NCBI GenBank assembly: GCA_032622095.1
Contig: CP136062.1
Span: 137,162,351 to 137,226,350 of the forward strand
Source of the DNA: Siphonodentalium dalli
Lineage: Eukaryota > Mollusca > Scaphopoda > Gadilida > Siphonodentaliidae
Length of the DNA stretch: 64,000 nucleotides
Reading direction: 5' to 3'
Shown: in pieces, positions 1-64,000 of the stretch
How the letters are laid out: each line of letters starts with the position of its first letter
Position numbering within the stretch: the stretch's first letter is position 1
The notes under the pieces: generated by a model
Told to the model about the DNA's origin: nothing
The model's database searches: none
What the model saw: only the letters and a program-made list of their open reading frames with translations
Made by a program: the position numbers and the translations under genes

Positions 1-496
1 AGTCACTTAAATTTCAAGTTGGAACCTTCACTGCAGGTGAAGGTCCCATCATATAGGAAATAGAGGATCTCACATGAGTTTCTATTTCATACGGAATTTA
101 TGAACCGAGTTCACTATTAAAATTTGATTTTAGCCAAGGTTTACCAGGGCTCAAATATAAGTTGATAAATATAAGGTTGATAAATTACATATGGAATAGA
201 ACGAGTTTGAGATTCCTTTTATCACATGATCAAATAAACGCGAAGCATTCATTGAAAACAACAATCTAAACTTCAGCAATCGCAAGTCATTTAAATAATG
301 GTATGCGTGACATCATCAAACACACTAATATTAAACGTGTGTCTTATAAATAATTATGAAGCTGGTTTTGTGGGTTTATTATGTGATAAAAGGTAATAAG
401 ATTTTTTTTACCTTTAAAAGGTTCCCGGTCAAGACTTCAAAAGGTGAAATATGATCTCTACCGGTGTTTGCCAGAGTTGAGATTCATGGCATATCT
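1..496. other. AT-rich stretch, no gene seen
   Basis: No coding exon, repeat unit or structured element could be supported here on either strand. The stretch runs up to the tandem duplication that begins near 497. Confidence 0.5.
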
Positions 497-1617
497 TTGA
501 CTGAGGCACATCCAATATAATAATGTACCTGTATACAAGTCAATTGCATGTTCAGCTTCAGTATTAATACCGGTACATAATTAATTAAAACAATAATGCT
601 AAGAAATTTAGACATACCAGTTAAATCAAAACTTTGAAATACTGGCTGGAACTTGGAGGTAATCAGCAAAAGCACTGAGACTGTAAAGAAACATGATGAC
701 AAACATTAAATTTCACATCAAAGTTTCTTTATACGATGTGAACCCCCCATTTATATTGTATATATACCTTTTAAGATATATTCATATCAATGTAACTTAT
801 AAATGTTAACCCCCCCCCCCCACAAGGAGTATTTAGAACCTAAAATTTGTTGTACAACAGCTATATTTATGTAAATTTTAAGAGAAAATTTGAACTGTTT
901 TCTGCAAATTAATTGATATTTCAATGCAAATTGAATCAAGTTAAATCAATGTCAAAATGGGGTTGGGTAGCAAAGGCTAGCTGTTTACAAGAAGTACAAA
1001 TTATTGAGCTGGGAGTAGGTATTGGAAGGAGAGGCTCCCTCATATTTCAATGTGGGATGGAATGATCTTGGACTGAGGCACATCCAAGATAATAAAGTAT
1101 CTGCATACAAGTCAATTGCATGTACAGCTTCAGTATTAATACCGGTACATGATTAATTAGAAGAATAATGCTAAGAAATTTAGACATACCAGTTAAATCA
1201 AAACTTTGAAATACTGGCTGGAACATGGAGGTTAATCAGCAAAAGCATTGAGACTGTATAGAAAATTAAGACAAACATTAAATTTCACATCAATGAGTAG
1301 TTTCTTTATACGATGTGAACCCCCCCCCCATTTATATTGTATATATATACCTTTTTAGATATATTCATATCAATGTAACTTATAAATGTTACCCCCCCCC
1401 CCCCACAAGGAGTATTTAGAACCTAAAATTTTATGTAAATTTTAAGAGAAAATTTCAACTGTTTTCTGCAAATTAATTGATATTTCAATGCAAATTAAAT
1501 CAATGTAAAAATGGGGTTGGGTAGCAATGGCTAGCTGTTGACAAGAAGTACAAATTATTGAGATGGGAGTAGGTATTGGAAGGAGATGCTCCCTCATATT
1601 TCAATGTGGGATGGAAT
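497..1617. repeat. Two-copy tandem duplication, unit about 574 bp
   Basis: The block beginning GACTGAGGCACATCCAA near 499 is repeated from about 1073 with small changes. Both copies carry the same landmarks in the same order: the CCGGTACAT site, a run of C residues after AATGTTA, and a block ending in CTCATATTTCAATGTGGG (about 1038 and 1592). The second copy is slightly shorter through small internal deletions. The minus-strand ORF at 484-702 lies in this block and is a chance ORF. Confidence 0.85.
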
Positions 1618-1885
1618 GTCCCAGGAACATTTTATGCTGAGGACACATGATTCTGGAGCCTAAATCAGTGATGGCTCTTGTTAGTATTGTATGACGTGTT
1701 TTAATAGGTCCCTGGCAGTGCACTGGCAGCCCTCATAATTGGCTACGGCAATCAGCAAGCTGGGCCACGATAAAGGGTTGCCGTAGCAGATTGCCGAAGC
1801 CAGACAATCTGAATTAAAAGGGCTGCACGGGGGGGGGGGGCACATAATTGGGTAGGGTGGTTAGCATGTTATACATAATTGTGTT
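1618..1885. other. Short unique stretch, no gene
   Basis: Contains a G homopolymer near 1829-1840 and no coding signal. Confidence 0.4.
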
Positions 1886-1889
1886 TCCT

Positions 1890-2300
1890 AGCCCCCAGGA
1901 AATAAATGGACAGCAATTAGCTTCCTAGGCGCTTGTCAGGATATCTTACCCCACCCATTTCCTAACAAAATCACTCCCCCACCCCCTCCCAAAAAAAAAT
2001 AGACAGAATTTTTTTTCTTGGAACTTGCCAGGTTTTCTTGCCCCACCTGTTCCTAAAATGGACAGCAATTACTTTCCTAGGCGCTTGCCAGGATATCTCG
2101 CCCCAGCCATTCCCAAACAAAATCACCCCCCCCCCCCAAATGGACAGCATTTTGTTTCTAGGCACTTGCCAGGATATCTAGTCCCCACATATTCCTTTAA
2201 AAATTTATTCAACCCTTCCCCACATGTAAAAAATTGGACAGCTTCCGATATTTTGCCCCACCCGATTCACCAGAAAAAAAATCACCCCCCAAACTCAAGA
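1890..2300. repeat. Irregular minisatellite, units of 60-92 bp
   Basis: A unit of the form AATGGACAGC, then CCTAGGCGCTTGCCAGG, then ATATCTCGCCCCACC, then a C-rich tail recurs four to five times. The CAGG landmark falls near 1937, 2029, 2089 and 2170. Spacing varies because the poly-C tails and A-rich spacers differ. Proline-rich ORFs on both strands here are by-products of the repeat. Confidence 0.8.
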
Positions 2301-3335
2301 AATGTCCCATAATGGCCACATAAACAGCCATACCTCTCTATTTTTTTAAATTAGTTTGTACTCACAATCACAGATTTAGACAAATTATTCACAACTCAAG
2401 AACAGATTGTTGCAGACGGCGTGCTATATCGCATATGCACGTACTACGATGTTTACGTTTGTGACGTAGCGTGGGAGCGGGTCGGTGGATCTAATCACCC
2501 CCTCGGAATACGTAAACAAACATAAATATAGACGGAAGAAATTCATGTTAACTAAAATCTGAAATATTTTAAATAGGAATAAATATCCATAATAATTAGT
2601 TTCCGCATGTCACGGATATCTATTTATCATGGGTGACCTGATCAAGATCCGTCAATTTTTATTCAACCACTTGAACATTTGACTTTTTGAGTCTTGCCCG
2701 CGAACTTGAAAAATGGAAAATAGTTTAGTCATTATATATCAGTTGTCACGACGTCTCGAGTTTCGTTTCAAGAAATTGTGTCACATTCTAGCGAGACAAT
2801 AATTAGAGGAATAATGATGTATTCGCCGGGAATGTACATGGCGAATGTATTGGCTGTCCAATTCACTTGATCGGTGAAACAAGCGAAATGTTAGCATTGT
2901 TGTTGCTTTGTTGATTGTGGCAACCAAGTTACGGAAGTGAGCTGCTGACAAGGTTGTTACCTTTCACACCCACGGAGATCACGTTATTTTTGGTCAGAGA
3001 CTGTACGTTGCTGAATGAGTGAATGAAATAAAATCTGAAATATTTTGATATTAATTAGCTTAATGTCCGGTATAAGCTTGTTTTTTTAAAAATGTATATA
3101 TTATTATATGATGCTTTTATTATCTGGGATTTTTCTATCAGAAAGTTGATAATAAAGATGTAGGGCATTGATGTTGAGAATCACTCAGTGGGTGCATTAT
3201 GAAATGTTGTATGGTTAAGTGAGCCGTTTTCATGCCATTACCAGAGCCCAACACCATATCCCATTCGTTCTTCGATTCGATATACAATGAGTCTACGATG
3301 CAGTTTACTTTCAGCACTGCATGACACCCACATCT
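2301..3335. other. No gene seen
   Basis: AT-rich, with a more GC-balanced patch near 2410-2520 containing CG dinucleotides. That patch could be an old promoter, but nothing in the sequence proves it. No exon with splice sites and an open frame was found. Confidence 0.4.
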
Positions 3336-3337
3336 TA

Positions 3338-3640
3338 CTGTTCACGACACATTCGTATAAAACTGCGACCATGATGAAACACAAAGTGTATTGCAGATCA
3401 TATCGACACCACAGGCAATTTTGACGGAAACAAAGCTGCGATCTTGACGAAAACAAACACTGCGAAAATATGTCGAAACAAAACGGCGAAAATGTTGAGC
3501 AAAACTCGGAAACTGTCGAAACAAAACTGCGATAATTGCGAAAACATCGAACCAAGACGGCGAAAATGTACAACGTTACGGCGTGCGATGACGAACAAAC
3601 TCCGATAATGTCGAAAAAAAACGACGTCAAGAGGTTTTGA
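3338..3640. repeat. Minisatellite of GCGAAAATGTCGAAACAAAA type
   Basis: Short units of roughly 20-30 bp built from CGAAAATGT, CGAAACAAAACTGCGA and close variants are repeated in tandem. The array produces a 140-codon minus-strand ORF and two shorter ones, none of which looks like a real protein. It ends about 30 bp upstream of the PHD-finger pseudogene. Confidence 0.8.
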
Positions 3641-3667
3641 CATGCTCCCTTACTCAACATTTTGCAG

Positions 3668-4731
3668 ATTCAGACCGTTTTGGGTTTGTGGGCCCAGAAA
3701 CGCAGATAGAGACACTTGCCAATGTAAGATCCACGAGAACTTCAAGTTCGTCTGCACCAAGTTGAAAACTGGGAATATTACACTACGCTGACACCCGCGA
3801 AATAGTAAAGGATATCAGTTGTGATGAAACATCTTTCAAATGCGCCAACGGTGAATGTATGCAATGCTTAAAGAAACAACCGTCACTTAGCAGGCAACCA
3901 TCAAATAATAATGTTCAATGCAAACAGTGGGAAACAGGTATATCCGACTCGAGGAGACATGACCCACCAGCCATCTGGACGCACCTAAAACCAATCCTAA
4001 CGGAATTTCGGGAACAAAATCCTGAGGTTACCAATGTAATCTTTTTCAGCGACGGCCCAACGACACAGTACCGTCAGAAATTGAATTTCTTCTGCCTGGC
4101 AACCGAGCCCTACAAATATGGATTCCAGGAAGTACAGTGGAATTTTTTTGAATCGTCGCACGGCAAAGGGGCCCCTGATGGAATAGGTGGTGCTCTCAAG
4201 AGAAATGCAGACAATCTCATCAAGCACGGAAAGGATATCCCCGATGTTTCATCCTTATTTCGGGAACTACTTGGAACCGGGACAACAATAAAACTCCATT
4301 ACCTGTCCGACGCAGAACAATGAAGCTGCATCATGTTAAAAGTTGCACAAAGGGCATCATCACATGCAAAGAACTCACATGTCTGTGTCCTGGGACAAAA
4401 TGCCAGTGCTTTAACTCGAAGTGTGTGAATATGTTAGACGTTGACACAGTGGTACAAACGGAAGCTCCAGTTAGGAAACCCAAGTCTACAACGAAAACTC
4501 CAATTGAAACCAAGCTCAAGTCTAAACGGACAGTGCATGGATACTCGTAAACGGCGAGGGAAGTACGTATGTCCAGTGTGCAGGTGGTCATATGGTGACC
4601 CAGCAGATCCCAGAATATCGAGTGAGTGGGTGAAATGTTCAGCATGCCAAAATTGGTTTCATTCACGGTGTGCTGAAGAATCTAGCGTAAAGGGAGACGG
4701 TGATATGTTCGCATGCGGGAGTTGCGTCTGA
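3668..4731 (+). pseudogene. Broken copy of uncharacterised invertebrate family with C-terminal PHD finger
   Basis: The piece starts after a splice-acceptor-like TTTTGCAG at 3667 and opens with RPFWVCGPRN and then DRDTCQCKIHENF. The long middle ORF (3859-4323, 154 codons) contains FFSDGPTTQYRQK and the glycine-rich motif HGKGAPDGIGG. I recognise these as hallmarks of a multicopy, functionally uncharacterised protein family of invertebrates that is probably linked to transposons. A Cys-rich stretch (SCTKGIITC, CLCPGTKCQC) follows. The end is a C4HC3 PHD-like zinc finger with CPVC, CSAC, FHSRC and CGSC, then a stop at 4729-4731. The reading frame changes at about 3770, 4320 and 4540, so no single protein can be made. 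None of these shifts lies in a long homopolymer, which argues for a pseudogene rather than assembly error. The region looks intronless after 3668. Confidence 0.7.
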
Positions 4732-4839
4732 TTAGAACATGCTGTGTAGTTTTGACAATACAATAGCATCATGTCAGTATGCAGAACATTAGCTACAGGT
4801 TCAAACGTGCACGGCTAAAGACGTTGTCGACAATATAAG

Positions 4840-5290
4840 CTTCATGTCATATTCCCCGACCAATATTACTGTGCTCCTCTCCCCTTCCGTTCATCCCTGA
4901 CACAAACGACGCCACTTTTGCATATATAAACCACACCGTTGGATTCTTCATATCATGGGGATGATTATATGTAAGTTTCGTGGCAATCGGCGACAGAAAC
5001 AAAATTCTGCCCACCCCCTTCCGGGCACCCCTGACGCGAACGGCGCGACTTTTGCCATATTTAAACCACGCCATTAGATTCCTCATATTATGGGGATGAT
5101 TATATATAAGTTTGGTGGCAATCGGCGACAAAGTTTTGTTCTGCCCCTGACAACAACGGCGTCACTTTAGAAAATTCTAACCCCGACCATTATCTTTCTC
5201 GTAAAAAGCTACTCCTAGTAGACCCCTTTGGTATCATCTAGATGGTCCCCTGTGAATTTCTATAGAACACAGACAGACAGACAGTCGCAA
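4840..5290. repeat. Dispersed repeat, two to three diverged tandem units
   Basis: The segment running from AAACCACACC to GTGGCAATCGGCGAC occurs near 4930-4993 and again near 5060-5128, about 135 bp apart, with a partial third unit up to 5200. A related single copy lies near 37720-37875. The block ends in a short GACA microsatellite near 5270-5285. Confidence 0.7.
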
Positions 5291-5371
5291 ATATATATAT
5301 AGATTATAGGAAATGGTGGTACTACCATTGACCGAATCATGTACCATTAAAATTCGCTTATTCTTTTTTAG

Positions 5372-5517
5372 ATGGAAGAGACAGTTAGTGCATCCAAATA
5401 TCGCACAACAATAAGTCAGTTGAAAGTAAACGTAACCAATGAATCATGCCAATACGAGAGACGGATTTATGTGCAGTTCCAGAAGATGATAGCCATTCAA
5501 ACCACGTCAAAGGAGAG
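5372..5517 (+). CDS. Exon of MULE/SWIM/PHD gene, N-terminal side
   Basis: A polypyrimidine tract and acceptor TTCTTTTTTAG precede an open stretch of 48 codons plus two bases, starting METVSA-like (ATG GAA GAG) and ending before the donor AG|GTAGGTG. The translated segment includes CQYERRIYVQFQKM. The donor leaves phase 2, which fits the acceptor of the next exon exactly: AG+G makes an Arg codon. It belongs to a transposase-derived protein family whose later exons encode a MULE core and zinc fingers. It may not be the first exon, because no promoter or upstream start can be identified. Confidence 0.65.
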
Positions 5518-5765
5518 GTAGGTGAACAACTGACAATTTGGTACAAGCATGGAATATTATAATAATTATGATAGATGTTGAAAATTTGTTTGCAAAAGAA
5601 AAGGAAATTTTCCTGATCCTAAAATTCCCAATTCTTAAAATCTGTTTTGCTTTGTGAACAAAATGTAGGATGCCCTTGATGTTTTAGATATTTTCAAGCC
5701 ATTTGGCCAATATAAACAAGCTCAACTTTCAATGCTATTAGTGGTACCCCCCACCCCTCATACAG

Positions 5766-5866
5766 GACAACGGCGGTGATTAAAAGCATGACATTAAGAG
5801 GATTGACAGACCCCAATGAGATTCACAAGCACTTGGATTTTTATGTGCCAAATGTGTTATTTCAAG
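5766..5866 (+). CDS. Exon of MULE/SWIM/PHD gene, second exon found
   Basis: The acceptor CCCTCATACAG is followed by one base completing the previous codon, 33 codons and one extra base before the donor G|GTTATAG. The translation contains AVIKSMTLRGLTDPNEIHKH and ends in VLFQ. Length (101 bp) and phases (2 in, 1 out) are consistent with splicing to the exon at 5372-5517. The next expected coding part, between this segment and the transposase core, was not found. The sequence after it is occupied by a minisatellite. Confidence 0.65.
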
Positions 5867-6019
5867 GTTATAGTCTTTATTTAGCAATTTAATTATTCAG
5901 CATGAACAGAGGTAGTTAAACTACACAGTGAAAAATACAATGCCGGCTGAAGGAAACAAGTGCATCACGAGGGCGTAGCTAAGTAAGTCTGTTGTAAATT
6001 CATCAAAGGGCCTTAACAT

Positions 6020-6344
6020 TGGTGGGCCCAATTGGAACTTCAAGTGGATTGTGGGTGGGGTGAAGAATCTGGCCAGCGCCTCTAAGGGAAGTTCTGCCCA
6101 AATTTCAAGTGGATTTTGGTTGGGGTGAAGAATCGGACTGGCACCTCGGGGAAGTTATGCCCAAATTTTAAAATTTCAAATGAATTGGGGGTGGGGTGAA
6201 AAATCTGGCCGGCGCCTCTAAGTGAAGTTCTGCCCAAATTTTAAATTTCAAGTGGATTGTGGGTGGGGTGAAGAATCTGGCCGGCGCCTCCAAGGGAAGT
6301 TCTGCCCAACGTTTGAATTTCAAGTGGATTGTGGGTGGGGTGAA
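6020..6344. repeat. Minisatellite of about 70-80 bp units abutting a coding exon
   Basis: About four and a half units of GGTGGGGTGAAGAATCTGG, GCGCCTCTAAGGGAAG and TTCTGCCCAAATTT, then TTTCAAGTGGATTGTG. The last partial unit runs straight into the transposase exon at about 6345 with no visible acceptor between them. Confidence 0.85.
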
Positions 6345-6616
6345 GAAGCAATTACTCAACAAATTTGGAAATGAATTAGTTGAGCTAGATGCAACATACA
6401 GAGTAACAAAATATGCAGTGCCGTTGTTTTTTCTTGTTGTGTGGACAGGAGTAAATTATATGGTGGTGGGCGAGTTTGTGATCGAAGACGAGATAAAGGA
6501 AAGAATCAAGGAGGTCATAAATGTAATTAAGGATTGGAATCCTCAATGGAAACCACAAAACTTTATGACAGATTACTGCGATGAAGAGATGTGTGCTGTC
6601 AGTGAGAATTTTCCAG
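6345..6616 (+). CDS. Exon encoding MULE-type transposase core
   Basis: The translated segment reads LLNKFGNELVELDATYR, then KYAVPLFFLVVWTGVNYM and, later, KPQNFMTDYCDEEM. This order matches the MULE (Mutator-like) transposase domain, with the first catalytic Asp in LDATYR and the second in MTDYCDEE. Mutator-like transposases cut and join DNA; metazoan hosts keep domesticated versions that often carry SWIM fingers. The exon ends at NFP plus one base at a donor G|GTTGGT (phase 1). The upstream edge is uncertain because the frame stays open into the minisatellite from 6259, and no phase-1 acceptor is visible to fit the exon at 5766-5866. The third catalytic acidic residue would lie in a missing downstream exon. 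Confidence 0.65.
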
Positions 6617-7270
6617 GTTGGTATAAGTTTGTTTTAGGTATCTCTAATAATAAAACTTAATTTTGTTTGTGTATCAGGCTATGGGCGACCAAACTGCTGG
6701 ATCCTCTGAGCTGAGGCTGTCCCAATAAATCTGATTAGTCTCCAGGAGAAAACATACTCTCTATATCTCAGAGTGACTAACCGGTTATCAGAAAACCTCA
6801 GTTCTGGATGATAATTCCAAGTCGAAAAAGGATCATAACTCATGGGGGAAAAAATCCAGTTAATTTTGGGTATTGTTCTCAAAGCAAGAAGAAAGTTAAA
6901 CTTCAACAAAGATTTGTGTGGTTGGGGGAGGGGAGGAATGAGAAGGGTCGGGAAGAGGAAGTGAATAATTGGAGCAGGGGCTCCCTCAGATCAAACTCAT
7001 ATTAAAAATCTATCTGTATTTTGGGCTGACTAACACTGTTATAATGGTGTCACTTTTTTCAAATTTTGTAACATGTTTAAAAAAGTATTTTTTTGTTTGT
7101 TAAATTGAGCAAGGTTAAAATTCCAAAAATCTGAAGTTAACAAGCTAAAAAGGTCACTCACCATGTCCTGTGGAATAGTAATGTTGTTGGAATATTTGAT
7201 ATGGAAAGGCCCCGACAACAACATGTATGAACGAATGACCTGTATATTACATGTCACTTTAATAAAAGTG
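6617..7270. other. Presumed intron, no exon found
   Basis: The exon continuing the transposase core is not here. After a TATCAG at about 6680 the phase-1 reading soon meets a stop codon. No other supported feature. Confidence 0.4.
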
Positions 7271-7271
7271 C

Positions 7272-7470
7272 TTTTTATACCCCCGCAACGAAGTTATGAA
7301 TCAGCTTGTTCGTCCGTCGACACAAATTTGTCCGGAGTTTTTCTCAGTCGTTTTTTGATCAATTTCCGTAAAACTTGGCACAGACATCAACCACCATGGG
7401 AACCTGTGCACCAGCGATTATGACATGTCGGACGTTTTTGGTGCAGTTATCTCCCCTTTTTCGACTTAGA
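7272..7470 (+). repeat. Dispersed foldback-type repeat, left copy
   Basis: The sequence from TATACCCCCGCAACGAAG through GTCCGTCGACACAAATTTG to GACATGTCGGACGTTTTTGG matches the reverse complement of 13840-14036. The two copies lie in inverted orientation on either side of the 1.38-kb tandem array. Confidence 0.8.
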
Positions 7471-8617
7471 AATATTTCGCAACATGTATAATTTTGTCCC
7501 GAGCTTTTATTTCTACATTTTTAGGTCAATTTTTTAAAACTTGGCACATATTTAGTACCAAAGTGACCCCCGAAAACGTGGCAAGTCCATGCCGCTTTGT
7601 TAAAGAAAATGGTTAATAACTTTGTCAAATTTTTTTTCAGTCATCTATATATATGTTGCACATCTTCAATATATGGGTAACAATACTTTGAAGTTTCAAA
7701 TGTCTACGATCAAAACTGTAGGAGTTGATTACACCATGAAGGTACCCTCATACAGAAAATTATAAAAAATGTTGAAGTTTCTAAGTCGAAAAGGGTTAAT
7801 AACTTTATAAAAATATTCCGTCATCTATATACATGTTGCACATCTTCAATATGTGGGCAACAATATTCTGAAGTTTCGAATCTCTAGGATGAAAAATGTA
7901 GGAGGAGTTGATTACACCATGAAGGTAATCAAAAGTGTGACGGCTGGACGAACGGACGGACGGAGCCCATTTCTATAGTCCCCCGAAAATTAATTATCGG
8001 GGGACAAAAATCTGCAGATGTTTAACCCATTTCTTGACGATAGTAAATTACTATAATCTAGAGTATTTTTGTGTGACCCACATAATGTGAGTAAAGGGGG
8101 GATGCCCAATAGCAGAAGAGTCCACAGATAGAGGTACCATGTCTTACCCACCGGAAGCTGACATAAGCTAATGATAGGTAGAGCATACTGCTGTATAGGC
8201 AGTTTCTGGTATAGTCATAAAGAATAGGAATAGTTTAACCCATTTCTTGACGATATTAAATTACTATAATCTACAGTATTGATGTTGAATTACATAAACG
8301 AATTATACTATTATAGACAAATGTAAATAATAAAACTGAGCAAGGAATTTAATCTAAATATATCTTCTTCTTTTTTTAGATTAATTTTTTTTTTCAATTG
8401 GATACAACATCCAAATCTAACTCTTATCTGTATTTTGGACTGAGAAGCTGGTATACAAATTTTTTTCCGGTCGGACAGAACGTGTAACGATGTTTAAGTT
8501 ATCGCACCACGCATGAAGGGTAGACAGACAGGCGAACAACGAGTGGTCAAACTGTACATCAACACTATGTGTATCATACTATGGCATGAGAACACATAAA
8601 AATCAATTTCCAGATAA

Positions 8618-8830
8618 ATGAAGGAGAATATTTCGAGAACAGAGAAAGCGAACACTGTTAGCATATTAAGTCATGACAAACCTTATACCACTAAAATTCA
8701 GTCTATTTTTCATTCATTAACAGATACAGGCAGAAGAATATCAAGCAGACAGAAATTTTTAAGAGATACAGAAATGATGTGCCGAAAGAACTATACAACA
8801 GACCAGCTAATGTCATCAATCACTGTATGA
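8618..8830 (+). CDS. Short ORF in array unit 1, unknown
   Basis: A 70-codon ORF starts MKENISRTEKANTV and ends DQLMSSITV. I do not recognise it. It is basic and polar with two cysteines and no membrane segment. Its identity with the other units reflects recent duplication rather than selection, so protein-coding status is unproven. An acceptor-like TTTCCAGATAA lies just before the ATG. Confidence 0.25.
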   Translation: MKENISRTEKANTVSILSHDKPYTTKIQSIFHSLTDTGRRISSRQKFLRDTEMMCRKNYTTDQLMSSITV

Positions 8831-10000
8831 CAAGATTGAGCTTACAAAGGACATTAACAGGTATTAAGGAGTCAAGCGAGTGCATAATTAATCTTGACAT
8901 AAAATTTCCTCGAATTGAACCTGGAATGGATTATTCTTTACTTCAGTATTTAGGTTGAAAATTTTTCAAAACCCCGACTAAGATAGCCTAGTTACCAGTA
9001 ACCGAGACATATTATTTATTTATAGTTTTAAAAATGTTGCACATCTTCAATATATGGGTAACAATAATTTGAAGTTTCAAATGTCTACGATCAAAACTGT
9101 AGGAGTTGATTACACCATGAAGGTACCCTCATACAGAAAATTATAAAAAATGTTGAAGTTTCTAAGTCGAAAAGGGTTAATAACTTTATAAAAATATTCC
9201 GTCATCTATATACATGTTGCACATCTTCAATATGTGGGCAACAATATTCTGAAGTTTCGAATCTCTAGGATGAAAAATGTAGGAGGAGTTGATTACACCA
9301 TGAAGGTAATCAAAAGTGTGACGGCTGGACGAACGGACGGACGGAGCCCATTTCTGTAGTCCCCCGAAAATTAATTATCGGGGGACAAAAATCTGCATAT
9401 GTTTAACCCATTTCTTGACGATAGTAAATTACTATAATCTACAGTATTTTTGTGTGACCCACATAATGTGAGCAAAGGGGGGATGCCCAATAGCAGAAGA
9501 GTCCACAGATAGAGGTACCATGTCTTACCCACCGGAAGCTGACATAAGCTAATGATAGGTAGAGCATACTGCTGTATAGGCAGTTTCTGGTATAGTCATA
9601 AAGAATAGGAATAGTTTAACCCATTTCTTGACGATATTAAATTACTATAATCTACAGTATTGATGTTGAATTACATAAACGAATTATACTATTATAGACA
9701 AATGTAAATAATAAAACTGAGCAAGGAATTTAATCTAAATATATCTTCTTCTTTTTTTTAGATTAATTTTTTTTTTCAATTGGATACAACATCCAAATCT
9801 AACTCTTATCTGTATTTTGGACTGAGAAGCTGGTATACAAATTTTTTTTCCGGTCGGACAGAACGTGTAACGATGTTTAAGTTATCGCACCACGCATGAA
9901 GGGTAGACAGACAGGCGAACAACGAGTGGTCAAACTGTACATCAACACTATGTGTATCATACTATGGCATGAGTACACATAAAAATCCATTTCCAGATAA

Positions 10001-10213
10001 ATGAAGGAGAATATTTCGAGAACAGAGAAAGCGAACACTGTTAGCATATTAAGTCATGACAAACCTTATACCACTAAAATTCAGTCTATTTTTCATTCAT
10101 TAACAGATACAGGCAGAAGAATATCAAGCAGACAGAAATTTTTAAGAGATACAGAAATGATGTGCCGAAAGAACTATACAACAGACCAGCTAATGTCATC
10201 AATCACTGTATGA
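10001..10213 (+). CDS. Short ORF in array unit 2, unknown
   Basis: Same 70 codons as in unit 1 with an identical protein. Same doubts apply. Confidence 0.25.
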   Translation: MKENISRTEKANTVSILSHDKPYTTKIQSIFHSLTDTGRRISSRQKFLRDTEMMCRKNYTTDQLMSSITV

Positions 10214-11378
10214 CAAGATTGAGCTTACAAAGGACATTAACAGGTATTAAGGAGTCAAGCGAGTGCATAATTAATCTTGACATAAAATTTCCTCGAATTG
10301 AACCTGGAATGGATTATTCTTTACTTCAGTATTTAGGTTGAAAATTTTTCAAAACCCCGACTAAGATAGCCTAGTTACCAGTAACCGAGACATTATTTAT
10401 TTATAGTTTAAAAAATGTTGCACATCTTCAATATATGGGTAACAATACTTTGAAGTTTCAAATGTCTACGATCAAAACTGTAGGAGTTGATTACACCATG
10501 AAGTTACCCTCATACAGAAAATTATAAAAAATGTTGAAGTTTCTAAGTCGAAAAGGGTTAATAACTTTATAAAAATATTCCGTCATCTATATACATGTTG
10601 CACATCTTCAATATGTGGGCAACAATATTCTGAAGTTTCGAATCTCTAGGATGAAAAATGTAGGAGGAGTTGATTACACCATGAAGGTAATCAAAAGTGT
10701 GACGGCTGGACGAACGGACGGACGGAGACCATTTCTATAGTCCCCCGAAAATTAATTATCGGGGGACAAAAATCTGCAGATGTTTAACCCATTTCTTGAC
10801 GATAGTAAATTACTATAATCTAGAGTATTTTTGTGTGACCCAAATAATGTGAGTAAAGGGGGGATGCCCAATAGCAGAAGAGTCCACAGATAGAGGTACC
10901 ATGTCTTACCCACCGGAAGCTGACATAAGCTAATGATAGGTAGAGCATACTGCTGTATAGGCAGTTTCTGGTATAGTCATAAAGAATAGGAATAGTTTAA
11001 CCCATTTCTTGACGATATTAAATTACTATAATCTACAGTATTGATGTTGAATTACATAAACGAATTATACTATTATAGACAAATGTAAATAATCAAACTG
11101 AGCAAGGAATTTAATCTAAATATATCTTCTTTTTTTTTAGATTAAATTTTTTTTCAATTGGATACAACATCCAATTCTAACTATTATCTGTATTTTGGAC
11201 TGAGAAGCTGGTATACAAAATTTTGTTCCGGTCGGACAGAACGTGTAACGATGTTTAAGTTATCGCACCACACATGAAGGGTAGACAGACAGGCGAACAA
11301 CGAGTGGTCAAACTGTACATCAACACTATGTGTATCATACTATGGCATGAGTACACATAAAAATCAATTTCCAGATAA

Positions 11379-11591
11379 ATGAAGGAGAATATTTCGAGAA
11401 CAGAGAAAGCGAACACTGTTAGCATATTAAGTCATGACAAACCTTATACCACTAAAATTCAGTCTATTTTTCATTCATTAACAGATACAGGCAGAAGAAT
11501 ATCAAGCAGACAGAAATTTTTAAGAGATACAGAAATGATGTGCCGAAAGAACTATACAACAGACCAGCTAATGTCATCAATCACTGTATGA
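11379..11591 (+). CDS. Short ORF in array unit 3, unknown
   Basis: Same 70 codons with an identical protein. The base after the stop region differs (ACAACATTG instead of ACAAGATTG), a change shared with unit 4. Confidence 0.25.
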   Translation: MKENISRTEKANTVSILSHDKPYTTKIQSIFHSLTDTGRRISSRQKFLRDTEMMCRKNYTTDQLMSSITV

Positions 11592-12756
11592 CAACATTGA
11601 GCTTACAAAGGACATTAACAGGTATTAAGGAGTCAAGCGAGTGCATAATTAATCTTGACATAAAATTTCCTCGAATTGAACCTGGAATGGATTATTCTTT
11701 ACTTCAGTATTTAGGTTGAAAATTTTTCAAAACCCCGACTAAGATAGCCTAGTTACCAGTAACCGAGACATTATTTATTTATAGTTTAAAAAATGTTGCA
11801 CATCTTCAATATATGGGTAACAATACTTTGAAGTTTCAAATGTCTACGATCAAAACTGTAGGAGTTGATTACACCATGAAGGTACCCTCATACAGAAAAT
11901 TATAAAAAATGTTGAAGTTTCTAAGTCGAAAAGGGTTAATAACTTTATAAAAATATTCCGTCATCTATATACATGTTGCACATCTTCAATATGTGGGCAA
12001 CAATATTCTGAAGTTTCGAATCTCTTGGATGAAAAATGTAGGAGGAGTTGATTACACCATGAAGGTAATCAAAAGTGTGACGGCTGGGCGAACGGACGGA
12101 CGGAGCCCATTTCTATAGTCCCCCGAAAATTAATTATCGGGGGACAAAAATCTGCAGATGTTTAACCCATTTCTTGACGACAGTAAATTACTATAATCTA
12201 GAGTATTTTTGTGTGACCCACATAATGTGAGTAAAGGGGGATGCCCAATAGCAGAAGAGTCCACAGATAGAGGTACCATGTCTTACCCACCGGAAGCTGA
12301 CATAAGCTAATGATAGGTAGAGCATACTGCTGTATAGGCAGTTTCTGGTATAGTCATAAAGAATAGGAATAGTTTAACCCATTTCTTGACGATATTAAAT
12401 TACTATAATCTACAGTATTGATGTTGAATTACATAAACGAATTATACTATTATAGACAAATGTAAATAATCAAACTGAGCAAGGAATTTAATCTAAATAT
12501 ATCTTCTTTTTTTTTAGATTAATTTTTTTTTTCAATTGGATACAACATCCAATTCTAACTATTATCTGTATTTTGGACTGAGAAGCTGGTATACAAAATT
12601 TTGTTCCGGTCGGACAGAACGTGTAACGATGTTTAAGTTATCGCACCACACATGAAGGGTAGACATACAGGCGAACAACGAGTGGTCAAACTGTACATCA
12701 ACACTATGTGTATCATACTATGGCATGAGTACACATAAAAATCAATTTCCAGATAA

Positions 12757-12969
12757 ATGAAGGAGAATATTTCGAGAACAGAGAAAGCGAACACTGTTAG
12801 CATATTAAGTCATGACAAACCTTATACCACTAAAATTCAGTCTATTTTTCATTCATTAACAGATACAGGCAGAAGAATATCAAGCAGACAGAATTTTTTA
12901 AGAGATACAGAAATGATGTGCCGAAAGAACTATACAACAGACCAGCTAATGTCATCAATCACTGTATGA
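12757..12969 (+). CDS. Short ORF in array unit 4, unknown
   Basis: Same ORF with a single amino acid change: Lys to Asn at residue 46, in SSRQNF. Confidence 0.25.
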   Translation: MKENISRTEKANTVSILSHDKPYTTKIQSIFHSLTDTGRRISSRQNFLRDTEMMCRKNYTTDQLMSSITV

Positions 12970-13172
12970 CAACATTGAGCTTACAAAGGACATTAACAGG
13001 TATTAAGGAGTCAAGCGAGTGCATAATTAATCTTGACATAAAATTTCCTCGAATTGAACCTGGAATGGATTATTCTTAACTTCAGTATTTAGGTTGAAAA
13101 TTTTTCAAAACCCCGACTAAGATAGCCTAGTTACCAGTAACCGAGACATATTATTTATTTATAGTTTAAAAA

Positions 13173-13760
13173 ATGATGACAGTTATAATGGATCTCTTAA
13201 TAGCCAATATTTAGTCAAGTTTTTCAAAAACTCGACTTATGGTTTGACGAGGGACGGTTGGCGGGCGGCTGACATAACGAATGCCTTATAACTTTGACAT
13301 TTGTGAACGGATTAAAAAAAATGTTGGTATGTGAGTTGCTTCCTATGACTATTTACTGCCTGCAGAAAATGGGTCACGTCCGAACTTTTTGACAAGAGTT
13401 ATCCATCTTTGATGACTTTTTAGCATTTTTTTCACCTCTAGCGCGATAACTCAATTAAATATCAACTGATTCAAACCATATTTGGTATATAAGTCTCTTG
13501 CAACAATATCTCGGACGAGTTCGAAAACCAGGTTTGTCCGAATGTTTTCCCAGGAGTTATGGGCCTTAGTTTGTCTATTTTTTTCACCGCTAGCGCGATA
13601 AATCAATTAAATATTAACTGATTCAATCCATATTTGGTATACAAGTCTCTTGCAACAATATCTCGGACGAGTTCGATAACCAGGTTTGTCCGAATTTTTG
13701 GGCCTTATTGCCAAGTTATTGGCAGAATTTTTTTTCGACTGCCAATAAACTCGACATAAC
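13173..13760. repeat. Array flank with internal two-copy duplication
   Basis: After the last unit the sequence diverges. A block containing CTAGCGCGATAACTCAATTA, CATATTTGGTATATAAG and ATCTCGGACGAGTTCG occurs twice, near 13438-13545 and 13588-13695, spaced about 150 bp. No coding signal. Confidence 0.75.
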
Positions 13761-13839
13761 ATCTTAGATGCGTACTTCTTGTTTTTTAAAGCAACAACAT
13801 TTTCTACGTCAGAAAGGGGGGGGGGGATAACTCCACCAA

Positions 13840-14036
13840 AAAATGTCCGACGTCATAATCGCAGCTGCACAGGTTCCCATGGTGGTTGATGTCTGTGCCA
13901 AGTTTCACGGAAAATGATCGTAAAACGACCGAGAATAACTCCGAGCAAATTTGTGTCCACGGACGGACGGACAAGCTGATTCCAGTATACACCCCCCCAT
14001 AACTCGTTGCTGGGGGGGGGGTGGTATACAAATACA
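13840..14036 (-). repeat. Dispersed foldback-type repeat, right copy
   Basis: Reverse complement of the block at 7272-7470, ending in a G-rich tract and GGTATAC. Together the copies form a large inverted pair around the tandem array. The minus-strand ORF at 13804-14358 reads through this repeat and is not supported. Confidence 0.8.
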
Positions 14037-14099
14037 AACTGGAGTTATCTATCAGAAACCAAAAATGTGGACGGACTGACAGACTGAGCGCAACTTTGG

Positions 14100-14240
14100 A
14101 TTTTTTTTTAGATATGTATGTATGGTATTGGAAATGCTTATAAGTTATTGTCAGATATCTTTTGGTCCAATGGATTATGCTTATCCTGGTTGAAATGAGA
14201 CTTGCCACTATCGCTCTAATTCGTATAAATATTGACGGAC
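14100..14240. repeat. Dispersed repeat, inverted match at 27300-27395
   Basis: AAGTTATTGTCAGATATC, then GGTCCAATGGATTATGC and GGTTGAAATGAGACTTGCC appear in reverse complement at about 27300-27395. Confidence 0.75.
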
Positions 14241-14329
14241 AGATGACGGACAAGTAGTGATGGCTATAGCTCCACCGGAGACTTCGTCTCAGGTGAGCTA
14301 AACCATTTTGCATTGATATTTTCTTGCAG

Positions 14330-14626
14330 AGAGGACATACAACAGCTGAGTGATACACATAAAGTTAAACCCCGATTCCTGAGCATAACATACGACATTC
14401 AACTTGGTGGACAAGACATGCTACCTTCTTGCCAGTCCCTGGACTGGAAAATCAACGGCCTGCCATGCAAGCACCTGTTCGCTGTGATAGCATTGAATGG
14501 TATGGACTATACATGCCTGGGAAAGTACTGGGATAGTCCTTTTTTTACAACTAGACATGGGTAACCATCCAGGAATTGAGGTACCGGTAGATGATGGCCA
14601 ACATGACACACAGACTGAGGAAAATG
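14330..14626 (+). CDS. Exon encoding SWIM zinc finger
   Basis: A strong acceptor TATTTTCTTGCAG precedes the exon, which opens in phase 2 with A|GAG GAC ATA. It contains PSCQSLDWKINGLPCKHLFA, a SWIM-type finger in which a Cys pair and a Cys-x-His pair (LPCKH) would bind zinc. SWIM fingers bind DNA or protein partners and are common beside MULE transposases. A run of seven T residues at 14540-14546 shifts the frame. With six T the reading continues as FLQLDMGNHPGIEVPVDDG to the donor AAT G|GTAAGA at 14627. The donor phase (1) matches the next acceptor. The slip is in a homopolymer and may be a sequencing error. Confidence 0.75.
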
Positions 14627-15245
14627 GTAAGAACTTCCAAGAAGGAAACAGATTATTATATGATTGTTTATGATCAGGGACCAGCATAGAGTTATAGTGG
14701 TGTGGTTATATGCGGTCAGCCAGGAGCAGATGATATGTGGATAATTATCAACACAGTGAACTGGTATGATTAAGATATTTGCACTGTATGGGATAACATA
14801 GCTCACGTACAGCCTTTTATTGTGACTGAATTATTAAAACTTTCATAACAGGGATGTTAGAAGCGCCAATGAGCAAGGGTGGGGTGGGGGTTGCTTCTTT
14901 AATATATGTAGCTTTAACTACAGCTACACATATAACATCGTTGTTTGTTATTCAAAAATATTTAATAAATCTGAACAAAATCCTTTGTTGAGCATGTTCA
15001 TAGAAGAGAACATCCAAACAAAATTTCATTGAGCTCCGAGCACTACTGTTTAAGTTATGACATCAACAGACATCTGACGAATATGCATGGATGGACAGGT
15101 ACAAAACAGTATACCCTTTTTGTTTTTAAAAGGGGTATAATAATTTATTTTTTTTACATATTTTTTACACCAGAGTATATATTGGATGTGGAGGTAAATA
15201 ATTTCGAAAAACACTAATAAGATGCTTCAATATTTTAACCAACAG
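14627..15245. other. Intron, nothing further seen
   Basis: Bounded by GTAAGA and TTTAACCAACAG. AT-rich, with a T-rich tract near 15140-15165. No other feature supported. Confidence 0.6.
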
Positions 15246-15477
15246 CAACCCAGTTGGAGATGACCTTTTCAACGCTGCCAGACCCTCGAATGCCCAAAAA
15301 GAACATGCAATCAAAATGCCATGAAATGATTACAAACATTAAACACAGGTCTTATCAAGCAGACCATGATGCCCTGAAAATACTGTATGACTCCTTAGCT
15401 ACAGCAGCCAAACAACTTGATGACTCACTCATAAGGCTGGATGGAATGGTTATTGAACCGGAGCCAGAAAGGAATAG
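15246..15477 (+). CDS. Exon of SWIM/PHD gene, probable helical region
   Basis: 232 bp: two bases, 76 codons, two bases. With the previous G the first codon is Ala. The product contains LPDPRMPKKNMQSKCHEMI and a stretch rich in Leu, Asp and Ala (ALKILYDSLATAAKQLDDSL) that looks helical. It ends at the donor AG|GTTAGT in phase 2, as needed for the next exon. No known domain recognised. Confidence 0.7.
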
Positions 15478-15805
15478 GTTAGTATAAGCTACTAAAGTTA
15501 ATTTTAGTTATACCACGACAGGTTTTTACTATGTGAATATCTGTATGATTACTAGGATAAACATTCGCCCTATTCGGCACTGTGCACAATTCTCTCTCAA
15601 TGAACTAGTATATACACATACATGTACTAGGAAGTGCAGGCAGTGCGACCTTACCAGACAAATTTTACATCTTTTACTGAATTCCCAGGGTTGTAATGTC
15701 TGAAAAACAAGACATGTGTGGTAAACCGGCAAGCTCACAATTTGTGGGCAGTCATAGTGAGCGAAAAATAGTTTGATTTGACACATGGGAAATTTCCATT
15801 TCCAG

Positions 15806-15923
15806 CAAAACAGACGCCAAAGAGAAAACAAATTATGCTCCAATTACAAAAGCAAAGAGGAGAAAACACCCGTATGCAAGTAGAGTTGGGGAGAAGGCTA
15901 AGATGATGCGACAACAGTACAAG
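15806..15923 (+). CDS. Exon of SWIM/PHD gene, basic linker
   Basis: Acceptor TTTCCATTTCCAG. One base completes a Ser codon, then 39 codons run without stop to AAG|GTGAGA (phase 0). The translation is strongly basic (KAKRRKHPYASRVGEKAKMM), possibly a nuclear localisation region. This is an inference from composition. Confidence 0.7.
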
Positions 15924-16047
15924 GTGAGAAAATGGCATTTGGAAACTCTTTTGGCCAAACAAACGGGCATAAAAAAATTGGGAATTAACCTCTTCCAACA
16001 TACATACATGTAGATATCCCCTGCAAGTTTTATTGTGACAGACTATC

Positions 16048-17000
16048 TAGGGTCCTGCGAATATTCGAATCGATTCGAACGTCAAATTTGATTCCAATTC
16101 GAGTCGAAATGTCCAACTCAAAATTTCGAATATACACTGACGAAAAGGTAGACTGTTTACAGACAAGTAAACACGTCGATCTTAGCTGTTTCTGTGCGAT
16201 TTAGTTCCCGAAAATTGTGAATATATGCACCTTTATTATTCTTATTGTACATCGCGAATGTTCGCATGCTATTAAATATAAGTATAGTCAGAAACTAGCC
16301 ACAAAAGGATGACTGAATACGTCTGAATTCTAGCATCGAACAGAGTAGTCAAAAGCTCGGAGATTGACGATGAACCGACGTCGCGCATAAATTATAATAG
16401 GTAGGAGACTGAGCAACCGCTAGCGTTATCTGCCGACTATCAGATCCGTATCATATTCCGATTTATGTAATATCACCGAGAATGTGAACAACACGTGTTT
16501 CCAGCGTCGAAAAGTGCATGTGGGCGGTGTTTTCCTTTGAAGCTGACTTTCAGTTTTGGAGCATTCTTTGACACTTGTTTAACTTATGTAAGTTATGTCT
16601 GCGAATTGCATTTTACTCATGTATTTTTTTTGCGACTGTTGTTGCGTCTTCAAGTTTATAACAACGGGTGTTTACGAACGCCGATTTGCAATTTAACATG
16701 TACATGCATACTGTACAAATTTCGCGTGGTATCAATTCCGATAATCCATTTAGTGGTTATTTATTAATCGTAACGGCCGCATGGACATTTTGATCTGTTT
16801 TTTTCTTCTCGACTATCATCAATTGAAGATACTACTTTCGCGAACGACGGTTGATCGCCACATAAGTTATGATGGAACTTCATTAGAAGGTTTCACAAAT
16901 CGCCTAAATTATAATCGTTTACAAAACTTGCCTAATTGAGAATGCAACACAGGTATGAGTCGATTCGATTTGATCAAAATCTCCAATTCGCATAACCCTA
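16048..17000. mobile_element. hAT-like non-autonomous element in an intron
   Basis: The element begins TAGGGTCCTGCGAAT and ends ATTCGCATAACCCTA, terminal inverted repeats with two mismatches in 15. It is flanked by a perfect 8-bp direct repeat AGACTATC (16040-16047 and 17001-17008), the duplication size of hAT transposons. Length 953 bp. No transposase ORF is visible; the 90-codon ORF at 16495-16767 has no recognisable domain. It lies in the intron between the exons at 15806 and 17211. Confidence 0.85.
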
Positions 17001-17210
17001 AGACTATCCCTACAATGAATGAATGGGAATCGAATTAAATAGCAATAATTTGGGTCATCAGAGTTTATCTTCTATTTATCAACATAAAAGGCACAAAAAA
17101 CTAATTTCCACTAGCATGAGTTAAGAAATAAGGATTTGCTAAGATTACCCATGACCGCCTTTAGCAATGACTATTATATCTCAAAATTTACATTGTGCTA
17201 TTAATTTCAG

Positions 17211-17283
17211 GTGAATATTCCTGTAAATGATAATCCGAGTTCTATAGATGACCTTCGATTGGCAACAGTGGAAACCATACCAG
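17211..17283 (+). CDS. Exon of SWIM/PHD gene
   Basis: Acceptor TATTAATTTCAG, then 24 codons (VNIPVNDNPSSIDDLRLATV and four more) and one base before the donor G|GTTAGT. Phase 0 in, 1 out, consistent with both neighbours. Acidic spacer, no domain recognised. Confidence 0.65.
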
Positions 17284-17618
17284 GTTAGTAGTAATGTTCT
17301 CTCTTCTCCTTTATTGATAGCAATTTCCGCCACTCAAATGAATGGGCTCCTCATTTCATCAGTACTGCAAACTTGGGATGTCCTTTGGAATTCCTAATCT
17401 TCAGCTAGTTCTGCGAAAAAGATAAAACATTAATACAAAACTCTGTATGTGTCTGAAGGGGGGAGGTCAGTTGAACACGTTGGAATGGGATTTCCATTCA
17501 AATCAGCAAAGCAAAAGTTACGTAATTATATGATTAATTGTGGCTCCCCTAGTTATATTTATCAAATTCAAACTAAATTTATATATCCTCCCTTTAATGA
17601 TGTCCAAGTGCCACCTAG

Positions 17619-17711
17619 AAATAGTAGAGATAGAGCAAGCTGACATTGATATAGTCCCAGAACCCACAGTGGAAGTAGAGGTTGAGCATAAATCAGTTGA
17701 TACAACTGCAG
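17619..17711 (+). CDS. Exon of SWIM/PHD gene, acidic
   Basis: After CCACCTAG the exon holds two bases, 30 codons and one base before the donor G|GTACGT. The translation is Glu/Val rich (EQADIDIVPEPTVEVEVEHK). Phases 1 in and 1 out match. The acceptor is weak (few pyrimidines), so the left edge is less certain than the right. Confidence 0.55.
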
Positions 17712-18020
17712 GTACGTTTCTGTATGATAACAAAAATTAAACTGATGTATTGTGGTGACCTGTTATGTGTTAAGTGTTATCAAATACAGTCCTGCAAACA
17801 ACATAAAACATTTAAACAAAACTATGTATCTGAAGGGGATATATAAATATTTCCAGACCAGATGTTCTAAAAAGTGAACTTACATTCTAAAGACTTCCAC
17901 TGATCTCCAATTCGTTGACCAGAAAGAATCATAGCAAATAGCTCTGCAAACAAGATCAAACAATTTATTACAATAACTTTATTATACATGTATATACTTA
18001 AGCAGGCCATTTCCTTTCAG

Positions 18021-18040
18021 ACACAGCAGATGAAGATGAG
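18021..18040 (+). CDS. 20-bp micro-exon of SWIM/PHD gene
   Basis: Acceptor ATTTCCTTTCAG then two bases and six codons (with the preceding G: DTADEDE) before the donor GAG|GTGAAT. Phases 1 in, 0 out. The same frame could instead read on for about 17 codons to TGA near 18090, giving an alternative C-terminus without the PHD finger. Confidence 0.45.
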
Positions 18041-18829
18041 GTGAATGGGAAAATAAAAGTACCAGATAATAAATATCGCTTCTCATTATGAGAAAAAAAT
18101 TAATTGGCTTACAGTCCAATGTGTTATAAAACGGACTTTAATTAGGACCAGAGTTTAAAAGAAAAACATTCCTGCTTTATGATTTTCACCCGAGTAAAGT
18201 TTTGAATAATTAATCCTAGAGTTTCTTGGAAGAATAATAAAAGTGTAACTGGAGATGCAACCTGTAGGGTCCAGACCAGGTTTTAGTCATATAAAGCGTA
18301 AAATCAAAGATGGCCACTGACAGCCATGATTTTAACAGAATTTCGGATCGAGTGATAACGGAAATTGTTGATTGATGCACACACAGGACAACCATGACTG
18401 ACGCCAAACCATGGCTACAGCTCAAACTTCACTTTGTCAAGTTTAGCTAAAAACGATGCGTGTTAAGGCCAAAATAAAAAAAATATGTGTGTTTGGGGGT
18501 CTCCATACCTACCATATATTAAAGGTGCATACCCTAAACTTTTTATTGGGCCTCTAGTAAATTTATATCTCTATGCCCAGATATTGAGTTTTTGTCAAAT
18601 AAAATTATCAAATTAATATATTTTGACAGTCTATTGGATTATACACCCAAACTTTACATTGATACATGTAGAATTGTATCACCCCAAGTACTCTGAGATC
18701 AAATACAATTTCAATGTCCACAGCATTTGAGAACAAAAAATCTACCTACCTACCATAATTATCAGAGAGGGTGGAACCCCAAACACAGGTATAATTTTGT
18801 TTGGCCTAATTATTCTGGGTTTATTTTAG

Positions 18830-18973
18830 ATACAAAAATCCAAAGCATATAAAAGATGAGGAAGAGATTTGAATCCAAAATTAAAGAACTTGACAGAGTA
18901 AACACCATAAAGGCGTTCCATCCAGACATCTCAAGGGGTGCCCTCATGCTAGCACTTTGTAAACAAAATGCTG
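18830..18973 (+). CDS. Exon of SWIM/PHD gene, basic, with one-base slip
   Basis: Acceptor GTTTATTTTAG. The phase-0 reading IQKSKAYK is interrupted after TATAAAAGATG, and a reading one base away continues as KRFESKIKELDRVNTIK to GALMLALCKQNA and the donor G|GTAAGG. One extra A in the A-run at about 18850-18853 would join both. With that base the length is 145 bp, which fits phase 0 in and phase 1 out as the neighbours require. Confidence 0.6.
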
Positions 18974-19286
18974 GTAAGGTTGATCGTTCGGACAATTATT
19001 TATATGCCATTTTACACACTCCCCACTCTGTGCCAATGCACTCTTATATATGTAGGCAGCCTCACATATATAATATATGTTATTACTAATACTACAGGCC
19101 GAGGCCTCATAACTCGGCCAATGTGGAAACAACCAATTAATAAGTATTTTATTAATTAGCAATTGTTGTTTCAATGGACGAATATATTAACATGGATATA
19201 CCATTGTGTGATTTATTATATATATAGACACACCCACACGAGTCTCAAATACGAGTGAATGCATCGGCACAGAGTATATAATAATG

Positions 19287-19430
19287 CTGCACATATCAAC
19301 ATTAATACACAGCATGTGTTTAGGGACTAAAGAGTAAATGTTCTCATCAGAATATTCACTGCACATATCAACATTAATACACAGCATGTGTTTAGGGACT
19401 AAAGAGTAAATGTTCTCATCGGAATATTCA
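19287..19430. repeat. Perfect-looking 72-bp tandem duplication in last intron
   Basis: CTGCACATATCAACATTAAT to CATCAGAATATTCA is repeated immediately (19287-19358 and 19359-19430) with one change (CATCAG/CATCGG). Confidence 0.95.
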
Positions 19431-19722
19431 CAAGTGAAACAATGGTAGAATTGTGCCAAATGCCAATAGTTAATCAAATTTGTTATTTTCTACCAAAAAT
19501 GGAAAGCGGCGAATCATTAAACATGAATAACTAACTTGTTAAGCATAAAATTAATTTACGATGGTCTTAGTTTTTGATGAATGCAAATTGTTATTTATTA
19601 ACATGCATGTATCAAGGCAAAATCCAAACGCAGAACCTACCATCTTTGAGGCATTTTCAGAAAATAGTATCCTCAATAGTTTTTTGGATCAATTTCAGCT
19701 TAGCATCATCTCGGCATTTCAG

Positions 19723-19919
19723 ATCAAACCAAAGAACCTACAAAACAGAAATACTCTAAATACCCATGTGGTGTGTGTTCGGAGGAATGTATTGTGGACT
19801 GTGTTGCATGCGATGCATGCAACGGGTGGCACAATTACAAGTGTGTTCAGCTAAACGGAGACGAGATACACCTAAAAGATCAGGACTGGTTTTGCAGCTC
19901 ATGCAAGAGGGAGAGATAA
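19723..19919 (+). CDS. Last exon: C-terminal PHD finger
   Basis: Acceptor CGGCATTTCAG; the exon enters in phase 1, the phase left by the exon at 18830-18973. It encodes a basic linker (DQTKEPTKQKYSKY) and then a PHD-type zinc finger: CGVC, CDAC, GWHNYKC and WFCSSC. It ends in TAA at 19917-19919. PHD fingers read histone H3 tails in chromatin proteins and also occur at the ends of transposon-derived proteins. The longer listed-frame ORFs here (19561-19854, 19766-19951) are shadows in other frames. Confidence 0.7.
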
Positions 19920-21396
19920 AACTGACAATTTTCGTAATAGTGATTCTTTAATATCTACTATTAACTGATCTTAATTGTTTTCACTTCTGATAGGGATATA
20001 TCCAGGAAATGTATAATGCCTAGGATGTTTCAAATAGTCTCTAAATGAAACCAGGGAATGAATTCATTATGATACTATATACATGTATGCTGATCAACAA
20101 GTAGAATCAATGATGTTTAGGATTAGGAAATCAAAGTGTTTTTTCTCGTCCGTATAATAGTTAATTTGTGCTTCAGAATGTTGGTGCCCATAAGTTGGCC
20201 ATAACATAACCTGGATATGCCTGACTTCTTATGGTGGTGTTATCGACAGTTTTATATTATTTATATTATTAAAACTGAGAAAACAAATCATTTGTTTAAT
20301 GGGGGGAGGGGGCGCCCCATGTCTAAGGAAATTCTAATGAATCAGCCAATCCACACTGATTATCCTGAAAATATGTTAAACATACGGATGGCGTCGGGTA
20401 TGCTGTTAAAATATTCACCTCCAAAAACCGCCATAAACAGAAAGAATAGTAAAATATAGACAGACTTTGTTCTTATATATATTTTAATATTCCTTCTGTT
20501 AACGGCAATTTGAACAAATGCGAATGTCTCTGTAACGAACACCGCCCGTTAGAGATGGGCGGTACTCGGTATTTACCGTGCGGTATCGGTAGGCCTACCG
20601 GGTACCAGCGTACTTTCGGGGTCAAAATAAGCATACGGGGTGGAATAAGAGTACAGGGTGGACAATTCTGCTAAATCCGGGGCGGAATAACAGTACAGGG
20701 TGGCAATTTACAACACGGAAGCAAGTCCATCTGAAATGCTATACCCGGTATAAGGTCAATAATATATATTTCTCAAATTCTACAGTTTGCTGTTATATGA
20801 GTTACCAAACAGAATTCCATTAACATGTTTGCATTATCTTTTCCTGATCTGAGTAAAGGCTCCAGCAATTCTGATAGGACTATAGTATAAACTTCTTGAC
20901 AATTCCACTTTTTAAATAAACATACGGACCCAAATAAGCACCATACATGGCCTAAAAAAAGACGTTTGCTTCCGCTAACCCGACCGACCCTATTTTAAAA
21001 CCCCGACCCTAAACTTTTTATTGCCATCGCAAAAGAAATAAAAATTGGACCCAAAAAAAATATATAAATTGTATTTAAATTTTTTTTTATTATAATTATT
21101 TTTAATTTAGGTTCCAATTCATATCATAACAAGATGCAAAACATTTATATATTTATATATATTGACATATTAAATTTAAGTTTACAAAACAGTTGGAATC
21201 ATACTGTAAAATATGTTTGGCTTTATCTAGCTTTTATCTGTGAAAACTTAAAATAGGTTTGTTATCATTCAGCCTTCAGTATTTCAATCAAATACAGTAC
21301 AGGAACATTACCAATTTGATCAAATCAACATCTCATAATACCAAATGAAAAATTAACATAGAGATTAGTACGGTACTATAAATAGTAATTACTAAC
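19920..21396. other. Intergenic, no gene; contains old repeat
   Basis: A GC-rich patch near 20555-20705 holds repeated GGGGTGGAATAA-like and ACGGGGTGG words. A block at 20930-21010 containing GGCCTAAAAAAAGACGTTTG and CCGCTAACCC occurs in reverse complement at about 28480-28560. No coding exon supported. Confidence 0.5.
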
Positions 21397-21828
21397 TTAA
21401 AGGCACGTGCGGCCTTAATTGTCAAAAATATTCATATTTGTTCCAAACACCGTTAACAGAAAAACAGTAAAACGCATACAGTTCCGTTCATATATACCAT
21501 GACCATCGCGTAAACAGCATGTTATCATAAAGATCTACTACCGTCGAAATGTCGATTTTCGACAGATTTCCCATTCTCGAGTTTGCCCGTTTCGCCGCGC
21601 CGCCATATTTTACCCCAGCAAGAGCCTGATTATGTTACAGAAGACAACACAATGCTACTGGCTAATCACACACAAATGACATAAACGCTCTTTATTAGTT
21701 CCATATTAGGTATTCACCAACAAAGAACGCTCTTTATGTTTACCATCATAATATAAACAAACACCAGAAAAGTAACTTTTCACTCTTTTGTTTACATAAC
21801 AATGGTCAAACATATGACCATAACATAC
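21397..21828 (+). mobile_element. TTAA-target MITE, copy 1, right end missing
   Basis: Starts TTAA then AGGCACGTGCGGCC and follows the 494-bp family to AACATAC at about 21828, where it stops and retrotransposon coding sequence begins. It carries about 65 bp, including GTCGAAATGTCGATTTTCGAC and a GCCGCGCCGCC stretch, that the other copies lack. Confidence 0.85.
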
Positions 21829-22403
21829 ATAATCTTTTAGTAGTGGAAATATCTGTAGAACCACCGATCTGTTTAATTAATGTGTATATGCATTCAAGGG
21901 GAGATGCTGATAGTGAAGACAGATTTGGATCATATCTAGATGAAGTCACAGAAATTTCAAAGAAATATAGAGATACCCATATAATAATTTACTGTGGGGA
22001 TTGGAACGCTTCTCTTTTGGTGAGGGATAATAACAGGAGATATGTCAAGCTTGATTGTGCAGCAGATGAGATTGGAGATTGGAGTATCGTATGCATGCGG
22101 CCAACATTTTACCACACAAATGAGAGGGACTTGTCTCAAATTGACTACATCTTTATCCACAAGAAATACCAGGAATTACTAATAGATATTGCAATAGCTG
22201 AAAGAAGTGAATTGAATACATCTGATCATGTTCCAGTCACAGGGAAGATTAAATTGATTTTATCCGGTGAGAGAAAAGAAGAATGCAATAAAGTACCAGC
22301 CCGTATAAAATGGGAGAATTGCAACCAACAGCTATATGAGGACTATGTAAGATGTCATCTTAAAAGTGGGAAATCACAGTCACAGTTTGATATGGGTCTA
22401 ATG
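21829..22403 (+). pseudogene. Non-LTR retrotransposon: endonuclease segment
   Basis: An open frame reads VYMHSRGDADSEDRF, then IIYCGDWNASLL, IGDWSIVCMRPTFYHT, LSQIDYIF and TSDHVPVTG. These are the exonuclease-endonuclease-phosphatase motifs of non-LTR retrotransposons: GDWN, the S-Q-I-D-Y-I-F signature and the terminal SDH. This enzyme nicks target DNA to prime reverse transcription. The N-terminal half of the domain is missing, cut off at the MITE copy at 21828. The segment ends at the 8-bp duplication of the inserted hAT-like element and continues in frame at 23342. Confidence 0.85.
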
Positions 22404-23333
22404 CAGTGTTTCCGCTAGGGGGTAGGGGAGTGGGGCCGTTTTGTAGATATGGGAAAACACGAACACCTGCTTCTAAAATTTAGAAAAGTGCAACACTAGA
22501 AATGCATTGTCCAGCAGAACGCGAATTACGATTATAATTCTGGTATGTATACATTCTCAAAATTAAAACAAGAAATGTAACAATTTATGTGATACAACAG
22601 TCAGTCAATTAAGTTGATTAACTACATTATTGTGGTTGAACTGAGTGAAATAAAAACAAACTTTTAACTGAGACTAAATTTAGATTTATTTTTTATTTCC
22701 GATGGGTAGAATAATTAAATGTACTATGATATTTCGTACCAGTTAAAAGTCAACTATACTCTTGAGGAGGTGCCTCGCCAAGTCATCAAGGGAAGTTCAT
22801 GACCAACAGTAACATTCACTCGTCTTTTAAAAATTCATTCGATCTACGAACACTGGTTTAAAAAGCTCGGAACTATTTTGTTGTTGTATTCAATCATTTG
22901 GGGTCACACAATTGAAATTACCTCGAGAGAATTGCTGCTATCGGCGGGAAAGTGTTGGCTATGATGCTTCATTGGGCGGGAGAGGGGGGTCACACAATTG
23001 ATATTGACTCGAGATAATTGCTATATAAAGATTTGTACTTGGTAACCAACGAAGCTATGACGCTTCATTGGTAGAGTTACGTCACAAATATCGCATTCGC
23101 ATCGTACACAAAATATATCGTTTCCGGCTATATATTACGAATCGATATACTGAAGGTTTTACGGTTACACGAAATTCCAGGGTTTTCAAGGAGTTTGCAT
23201 TAAAACAAAGGGTTCAAGGGCCCTGGGAGGGGAATGCGTCAGGGGAAAATCAGAGAAAAACTTTGCTAGGGGAAAACTTGGCTAGGGGAACGGGGCCGTC
23301 AAAGGGACCCCCTGCCGGTATAGCGGAATCCCT
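22404..23333. mobile_element. hAT-like non-autonomous element in the retrotransposon
   Basis: Left end CAGTGTTTCCGCTA, right end TAGCGGAATCCCT(G): inverted termini with two mismatches. The 8-bp direct repeat GTCTAATG flanks it at 22396-22403 and 23334-23341 (the first G of the right copy could equally be the terminal base). Length 930 bp. No transposase. ORFs running out of its right end (23068-23400) are chance. Removing it with one duplication copy keeps the retrotransposon frame. Confidence 0.9.
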
Positions 23334-24857
23334 GTCTAATGATAGAAGATCTCTCCAAAATTCTCAAAACAGCTGCAAAAAAGAGTATTCCGAAGTTTAA
23401 AGAGATGGTCAAGGTTAAGAAGAAGGAACGAGTTTGGTCAGAAGAGATTGCTGCAGCGGTGAAGATGTCTAAGAAAGCATTTTGGGAATGGAAGACGCAG
23501 GGACGACCTAAATCTCCAACAAATATATTATTGATGAATAGAAAAAGGACTTCGAGATTGCTGAGGAGTGCTCAAAGACTGGAGGCTGTTAACAATAGAA
23601 AGATGATGATTGAAGAGATTATACAGGCAAAGGGGAAAAACTCGTCACTATTCTTCAAATTAGTGAATAAACAGCGACAAAATAAATCAACAATCACTAA
23701 GGAACTATTTGTCAATGGAAGGACGCTATCATCAAGTGAAGATATCAGAGAGGGATGGGCAGAGTATTTTGCGGGTTTGGCATCTCCATTGGAGGATCCT
23801 TGATTCAATGATACATATTATAAAGAAGTTGACAAGGACATATTAGCGATTGAATCTCTCTGCAGTGATCAACATATGCCATTACCGACAATCTCTGAAA
23901 TTGAAGTTGAAAAGATAATAAGCAGTTTGAAGAATGGGAAATCAAAAGATCATCTAGGACTTCAAGCAGAGCATATCAAAATGGGAGGGCTGCCGGTCAT
24001 CAAGTTTTTAACTGACTTCATCAATCAATGTTTTGAACAGAAGAAAGTCCCAGATATTTTGAAGATTGGAGTTCTTACACCGGTACATAAGAAAGATGAA
24101 AAGATTCTACCAACAAAGTACAGAGGCATCACAGTCACTCCTATTGTCCTTAAAGTGATTGAAAATATTCTGATCAAAACATCATCAGAGAAATTAAACC
24201 TGACGCAATCCAAGCTTCAAAAAGGATTTACCAAAGGGGTGTCTGCAACTAATGTGAGTGTAATCATCACAGAAGTACTGAATGAAGCAAAGGAATCAAA
24301 GAAACCATTACATCTTGTTACGCTTGATACTCAGAAAGCTTTCGATGTTGTGCCACATACACATCTGATGAGAAGATTATATCTGGATGAGGTACAGGGA
24401 GATGAGTGGCTATTGATTAACAACATATATAAGGACATGACGAGAGTAAAATGGGAGAATGAACTGCCTCATCAATTTGATATACAACAGGGAGTGAGAC
24501 AAGGAGGAGTCCTATCAGCTGTACACTACAAGAGGTTCAACAATCCAATGCTGCTGAATATTGAGCGTCATTACAACGGTGCGAGGATCGGACATATTCA
24601 GATTCCACATACAACATGTGCTGATGATGTAGCACTCTTGTCTCATGATGGGTCGGAAATGAATGCAATGCTGAAGGAGGTGGAAGATTTCTCACGCTTA
24701 AATAGATACAAGATAAATCCGATGAAGAGTGCTGCCTTATCACTAAACATAAAAGATATACCTGCATTGGAGACTTTTATGTTTGAAGAAAAACCGATTG
24801 TTGCAGAAGATAAGTTAACACATGTTGGGCTGGAAAGAAATATTGGAGGAAAGTTAA
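23334..24857 (+). pseudogene. Non-LTR retrotransposon: linker and reverse transcriptase
   Basis: After the linker (KILKTAAKKSIPKFKEMVK) one TGA at 23801-23803 interrupts the frame. The same frame then gives the reverse transcriptase: ISSLKNGKSKDHLGLQAEH, YRGITVTPIVLKVIENI, LVTLDTQKAFDVV (first catalytic Asp), IQQGVRQGGVLS, and TCADDVALLSH, where the usual Y of YADD is Cys. The enzyme copies element RNA into DNA at the nicked site. The frame runs to the TTAA at 24854-24857, where a MITE is inserted. The Cys and the stop suggest an inactive copy. The clade was not assigned; the C-terminal finger and overall order suit the I/jockey-like group. Confidence 0.85.
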
Positions 24858-25849
24858 AGGCACGTGCGGCCTTAAAGGCACGTGCGGCCTTAATTGTTGA
24901 AAATATTCATATTTGTTCCAAACACCGTAAACAGAAAAACATTAAAACGCATACAGTTCCGTTCATATATACCATGACCATCGCGTAAACAGCATGTTAT
25001 CATACAGACCTACTATATTTTACCTAAGCAAGAGCCTGATTGTGTTACAGAAGACATCACAATGCTACTGGCTAATCACGCACAAATGGCATAAACGCTC
25101 TTTATTAGTTCCATATCAGGTATTCACCAACAAAGAACGCTCTTTATGTTTACCATCATAATATAAACAAACACCAGAAAAGTAACTTTTTATGCTTTTG
25201 TTTACATAACAATGGTCAAACATATGACCATAACATACTGTTTATTAGATATTTCTTATTTGTATACGGACAAAGTATATCTACATTTTGATGTTCTTTC
25301 TGTTTGTGGCGGTTTTTGACGGGTGGATATATTTTCACAGGATACCCACCGCCAAGGCCAACCGTGTCTTTAATTGTTGAAAATATTCATATTTGTTCCA
25401 AACACCGTAAACAGAAAAACATTAAAACGCATACAGTTCCGTTCATATATACCATGACCATCGCGTAAACAGCATGTTATCATAAAGACCTACTATATTT
25501 TACCTAAGCAAGAGCCTGAGTGTGTTACAGAAGACATCACAATGCTACTGGCTAATCGCGCACAAATGGCACAAACGCTCTTTATTAGTTCCATATCAGG
25601 TATTCACCAACAAAGAACGCTCTTTATGTTTACCATCATAATATAAACAAACACCAGAAAAGTTACTTTTTATGCTTTTGTTTACATAACAATGGTCAAA
25701 CATATGACCATAACATACTGTTTATTAGATATTTCTTATTTGTATACGGACAAAGTATATCTACATTTTTATGTTCTTTCTGTTTGTGGCGGTTTTTGAC
25801 GGGTGGATATATTTTCACAGGATACCCACCGCCAAGGCCAACCGTGTCT
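24858..25849 (+). mobile_element. Two nested 494-bp TTAA MITEs (copies 2 and 3)
   Basis: Outer element: 24858-24875 plus 25374-25849 (18+476=494 bp). Inner element: 24876-25369 (494 bp), inserted at the TTAA that lies just inside the outer left terminal repeat, with TTAA duplicated at 24872-24875 and 25370-25373. Outer duplication: TTAA at 24854-24857 and 25850-25853. Left terminus AGGCACGTGCGGCC; right terminus read inward AGACACGGTTGGCC. No coding capacity. Confidence 0.95.
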
Positions 25850-26897
25850 TTAAATGTTGATGAGTTAATCCAGAGAGGACGAAGAACTGTTTATGCGCCG
25901 ATGGGTGCGGGTCTACATGGAAGAAATGGTCTGGCTCCAAATGTATCAATTAATCTATGGAATGTTTATGTGCTGCCAAGAATGTTATACGGGATTGAAT
26001 GTGTCACATACAGTATGACTGATTTGAATTTGCTAGAAATTGATCAGAGAAAGGTGCTGAAACAGTTGCAGTATTTACCACCCAGGACTCCTAATGCTGC
26101 TGTTTATGCTTTGCTTGGCTGTCTATACCGATTGAGGCTGTTATCCACAAGAAGATGTTGTCCCTATTCTCTAGTATTATCCATAACAAGGGTTCTGTGG
26201 AAATCTCCATTGCCGAAAGACAGCTTGCTATGAAGAATTTGGACTCTACTAGCTGGTTTGTGTCTGTAAGAAAGGTTTTGTGGATGTACGAGTTGCCATC
26301 AGTTTTTGAAGTAATGGAAAGCCCACTTGATAAGAAGTCCTGGAAGGAGTTGGTAGACAAGAAGGTGCATGAGCTTTGGGAAGGGAGGATCAAGGAGGAT
26401 ATGAAGTTGAAATCTTGAACCCAGATACAGTACAGATTGGTTCTCCTCATCACTTATGGTTCAGTTTACACTCCAATGTTCATGATGTTAATTTGGCAGC
26501 AATAAAAGCAAGACTCCTGACTGGTACCTATACACTCCAGAGAAATAGATCTGTTTACAGTCGGCAAAAGCAGAGTTCGGTGTGTCAACTGTGTAAAGAT
26601 GGAGAAGAAACAAGGGAGCACTTTCTTACAGCCTGTAGACATGACCGAATGATTGATGCAAGAGAGAATGCAATCAGAAAACTGCAATCTATTATCCCTG
26701 ACTCTACTCTTACTAACATACTGGCAGATTCTAATCTACTAACTCAGCTCATATTGGACTGTTCAATGTCAGTAATAGCGGAGATGATAAACCTACACAT
26801 GGATCAGTTGGTGTTAAATTCTATTGAGATGTGGAGCAGACAATATATTGGAAGACTCCATAGCATCCGCTCCTCAATCCTTACCAGATGTCAGTAG
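25850..26897 (+). pseudogene. Non-LTR retrotransposon: C-terminal part
   Basis: The frame resumes exactly after the TTAA with NVDELIQRGRRTVYAPMG and continues LWNVYVLPRMLYGIE, the thumb-like region of non-LTR polymerases. Two frame changes follow, near 26115 (into a reading with IPIEAVIHKKMLSLFSSII) and near 26412 (lost T, into LNPDTVQIGSPHHLW). The tail has a Cys/His motif CQLC, EHFLTAC, as in many I/jockey-group elements. It ends SILTRCQ and a stop at 26895-26897. Three defects show the copy is dead. Confidence 0.8.
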
Positions 26898-27085
26898 AAG
26901 ATTCCCATTTCATTATTCCAGTTCTTTACCGATCCTAATCATTATATGAAATTCAGATTATATGAAATCAGTGTATATAGAGAATATAAATCAAAGAAAT
27001 CAAAATTACTCTGACTCAACCGAATCAGAGGTGCTGCGACAAATAAACGCAGGGATTTACGAAGACAAGACAAGACAACACTGTT

Positions 27086-27208
27086 TATGCGATATTTCTT
27101 ATTTGTATACGGACAAAGTCTATCTACATTGTTTCTGTTTGTTGCGGTTTTTGACGGGTGGAGATATTTTCACAGGATACCCACCGCCAAGGCCAACCGT
27201 GTCTTTAA
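27086..27208 (+). mobile_element. TTAA MITE, copy 4, right end only
   Basis: About 120 bp matching the right end of the family, from TTTATGCGATATTTCTTA to AACCGTGTCTTTAA. The left three quarters are absent. It lies about 190 bp after the retrotransposon stop codon. Confidence 0.85.
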
Positions 27209-27299
27209 TAGACATTGTTTCTGTACTACATGTATATTATGTATGTGTCTCACATGAATTTGATAAAATAGCCTATTATATGAATTAGAGTGATAATGG

Positions 27300-27395
27300 T
27301 AAGTCTCATTTCAAGCAGGATAAGCATAATCCATTGAACCAAAAGATATCTGACAATAACTTATACCGGTAAGCATTTCCTATCGATACATATAT
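27300..27395. repeat. Dispersed repeat, inverted match to 14100-14240
   Basis: Contains GCATAATCCATTGAACC and GATATCTGACAATAACTTA, the reverse complement of the block near 14130-14210. Confidence 0.75.
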
Positions 27396-27617
27396 AACAA
27401 AAATCCAAAGTTATGCTTGAGAAACTTGATCAAATTGATCTCTCAGTAAAATTCAAAATACTGACTCAAAGAGCCCTAGATTAGCTCTAAATTCAATGGA
27501 TTTTCAAAATTTTACCAGGGGGAGAACTCCCACCACCAGCAGGGGGTCACCCCCTCCCAAACCTTCCTCCGCTCAGGCCTTCAGGTTATGCCTTCGGCAT
27601 ATCATTGCCCAAAAACA

Positions 27618-27787
27618 GGTGTCCCCAAAAAATACCTAGATCCTTCACTGAATGCGGAGAAGGTGGTGTAACTGGTGTTGTGAAGCCATCATTAAGAGAT
27701 CGGTACAAGACGGTCACTCCAATATGTGAACAGTGCAGTGGTGCTGGACTGACTCCAGTTGTCGCCAGACCATATGGGAAATATTAG
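27618..27787 (+). CDS. Possible terminal exon of an unknown gene
   Basis: After an acceptor-like CCAAAAACAG the frame encodes FTECGEGGVTGVVK, RDRYKTVTPICEQCSGAG and a basic end before TAG at 27785-27787. The Cys pair CEQC looks protein-like but no family is recognised, and no partner exon was found upstream within this repeat-rich block. Confidence 0.25.
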
Positions 27788-27940
27788 GATTATCAAAGAC
27801 TATATTAGTATATAGACTAGTAAATATTAAAGCATATGTAAGATTGAATTCGAGTTTCTAGTTCCTCTGTCATCTGGGTTACCTGATTGGGGCTAAGAAC
27901 TGCATAGTTTGGGTTATTGACAAGTATTATACAGTTATTT

Positions 27941-28442
27941 TTAAAGGCACGTGCGGCCTTGGCGGTGGGTATCCTGTGAAAATATATCCACCCGTCAAAA
28001 ACCGCCACAAACAGAAAGAACATCAAAATGTAGATAGACTTTGTCCGTATACAAATAAGAAATATCGCATAAACAGTATGTTATGGTCATATGTTTGACC
28101 ATTGTTATGTAAACAACAGCATAAAAAGTTACTTTTCTGGTGTTTGTTTATATTATGATGGTAAACATAAAGAGCGTTCTTTGTTGGTGAATACCTGATA
28201 TGGAACTAATAAAGAGCGTTTATTCCATTTGTGTGTGATTAGCCAGTAGCATTGTGCTGTCTTCTGTAACACAATCAGGCTCTTGTTTAGGTAAAATATA
28301 GTAGGTCTTTATGATAACATGCTGTTTACGCGATGGTCATGGTATATATGAACGGAACTGTATGCGTTTTAATGTTTTTCTGTTTACGGTGTTTGGAACA
28401 AATATGAATATTTTCGACAATTAAGGCCGCACGTGCCTTTAA
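27941..28442 (-). mobile_element. TTAA MITE, copy 5, full length, inverted
   Basis: TTAA (27941-27944), body 27945-28438 of 494 bp, TTAA (28439-28442). Unlike the other copies, both termini read AGGCACGTGCGGCC; the usual AACCGTG end has been replaced, perhaps by gene conversion. Confidence 0.95.
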
Positions 28443-29791
28443 AGATACTGAAAAAAATAGTTAACAAAAAAAACAGAGTTAAGCCTACCTACCTACCCTA
28501 ATTTTTTCAGCTCGTTAGCGGAAACAAACGTCTTTTTTAGGCCTTATTTGGACCCCAAGAGTAATACCGATTTACCGTACCGAATCAAAACTAAAAATAC
28601 CGAATTTTCGGTACTGAAATTATTCATGTGTGTCTTCGTATTAAGTAAAGTTTCTCAGTAAACAGTTTTGATTCGGTACTTTAATTAAAATTAATCTCAG
28701 AATTATACAAATCAGACCATAACAAAGAACCCGACTGGTAAAAAGCATCCACTTGATAAGAGCTCAGCTGACCGTGATCCGTTATCAGTTTGACATGCCT
28801 TGAGCGAGCAGAAGGAATAAACATTCACAGATGGCTGACCTAGTTACGGGCCTAACAGTCAATGCAGTTGTTGGAATAGATACACACTACACAGTGTATC
28901 AAAGAAGCTGTGCTGTAACTTATTGCCACATTGCAATGTCGTATATATTAGATCAAAAACACGACAAAGGTGGGATAATGCAATGGCATTAGCATGCAGA
29001 CATGGTGATCGATAACTCTCTCGGTTGGCCATTGCAATATGATAAAAGACTAAGAGATCACTGATATTAATTTTTGTACCTCGCTTTTTTAAAGCCACAA
29101 TTTGAATGTCATTCTAGATCTATTTATGATTTTATCACCAAATCTGTCATACCTTTTCATGAAAATGAAATAAAACCTCATCAGAAGATGTTCAAAATTT
29201 CTTATATGCATGAAACAGGCAATGGCGATATTCCAGTCCAGAGGGGGAGGTCAAGTGACAAATTGCAAATCTCTGCAGCAATAGTTATATATGAAGCAGT
29301 AGTCTGGTAATAAACCAGCCATAACATTTAACTCGCAGCTGCACTTGGTAAATTGTGGCTGTTTTTGCTGTAATTTGTCAGATTTTTTTTAATGGAATTG
29401 CAACACTTGACACCTTCTGGCTCTGCAGAAATTGCTCGGGTACCACCTTTGGGATGAATAGTTTCTATGTTGATGCACATTTATCTGGTAGCATGGCACC
29501 AATTTGCTACATTTTATAATTTTCTGTATTATTCACGAATGTATTTTATAGGTTTTATTTTCAAAATTATGTAGGTTTTACAGTTTGAACATTATTCCGG
29601 GGAGGTCTATGGATTCTGTGTTGGAGTAAGTTCAACTCGGCCACCATTTGATAGGTGGGCTCTCTGCTATGTTTGTAGAGGACTGCTCAGTGAAACAAAA
29701 CAGAACCCATATTCACTGCCGGTGTGGTTGCATCTCTTAATTTTCTATAATTTATGCACAACATCTCCCACACTTTCATTCATCAAAACTC
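28443..29791. other. Intergenic, no supported gene
   Basis: Begins with an old repeat (28480-28560, inverted match near 20930-21010). A 78-codon ORF at 29074-29310 has no recognisable domain or splice context. Confidence 0.45.
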
Positions 29792-29794
29792 TTA

Positions 29795-32305
29795 GGTCCG
29801 AATCGGCATCTCTGGTTTAGACTAGGTTTTATTCTAGACCAGGTTTAACTCCAGTTTAAACTAGGTTTAAGTAGGGTTTAAACTTGGTTTTACAGTAGTT
29901 AAACCAGGTTTATGGGAGTAAAACTGGGTTTTAGCGTACTTAAACCAAGTTTTGTGATAAACTCAGTTTAAGTTGAAACTAGGTTTTATTAACGTGATAA
30001 AGTTATGGTAATATTACTAATTGTTTGTGGTGAATTGGCTATATAATCATCAGTATAAGCTTATGTATATATGATTTATACGTACCATACGTCTCGCCTC
30101 GAACATACACCTTTAAATATACTTTGAAAAAAATTCAATGTTAAACCACCCTACCCCAGGTTTGACTAAAACCTAGTTTTTTGGGTTTAATTATTCGGCC
30201 GTTATTTTTCGCCCAATATTCATGTTGTTTCTTCGTGAATATGGGAGTGTTTATTTTGAATTGGGGGAGGCGTTTATGCGCGGGCGTTTGTCACTCAATG
30301 TAGATACAATAGAGTCTTAGTGGAATTCGGGGAGGCGATGTCGGTACTTATGAGATAAATTCTAACAAAATATGTGCCAGTGTGATGGATGATTTCTTGC
30401 TATATATGTCTGTTTGCAATTCGCTCGTTTTGATGTCGGTTTGGCGGCTTGGAGCATGGCGGGATCGGACTGATCAGATTGACACGTTAGACACGAACAT
30501 GACTTTTGAAACTGATTCCTTATTCACAAAAAAGGTCTCTTTCGGTCAATTTGACGCATGGGTTGGTGGCCCGCCCAAATACCCATCAGAGACACCCAGC
30601 CTTCACCCGGGGGAGGGTAACGGCCACCCTGAGGGGGTGGAGTATGGACTATTTTGGAGAACTGTACGGATTTCGGCCAATTTGATAGTATGGGTGGGTG
30701 GCTCGCCCCAAATAACCCATAGAAACACCCCACCCCTCACATCCGGGGGGGGGGGTACCACCCGAGGGGGTGAACGTGGGATGTGGACCATTTTCGAAAC
30801 TTGTAAGGATTTCGGCCAATTGACGGCATGGATGGATGGCCCGCTCAAATGTCCCATAGAAACAGCCCACCCCTGAACGCTGGGGGAACCAAACAGGAGG
30901 TGAAAATGGGGTATGGACCATTTTCGAGAACGGTAAGGATTTCGGTCAATTTTACGTCAGCAGTGTGCGTAGCCCGCTCCAACTACCCCCTAGAAACACC
31001 CTCACCCGGAAGTACCACCCCGAGGGGGTGAAATGGGGTATGGACCATTTTCGAGAACGGTGGGTGGCACATCCCAAATGCGCCCCATAGAAACACCCCA
31101 CCCCCACCCCGGACCCCATTTTCACCCGCTCGGGTAGAACCACCCGCGGTAAGGGTGGGGGTGTTTCTATGACTATATTTGAGGTCGGGCCGCCCAACAA
31201 TGACGTCATATTGGCCGAAATCCCTACCGTTCTCGATAACGGTCCATACCCCATTATATGGGGTATTTGGGGCGTGCCACCTACACATGCCGTAATATTA
31301 ACCAACAGGGGCATGTTTTTGCGAATAATGAATAAAATGCTCCATACCCCATTTTCACCCCAGCAGGGTGGTACCCTCCAGGGATGAGGGTATGGTGTCT
31401 ATATGGGATATTTGGAGCGGGCCACACACCCCTGTCGTCAAATTGGCCGAAATCCTTACCGTTCTCGAACATGGTTCATATCCCATCTTCACCCGAGGGT
31501 GGCGACACACCCCACCCCGCCCGGATGTGAGGGGTAGGGTGTTTATATGCGTTATTTGAGGTACCCTTCCCCGGGGGTGAGGGTTGGGGTGTTTCTATTC
31601 GGTATTTGGGCGTACCCAATTTCCACCTCCTCTGGTGGGACCCCTCCCCCCGGTGAGGGGTGGGTAGGGGTGGTTCTATGGTGTATTTTGATCGTGCCAC
31701 CCACTCCTGCTGCCAAATTAATTAGCCTAAATCCTTACCGTCCATACCCCTGTTATCCCGGGGTGAGGGGTGATGTTTCTATCGGGTATTATAGGCGAGC
31801 CACCCTTTCATGCCGTCAAATTCGCCGAAATCCTTCCCGTTCTCAAAAATGGTCCATACCCCATTTTCACCCGTCCGGATGGTATGGTCCCCCGGGGTGA
31901 TGGTGTTTCTATGGGGTATTTGTGGCGGGGCCCCACCTATGCCCTCAAGAGATATTTTGGAGTTCCAAAAGTCACGTTCGTCCATGATATTAGATAATAT
32001 CTAACCGTTATACAACAGACCGTGCATTCGTCGTGATTTCTCAAAGCGCACGGGTTATTCCCCTGATTAGGAGAGTATATAGCGACAACAGGTCGCTTGA
32101 CCGGACAATGAATTGACAAGCTTAGCGATAATAAACAGACAGACCACGCCTCCTATTCTTGCAATTGGACAAGTGTGGCCCACAGGTAACGCAATCGACC
32201 AAATCTATGTCGTCCCAGCGGTGGAGAAAAACTTGGTTTTACTACTAAACCCAGTTTAAACTGGTAGTTTAAACTAGGTCTAAACTGGAGATGCCGATTC
32301 GGACC
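29795..32305. mobile_element. Harbinger-like non-autonomous element, 2.5 kb
   Basis: Termini are inverted repeats: left GGTCCGAATCGGCATCTC, right its exact complement GAGATGCCGATTCGGACC. They continue imperfectly into subterminal AAACTAGGTTTA-type motifs on both sides. Flanking TTA at 29792-29794 and 32306-32308 is the 3-bp duplication typical of PIF/Harbinger transposons, whose termini also begin with GG. No transposase ORF. The interior holds the orientation-switching GC-rich array listed separately. Confidence 0.85.
30530..31960. repeat. GC-rich array that flips orientation in the middle
   Basis: Units of roughly 110-130 bp contain TTTCGAGAACGGTAAGGATT, TCGGCCAATTTGACG, CCCATAGAAACACCC and CCGAGGGGGTGAAATGGGG. 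From 30530 to about 31075 they run in one orientation. From about 31080 to 31960 the same unit is read in reverse complement (AAATCCTTACCGTTCTCGA, GGGTGTTTCTATGGGG). The result is a palindromic array with a centre near 31075-31140. Many proline/glycine-rich ORFs on both strands are by-products. Confidence 0.85.
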
Positions 32306-32308
32306 TTA

Positions 32309-33466
32309 GTGCCTAATTTTATGAATATGTCATTCTTAAATGATCTTAATGATTTAAAATGGTTTCACTAGCAAACCATGTTCGGTACCGGTAACTCTGA
32401 AATTTATCTTGACATTCTTAGGAAATTTCAACACATACTTTAATAAGGAAATATATCTCTTGAAGTCCATTATAAGCTATATTTATTCCTTTGGTCATTT
32501 GAAATTTAGAAATTGTTTACAGATAACATCTATTAATCCGAGGACCATTGTGGTAAGTCTGCCCATTTATGGGTCAGACTTTTAAATGTTATCCTCGGTG
32601 CGATGGGCGAGTCTTATTACATCATCAAGACCACTTCTTCTTCTTTTTTTTATATATTTTATTAAATAAATTATAACGAAATGAAACTGAAATTAATCTT
32701 TCAAATTAACGTTTGACACTGTTTAGATATGTTCTCATATGTTTAAAATCGGCTGAATACTCTCAGGTGCCTAATAATCGTGATGGCCTAATAATGGTGA
32801 TGGATGGTGATTTATGCTGAAAATAATAATAGTGATGGCAATTTCACTCTATGTCTCAATGCTAAATAATAGTGATCATTGGAAATATTCTCCAAAATTA
32901 ATAATCGTGCTGACACTATTATTAGGCACCTGAGAGAACAATCTAAACTGTAATATCTTATGGTCCATTCAAATTGTAGGACCTTTTTGTAATATGTTTT
33001 TACCTCGCACCAAATAAATCTATCTATAACCTAGTTTAAAAAAAATCAATATAAAATAATAAAAAAAATTCTAATGGAATATACTCCAAAAAGGGAGGCC
33101 AGGGTACCTCGAATCTGTTTCCAAATTTCTTTTAAAAATACGCAATATAATGGGAAGCATTCGGACTCTAAAACACATGCACAGAGCAGTTCATCGATGA
33201 TTCACTTTATAATAAAGACCCAAGGTTAAATAAGTTGGTTGATATTATAAAATTGCAGCGGATAATCAGGACAAAATTTGGATCAATAAAAATCGCTTTC
33301 AAACATAACTGATGTAACATCACTAAAATACTCACTTGGTAGATGAAATATGTCTTCTCGCCATAATTAAATAATTTTGTTTCATTGACACGCAAATTGT
33401 TGGCAGATTACGTTGGATTTTGTTGCGACCACGCTGAAACCCAGCTAAATCAAAATGGCGAAGCGC
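32309..33466. other. Intergenic, no gene
   Basis: AT-rich. A short segment near 32765-32935 repeats words such as CCTAATAATCGTGATGG and AATAATAGTGAT. Nothing else supported. Confidence 0.5.
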
Positions 33467-34303
33467 GTAGACTGGTACCCTGTCCCAACTCCTGCTACTC
33501 GCCCGTATGGACAGGAATAGGCTAAACAGTTAGTGGAACTTTGAATTGTGTTTCCGGTTTGTGAGATATTGTTTCAAAATAGAAAAGCACATTTCAACAT
33601 CGGTACGTTTTTCTTAATTTAATAATACAAGACGCAAGTATATAACTTTGACAACTACTCAATCAAATTGAATAGAGTGTTTTTCACAGGAATCGACTAA
33701 CCCCGATCAACGGCAATAAGTTAAATAGTGCGAAATCATGTTTTTGTAGCTTGGATATTTGGAAACTCTGATGTCAACAAACACCCCCGGTAACCGGTTA
33801 CATCAATTTTGTGTCGAAGTTTGCTGCCTCATGTCGCATTTTATTAACTAAATTCGTCGGGGATATATTTACGCTCATGTTGATACCAAAATTAACACAA
33901 GGGGTCAATGTGATTTGCCTGGGTGGACCTTTTACCATAAATTGCCAAACTTGGCTATACCGTCCCATGCTCTGACAAGTTGGTCAGTCTGTACTACATA
34001 CATTTAAGGGGTTTATTTACATTACTGATACTAACAGGTATCTCCTTCACACAGATATGTCAATATAAGTTGATGACGATAGTTTTATTTGTTCCAAATA
34101 AGTTTCGTGAGGTACTAGTAATCACCCCCCCCCCCCCCCGTGCACGGTTACATCAACATTGAAGAAGTTCGCTGCCTCATGTCTGATTATTTTATTTCGA
34201 TGTTTCGGCTATATCATTGTGGTCATTTTAGTACCAAAATCATCTATATGAGGCATATATTTTGTTTGCGTGAAGTGTTTTTGTGTCAAACGGGAAAATC
34301 TTA
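33467..34303 (+). repeat. Left arm of large inverted repeat
   Basis: Matches the reverse complement of 36613-37448 with a few mismatches. Landmarks include CCTGTCCCAACTCCTGC at the outer edge, the ACCGGTTACATCAATTTTG block, a poly-C run near 34126-34138 (poly-G in the other arm) and TCAAACGGGAAAATCTTA at the inner edge. Confidence 0.9.
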
Positions 34304-34547
34304 GTTGTCTGGGGAGCAACGGAGCTTGAGGATTAATATTACTAGTGCATATTATTTGTTGTTGTCTGTATGTCAGTATGGCTATTCATGTTTGACCATA
34401 CCAGTATATAAATTTTTTATAATAATTTTGAGTCTCAGCAAAATGTGTACTATATTGCATGTAAATAATTAAAAATAGTAGTAAATGAGAAAAAAACATG
34501 TTGCTATTATAGCATAGTACTAGTAATATGTTTTATATTTTGCAGAA

Positions 34548-34676
34548 ATGGACCGTACACCAAGTTATATATCAACGAGTGTCATTACAAAGGACAGAAA
34601 TGTAAAAGAAATCGGGATGTCAGCACCCCGACCAAACAAACACCACTCCGTGAGAAAAAAAGACAAAGTTTTTTGA
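34548..34676 (+). CDS. Small ORF after a strong acceptor, unknown
   Basis: TTTTATATTTTGCAG is followed by AAATGG and a 42-codon frame (MDRTPSYISTSVITK to KHHSVRKKDKVF) ending in TGA. It is basic at the C-terminus. It lies between the inverted-repeat arms, opposite in direction to the helicase relic. Could be a terminal exon; no family recognised. Confidence 0.3.
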   Translation: MDRTPSYISTSVITKDRNVKEIGMSAPRPNKHHSVRKKDKVF

Positions 34677-34849
34677 AATGCATATCATATTTTAGTGGTT
34701 ATTATTTTAAATACAATTTTATAATATATATGGATTAAATGGCTAACAGCTCTGAAATCAAGCTCTGGATAAGGAACCAACCAAGTCACAATCACTCGTA
34801 AATGCTCAATTTCGCAGTTGAAACTATTGGCTGGAGTTATGTGTCAGAA

Positions 34850-34990
34850 GATCTGACTTCAAATAGATGTATTTAAGATATTATTATGATCACAATAGTG
34901 TCTTTTGCGCCACAGGCGCCGGGATTCGAATGCTACGGCCCACAATAATAATACACCACGAGCTGTTGCTGTGCAGGTATTAGCGCTGCA
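34850..34990 (-). repeat. Possible tRNA-derived SINE fragment
   Basis: On the minus strand GCATTCGAATCCCGGC resembles a polymerase III B box and lies near a compact GC-rich stretch. No A box or complete cloverleaf was found, so this is tentative. Confidence 0.2.
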
Positions 34991-35338
34991 GACGTTTTGT
35001 AAATTTAAATTAATGACATCTATATCTTTTATTCATTGTGTGATGTGATGAATGAATATATCTTAAATATAAAAAGTAACAACATGATCAGTCAGCACTG
35101 GAGTTCTCTCATTTTTACGAACAAATAAAATTATCACATCAAATCTGATCATAGAATATAACAGTACACAACCTGGCAGGATTTCATTCTTGTTCATTAT
35201 TAAATGGTGTCCTCTCTTGTTATTATTTATGTAATAATCAATGATGACGTTTTGTAACCGATTCAAATTGTATTGCACTCACATGTTTAATAATATGAAT
35301 GCTTATAATTTGGTTATGGAAATACATTATATCCATGT

Positions 35339-36254
35339 TTAGTTCTGTTTACGTACACTTTTGGGCTGTTGGGAGTGGAACTGCACAACACAGGCCCCAT
35401 CATGAATGTCAGTTTGCATCATTCCAAGCAGTCTCTTGGACAGTTCAGCTCCATACTCACACCAATGTAGCTTAGTGTATACTATGGTGAGCGGAAAGTG
35501 TTCCCTATCCAGTAATAGTTCTAGCAGAAGTGGCTTAAAAACAACATCGTAGGAACTTTCAGCGGTTGAGCCTGTTCTTGTCTTGTCTTCACCGACACTT
35601 TCACACTAGGACTCATCGATAACGTTGATATTATTGTTGTTGGGTTGTCCATTCCAAGCACCGTAGAGATTATCCCTTGGGTTTTTTTGCTGGCTGTGGC
35701 TGTGATTGCTAAGAATTTCACATCACCATCAAGATGGCTCCTAATGTCTCTTAGACACCGGTATTCTGGTCTGAAATCTGCTCCCCACTCCAGAACACAA
35801 TGTGCTTCATCCACAACAACGAATGTTTTATTCACATAGTTTGATATATTCCCTAAAGTTGACGCATGGAATAATGTTTTCTGGGTGTCCAATATAATAC
35901 GTAATATTCTCGTTTCTGATGAAACTGTCAGATCTTTGGAAACACATGAGTTTTGATTTTAATTTCGCGCACTCTTGTTCAATTAAATTGTTCAGTGGCA
36001 CAATGAGTATTAAGATACTGGATTTGTTATCGTCCACCTTAGCGAACAGTGGCAAAAGCTCGAAAATCAGAGACTTGACACATCATGTTGGGAGCACGTC
36101 CATAACGTCAGGACTGCGGAGGGCTACCAGACACTCAGTTTGCTTTGGCTTGAGATAGTTGATTTGTTTGTACAGTTGTTTGTTTAAACCTGCAAGGGCA
36201 ACCTTAGATGATAGGCTCTTGTTTAAAATGTCGATGTTGTTGATTTTCGTTTTC
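35339..36254 (-). pseudogene. RecQ-like helicase relic
   Basis: On the minus strand an acceptor TTTTCTTTCAG opens a frame with LNKQLYKQINYLKPKQTEC, the region before the nucleotide-binding loop. The Walker A position reads LPT, stop, CVKSLIFELLP where a Gly-rich loop before KS is expected: a TGA and a Gly-to-Val change. Then come motif Ia (ILILIVPLNNLIEQE), motif II (VVVDEAHCVLEWGADF, the DEAH box) and motif III (LAITATAS). A later part (LLLELLLDREHFPLTIVYTK to VVQFHSQQPKSV) ends in TAA at 35339-35341. Frames change near 35885 and 35555. RecQ helicases unwind DNA in repair; this copy cannot bind ATP or be translated through. It may be part of a RecQ-carrying mobile element, since it sits in the spacer of a large inverted repeat. 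Confidence 0.85.
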
Positions 36255-36612
36255 CTGAAAGAAAAGAAAATGTCAAAACATTTGTCAAATTGTCAATAAA
36301 TGTGAATCATATTGGTCCATGTCTGGAAGGGTTGGATACATTGAATGTTACCATGTTAATGAAGTGGTCACCTCAGTTGGAAAGTATCCTATGTGTTGTA
36401 TGTTTACAGATATGACACTTTCAAACTGACATGGTGAATGTTCAAAACAAAGCCCAAAAAGTTTTTAAAAACAACCGTAAGTGAGAAAACCAATACCACA
36501 AAATATTAACACTCACACCAGGTTGTGGGATAATAGTGACCAGTAGGCTTAAATATTACTAGTCTTAGCTAGGTCAACTAGCTTAGGTTATAATAATATA
36601 ATTTTAAAAAAA

Positions 36613-37448
36613 TAAGATTTTCCCGTTTGACACAAAACACCTCACGCAAACAAAATATATCTGCCTCATATAGATGATTTTGGTACTAAAAATGACCACA
36701 ATAATATAGCCGAAACATCGAAATAAAATAATCAGACATGAGGCAGCAAACTTCTTCAATGTTGATGTAATCGTGCACGGGGGGGGGGGGTGATAACTAG
36801 TACCTCGCGAAACTTATTTGGAACAAATAAAACTATCGTCATCAACTTATATTGACATATCTGTGTGAAGGAGATACCTGTTAGTATCAGTAATGTAAAT
36901 AAACCCCTTAAATGTATGTAGTACAGACTGACGAACTTGTCAGAACATGGGACGGTATAGCCAAGTTTGGCAATTTATGGTAAAAGGTCCACCCAGGCAA
37001 ATCACATTGACCCCTTGTGTTAATCTTGGTATCAACATGAGCGTAAATATATCCCCGACGAATTTAGTTTATAAAATGCGACATGAGGCAGCAAACCTCG
37101 ACACAAAATTGATGTAACCGGTTACCGGGGGTGTTTGTTGACATCAGAGTTTCCAAATATCCAAGCTACAAAAACATGATTTCGCATTATTTAACATATT
37201 TCCGTTGATCGGGGTTAGTCGATTCCTGTGAAAAACACTCTATTCAATTTGATTGAGTAGTTGTCAAAGTTATATACTTGCGTCTTGTATTATTAAATTA
37301 AGAAAAACGTACCGATGTTGAAATGTGCTTTTCTATTTTAAAACAATATCTCACAAACCGGAAACACAATTCAAAATTCCACTTTCTGTTTAGCCTATTC
37401 CTGTCCCTACGGGCGAGTAGCAGGAGTTGGGACAGGCTACCGTCTAGA
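36613..37448 (-). repeat. Right arm of large inverted repeat
   Basis: Reverse complement of 33467-34303. Outer edge GGAGTTGGGACAGG at about 37436, with weaker similarity (CTACCGTCTAG) for a few bases more. Spacer between arms about 2.3 kb. Confidence 0.9.
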
Positions 37449-38410
37449 AGCGAGGAAAGAGTTATGGAGTGCACATGCGCCGTTCTCAAAATCTACTTCC
37501 GTCGTATACGGCGTGGCGTGTCCGTCAGTCTTCTCCTCAACATTGGGTCAAGGTTTCTCGTATTTCCGTGGTCTCCAATGATCATGTCCGTTTAGATAAC
37601 TAGTAATCACCGACCCACCACTTCAAATGTTCTGGTTACAAAACGTCGAAGCGGACATCGAAAGTGGAACCGGACTATCGATTGTGCAGCTTTGTTGAGA
37701 AGAGTGTGTATCAATTTGGTGCAGATCGGCGCTAATTTTGTTTATCAATTTTGGTGACCCTCTCCACTTCAGTGCACCCCTAGCTCGAATGACGACACCT
37801 TTAAGCCACACAATTAGACGTCTGATATCATGGAGATGATTATGTATACGTTTGGTGGTAATCGGCGACTAAACAAATTCTTTATCAACTTTACACGAAA
37901 AGACTCGTTCTTGGAAGTTTGAGTATTTAGAAAACTCCTATTCCTTATCTGACAAAAATAAAGAGCGTTCATCTCAATTCTGTGGGAAAGTTGGATCAAC
38001 TAGAAACTGATATGATTGTCGCAGTATATATACAAATCCTGTAGATAGGTATTTCGTGTATTTATTGACCTATCTGATTCCAAATTACACAGACACCAAG
38101 AGAATATATTTCATTCAGGAGTCCCGAACATTGTAAGTATGGAAAACAATATGTATATAATAGTTTATTATATGACTATCGCCCCCATACCACTTTATTA
38201 AAGTGGTAAGTGGTAATTCACGACCAACGGATCAGCTAAAGTTTGATACGTCACACCCTTCTCTATCTTGCATGTTGCGCATTTCCGTAAAAAGCCGGAC
38301 TATTTATTACCGTATACAATGTTAGGCCTACAATTCATTGTTCATTCTTGTTACTACTCATGTAACAGAAATTGTGCTTTTTAAATAAAAAATATGCATG
38401 TCAAATAATA
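37449..38410. other. Intergenic, no gene; one dispersed repeat copy
   Basis: The block near 37720-37875 (TTTGGTGGTAATCGGCGAC) belongs to the dispersed family seen at 4840-5290. ORFs here are short and unsupported. Confidence 0.5.
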
Positions 38411-38417
38411 AATCTGT

Positions 38418-40498
38418 TATCGTTGCAGTGAATTGATCTGGGCTTCGCATCACGTCTCGTTGAAGAGTTCGATGTGTATATACTAGTTTATTATATGACT
38501 ATGAATATTCTTTCCTAAATACCACTATTGTTTGACGATCTAATCCATATCGTCGGATCACACTGAGTGAGATTTCCCCGGATCAAATCAGATCACACTC
38601 CTACGGAAATTGCCGAGATGAGCCGAATTAACGACGACGAACTATTTATCCGTTAAAAATAGACTACGTAACCAGGTACGCAGTGGCTGTGTTCGTTCTC
38701 GCCCCCCTTATTACCGGTAAGAAATTTAAACTGCTGCTCATGCGTAGACCGGAAAAGGGTACGTTCCTTTTGTCCCCGTACAGTTCCGGGTAATATTTTT
38801 GTTATTAACTTTCGTCTGCTAATGTTCAGTACGCATCCTGATCACTCGCAAATTTTGACATCGAAAGGATGTTTTTATGAGATTTTTCTGTGGAAGAACC
38901 TGAAGAGGATTCTACAAATATTATCAGTGATGACTCTGATGTAGCTCAACTGACAGATATTAACACTTCCTTATCAAATTCTAATGAGGATCATGATGCA
39001 GACAATCAGGTTGACAGTTCCAGTGCAAGTATAAATGTTGCACAAACTGATATGATTATGAGCTGTTCAAATGAAAGTGCTACATGTGCGGTACCAAATG
39101 TGGAATCTAAAGTTCAAGAAGTTGTGGGCCTACAGTTATCGGTGCCCTCGTTGCCTGGTCGAGGAGGCGATAACACTAGTTACAGTACTAACAGTAACAT
39201 CAATGCACCAATGAATAAAGCTCCAACATATGTGAATGTTTCAGAACTGGAAGTTAATGAGTTTGAGGCAAGAATGCGCAACAAGAATGCGGACTGGAAG
39301 ACACAGGGTGCAATAAAACAATTTTCCCAGTGGCTAGTAGGAAGAAATGAACTCAGAGCCATTACTGAGCTATCGCCAACTGAACTAGATAACAACATAT
39401 CAACATTTCTTCACTCTATTATGAAAGCGGACGATATCTGGAGGAGAGGGGATACAGTTATGACATATGTTCAGATTATGTATTTCGATCGTCACGCGCA
39501 ATTCTGGCATCAAAGCGGAAAGAGTTGAAGCAGAAGGGAAAGGGCAGTAAACCACATGCAGCTGATCCTATATCAACAACAGTGGAAGATATTTTAAAGG
39601 ATGAAGGATGTATAGGCCTTGATAGTCCAGTGTGACTCCAAAATAAAATGTGGTTGCAGAATACAATGTTGTTCGGGCTTCGAGGTGTAACCGAAAATCG
39701 AAAGCTGCGATGGGGAGATATAAAGCTGAAGAGGGAATTGAGTACCTTGAACTAAGTGAGCGGGATACAAAAATGCGAACGGGAAATAATATATAGTGAC
39801 ATGCGGAAATTTAAACCGAAGCAGATTGCCGTTCCCGATGACATTGAGAACTGCCCAGTAAATGCTTACAAGGAGTTTGCTACCAGAAGACCCGACGGTA
39901 TGAATGAGAATGATAGCCCCTTCTACCTTGCAATAAATCACAAACGCAAGCCAGATGCCATTATATGGTACCAGAAACAGGCTCTTGGTGTTAACACAAT
40001 TCTTAACATTATGAAAAATATGGCAGGAAAGGCGGACTTACCAGGGAAGAAAACAAACACCAGCGCACAGAAGACAACAGCTACTCGCTTATCACATGCT
40101 GGCAGTGCACCAACAACCATCCGATAACAGTTAACAGGACACCGAAATGTTCAAAGCTAAAATAACTATGCAGTTGCTTCAAATGAGATGCAACACTCCA
40201 TGAGTGACATTTTATCCAATGCATCAAGATCTGTTCCTCCTTCACACAGTCCTGTTCCTACAACTCCTAACATCCCTGCAAGCTCTTCTCTTATAGTCCA
40301 GTACATATCAACAACCAGCCTCTGGAATTACACCAGCACAACCGACATGACGAAAATTCGAAATATACCGATGGTCGCTTGTTTCCAGGAGCGTCGATTA
40401 CAAATTGTAAAATCAATGTCTGCAACTACTATGTTTCAGCAACAGCACAGAAGCGAAGAAGAATCCGTGTGTTTGAGTCGGACAGTGACACTGAGTGA
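38418..40498 (+). mobile_element. Degenerate Crypton-type element (tyrosine recombinase)
   Basis: ORF 38890-39528 encodes an acidic N-terminal region and then APTYVNVSELEVNEFEARMR and GAIKQFSQWLVGRNELRAI, a core-binding-like segment. After a frame change at about 39530 a second stretch (with stops near 39634 and 39753) carries MLFGLRGVTENRKLRWGDIK, the RPDGMNENDSPFYLAINHK block and a C-terminal catalytic region with TRLSHAGSAPTTIR, then TGH-R and N-Y-A residues before MQHSMSDILSNASRS. The His-Arg and Tyr positions fit a tyrosine recombinase of the DUF3504/Crypton group, which moves DNA through a covalent Tyr intermediate. A further frame yields GRLFPGASITNCKINV and the end RRRIRVFESDSDTE with stop at 40496-40498. 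Several frame changes make this copy inactive. Confidence 0.75.
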
Positions 40499-40689
40499 AC
40501 TGTTAGTTTTCTTGTTGGTATCCAAGTGAAATTGTTGAACAGTTATTAAATTTGAATGTTGAACGAACCACCTCATTTCTTACACTTATTACTACGCTCG
40601 CTGGGAATTTCCACCGACCAAATATAATTCCCATTTCCGCCCAAACTTTCAAAATTAGGTCAACATATTGAAGTGAAATAAATCGGTAA

Positions 40690-40930
40690 TTAAATGGTTA
40701 TTATTGTAAGTTGTGCGTCATATAATAAACCTTTTATCACAGCAGTCAGTTGATCCGTGTCATCGCATCACGTCTCGTTGAGGTGGTCAGATTGCCGGAT
40801 CAAACTCGTTGCCTGCGGCGACTCGTTTGATCCGGCAATCTGACCACCTCAACTCGACGTGATACTACGACACGGATCAACACACTGTTGTGATACTATG
40901 TATGTATTATATGACTATTCCCAAAATACC
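40690..40930. repeat. Long hairpin between two Crypton copies
   Basis: The core 40749-40881 folds on itself: GTTGATCCGTGTC ... GGTCAGATTGCCGGATCAAAC pairs with GTTTGATCCGGCAATCTGACC ... GACACGGATCAAC around a loop of about 19 bases. Weaker pairing continues outward through CACAGCAGT/ACTGTTGTG and GTCATATAATA/TATTATATGAC, to about 40695 and 40920. The GCATCACGTCTCGTTGA word in the stem also occurs at the left edge of copy A (about 38445). Confidence 0.9.
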
Positions 40931-41668
40931 ATTATTGTTTGACGATCTAATCCAAATCGTCGGATCACACTGAGTGACATTTCCCCGGATCAAATAAGAT
41001 CACAATCCTATACGGATATTGCCGAGATTTGCCGATTTAATGACGACGGACTATTTATAAAAATAGACCACGTAACTAGGTACGCAGTGGCTGTGTTCGT
41101 TTTCGCCCCGTTATATCCGGTAAGAAAATTAAATTGCTACGCATTTTGTCCCCGTACAGTTCCTAGTAACTTTTTCGTGTTTATAAACTTGTCTGCTAAT
41201 TTTGTGTGCGCCTTCCTGTCAGTCGTAAATTTTCGAACGCAAAAATGTCAAATTGGGGAGATTTTGACATTGAAAGGATGTTTCTAGGAGAAGAGGAGTC
41301 TACAAAAATTCTCAGTGATGTAGGACTGACAGATATTGACACGTTTGTATAAAATTCTGCTGATGTTGACTGTAATGAGGATTCAGACAATCACCCCCTG
41401 TTCCAATGCAACTGCGAGTATAAATGTTGCAAATAGTGTTCCAGTTAAATTGAATTTAATTCCACCTACGGATATGAACTGTCCTAATGAAAATGCTATG
41501 CTGTCAAATGTGGAATATGAAGCTGTAGTTACCGGTGACGTCAATAACAGCCCGACCCAGAGGCAATAAAACTGGTAACGCCAGTGCACCACTGGTACAA
41601 CAGAAGAATGCTCCTACGTATGTGAATGTTTCGGAGCAGGGAGTAAATGACTTCGAGGCGAGTTTGTA
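40905..41668 (+). mobile_element. Second Crypton-type copy, 5' part only
   Basis: Colinear with 38480-39270 of the first copy: GACGATCTAATCCAAATCG, CACTGAGTGACATTTCCCCG, GTACGCAGTGGCTGTGTTCG, then the start of the coding region (MSNWGDFDIERMF at about 41245) and the APTYVNVSEQGVNDFEA block at about 41610-41665. A stop codon (TAA at 41349-41351) and frame changes are present, and the homology ends at about 41668. The catalytic part is absent. It retains an ATG context better than copy A, whose corresponding start is disrupted. Confidence 0.75.
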
Positions 41669-42300
41669 ATCAAAACAATTGTGTTTTGTTTCACACCCTT
41701 GATCCTGGCATGCCTCATTTAATCGTCCAATCATAATTTTGTCATTGCAATGTTTGGCTCCACAACAATACAAATACATTCCTATTTATTTCTGAGGCAT
41801 TTTGCCTTTTCATGTGGTATATTTCAACTGACCCCGTGACATAGCCATGTGAAGCCGTTTTCACATTGATTAAATAATTGTACTTAGGTGCAGTTCAATT
41901 GCACTTAAATGCAATTACTTTCATCTTTACGTAATAGAGATTTGCTTAAGCGCAATAGCCATATGCAGTTTTCACCCCTTCAAGATCAAATGAGGTTCAC
42001 CATCAAGTTTGGCCGGATAGTCATCATGCAGACTATGCTATAATAATTAAGCGGGTTTTGTTTATGATGACAAATAATTGTGCTTAATCGCAATTCAATT
42101 GCATTAAAATGCAATTGAGATTACAGAGTTTTAAAATAAATTGTGCTTAAGCGCAATTAAATTTCATTTGTGTACAACTAATTTCGTTCCAATTATTTAT
42201 CAAATGAAAATCGCCTCCCATAGATAGCATAAGTACAGAGGTAACAGACCGCCAACTAATAGCAGGCCAGTAACAATCTATTTAGAACCCATTTGTGGAA
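41669..42300. other. Non-coding, with repeated TTAAGCGCAA motifs
   Basis: Words such as TGCTTAAGCGCAAT, AATTGCACTTAAATGCAATT and AATTGTGCTTAATCGCAATT recur near 41875-41960 and 42070-42165 and are self-complementary in part. Probably an old foldback element. No gene. Confidence 0.5.
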
Positions 42301-42324
42301 GACCAAAATGATACTAGGCCAGTC

Positions 42325-42580
42325 CAGACCGCACCAACGTTATGCCAACCATTTTAGTTTGAGGTTGCAACGTTGTCTCTCCGTTGGACCAACGTTATGC
42401 CAACCAAGGGGTTGAATTTCCAACATTGTCCCTCCGTTGGGGCAACGTAATGCCAACCATGTGTTCTGGTTATAAACATTGGATCAAACGTTGGGCCAGC
42501 GCTCTGTATATGTCGTCCAAAATTACGTTGGACCAACCTTTCAGAGGGTGGTTGTGCCAAAGTTGGCCCAACCATGCCAT
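42325..42580. repeat. Short tandem repeat, GTTGGACCAACGTTATGCCAA type
   Basis: ACCAACGTTATGCCAACC occurs near 42331 and 42389 and as a variant near 42444; the unit is about 55-58 bp. The block begins and ends with TTGG/CCAA-rich words, giving partial dyad symmetry. Confidence 0.75.
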
Positions 42581-42599
42581 GCTATCTCGCTCAGGGCCA

Positions 42600-42974
42600 C
42601 ATACCATTCTTTTCCTTGACCTAGGCTATGGCTACACATACACAGCTACACATACTGGCCAATGATTTAGCTGCTCATCTGAATACAAACTTAACTAGAA
42701 AATCACCAAAGTCCACCGGGATGAGCAACAACTGGTATGGCTTTCTGCAACGATGGAATGAAGTTCTAAAACAGTGAAACATCAGTCGCTTGACTCTTCG
42801 AGCAAAGTCAGCATCACCTGAAGTGATAGAGAAGTATTATGATTCTCTTAAAGAAATCTTGGATAAGTGTCAATTCCACGACAATCCGCATCTCATATAC
42901 GAGACTGTAATACATCCCCAGCATAAGTCAAGTAAGCTTGTTGTGGATAAGAAATTAAAAGCACACGAAATGAC
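42600..42974 (+). pseudogene. pogo/Tigger-like DDE transposase fragment
   Basis: One frame reads LANDLAAHLNTNLTRKSPK, MSNNWYGFLQRWNEVLKQ, stop (TGA, 42776-42778), NISRLTLRAKSASPEVI and DSLKEILDKCQFHDNPHLIY. This matches the linker between the CENP-B-type DNA-binding region and the DDE domain of pogo/Tigger transposases. At the position where NVDET with the first catalytic Asp should follow, the frame jumps to ETVIHPQHKSSK, a small deletion. The rest of the DDE domain is missing; a MITE is inserted at 42975. Confidence 0.7.
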
Positions 42975-43458
42975 TTAAAGACACGGTTGGCCTTGGCGGT
43001 GGGTATCCTGTGAAAATATCTCCACCCGTCAAAAACCGCCACGAACAGAAAGAACAACAAAATGTAGATAGACTTTGTCCATATACAAATAAGAAATATC
43101 GCATAAACAGTATGTTATGGTCATATGTTTGACCATTGTTATGTAAACAGACGCGTAAAAAGTTACTTTTCTGGTGTTTGTTTATATTATGATGGTAAAC
43201 ATAAAGAGCGTTCTTTGTTGGTGAATACCTGATATGGAACTAATAAAGAGCGTTTATGCCATTTGTGTGTGATTAGCCAGTATCATTGTGCTGTCTTCTG
43301 TAACACAATCAGGCTCTTGCTTAGGTAAAATATAGTAGGTCTTTATGATAACATGCTGTTTACGCGATGGTCATGATATATATGAACGGAACTGTGTGCG
43401 TTTTTCTGTTTACTGTGTTTGGAATATTTTCGACAATTAAGGCCGCACGTGCCTTTAA
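42975..43458 (-). mobile_element. TTAA MITE, copy 6, inverted
   Basis: TTAA at 42975-42978 and 43455-43458, body 476 bp, shortened by small deletions near 43400-43435. Right-end terminus AGACACGGTTGGCC first, left-end terminus last. It sits inside the transposase relic. Confidence 0.95.
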
Positions 43459-45552
43459 CCAAGAGGTTCAACAACCACCATTATACGATGTCCAAATGTC
43501 ATTGATACCGTGTTACTACCATTCTATATATTCAAGGTGAAGCTCCTTGTGTCCGATTTAACTGAATGTGCACTTCCTGTCAGGGTGGTCGAATGAGGCC
43601 CCCACCCCCTGGAATACGGAATACCACTTAACACAGCGGGTGGAATACGGTATACCAGTTAACAGCCATACGGAATACAGAGTACCAGTTAAGATCAGAT
43701 AAGATAATTTATTGATGATAAAAGGATCTAAAAAGGCAACATGATAGTAAAACTTGTAATACAGAGTTGAGAGTTCAATACTGGATCATTATTGATGTGT
43801 AGTTATCCCATAGGAAATGTTAAGATAATAAGTTCAACAAACAACCTGGATGCTATTTGTTGAACTTATTGTAATGCCCAAGCTATTATGTCTTCCTAAC
43901 CAGGACTAGAATGACTTTTTCTGAAGATCCAGTAATAGTAGCCCTGACCACGAAGAAACCATAACCTGAAACCGTGATCCCTTCCCACCCGGAGCAGTAC
44001 AGAGCTTTTCTAAGAATAACCTGCACTAACCCTGGATGCGAAACGATTACGACTAAAACGGAACACATACATATATGGCGAGTGGTTATCAAACTAAATA
44101 ACCAATTTAAAATACCGAGTTTGGCCGGGTTTACTGACACCAGAAGACTTTTGGTAAAGCTGAGTCGCCCAACAGCTTATTTACCACGAAACCTTACATC
44201 AAATAGGATTTTAAAATTTATTATTTATTAAAATATAACTTTGCAAACTTAAACACATATAAGACACAATTTGTTCACACTTAAACAATTTAATAATGTG
44301 GACATGATATATATTATTTTGAGATTTGTTATAAGTAAAATATTAAAATTATTTACTTTAGATTTTTAAATAAATAAGAAAACTTTACCAAATTATTTAA
44401 TAAAATTACTTTTATGACTACCGAGAATTACTTTAATAAAAATAAATTTAGTTTTAGTTAAATAAATAGGAAACACAATCCAAAGTAATATTTAAAGTTA
44501 CCTAGAGCAAGTTAAATAAATAAGGAAAATTAATTTTTTAAATGTAAAGAGTTGATTATTTATATACAATTGCCTAGTAGATATATTTATGTACAATTTT
44601 ACAGGACAAAACAATGACAAACAAGTAGACCAGAAGATTCGACACACGAGTACACCTTTAATAAGGTCCTATATTTGAGTATCTTTAAACTTTAAAATTC
44701 AAGCTAACTTTGTATACTAAATAAGCAGACGAAATCACTTGCTGAAATTTAATAGAGTTACCACCCATATACCATGATTGAATTATTAACTTTCACATGG
44801 GAAAGTATACAAAGCATGAGCTGTGATATGAATAAATATGAAAAAGTATGAATAATGAAATGTTTGTTAATGCATGATAAGCACAAATATGAAAACTTTA
44901 TGAAATAATATGTTAATTCTACTCTAACAAACAGGACCTACAGAACTCTGCCTGTTGTAATAAGAGATTTATGAAAATATATATAGCACCGGACTATCAC
45001 AGTCCTACCTGAGACAATGACAAATAACATGTAACATGAAATAATGAATATGATAGGTGGATGAGATGATAGTTGAGAAATGAGGAATGAAAGCCAGTTA
45101 TATCAACTATAATTATGACCAATATTAGTCTTATACCACTAATACATGTGATAAATGAAGTATTTACCTTATATAAAAGTAAGGTTGAAAATTTACAAAT
45201 GTATTTTGTAAATTAAAGTTTCAATTATGAATTGGAATAAAGTTTCATGTTATATTTCCTTTTCATGCAGTCTGAATGATGAAGTCCAGGTTTAGAGTAC
45301 ACGGTACTCTAATAAAGATGGCCTTACATCAAGCTATTGCACTGGAGAGATATCCCATAATGTGAATATGGTTAAAATAATCAGATGAAACTGGGTCCAA
45401 TATGTTACTGTTGGACTGAGAAAATAAATTACGTACCAATACGGGAAAACATGAAATGTTTTACCATAAAAGTATAAAACTTTAGTAGTATATACTACCC
45501 TAAATGGAACAATAGAAGAAACCAAAACCTTGTCAAGTTGGGTGATGAGGAT
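43459..45552. other. Long AT-rich stretch, no gene
   Basis: A patch near 43600-43690 repeats GGAATAC and GTACCAGTTAA-like words; similar words occur near 57785-57890. From 44200 to 45550 the sequence is very AT-rich, with no exon supported on either strand. Confidence 0.5.
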
Positions 45553-45662
45553 TCAAGAAAAATAGTCATCAAATGCCCGGTTGTATTTTACGACTCTCCC
45601 ACTCATTGATCGGGTACCAGTCGGTATTTGGGTAGCTTCTTCATCATCATCGCTAGACTCAC
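45553..45662 (-). CDS. Terminal exon of a minus-strand gene
   Basis: Acceptor CATTACAG, then two bases, 35 codons and TGA. The translation ESSDDDEEATQIPTGTRSM continues GRVVKYNRAFDDYFS, an acidic patch followed by a basic tail. It enters in phase 1, the phase left by the exon at 45872-45916. Function unknown. Confidence 0.55.
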
Positions 45663-45871
45663 CTGTAATGTAAATTATGAAAAAATGAGTAAGAGGGATA
45701 TGGCCACAACATCTTGTACATATATGTATCATGCAATCAGTTGTTTACAGTTCATGCATGACATGTATTGTATGGTCAAATAGCTTGATCTAATCTGGTA
45801 CTGATCCGAAACTGGTTTTAAGCTAATTCTTCTCAGAAAGCAGTGACACGGTTTTTACGACATATACTCAC

Positions 45872-45916
45872 CAGTTAAACCCATATGTGCACAGGTAGGC
45901 AATGTCATGGTGGTTA
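45872..45916 (-). CDS. Small internal exon of the same minus-strand gene
   Basis: 45 bp with a consensus donor ACTG|GTGAGT. Two bases, 14 codons (TTMTLPTCAHMGLT) and one base. The acceptor (CTATCTAG) is weak. Phase 1 in and out agrees with both neighbours. Confidence 0.45.
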
Positions 45917-46116
45917 CTAGATAATGGTTCGCTAGGGGTGGGGGTGTCCACCCCACAACCCTGGTTGATTTATTCAATTAGAGATTTTAGCCCCCACCCC
46001 TATTTAACACACACAGTGATAATCACAATGATAATTTTAATGCAGACTGTACATTTTTGTGTCAATAATTTCCTGTCAGAACACAGGAAGTAAGACCGAT
46101 CTATCAAAATACCTAC

Positions 46117-46167
46117 CCGAAGAAACAAGGTCTGCAGGATTGTTCTGCTTGATAGTCTTGTATGCAT
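46117..46167 (-). CDS. Small internal exon of the same minus-strand gene
   Basis: 51 bp ending at donor G|GTAGGT. With the phase-1 base it reads AYKTIKQNNPADLVSS. It may continue the large ORF at 46788-48230, but that ORF has an in-frame TAG directly before a donor-like GTGGGT, so the link is unproven. Confidence 0.4.
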
Positions 46168-46787
46168 CTTATGTCATATTGATGCTTTCACCATGCTGAA
46201 ATTTTAATTTAGTAACATTAATCTCTGTTGAACATATTTTAGGGTGAATGTCTAAATATGACTGAAATTAGATCAAATTAGTCTACCTGTTTTTTGCTTC
46301 TGTCGTATATAATACGTCAGAAAGATGCGAGTTAAGTTACTTATTACACATAATATTATTAGAATCTCCAAAATTTTACCAAAAGTATTTAACGCTTAAT
46401 AAGCTGCTAAAAATTGATTGCCAAATATGACTGGAATTAAAATTGATTGACATGGGTACGGTACCTATATATTGTCTATTTCGATAAAATAAATATTGTG
46501 GTTTCTGCTATGTATACATGGTGCCAGTATGGAGAATATAATGATTGGAAAAAACTGTTTGAATGGAGAATTTAATGTCGCTTTTGTACCTTTTTTGTAA
46601 ATGAAGGTTTTTGGCCAGGGCAATTAAAAAAGGAACACTATTAAGGGGTTTATTTTTGTTTACATCGCCCAAAGTTTCATTTTGGCGTCCAAGCAACATT
46701 CAATTCTTATATTTCCACTCCAAGTCGAATACTAATAAAGGAACTGGAAATATTTTTGAAATGTTAACAACAATATTTGCAACCCAC
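46168..46787. other. No gene seen
   Basis: AT-rich, presumed intron or intergenic. ORFs here have no recognisable content. Confidence 0.4.
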
Positions 46788-48230
46788 CTATCCAGACTTG
46801 TAAGCTGCTCTTTCCCAAACGTTAATAAAATTTCTTGGTATGGCAGCCGAATCTGTGTGTGTAAACATCAAACAGTCCACTCTGCTCTCGAACACATCTC
46901 CGTGAATTAAGGGGCCACTTCCATCATCATCTCTGATATGGAGAAGTTTGAAAGGCATCGGGGAAATTGACTTCACAGCTACAGCAGACGACAAAGAGTC
47001 ATCCGCCGAGGTGTTCGCATCTGTATCGATAGTTGAACTCTTGGATAGTGTCCCAGCTAGATCTTGATATCTAATCAGATTTTGAGTTGGGCATTTGTAG
47101 TTTATATATAGGTTCAACGGCAAGGTGCCTGGTTTGTCTTTAGTGAAGCAATTTCGGATGGTGTTGTGTCGTACTTTCTTCCCATGGTCAGCACGCCATT
47201 CTCGTATCATTTTCATATCTTCTGCTGTGAGTGTTCTTGATTGAGGCTTATCCAATAAGTCGACGTCCTCAAAAGACATATGACCATCTGGAACGGAGTA
47301 ATATGCCTTTCTATTAGTGAAGTAATGGAGACCACAACTAGTTAGTTTTTTCATATGCTCGACCTGAAGACAACTGAAGAGCTGACTAACTTCTAAAACA
47401 TCGGGCATAGGATTTCTGGACCGCAACAGTGCAAACATGTTTTCACACACAAGAGTGAGAATTGAGGACAGTTCCGTGGTATACTCTGGGTTGAATCGAC
47501 CACAAAACAACTTTATTTTTTCAATTCCATCTTTGATCATGTGAACACTCCTGATTGTTTTTGAAGACGGTGTGCCATCAGGTCCTTGCAGAACGGCCTT
47601 ATTTGTCCCAGTTTTTGACTTAACTTCAGAAATAATTTCATCATCAAGACAGGTAGTTACTTGATCCATGTTTGCAATGGCTTCTTCTAAACTGAAATGT
47701 GGCTTTGGTTTGTTTGGCATATGAATGCCAAACGTATGATCCAGAAGAAATAGAGCCTCGAAATATCTCAGCAGTCCAGTTGTTGAAAGGGCAACCACTT
47801 TGACCTGTGCAACTGCTGCATCGCACACTATGAGTGTTTTCTGGTAGTTGAATAGTATTGCTGAGGGCTGTTTAAATGACGTTTTTAAGCCATCCAATTC
47901 CTCTGCTTTCCCTGTGCCACAAAGTGTGGAAAGATCACATGATTCGCTGTTATATAGAAGGATGGAGCCGGTTGCACAATCAGTCACTGCAACTGCCGTC
48001 CCACAGCAATCCACTGCAAGTAGGTCCCGATTGGCATTATTGGCAATGCATTCCGATTTCTGCTCAGTATGTCTGTCATATGACACAAGTCCTCCCTTAT
48101 CACCTGTAACAACAGCAAATATCTTGTTTTCATTACTGCATAATGACGTGACGCACGACCCACTCTCCATAGGAAATCGATAAGTAACTTCTGCTTTGAT
48201 GTGGAAACCATTACAACCAATATTCAGCAT
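46788..48230 (-). CDS. 480-codon ORF with beta-propeller-like segment, family unknown
   Basis: The longest clean ORF of the window. Residues about 65-155 carry NHL/propeller-like repeats: RDLLAVDCCGTAVAVTDCA, then TGKAEELDGLKTSFKQPSAI and LIVCDAAVAQVKVV. The middle (about 270-330) has MFALLRSRNPMPDVLEVSQL and VEHMKKLTSCGLHYFT. The C-terminal part is polar, with KCPTQNLIRYQDLAG, and ends NVWERAAYKSG and a stop. The ATG at 48230 is probably not the true start: upstream minus-strand sequence continues the protein in other frames to an acceptor at 49547. I believe related proteins are multicopy in invertebrates, but cannot name a function. It could be transposon-derived. Confidence 0.6.
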   Translation of the reverse strand: MLNIGCNGFHIKAEVTYRFPMESGSCVTSLCSNENKIFAVVTGDKGGLVSYDRHTEQKSECIANNANRDLLAVDCCGTAVAVTDCATGSILLYNSESCDLSTLCGTGKAEELDGLKTSFKQPSAILFNYQKTLIVCDAAVAQVKVVALSTTGLLRYFEALFLLDHTFGIHMPNKPKPHFSLEEAIANMDQVTTCLDDEIISEVKSKTGTNKAVLQGPDGTPSSKTIRSVHMIKDGIEKIKLFCGRFNPEYTTELSSILTLVCENMFALLRSRNPMPDVLEVSQLFSCLQVEHMKKLTSCGLHYFTNRKAYYSVPDGHMSFEDVDLLDKPQSRTLTAEDMKMIREWRADHGKKVRHNTIRNCFTKDKPGTLPLNLYINYKCPTQNLIRYQDLAGTLSKSSTIDTDANTSADDSLSSAVAVKSISPMPFKLLHIRDDDGSGPLIHGDVFESRVDCLMFTHTDSAAIPRNFINVWERAAYKSG

Positions 48231-49546
48231 GACTATCTTGTGAAAGGATATCAGAAGCTATCACTCTGTTTTGGTCACATGGATCACAGTTCAAAACTCC
48301 AGGCGTGACACCATTCATAGATACCATATACTTTCGGAATTGCTGCTTGCCAACCATCATCGGTGTGGACGATATATACCCAGATTCATCGACAGCTTTC
48401 TGCAGACTTCTTTGAGGTTCTATCTTCTAAGCTCACTATTTTGAGAACGGGCTGTCCTTAGCATCGATAAGTTTATCCTAGTTCCGTCAGCGACAAGCCA
48501 CCAATTACCAAATGACCCATTAAGGCGCTTGGCCGTGTGGATAGCTTCCGGTATGGCTATTATATTTGTGTTTTCAAGAATTTCCAGGGCCTTCTTATTC
48601 CTTCTTCGCAATCAGAAGCAACGACAAGTATTTGAATTGTTACACATTTTGTTCCAGACTGAATGCATTTGGTGCAGGCTGATAGGCACTCGAGTCCCCC
48701 TGGTCATCATCGAGTTCCCCGTGGTCATCATTATTGTTGTGAACTTGGTTTTCCATGGTGCACGGTGTTTGTTTGATAATGTTATCACTGACAACACATG
48801 ATGCCAAGCATGTCATACAGGTTTCAATGTCAGTCTTGTGTTTCTTTATCATTTCTGCCATGTCCATTCCGGAACCACCTTTACTTCAATAAACCATTCC
48901 AACTGGTTGGCTAACCTTCCCATCAAGACTGGTAATTATCACTGCTTGGACTTCTGCCACCATGGTCTTTTTCATTTCCTCATAGTTAGGAGATGGCTTG
49001 GAGTGTATGAAATCACTATCTATATCGCCGGTAGTCACAAGGACAAGTCCCTGACGGTGATCGAAAACAAGACCAGGCGCAATAGCCATACCGTCGATTG
49101 CTAAGCCGAAGTGGTACATACTCTCTTTCTGTTTCCCTTATGGCCTTCACGTTCACATTATTGTGGGCAAACTTTAAACACGATGACAAGAAAGGTTTAA
49201 GAATTCCACTGCTCGTGTTATAACCCCCAGAAGACTGTTTCTCCTCTTTTCTCCAGGTAGGGGAATATTATAATCATCCCAACAAAAGTCTTTATCTTGT
49301 CTGCCATACCCTAGTGATCCAGGTCCTCGTATTATATGCATCACTCTTGCTCCACCGTGGAACTCAACCGTATTACAGAAGGGAATTATTTCTTTGTCCC
49401 AGCTGGATGGCGTGGTGATTTGTTTATTTCTATCTGCATATGCCAGACTATTTTTTAGAATTTTGTAGAATATGTGTTGCCGAGATAGTCTTTGGGATGA
49501 TAGCATACGCTGCAGCTGAACTACCACATCAAGTTCCTCAAAGTAC
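48231..49546 (-). pseudogene. Upstream part of the 480-codon protein, in broken frames
   Basis: A minus-strand acceptor CTATTTTCAG at 49547 opens YFEELDVVVQLQRMLSSQRL and continues FHGGARVMHIIRGPGSLGYG and FCWDDYNIPLPGEKRRNSLL. The frame shifts near 49185. Then come FGLAIDGMAIAPGLVFDHRQ (to 48886), an acidic part with MIKKHKTDIETCMTC, and NIIAIPEAIHTAKRLNGSFG (to 48420). A further frame, SGYISSTPMMVGKQQFRKYM, leads to the junction with the 480-codon ORF near 48235. At least four frame changes and no clear introns between them suggest a decayed single-exon gene, or many assembly errors. Confidence 0.55.
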
Positions 49547-49549
49547 CTG

Positions 49550-51340
49550 AAAATAGATAATGAAATAACATGAATAGGGTGAATGCCCCTTTCAAATTAC
49601 ACGATGGTGTGTTACATGCCTCCAATTTGATAATGTTCAGATTAAGTTTTGCCCTATGATAAGGAAAGTGTCCATGACACACTAGCTTATTAACTTGTGA
49701 TATTGACTATGAATTGAATTCGCATCTACATGGTATTAAATGGCATGACCAATGAAAAATTCCATAATAATTGATGCATCAGTGTGAGCTGTAGGGGTGC
49801 TATGGATTTATATGTCTTATATAGGATCATATAGTGTGTAGTGTTATCACTGAACTCCCAAGATGGCTGATTGTGGCCATGTTTTTCATGAGATTCACCC
49901 CAAAATGACTCGTTCTCATCTGCATGTCAATGTGTAAATGTCCAAGACAAATTTCACGATGATCGGACTAATGCTGTGTCCTCTAGCCTGTGCTAAAGGA
50001 TGAAATTTAGAAATCCAATATGGCTGCCGGCAGCCATGTGTTATGCCATTAGTCCCAAATGAGTTGTTCCCGTCTAGACGCCAACGTCATGATCCATGGG
50101 AAATTTCATGATGATCGTTGCATCGATACGGTATATAGGCCGCGCGATAGGAATCGGGACTTACAGACTCACAGACAGATGACGTGCCATGGCAATAGCT
50201 TAGCTGGACTTAGTCAAGTTAAGCTACAATGCATTACGCTGGGGTATTTAATGCAATACCCTGCAAATTTGTGAGTACACTGAATTTTGATTTTGGCTAC
50301 CCCAAATTGCCAGGATATTGCATGAAATGTAAAAACAAATCCCACAATGTGATCAATGAAGTACGTGCATATGATATATACATGGTGCATTGTGCATATG
50401 CATGAAAAATGAAATACTACAATATGGCCATAGTACCATCCATTTTCCACCACGGGGGCAAGGTCATTTTCACGGCAGTGATATATGACATTCCAATATT
50501 TTAATCAGCTGATAAATAGAGAAATGAAAGTGTCAATGACACAGTAGCTTAACTTGTGACACGGACTATGAATTGAATTTGCATCTACATGTCATCAGCC
50601 ATGAAATATTTCAGGATGATTGATGCATTAGTATGAGTTGTAGGAGGGACTATTGACTTATATAGCATTATCACTGAAATCCAAGATTGCCGAAGGCGGC
50701 CATTTTTCTTGGTGGATTCACGCCAAAATTACATCTACATTTCAATGTCGACTACCATGACAAATTTCATGATGCTCGGACCAATACTGTGATCTCTAGC
50801 CCGTGCTAAATGATACAATTTTTAAATCCATGATGGCTGCCGACGACCATGTTTTTTATGCGAATGAGCCCAAAATGACTCGTTCCCATCTATATGCCAA
50901 GGTCATGATCCATGGAAATTTAATGAAGATCGCTGCATTGGTACGGGCTCCAGGCTGTATTATGGATGTATATAGTGTTATCACTGAAATCCAAGATGAC
51001 GGACGGTGGCAATGTTAATTGAAGGATTCATGCCAAAATTACTCGTTCCCATATGTTAGTGTCAACCTCCATGACAAATTTCATGATGATTGGACCAATA
51101 ATGCGACCTCTAGCCCGTGCTAAAGATTTAATTTTGAAATCCAAGATGGCTGCCGACGGCCATGTTTTTTATGAAAATGAGCCCAAAATAACTCGTTCCC
51201 ATCTAGATGCCAAGGTCATGATCCATCAAACATTTCATGATGATCGGTGTGGGCTCTAGGCCGTGCTAAAGGACGTATGGACAGACGACGCGCCACGACA
51301 AGTTAAGTTAAGCTAAAAATGCTATTATTAGGTCAGGCGA
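49550..51340. repeat. Diverged repeats with CAAGATGGCTGCCGACGGCC core
   Basis: A unit of about 140-170 bp recurs near 49850, 50005, 50680, 50815, 50985 and 51135. It consists of AAATCCAAGATGGCTGCC, CATGTTTTTTATG, AATGACTCGTTCCCATCTA, TGCCAAGGTCATGATCCATG and TTTCATGATGATCG. A larger duplication repeats a whole block (AGTGTCAATGACACA, TAGCTTAACTTGTGA) from about 49670 at about 50530. ORFs inside are chance. Confidence 0.8.
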
Positions 51341-51689
51341 GTTAGGTTATATCTCAATAATTTAATCAGCCGATAAATAGAGACATGTCATTGGTTTGCA
51401 CCACGAAAGCCAGGTATGTTATGGCTCAATAGCCGGAATAAAACAGACAGAGCTCAGCAATGAGCTTTGTTGACATGACATCTAAAACTATGAATATTAT
51501 ACTGTTGTGATTGATGCATATTTTGTGCGTATCAACATTTTCAGCCTACATGTATTATGTGCATAATATCTGAGAGACAAACAAAAGATCCAGTGTTTTT
51601 TTTTCAACATGCCGAAACCATGCCGGACCAGAAAAAGCATTTTTAACTTTCCAAAAAACTAATCGACTGCGTCACTTAATTTCACTTGA

Positions 51690-51995
51690 CCCATATGGGA
51701 ATCATGAACAATCTGTAAACATACTCTGCTTGTCTATATTCCTGGGCCATATGCTCCATAGTAATATCAGCCTCGGTTTCGATTACAGGATCATCATCAG
51801 ATAAGCATTCATCGGTGATCTCTGTGCATGGATGACCATCTTCCAAGTTGGTGTAACACGATTCTGTATCTGAGGTCCCCATTTTTCCTTCAATACCAGA
51901 GTCTGTGTTCGGGATATAAACTCTCACAAGCCTGTTCTTCGCTGTCAACATATTGGTCATATTGTGGTTCCATATCATCCCATTCGACCCATTCC
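51690..51995 (-). CDS. Possible exon(s), acidic, unknown
   Basis: An acceptor ATCTATGACAG at 51996 opens EWVEWDDMEPQYDQYVDSEE and runs to a stop near 51895. From there another frame is open with MGTSDTESCYTNLEDGH and ECLSDDDPVIETEADITM to VYRLFMIPIWVK and a stop at 51682. A single frame change would join the two into one acidic segment. No family recognised. Confidence 0.3.
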
Positions 51996-52009
51996 CTGTC
52001 ATAGATAAA

Positions 52010-53760
52010 TAAGGAAGTCAAGATTGGAATTATGCCATCAGTTTTATTTATTTATTTATTTATTTTCCAAAATATCAATGAAGATTAGATGCATGCGTGA
52101 TAATAATAATTTTATCAATGGACAGTTTCTCAAAACTGATGTGTTCAACCTTCATGTAGACAACATTTCTTCTAGCCTGAGTTCCTTGTACCTCACACGA
52201 TATACATGTACACCAGGGTAATAGCAAAATCGACACAAAAATGGGGTACATTCGTGATTAGAGGGAAATACTGATTTATCCTGAATATTCTACTATTGAT
52301 CGATTTCACTGACACTAAACATCGGTGTGCTGGGAAAAACATTCTGAAACAGTGTCTGAAATACATGGGCTTTTTTTGCCTTGCATAACATGCTAGCTGG
52401 GATTTGAAAATATACCATGTTTGGAAACACTGGCTACATTTTCCCCATCCATTGCATACTGAGATTCTAGAAATTTAAGTCGATAAATATTTTAAGGTGT
52501 CATACCAGTAGATCAATATCCGCAAAATAAGCGGAAACACTAAGAAGCTACCAACGTTTGTCATTCGTACGAGCACGAGACAATTGAGCATATGTAAGAA
52601 AAAAAGGCATGTGCTGAGTACTCTCTCAAACACCCATCAACAATGAGTCATAGTTTTCACGTCCTTCTAAAATGACAGAATAAAAATAAATGCTAAATAT
52701 ATGAAGTGAGACTGTGATTTAACTGTTCAAATATGCGCTGATTGAGAGTTATGCAGCACATGGTTCTTTCTAACATATGCTTACTAGTTGACTTTACGTA
52801 CAAGTGACGAAGTTCATTGCTTTTTCCTTTTTCATGCTTCCGCTTATTTCGTGGAAATGATTCGCCGAATAGGCTAAAGCGTACCAGTGGGTACCATATT
52901 CCTCACTGCATACGTTCATTTTTGATATATGACATGACTACTAACCACGCCGCAAAGAGAAATGTCAACATTTCAATATACTTGTGTTGACGCTATTGAC
53001 TTACTGGTATTGCACCTTAAAATTGACATTGTGCATGCAGTACATAAGAATATACGGTAATAAGAATAATTCATGCAAAATAACTTCTTTATTTAAAATA
53101 TAGCACTGTCGCTTTAACTTGTCGATATCTGGACAGAAGGCATGCGTGATCACCTGCATGTCAGTTACTAGACTATCATCACGGACTGCATCTTTAATTT
53201 CATGTTGTAAACCCCAATAAATGACCTTTTTACATTACCATATAGACTCGCATAGTCAGCGGTTGTGACACACAATGTATTTCCTGCATATAACGAATAA
53301 TATAAATTAAAAATAGATAAAAACTGAAATTAGAATCAGAAATGAGCCTAGTTGTTAGTCCGCCAGCTTGGTACGCCCACAAAATTAAAAACATGATGGA
53401 AATATGGACGGAAGCAACACTAGATACTGAATTTGTCTAGCCATCCAAATTGGCACAATAAAATAATATTCCTTTCCACAGAAAATTAACAATGTCCAAT
53501 GATTATCTTCGGCAAAACATGAAATATATGAAACAAAATTAATAAAAAATAATTATATTAATATTACTATCCACATAAACTTGACAATGTCCAATGATTA
53601 TCTATGGCAAAACAAAAGATATATGAAACAAAACCAATAAAATAATATTACTATCCTAATAAACTTAACAATGTCCAATGAGTATCTATGGCAAAACATA
53701 CATGCAAGATCTAAAAAAAGAATGAATATTTCAACGATTTGGAAATTGGAATGGAAAAAA
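52010..53760. other. No gene; hAT-terminus-like words
   Basis: A TTTA microsatellite lies at about 52043-52066. ATAAGCGGAAACACT near 52529 and TTGGAAACACTGG near 52421 resemble termini of the hAT-like element at 22404, but no partner terminus or duplication was found. Three diverged copies of a CAATGTCCAATGATTATCT block lie near 53490, 53585 and 53670. Confidence 0.45.
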
Positions 53761-53947
53761 TTACATTTCATCGTCCTCAACGGGAATGTCCACTGAAACA
53801 TCCTGGTTGTCACCATCTGAGCTTCCTGAAATACCCGTAGCAGTTCGGAGGTTTGGACACAAGGAGCTGTAGCTTTAGAAAATGCAGCTAGAAGACTCTG
53901 CTGGCTCATACTCTCTCGTTTTGCATATACACACTTTTTCCAGTGTT
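53761..53947 (-). CDS. Probable terminal exon, unknown gene
   Basis: A strong minus-strand acceptor (ATTTTTTTTTTCAG) opens in phase 1 as HWKKCVYAKRESMSQQSLLA to AFSKATAP. A shifted frame then reads RTATGISGSSDGDNQDVSV and DIPVEDDEM with TAA at 53761-53763. A one-base slip near 53850 would unite them. Phase 1 agrees with the donor at 56050. Confidence 0.4.
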
Positions 53948-54403
53948 CTGAAAAAAAAAATCAAAACTGTGGATGTCAACAACAATCATTACAATTCAAT
54001 GTTTATAGTTATAAAACTACACATACATGTGCATGATAATTCATAATTACCGCTCCCATCATGCATATTATCTCTGATTGGTCAAACTATGTGCATGTGC
54101 TGCAAGAAAATGTGAACGGTGCACCGCACGGATGGACGGACGAAGAGGTAAAACTCCACTTGAGACTTGAAGTTGGCTAAAAGCAAACGTTTTAGTAGAT
54201 ATATTATGCAAGAATATATTCTGTACGTGGTGAGTAGGAATGTATCAGCATAGGTCGCTAGCAGCCCTCCCAGTGGTGTGATTAAAATATATTTACATTC
54301 TTATTTGTATTATACACAAAGCGCGCCTCTGATTCAATGGACCGCTCAATGTGATTACATCCCAATAAAACAAGTTACTATTCTGTGTTTCAAAATTTGT
54401 GAG
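53948..54403. other. No gene seen
   Basis: Contains a GGACGGACGAAG-like dispersed-repeat tail near 54125-54150. Nothing else. Confidence 0.4.
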
Positions 54404-54905
54404 TTAATGGCACGTGCGGCCTTAATTGTCGAAAATATTCATATTTGTTCCAAACACCGTAAACAAAAAACTATTAAAACGCATACAGTTCCGTTCATAT
54501 ATACCATGACCATCGCATAAACGGCATGTTATCATAAAGACCTACTATATTTTACCTAAGCGATAGGCTGATTGTGTTACAGAAGACAGCACAATGCTAC
54601 TGGCTAATCACACACAAATGGCATAAACGCTCTTTATTAGTTCCATATCAGGTATTCACCAACAAAGAACGCTCTTTATGTTTACCATCATAATATAAAC
54701 AAACACCAGAAAAGTAACTTTTTATGCTTTTGTTTACATAACAATGGTCAAACATATGACCATAACATACTGTTTATGCGATCTTTCTTATTTGTATACG
54801 GACAAAGTCTATCTACATTTTGATGTTCTTTCTGTTTGTGGCGGTTTTTGACGGGTGGATATATTTTCACAGGATACCCACCGCCAAGGCCAACAGTATC
54901 TTTAA
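54404..54905 (+). mobile_element. TTAA MITE, copy 7, full length
   Basis: TTAA at 54404-54407 and 54902-54905 with a 494-bp body. Left terminus TGGCACGTGCGGCC (first base changed), right terminus read inward AGATACTGTTGGCC. The 80-codon ORF at 54278-54520 only reads through its left end. Confidence 0.95.
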
Positions 54906-55640
54906 AAGTCTATCAATCTCATTAATTCTGTGAATGTAAATATAACAAATTATTGTCATTCAAAATATTATTATCCGGTTGTGAAGTGAATTTTACAAAT
55001 GTCGTGTGCACCGGGTTCACACTATTTGTCAAAGTCCATTTCACAACCCAATAATAACAATGAGTTTATGAGAACGATAATAATTTGTTAAAAATATAAT
55101 TAACTTTGAATCTACTTGTTACACTCACTGCAATTCCGAATATACGATGCGATACCGGCTTTTCCAACTGCAAGCTTGTTCCACAGCGACTTTTAACCAG
55201 TACCTCCGATATCACAGTGATATTACTATTGAAAGTCTGGATATCTATAATATAAAATCAAAGAAATGTTGCATTGACCAGCTTTAAAAAAAAACAATAT
55301 AATCATGAAGGTAGTTGCCCTTTGACCTAATATAAATCTAAGGTGATGTTAACATATTGTGGATATATCCTCATATACAATTGCTCTCAATGGAATATTA
55401 GATCATATTAAATTAATAGTATATCACATATTATATCTAAAAAGTACTGATTGTCTGGTTGATAGGAAAAATAATACAGTTGCCCCCCTTGGATCAATAG
55501 ATACTGCTCGACCATTATATATGTGTTAAACACAAAAATGACATATAAACTATTGTTAATGTATTTATTATTTCATATAAAGAGGCGAGTTTGGCGCGCA
55601 TAACATGTAAAATTGTATATATTTCGAGAGAATGTAATTA
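54906..55640. other. No gene seen
   Basis: AT-rich. A short dyad occurs near 54970-55050 (GGTTGTGAAGTGAATTTTAC against GTCCATTTCACAACC). No coding evidence. Confidence 0.45.
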
Positions 55641-55642
55641 TA

Positions 55643-55798
55643 AGGAATGACTGTAGTTGTCGAAGTAGTTCGTGGGTGATGGACGTTCGGATCCGCACTA
55701 CATACCTTTGTATATTCCGCTTCACGGAATATGCGGTATGTAATGCATCTGCGAACGTCAATCACACACGAACTACATCGACAACTACAGTCATTCCT
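55643..55798. mobile_element. 156-bp foldback element with TA duplication
   Basis: The whole element is a hairpin: AGGAATGACTGTAGTTGTCG pairs with CGACAACTACAGTCATTCCT, and pairing continues through GTAGTTCGTG/CACGAACTAC and GACGTTCG/CGAACGTC to a centre at ATATTCCG/CGGAATAT. TA flanks both ends (55641-55642 and 55799-55800), as for Tc1/mariner-type MITEs. ORFs on both strands mirror each other because of the symmetry. Confidence 0.85.
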
Positions 55799-56049
55799 TA
55801 AATGGTTGAAATTTTGAAAAGAAGTTAAAAATAAACCGAGCATTTACTGCATTAGTCCCTCAAACTTCTCTTGTGATCCAACCCACCCAGATTCTGGACA
55901 TATTGATATTATTAACTGAAAACTCACATCAATCTTCATATATATACTTTTTGATAAACAAGTGAGGGTACTGGGTTATTTTAAAGACCAATATTGAAGA
56001 TTGGGAAACAAAAATTGTATTCTCAAACATTGCACGCAGAGTCACTGAC
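55799..56049. other. No gene seen
   Basis: Short spacer with no supported feature. Confidence 0.4.
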
Positions 56050-56264
56050 CTTTCTTGAACGTTTCAAGACGTATCTCCTGGCTGGGCGATCTCTCCACAT
56101 CAGCATGCTCCTTCAAGTTCTTTGCAGTGTCTTGAATCTCTGCCACATATTTTGACTTTCCCCGCGTCCTCTTGAACTTCTCCTTCATGTTACCGGTGCA
56201 TGCATCATTACTGTTATTACTGCCACTGGACTCGGCGGTAGATTCCACAGATGGTGAAGTTGCA
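56050..56264 (-). CDS. Probable exon, Ser/Lys-rich, unknown
   Basis: Minus-strand open frame with ATSPSVESTAESSGSNNSND, MKEKFKRTRGKSKYVAEIQD and KEHADVERSPSQEIRLETF, ending at a donor AAG AAA G|GTCAGT in phase 1. That phase fits the acceptor at 53948. The left acceptor (ATCAAG) is weak and the start is uncertain. Composition suggests a nuclear protein linker, but this is only inference. Confidence 0.4.
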
Positions 56265-56957
56265 CTTGATTAAGAACATGTCGAGAGTGAAATCTGGAGA
56301 TCTCGGTGATGTCTACTGTAAAACAGAAGACAGTAAACTTGTGAGAAATTTTGGCAGTTATGCAAAACAAAAAGAGAACAGCGAACGTCTATCATCTGAT
56401 AAAATACATGTACATTCGTTTCTAATCAGAAACGGGGAAATTCGGAAAAAGATATGAATGTTATTATTAATATTACGTACCGGAATTACACAACAACATT
56501 TCATATCACATTTACCGAGATACCACAAAAAAACCTAATAGACTTCTCGAATGTATTCCAAACTGAAAAATGTATTACGTGATGAACACTTGATGAACTT
56601 GGCCACTCATAACTGGCATGTTACCCCTTTTTTTGCAGAATGGACTCTCACAATCATTAACAAAAGTATACATTGGAATAGTCTATTATTCAACTCGAGG
56701 GGTGTTCGTGAAAATGAAGCAGACGAGAAAATTTTTAATTTCAGAATTAGTTTGATTTACTGAGGGAAATGTTCAGATTATTTGCATAAACAAAAACAAT
56801 CTGTGAGACAGTCCAATAAAATTTTAAAAAGTTTTGGGTAGACACATTTTTCTACTAAATTCTAGGGTAGGTAGCTATACACATATATATTTTATTGGCC
56901 TGAGTATTGACAGGGTTGTGTCTGACATGAAATTGTTTTTACAGAAACCATAATTGA
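56265..56957. other. No gene seen
   Basis: Two plus-strand ORFs of about 70 codons have no recognisable content. AT-rich. Confidence 0.4.
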
Positions 56958-57338
56958 TCATGATTGGATGCAATTGTTTGTTGTTGTTTTTGTTCTGTTG
57001 TTGTTGAAGTAGTTTTTCATCTCACCATAGAACGAATGGGTCTTTGGTTCGTTTGACACAGACGGCTTAATGTTCTGCCACTCTTTCTCCGTCTCCGCCT
57101 GTAAAAATCTTCCATTTGGATACTCGGGATCTCTTGCAAGCCTCTTCAGTGCAACGTTGAACCTGTAGTTCGAGACTCCGAGTGTCTTAACCCATTCGCC
57201 AAGGGCATATTCTTTTGTCAACACCGCCCTGATTGTACTTAGATTGTCTTCTCCGTTGAGATCTAGTCCAAAACTGCGAGTTTCAGACCTTTTACTGGTG
57301 TTATTAAATTGAAGTCGCATGCAGGCTTCTCTATACAT
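56958..57338 (-). CDS. 126-codon ORF, possibly an exon, unknown
   Basis: The ORF reads GEDNLSTIRAVLTKEYALGE, WVKTLGVSNYRFNVALKRLA and NGRFLQAETEKEWQNIKPSV and ends in an Asn/Thr-rich tail. A consensus donor TATG|GTGAGA lies in it at 57026/57025, just before the low-complexity tail, so the real coding part may stop there in phase 1. The helical, charged sequence looks protein-like. No family recognised. Confidence 0.4.
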   Translation of the reverse strand: MYREACMRLQFNNTSKRSETRSFGLDLNGEDNLSTIRAVLTKEYALGEWVKTLGVSNYRFNVALKRLARDPEYPNGRFLQAETEKEWQNIKPSVSNEPKTHSFYGEMKNYFNNNRTKTTTNNCIQS

Positions 57339-60300
57339 TTTTCAAAATTTAATAAAATTAATTACATATTCAAAATTATTGCCAAGCAGACATCAGATGG
57401 GCGACAACTGTATCGGATAATACAACAAACCGATATCGCAGATCAGCATTGCGATTTATTTTAACAGTAGGTACTATATATTAATTATCACTATTTAGAT
57501 ATGTGGAAAATAGAGTGTCCGAGCAAAGAAATATAAATTAGCGGACGTAATTTCGTTGTTTTTGCTGTTTAACGTCAAGAAAAATTATCAATGGAAGCAT
57601 CCGGCATCCGATGTATGTGCCCGACGGCACCCGGCGTACGGTGGTCTGGCGAACGCCGGTCATCCGCAGTGTCCACGTCTAAAATTATCTAAAATGACGA
57701 TGATCGACGATCTGTATGTCAAACCGTGAATTTATTGTGAGAAAAATCGCTTTTATATTATTATTATGATCATTTTTTGGAAGGTCGGCGTACGAATACC
57801 GGTATTTTTGGAATACCGAATACCTCATAACAGAGGGGCCGGAATACGGCGTACCTCATAACAGGGCATGGAATACGGCGTACGAAAACGGAGGGTGGGG
57901 GCGTCTCGAATGGAAAGTTGTTTCAAGCAATTTCTAGAAAATAATGTTCTTAAATATGTGCCAGCATCAGATGAGAAGCTTCTGTTATACGATGGACATA
58001 CATCCCATGAACTCTTAGGCACCATAGAGTAGGCCAAATGTCATAATATATCTTAACTGGAGCAAATTCAATATAACATGAGATGTAAATATAATTATAA
58101 TACAAACTAAAATTCATTAACTAATGGCACATAGAATGTGCATTACCGGTATAGGTTTCTAATTTGTCAGGTTGATGTCCCACTCGAAATAGCCAGCCAA
58201 ACAGCAGCGAAAACAATACGCGAGTATACGATGGACTATTTAAAGGTTCAATACATCTACCATAAACACTTCCAACCAATTTGTTCAAGAACATATTCCA
58301 ATTGACCTGACAAGTTTCTTATTTTTGATATATGTAACCAACAAAATAATTGATTTAATGTTATTCCACACCAATTGATGTGAGGCACATTTATTCAACA
58401 GAATACCAGCCATTGAATACGTAGTATTGTGTGCCTCTGGTGGAATACAAGCCGGAACTATTCTTGTTGACGTTGTCACCATGAAAGATGACGTGAATTA
58501 CGTTAATAATCCACTTCGGGTGATTCCCTGATCATTACTGGTCATTCCTCAGACTTAAATAACAATAAATGTAGCTATAGTATCAATGAAGGTGGCAGTC
58601 CTGGATTGAACAACAGTATAGAATATATATAGAACACAACTTGCAACATAATCTCAAATCTTTTATGAAACGCATTGCTACGCTCTCACAAAATATATCC
58701 TTGCGCCATCCGCAACTCATTCGATAAATGATTTTCCATTAAGATGCATATTGTGTTCTGTTTATTACCTGTTTATTTTTTTCTTCTGATATAAATATAC
58801 ATGTATGACAATTTGTTTACATGAATTGTGCGCTTCAAAATTACTCGTGCCAAGATTTCTAATCATGCCTTCCGTCTGAACATGGTTGTTCTTTCCATTT
58901 GAATCTGGTTGACCTTCTCAACATCAGGACATGATATGTCAATGATTCATCATGTCTTTGCACATGGAAAAATCAATAGCGTATTGCACATAACCCTAGA
59001 AACCGAAACAAAGTATGATCAACAGCTACATCAGATTTCATTGAATTGACTACAATAATAATTTAACATGATCTGGGAATTCTATTTAGATTCAATAAAC
59101 AAAAATATTAATTTAAACATAGCTAATTTAATGGGTGCTAAAGTATCAATGCAAAATATCCAAGGGCAAAACTGATAACTCTATACAAGTTATTTTCTAA
59201 AATATAAACTTTCTTTCTCATTTGCAGTAAAAAAAAGCCACAGATGCAGCCAGTCGTACGACATGAAACTGTGACAAGTAGTCGCAACATTGACCAGCCA
59301 TAGCAAAGAAATTCAGCTTGATATGAACACCATTTTATACCTTGTCTGAACAACATGTATGTCAACAAATGAAATGTCCATTCTTTCCGCCAATCAACTG
59401 TCTAACCAATGCAAATTTCAATCATAAACATAGAAAACACCATACATCGCAGTACAGATTGACTATTTGGTGCCACTGAACTGTTTTTTCTGAATTATAG
59501 AGACCTGTACAGGTATGATTGAGAAGTCTGCTTCATTAACAAGACTACTTGCCTTGCGAATGCAATTTTTGTAGATCATTGTCATTATTACTAGTACAAG
59601 TATATGATTAGTCAGGATTAGTCCTGTTCATTTATTATTACATAACACAGAGGGATTGAGAAACTCTGCCAACTTGTAAGCTGATATTGTAGTGCTACAA
59701 AATAAAAATAGAGGTGGGTCTTCCCAATGAGACTAAGGAAAACCCTCATGGCAGCCAGTGGCGGAATTGATTTACACACACAAGTGACTCTGGAAATGTA
59801 AGTCGGACGCACACATAGATGGACAGACTGACATACAATTTACTGATTTGACAGAAAAGCATATTCCTACAAAGTGTCATCTACAGACGGACAAAAAAGC
59901 TGAGCGGAAAGAAAAGCGGGGGTGGGTATTAAAAAAACTTAAATGAAATGTGCCACGGGTTTCAGCATAACAGATCTGCTTTTTCGGTGATTGGATGTAA
60001 CTCATCTTTCCTCATCAATCTTTATAAATCTTCCGAGGTTGGTGACGGGCGACATGCAACTGTTGGAAGGATTACAAGTATACATTTACAATTTCAGCAA
60101 GTGAATTCATAGACAATAAAACAAAGAGTGACAAAGTAATACTGAGGAATAAAGATGGAGGTAGGGATGAATTTAAAGCAATTTGAGTTGACACCATACA
60201 ATTATTATCATTGGCATGGATTGTACTAGTGTAGTGACTAAGCGACAACATTTTGTCATATTGGAACGGAGTGGCCAAAAGTGCCATTTTTTTATATTAT

Positions 60301-61795
60301 GTCAAGTTTGGTGTGCTCTTTCAGAAAGTGAACTAGAAACAGATTTCTGATCAATATTAACCCTTGTTTCCAGTATAAATCGATTATGGCGGCCAAATTC
60401 AATCATTATTTCACCATGACGTTCCAACTGGTATACAATTTAAGGCACATGCATAATAAAGGCATCATTCCATCCGGCATTGTCATATTTTGAAGATATT
60501 AGCAACCCAGGCTGACCAAAGTTGAAAATTATCACTTTTTGGACCAAAAGCATGAAATTTTGTCATAAAATCATTCTCGTTTCAATTATTTCGGAATAAT
60601 AAACAGACAATTTCTCAAATCTGTTTCAGTGCAGATCAAAGGTTAAGATCTTAAAAATTTCAGAAATGTATACTGCAAACAAAATATACAACATCTAGGA
60701 CAAATTCGTAACCATATTTTAGACATTTTGGATTATGTTACCCCTCACCCCAAAAATCAAGAATATTTTGTTTTTGTGATAAACATCCGATAGAACATGG
60801 ATGAGAATATATAAAGGACACTATTCTATCACATTTCTAAATACTGTAATTGCAATTACACACACAATGACCAAAGTTGAAATTTACAACTTTTTCGACT
60901 AAAATATGCAATTTGGTAAGAAAATCCTCGTCATTTCAAATATTTTGGTCCAATAAATGGTCATGTACACATAGGATATTTGCGATAGTTCAAAATGTTT
61001 GGTCTTAAATGTTTTGGACATATATACTGAAAACAATGAATACATTTTCTGCGGTTATTATGTAACAACGTTTCAGAAAATTTGGTTTATGTTACCCCTC
61101 ACCCCAAAAATCACGAAAATATGACTTGGTTGTAAAGATTCAATAAATCTTTGGTTAAATCTTATAAAGTAAGTTTGTCGATGACAATTAGTCATATATT
61201 GTTATGTAACAATCTCATTGACAGTATACAGTTTAAATTTACAATTGTATGCCTAATAACAGCTATATTTTATGGTAAAATAACCATCATTTCAAATATT
61301 TTCAACCAATATATGGGCAATTTCTCAAACATTTCCCAAGATCGTATACCACATGCGGCCTTGAAAGTTTCGAAAATGACTGTCGAATACAACACATTTA
61401 AATGTGTATACATGTCATGTCTTGTGAAATAGAATAAAATTCTAAAAGTCTATTATACCATAAATATTTGAAGGTGTTGACTTATATAATCTACAATTGT
61501 AGCATACAAGAGGGGGTATATATAGACATGTAGTTCAGATCACAACTTTAATTTGTCTATCAATAATACACATAACATAAAGATGGTCTATCTTTGTTTA
61601 TACTCTGTTCTTAAATTCACGTTTGTTTTGTTGTACCTGTATAACTATAATGTGCACAGTCTGATCATACCAGCGGATATATATAGCAACTCATAGATTG
61701 TCGTGTTATAATCACCGGTGACCATATCGGTGACCATGTTGATACATTGAACAAATAGTTTAGGCATTCTTAATATCACAATTACAACTGCATAA
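57339..61795. other. Long gene-free stretch with some repeats
   Basis: Near 57785-57895 GGAATACGGCGTACCTCATA-like words repeat, as at 43600-43690. At 60535-60770 and 60880-61115 two diverged tandem copies share TATGTTACCCCTCACCCC and AAAATCACGAA/AAAATCAAGAA endings and GACCAAAGTTGAAA starts. A further related start lies near 61190. The remaining sequence is AT-rich with no supported exon on either strand. Confidence 0.5.
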
Positions 61796-62118
61796 TTATG
61801 TGCATGGTAAATCAGCTATTGCACATTTGCACCTGTTACAAGTTTGGGATTTGCAACAACACTTGATGAGTTCTGAACACACAGCTGCAGCTTCTGGTAA
61901 TGTAGTCCACAACGGTTTACATCCATGATCTTCAACTGTCCATTCCCAGTCATGCGGGCCATGTATTGGAATTGTTATGTCATGACAAGTGTACCACAAT
62001 CCTGCCTGGTATATGGCTCATTTCATATGCTGTATTATGGCCCCTTTTGACCGACAAGTTTTGGAGAATTCTCTTCATATGCCTCGTTATCAGCAACTTT
62101 TGACAACCTTTATTATAA
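61796..62118 (-). pseudogene. C-terminal piece of a widespread uncharacterised metazoan family
   Basis: Minus-strand reading GLWYTCHDITIPI, PHDWEWTVEDHGCKPLWTTL, PEAAAVCSELIKCCCKS and CNRCKCAIADLPCT. The pattern of W-T-T-L-P, then a Cys-rich end with CCCK, CNRC and CKC, is typical of the C-terminus of a multicopy protein family I know only as uncharacterised in cnidarians, molluscs and fish. It is separated from the rest of the gene by a MITE and missing sequence. Confidence 0.6.
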
Positions 62119-62624
62119 TTAAAGGTACGGTTGGCCTTGGCGGTGGGTATCCTGTGAAAATATTTCCACCCATCAAAAACCGCCACAAACAGATAGAACA
62201 TCAAAATTTAGACAGACTTTGTCCTTATACAAATAAGAAATATCGCATAAACAGTATGTTAGTGTCATTTGTTTGACCATTGTTATGTAAATAAAAGCAT
62301 AAAAAGTTACTTTTCTGGTGTTTGTTTATATTATGATGGTAAACATAAAGAGCGTTCTTTGTTGCTGAATTCCTGATATGGAAGTAATAAAAAGCGTTTA
62401 TATCATTTGTGTGTGATTAGCCAGTGACACTGTGTTGTCTTCTGTAACATAATCAGGCTCTTGCTTATGTAAAATATAGTAAGTCTTTATGATAGCATGC
62501 TGTTTGTTTACGCGATGGTAATGCTATATATGAACGAAACTGTATGCGTTTTAATGTTTGTCTGTTTATGGTGTTTGGAACAAATATGAATATTTTCGAC
62601 AACTAAGGCCAACCGTGCCTTTAA
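62119..62624 (-). mobile_element. TTAA MITE, copy 8, inverted
   Basis: TTAA at 62119-62122 and 62621-62624, body 498 bp. Both termini carry the GGTTGGCC variant (AGGTACGGTTGGCC and AGGCACGGTTGGCC), the opposite of copy 5. It separates two parts of the minus-strand gene relic. Confidence 0.95.
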
Positions 62625-63465
62625 TGGTAATGAAACGTTCGAGTTCTTTGAAAATATTTGAGGACGAATCTAGTTGAATAAAAGGTTGATTCGCCTATAG
62701 AAGAAATGTACATGTATCTGTGATAACGGGATAATATTTCCATGCTATCCAGAAACTTTTCTGCCCTTTATATGGAAGAACAAAGTGGTATCAAAATCAG
62801 ATATCGAATGAAAATTGGGTAGTGATAACAATTGTCATCGCCCAGAGCGGAAAATGTGCTGTTGTCATGGTACAATGTTGTAGTTTTGCCTGTTGTTAGA
62901 GAAACACATGTATCACCACCACTGTTAGTATCCGTAAACTTTGAAAACAGACCGATGACCATTACCAGGACATCTGTGTCAACAATCCGAACACGGATGG
63001 TCGTCAGCCCACAAGAAAGCGCATGGATAATGTGCGGCACAATTCTAATATCAGCTTCCTCCTGACAACAGTTTCTCAAGATTTACTAGGAAGAATTTGC
63101 TATTTTGAGAGTTGACGAACAATCTGTCATGTTTAACACTTTATCATCATGTTCTGACGCATTACTTGTCAGGAATACAAAAAGTTCAAGCTTATTGTCA
63201 GAATGACGGAGGAAGTCGTTCCATTTTTTTGGAATCTTAGTTTGGCCACCAACTTCTCGTCCAAGACCTATACCACGATTCTCATTAGTGCTGCCTTTTG
63301 TGCTGCTTTCAAAATACCTATCCCACACAACACACATGACATTAACACTTCTTAGTTTGTATAGTAGAAACTTCATTGGTGATTATGTAATCATTAAAAG
63401 TACATGTAGGTCCTATCGCAGGCACAATTATATGCACAAGAACGCCTCCATCAAATATCTTGCAC
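62625..63465 (-). pseudogene. Middle part of the same family, minus strand
   Basis: Reads KIFDGGVLVHIIVPAI and TFNDY, a frame change, then MKFLLYKLRSVNVMCVVWDR, TKIPKKWNDFLRHSDNKLEL and, after two consecutive in-frame stops near 63089-63094, CCQEEADIRIVPHIIHALSC and TIRVRIVDTDVLVMVIGLF. The order VVWDRY, NW..FL, EEAD.R, VDTDV is conserved in the family; its function is not known. Several stops and a frame change make it a pseudogene. It starts abruptly at about 63465, where an inverted duplicate on the plus strand takes over. Confidence 0.6.
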
Positions 63466-63499
63466 GTACTTCCAATATTTTATTTCTTGTAATAGTGTG

Positions 63500-64000
63500 T
63501 TCGAACAACATTTGGGGAGTTCAAAAAACCCGATATCGCTTCTCCGCTATTCCAAACGATCAAGTGCAGGAACAGGAGAACATCAAATTGAAAGGAAATG
63601 GAGTGTTGATCGGTTTAACAGAGAGTTCATCAACAATAACGAGATGGCTGGAACTCCCCGTGTTTTTCTCTCATGAGAGTCAGCTATTTTCCCCGCCTTA
63701 TCAATGGGAGGTAAATTCAAGGGGAACAATCTGATTTGCTGGGATGTATCCGGGAAGCAATTGGAGATATATCGGATCCACCTAAAAATGTTCAGTGCAA
63801 GATATTTGATGGAGGCGTTCTTGTGGATATGATTGTACCTGCGATATAGTATCTACTTTTAATGATTACGCCCAGTCACTAATGAAGTTTCTACTCAGAC
63901 TAAGAAGTGATACTGTCATATATATGTGGTGTGGGACATATGAAACGAGCTGCCTACCAGGTAGGATTGTGGTACACTTGTCATGCCAAGCTGCAGCTGT
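63500..64000 (+). pseudogene. N-terminal piece and internally deleted copy of the same family
   Basis: Plus-strand reading: YRFSAIPNDQVQEQENIKLK and GNGVLIGLTESSSTITRWLE (63530-63660), the N-terminal side of the family. Then NVQCKIFDGGVLVDMIVPAI (63785-63847) and TFNDYAQSLMKFLLRLRS. At about 63925 the sequence jumps to HMKRAAYQVGLWYTCHAK, which belongs near the C-terminus, so the central part is deleted. The relic continues past the end of the window. Confidence 0.55.

What the first reader, a model, noticed from the sequence alone, without database searches (positions are those of the whole stretch)
24854..25853. MITE inserted into the terminal repeat of its own sister copy
Both nested elements are exactly 494 bp under a model where the inner one jumped into the TTAA just inside the outer left terminus. 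This explains the doubled left terminus and the missing one at the second unit. Because TTAA sits at a fixed place within the terminus, the family carries a built-in target for itself and could form tandem arrays by transposition.
Basis: seen in the sequence. Interest (0 to 1): 0.7.

Follow-up and report, generated by a model that had tools for sequence, protein, structure and literature searches.

The report
Mobile element nested inside its twin
A short non-coding jumping element appears to have landed inside the left end of a near-identical copy of itself, making a head-to-tail double element; it is a clean but ordinary case of a transposon nesting in its own family.

Summary
Window 24854-25853 reads TTAA-L14-TTAA-L14-TTAA-body-TTAA-body-TTAA. 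Placing one 494-bp element into the other at every TTAA of the occupied site, both orientations and both roles, gives the window in one case only: second body outer, TTAA at its base 15, same orientation. Five more copies lie in the window; all seven have TTAA at both ends; six of seven left ends carry the inner TTAA, c8 has TTAG. None of the other five left ends is doubled. The outer element sits in a LINE remnant whose frame stays open across the joined flanks; that LINE splits an older copy of the family, so the nest has four levels. Inner and outer share six substitutions absent from the other five copies: close sisters, as a hop from a near relative predicts, but also as a duplication predicts. 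Ends (TTAA, AG...CT) fit Kolobok better than piggyBac. Array-building or self-preference is untested: one dimer, no trimer, no genome held. Random TTAA choice gives such an event with probability about 0.02 per window like this. A known kind, modest interest.

The parts
24854..25853 (+). Compound element: outer MITE with inner MITE inside it, with the TTAA target copies at both ends
24854..24857 (+). TTAA, left target-site copy of the outer element (target in the LINE)
24858..24871 (+). 14-base left terminus of the outer element, cut off from its body by the inner element
24872..24875 (+). TTAA, left target-site copy of the inner element (originally the TTAA at base 15 of the outer element)
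24876..25369 (+). Inner MITE, 494 bp, complete
25370..25373 (+). TTAA, right target-site copy of the inner element
25374..25849 (+). Rest of the outer MITE, without its left terminus
25850..25853 (+). TTAA, right target-site copy of the outer element
21829..27079 (+). Non-LTR retrotransposon (LINE) remnant that hosts the compound element; RVT_1 match in the ORF 23876-24850
21397..21828 (+). Left part (c1) of an older family copy, split by the LINE
27080..27208 (+). Right part (c4) of the same older copy
27941..28442 (-). Family copy c5, 502 bp with both TTAA
42975..43458 (-). Family copy c6, 484 bp with both TTAA
54404..54905 (+). Family copy c7, 502 bp with both TTAA
62119..62624 (-). Family copy c8, 506 bp with both TTAA; the most diverged of the seven; TTAG in place of the inner TTAA

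Best explanation
A non-autonomous TTAA-specific DNA transposon (a 494-bp MITE, most like Kolobok by its ends) inserted into a TTAA of a LINE remnant. Later a closely related copy, moved by a transposase supplied from elsewhere, inserted in the same orientation into the TTAA at base 15 of the first copy. That TTAA was duplicated, the outer element was split after its 14-base left terminus, and two left termini in a row followed by two bodies remained. Shown: the anatomy, the TTAA at every joint, the fit of the model, the close kinship of the two copies. Inferred: that it was transposition, the transposase and its superfamily, and the donor of the inner copy (a subfamily member elsewhere, or the same insertion on the sister chromatid or homologue).
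For: Of all TTAA positions in the occupied site with about 50 bases of flank on each side, both orientations and both roles, only the insertion at base 15 in the same orientation gives the window. Both elements are then 494 bp, and four other stretches of the family measure 502, 484, 502 and 506 bp with both TTAA. All seven copies have TTAA at both borders. The LINE frame stays open from 23876 across the joined site to residue 453. Doubled left end and headless second unit need one event. None of the other five left ends is doubled. Outer has 5 private substitutions and inner 1, in line with an older outer copy.
Against: Inner and outer share six substitutions absent from the other five copies and differ at only 6 of 502 sites, which a duplication of one element would also give. 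The age asymmetry is weak (5 against 1, one-sided p 0.11, two-sided 0.22). Each of the two repeats (18 and 480 bp) could by itself be a duplication through TTAA: the overlap at each joint is exactly TTAA. No empty or outer-only allele was seen, and no second dimer.
Confidence: 0.85

Rival explanations
1. Two separate local duplications in one element: an 18-bp slippage of TTAA-L14 and a 480-bp tandem duplication of TTAA-body, each through TTAA microhomology.
For: The three TTAA of a single element divide it into exactly the two segments that are doubled, and the overlap at each joint is TTAA and no more. The two bodies share six substitutions not seen in the other five copies. Slippage is the explanation given for tandem MITE arrays in corals (PMC2872659, section read).
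Against: Needs two independent events with all borders on TTAA. 0 of the other 5 left ends in the window has the 18-bp doubling alone, and 0 of the other 5 copies has a second body.
Confidence: 0.1
2. Unequal crossing-over between copies, or integration of a circular form of the element, as proposed for KolobokP multimers.
For: Multimers of Kolobok-type elements with one outer pair of target duplications are described in molluscs and attributed to these routes (PMC9587614, section 15 read).
Against: Joining at the element ends would leave a full left end between the two bodies; here it is absent there and doubled at the outside instead. Single copies in the window show no long terminal direct repeat on which to cross over.
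Confidence: 0.02
3. Assembly artefact: two alleles of one element joined head to tail.
For: The bodies differ by 1.2%, a difference that alleles of a highly variable invertebrate could show (recalled, no call).
Against: A false join would not be expected to put TTAA on every border and an extra 18-bp terminus on the far side, nor to leave the LINE frame open across a single TTAA.
Confidence: 0.03

Closest known systems
Kolobok superfamily and its T2-MITEs in Xenopus (PMC6004289, passages seen; termini rule from PMC9587614, passages seen)
   Same: TTAA target duplications; ends that begin AG (5'-RR...YY-3'); short non-coding members with many similar copies.
   Different: No transposase or sequence homology was tested here; T2-MITEs have a terminal AGGRR motif, here it is AGGCA/AGACA. 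Membership rests on ends alone.
CMITE and CMITE-IN, piggyBac-type MITEs of corals (PMC2872659, passages and section 12 seen)
   Same: TTAA target; tandem arrays of MITEs; CMITE-IN arose by insertion of a MITE into a TTAA lying between two direct repeats of another TTAA-bounded element.
   Different: Ends there carry CC[C/T]T; the tandem arrays were attributed to replication slippage; the host element of CMITE-IN was not described, in the passages seen, as a copy of the same family.
KolobokP multimers in molluscs (PMC9587614, passages and section 15 seen)
   Same: Head-to-tail multimers bounded by one pair of target duplications; likely the same superfamily.
   Different: KolobokP has long terminal direct repeats and an endonuclease gene, and multimers of the form (LTDR-INT)n-LTDR; none of this is seen here.
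Double insertion of transposable elements as origin of tandem dimers (McGurk and Barbash 2018; not held; known from passages in PMC6795482, and recall)
   Same: Tandem copies made by a second insertion of the same family at the same place, a proposed seed of satellite DNA.
   Different: Described there for Drosophila elements; here the site is a TTAA inside the left end, which leaves a doubled terminus and a headless unit.

Membership tests
MITE | Short, with terminal inverted repeats | tested here: met
   494 bp; 12 of 16 bases matched after TTAA, reached by 4 of 20000 random pairs
MITE | No coding capacity | tested here: met
   No ORF of 100 aa or more lies wholly inside a copy in 18000-33000, none of 120 aa or more in the whole window; ORFs that overlap copies run in from or out into the LINE
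MITE | Several similar copies with target-site duplications | tested here: met
   Seven copies, all with TTAA at both borders; pairwise differences 1.2-9.0%
Kolobok superfamily | TTAA target-site duplication | tested here: met
   7 of 7 copies
Kolobok superfamily | Ends 5'-RR...YY-3' | tested here: met
   AG at 6 of 7 left ends (c7 has TG), CT at 7 of 7 right ends; rule
Kolobok superfamily | Moved by a Kolobok transposase with matching ends | not testable with these tools
   No genome held
piggyBac superfamily | TTAA target with terminal motif CC[C/T]T | tested here: not met
   TTAA met, but ends are AGGCACG/AGACACG; rule
KolobokP | Long terminal direct repeats with their own inverted repeats in the monomer | tested here: not met
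   Alignment of the window copies shows none; definition
Double-insertion tandem dimer (self-nested element) | Two same-family copies joined by insertion, with target copies at both levels | tested here: met
   a two-duplication origin is not excluded

The most novel reading that the evidence does not exclude
The TTAA at base 15, which the most diverged copy lacks, is a built-in landing pad: excised copies preferentially re-enter the left end of their own sister (for instance the copy on the sister chromatid), giving ladders of n left termini followed by n bodies, all but one headless, which could seed tandem arrays without recombination.
Probability: 0.07. Interest if true: 0.55.

Novelty: new member of a known kind. 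Interest (0 to 1): 0.22.

Why it matters
It is a clear fossil of apparent self-insertion by a TTAA-specific MITE, with a signature (doubled left end, headless second unit, TTAA at every joint) that can tell insertion from crossing-over and from a single duplication. Counted over a genome, that signature would show how often tandem transposon copies, proposed seeds of satellite DNA, arise by transposition alone. The four-level nest also orders four events in time.

Tried and rejected
The left-body pattern gave 24 stretches in viral contigs and 93 in genome contigs (of which 80 are in the printed table); blastn of the compound and of the inner element at E 1e-5 against the file of fetched loci (117 records, counted) found none related, so these are chance hits of a short AT-rich pattern. 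The right-end pattern and the 18-base left terminus gave 0 in viral contigs. The LINE RT region gave no relative in viral contigs (6 stretches matched a pattern, none confirmed), and the LINE has no second copy in the window, so no empty LINE site from another copy could be shown.

Rejected: piggyBac (ends), KolobokP (no long direct repeats), circle integration or end-to-end joining (would put a full left end between the bodies), and insertion at any other TTAA of the site, in the other orientation or with roles swapped. No clean target duplication of the LINE in the older copy could be read at the joints.

Rows dropped before a count: the script printed 75 columns shared only by inner and outer; 69 of these are gap columns made by insertions in c8 and in the split copy, and 6 are substitutions; only the 6 are counted. 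The simulation gives every copy both internal TTAA sites, although c8 lacks the first and c6 and the split copy lack the second, so its chances are slightly high.

Literature: ten searches of the held open-licence library showed me no paper with this exact anatomy; most hits were seen as listings only, and passages were seen from six papers. This is no claim that none exists.

Full report
Observation. The stretch 24854-25853 reads TTAA-AGGCACGTGCGGCC-TTAA-AGGCACGTGCGGCC-TTAA-body-TTAA-body-TTAA. The 18-bp left unit is repeated exactly, and the 480-bp units 24890-25369 and 25370-25849 differ at six positions. The left-end motif is found 8 times in the window at up to 3 mismatches against 0.03 expected from shuffles, the right-end motif 7 times against 0.06.

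The family. Seven copies lie in the window: outer, inner, a copy split by the LINE (c1 and c4), c5, c6, c7 and c8. All seven have TTAA at both borders. The six copies not split by the LINE, with the outer one rejoined, measure 484-506 bp with both TTAA. The ends form an imperfect inverted repeat, 12 of 16 bases after TTAA; 4 of 20000 random pairs from the window do as well. No ORF of 100 aa or more lies wholly inside a copy in 18000-33000, and none of 120 aa or more in the window. This is a MITE. A diverged relative of its right part lies at 20389-20477, 79% identical over 92 positions.

Test of the insertion model. Starting from the LINE flanks with one TTAA, I put in the outer element and then the inner one at every TTAA of the occupied site with about 50 bases of flank on each side, in either orientation and with either body as outer. 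One case gives the window: second body outer, TTAA at base 15, same orientation. The outer element was itself assembled under this model, so the exact fit is partly by construction; the independent content is that both elements come out at 494 bp and that no other site, orientation or role fits. The LINE frame stays open across the joined site, from 23876 to residue 453, so the compound occupies one ordinary insertion site.

Rivals. Two independent duplications (18 bp and 480 bp), each through TTAA, would give the same letters; the overlap at each joint is exactly TTAA. They need two events, and none of the other five left ends is doubled. In their favour, inner and outer share six substitutions seen in none of the other five copies, and differ from each other at 6 of 502 sites, against 14 to 45 differences from the others. 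Under transposition the donor must therefore have been a close relative: a subfamily member, or the same insertion on the sister chromatid or homologue. Private changes are 1 in inner and 5 in outer, which agrees with an older outer copy but is weak (one-sided p 0.11, two-sided 0.22). Circle integration or end-to-end joining would leave a full left end between the bodies, which is not seen. An assembly error cannot be excluded without reads but would not be expected to put TTAA on every border.

Surroundings. The host of the outer element is a non-LTR retrotransposon remnant: RVT_1 at E 5.8e-25 in the ORF 23876-24850; a zf-RVT match at E 0.00044, below its curated cut-off, in 26376-26894; no Pfam match in 21843-22415. 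Copy c1 ends near element position 367 where the LINE begins (21828/21829), and c4 starts near element position 366 where it ends (27079/27080). The simplest reading is that the LINE inserted into an older copy of the same MITE family, although no clean target duplication could be read. The order of events is then: old MITE, LINE into it, outer MITE into the LINE, inner MITE into the outer one.

Is self-targeting special? The inner TTAA is present in 6 of 7 left ends; c8, the most diverged, has TTAG. A second internal TTAA lies at base 67 in 5 of 7 copies. With 491 TTAA in the window and seven insertions choosing among TTAA at random, the simulated chance of at least one self-insertion is 0.084 at any internal TTAA, 0.043 at base 15 and 0.022 at base 15 in the same orientation. 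One event at that level, picked because it was striking, is no evidence for a preference. One dimer is seen in six loci, and no trimer.

Classification. TTAA targets are shared by piggyBac and Kolobok. piggyBac ends carry CC[C/T]T (PMC2872659, passages), which is not met. Kolobok ends are 5'-RR...YY-3' (PMC9587614, passages), and the full-length Xenopus Kolobok elements listed begin AG (PMC6004289, passages). Here AG is found at 6 of 7 left ends (c7 has TG) and CT at 7 of 7 right ends. By its ends the element is most like Kolobok; no transposase was identified.

Known background. Tandem MITE arrays in corals were attributed to slippage (PMC2872659, section 12). KolobokP multimers in molluscs were attributed to unequal crossover or circles (PMC9587614, section 15). 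Double insertion of transposons was proposed as a seed of satellites (McGurk and Barbash 2018, seen only as cited in PMC6795482; not held). The present case is a self-nested MITE with an unusually clear signature: a new member of a known kind.

Noticed in passing
21397-21828 and 27080-27208, around 21829-27079: The LINE that hosts the compound element lies between the two complementary parts of an older copy of the same MITE family, which makes a four-level nest.
   Followed up: partly
27941-27958 (right end of c5) and 62607-62624 (left end of c8): Ends are exchanged between sides: c5 has the left-type terminus at both ends, c8 a right-type terminus at its left end, as by conversion between inverted repeats or an older symmetric form.
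   Followed up: no
20389-20477: A diverged relative of the right part of the MITE, 79% identical over 92 positions, with a second weak match to the left part nearby; perhaps a related shorter family.
   Followed up: partly
21541-21604: A 64-bp insert in copy c1, GC-rich in its second half, found nowhere else in the window.
   Followed up: partly
6259-6660 and 39756-40127: ORFs that match ZSWIM1-3 RNaseH-like and MULE transposase domains, and DUF3504, respectively.
   Followed up: no
50659-51246, 13425-13699, 30638-30951: Further tandem duplications with units of 313, 152 and 130 bases.
   Followed up: no
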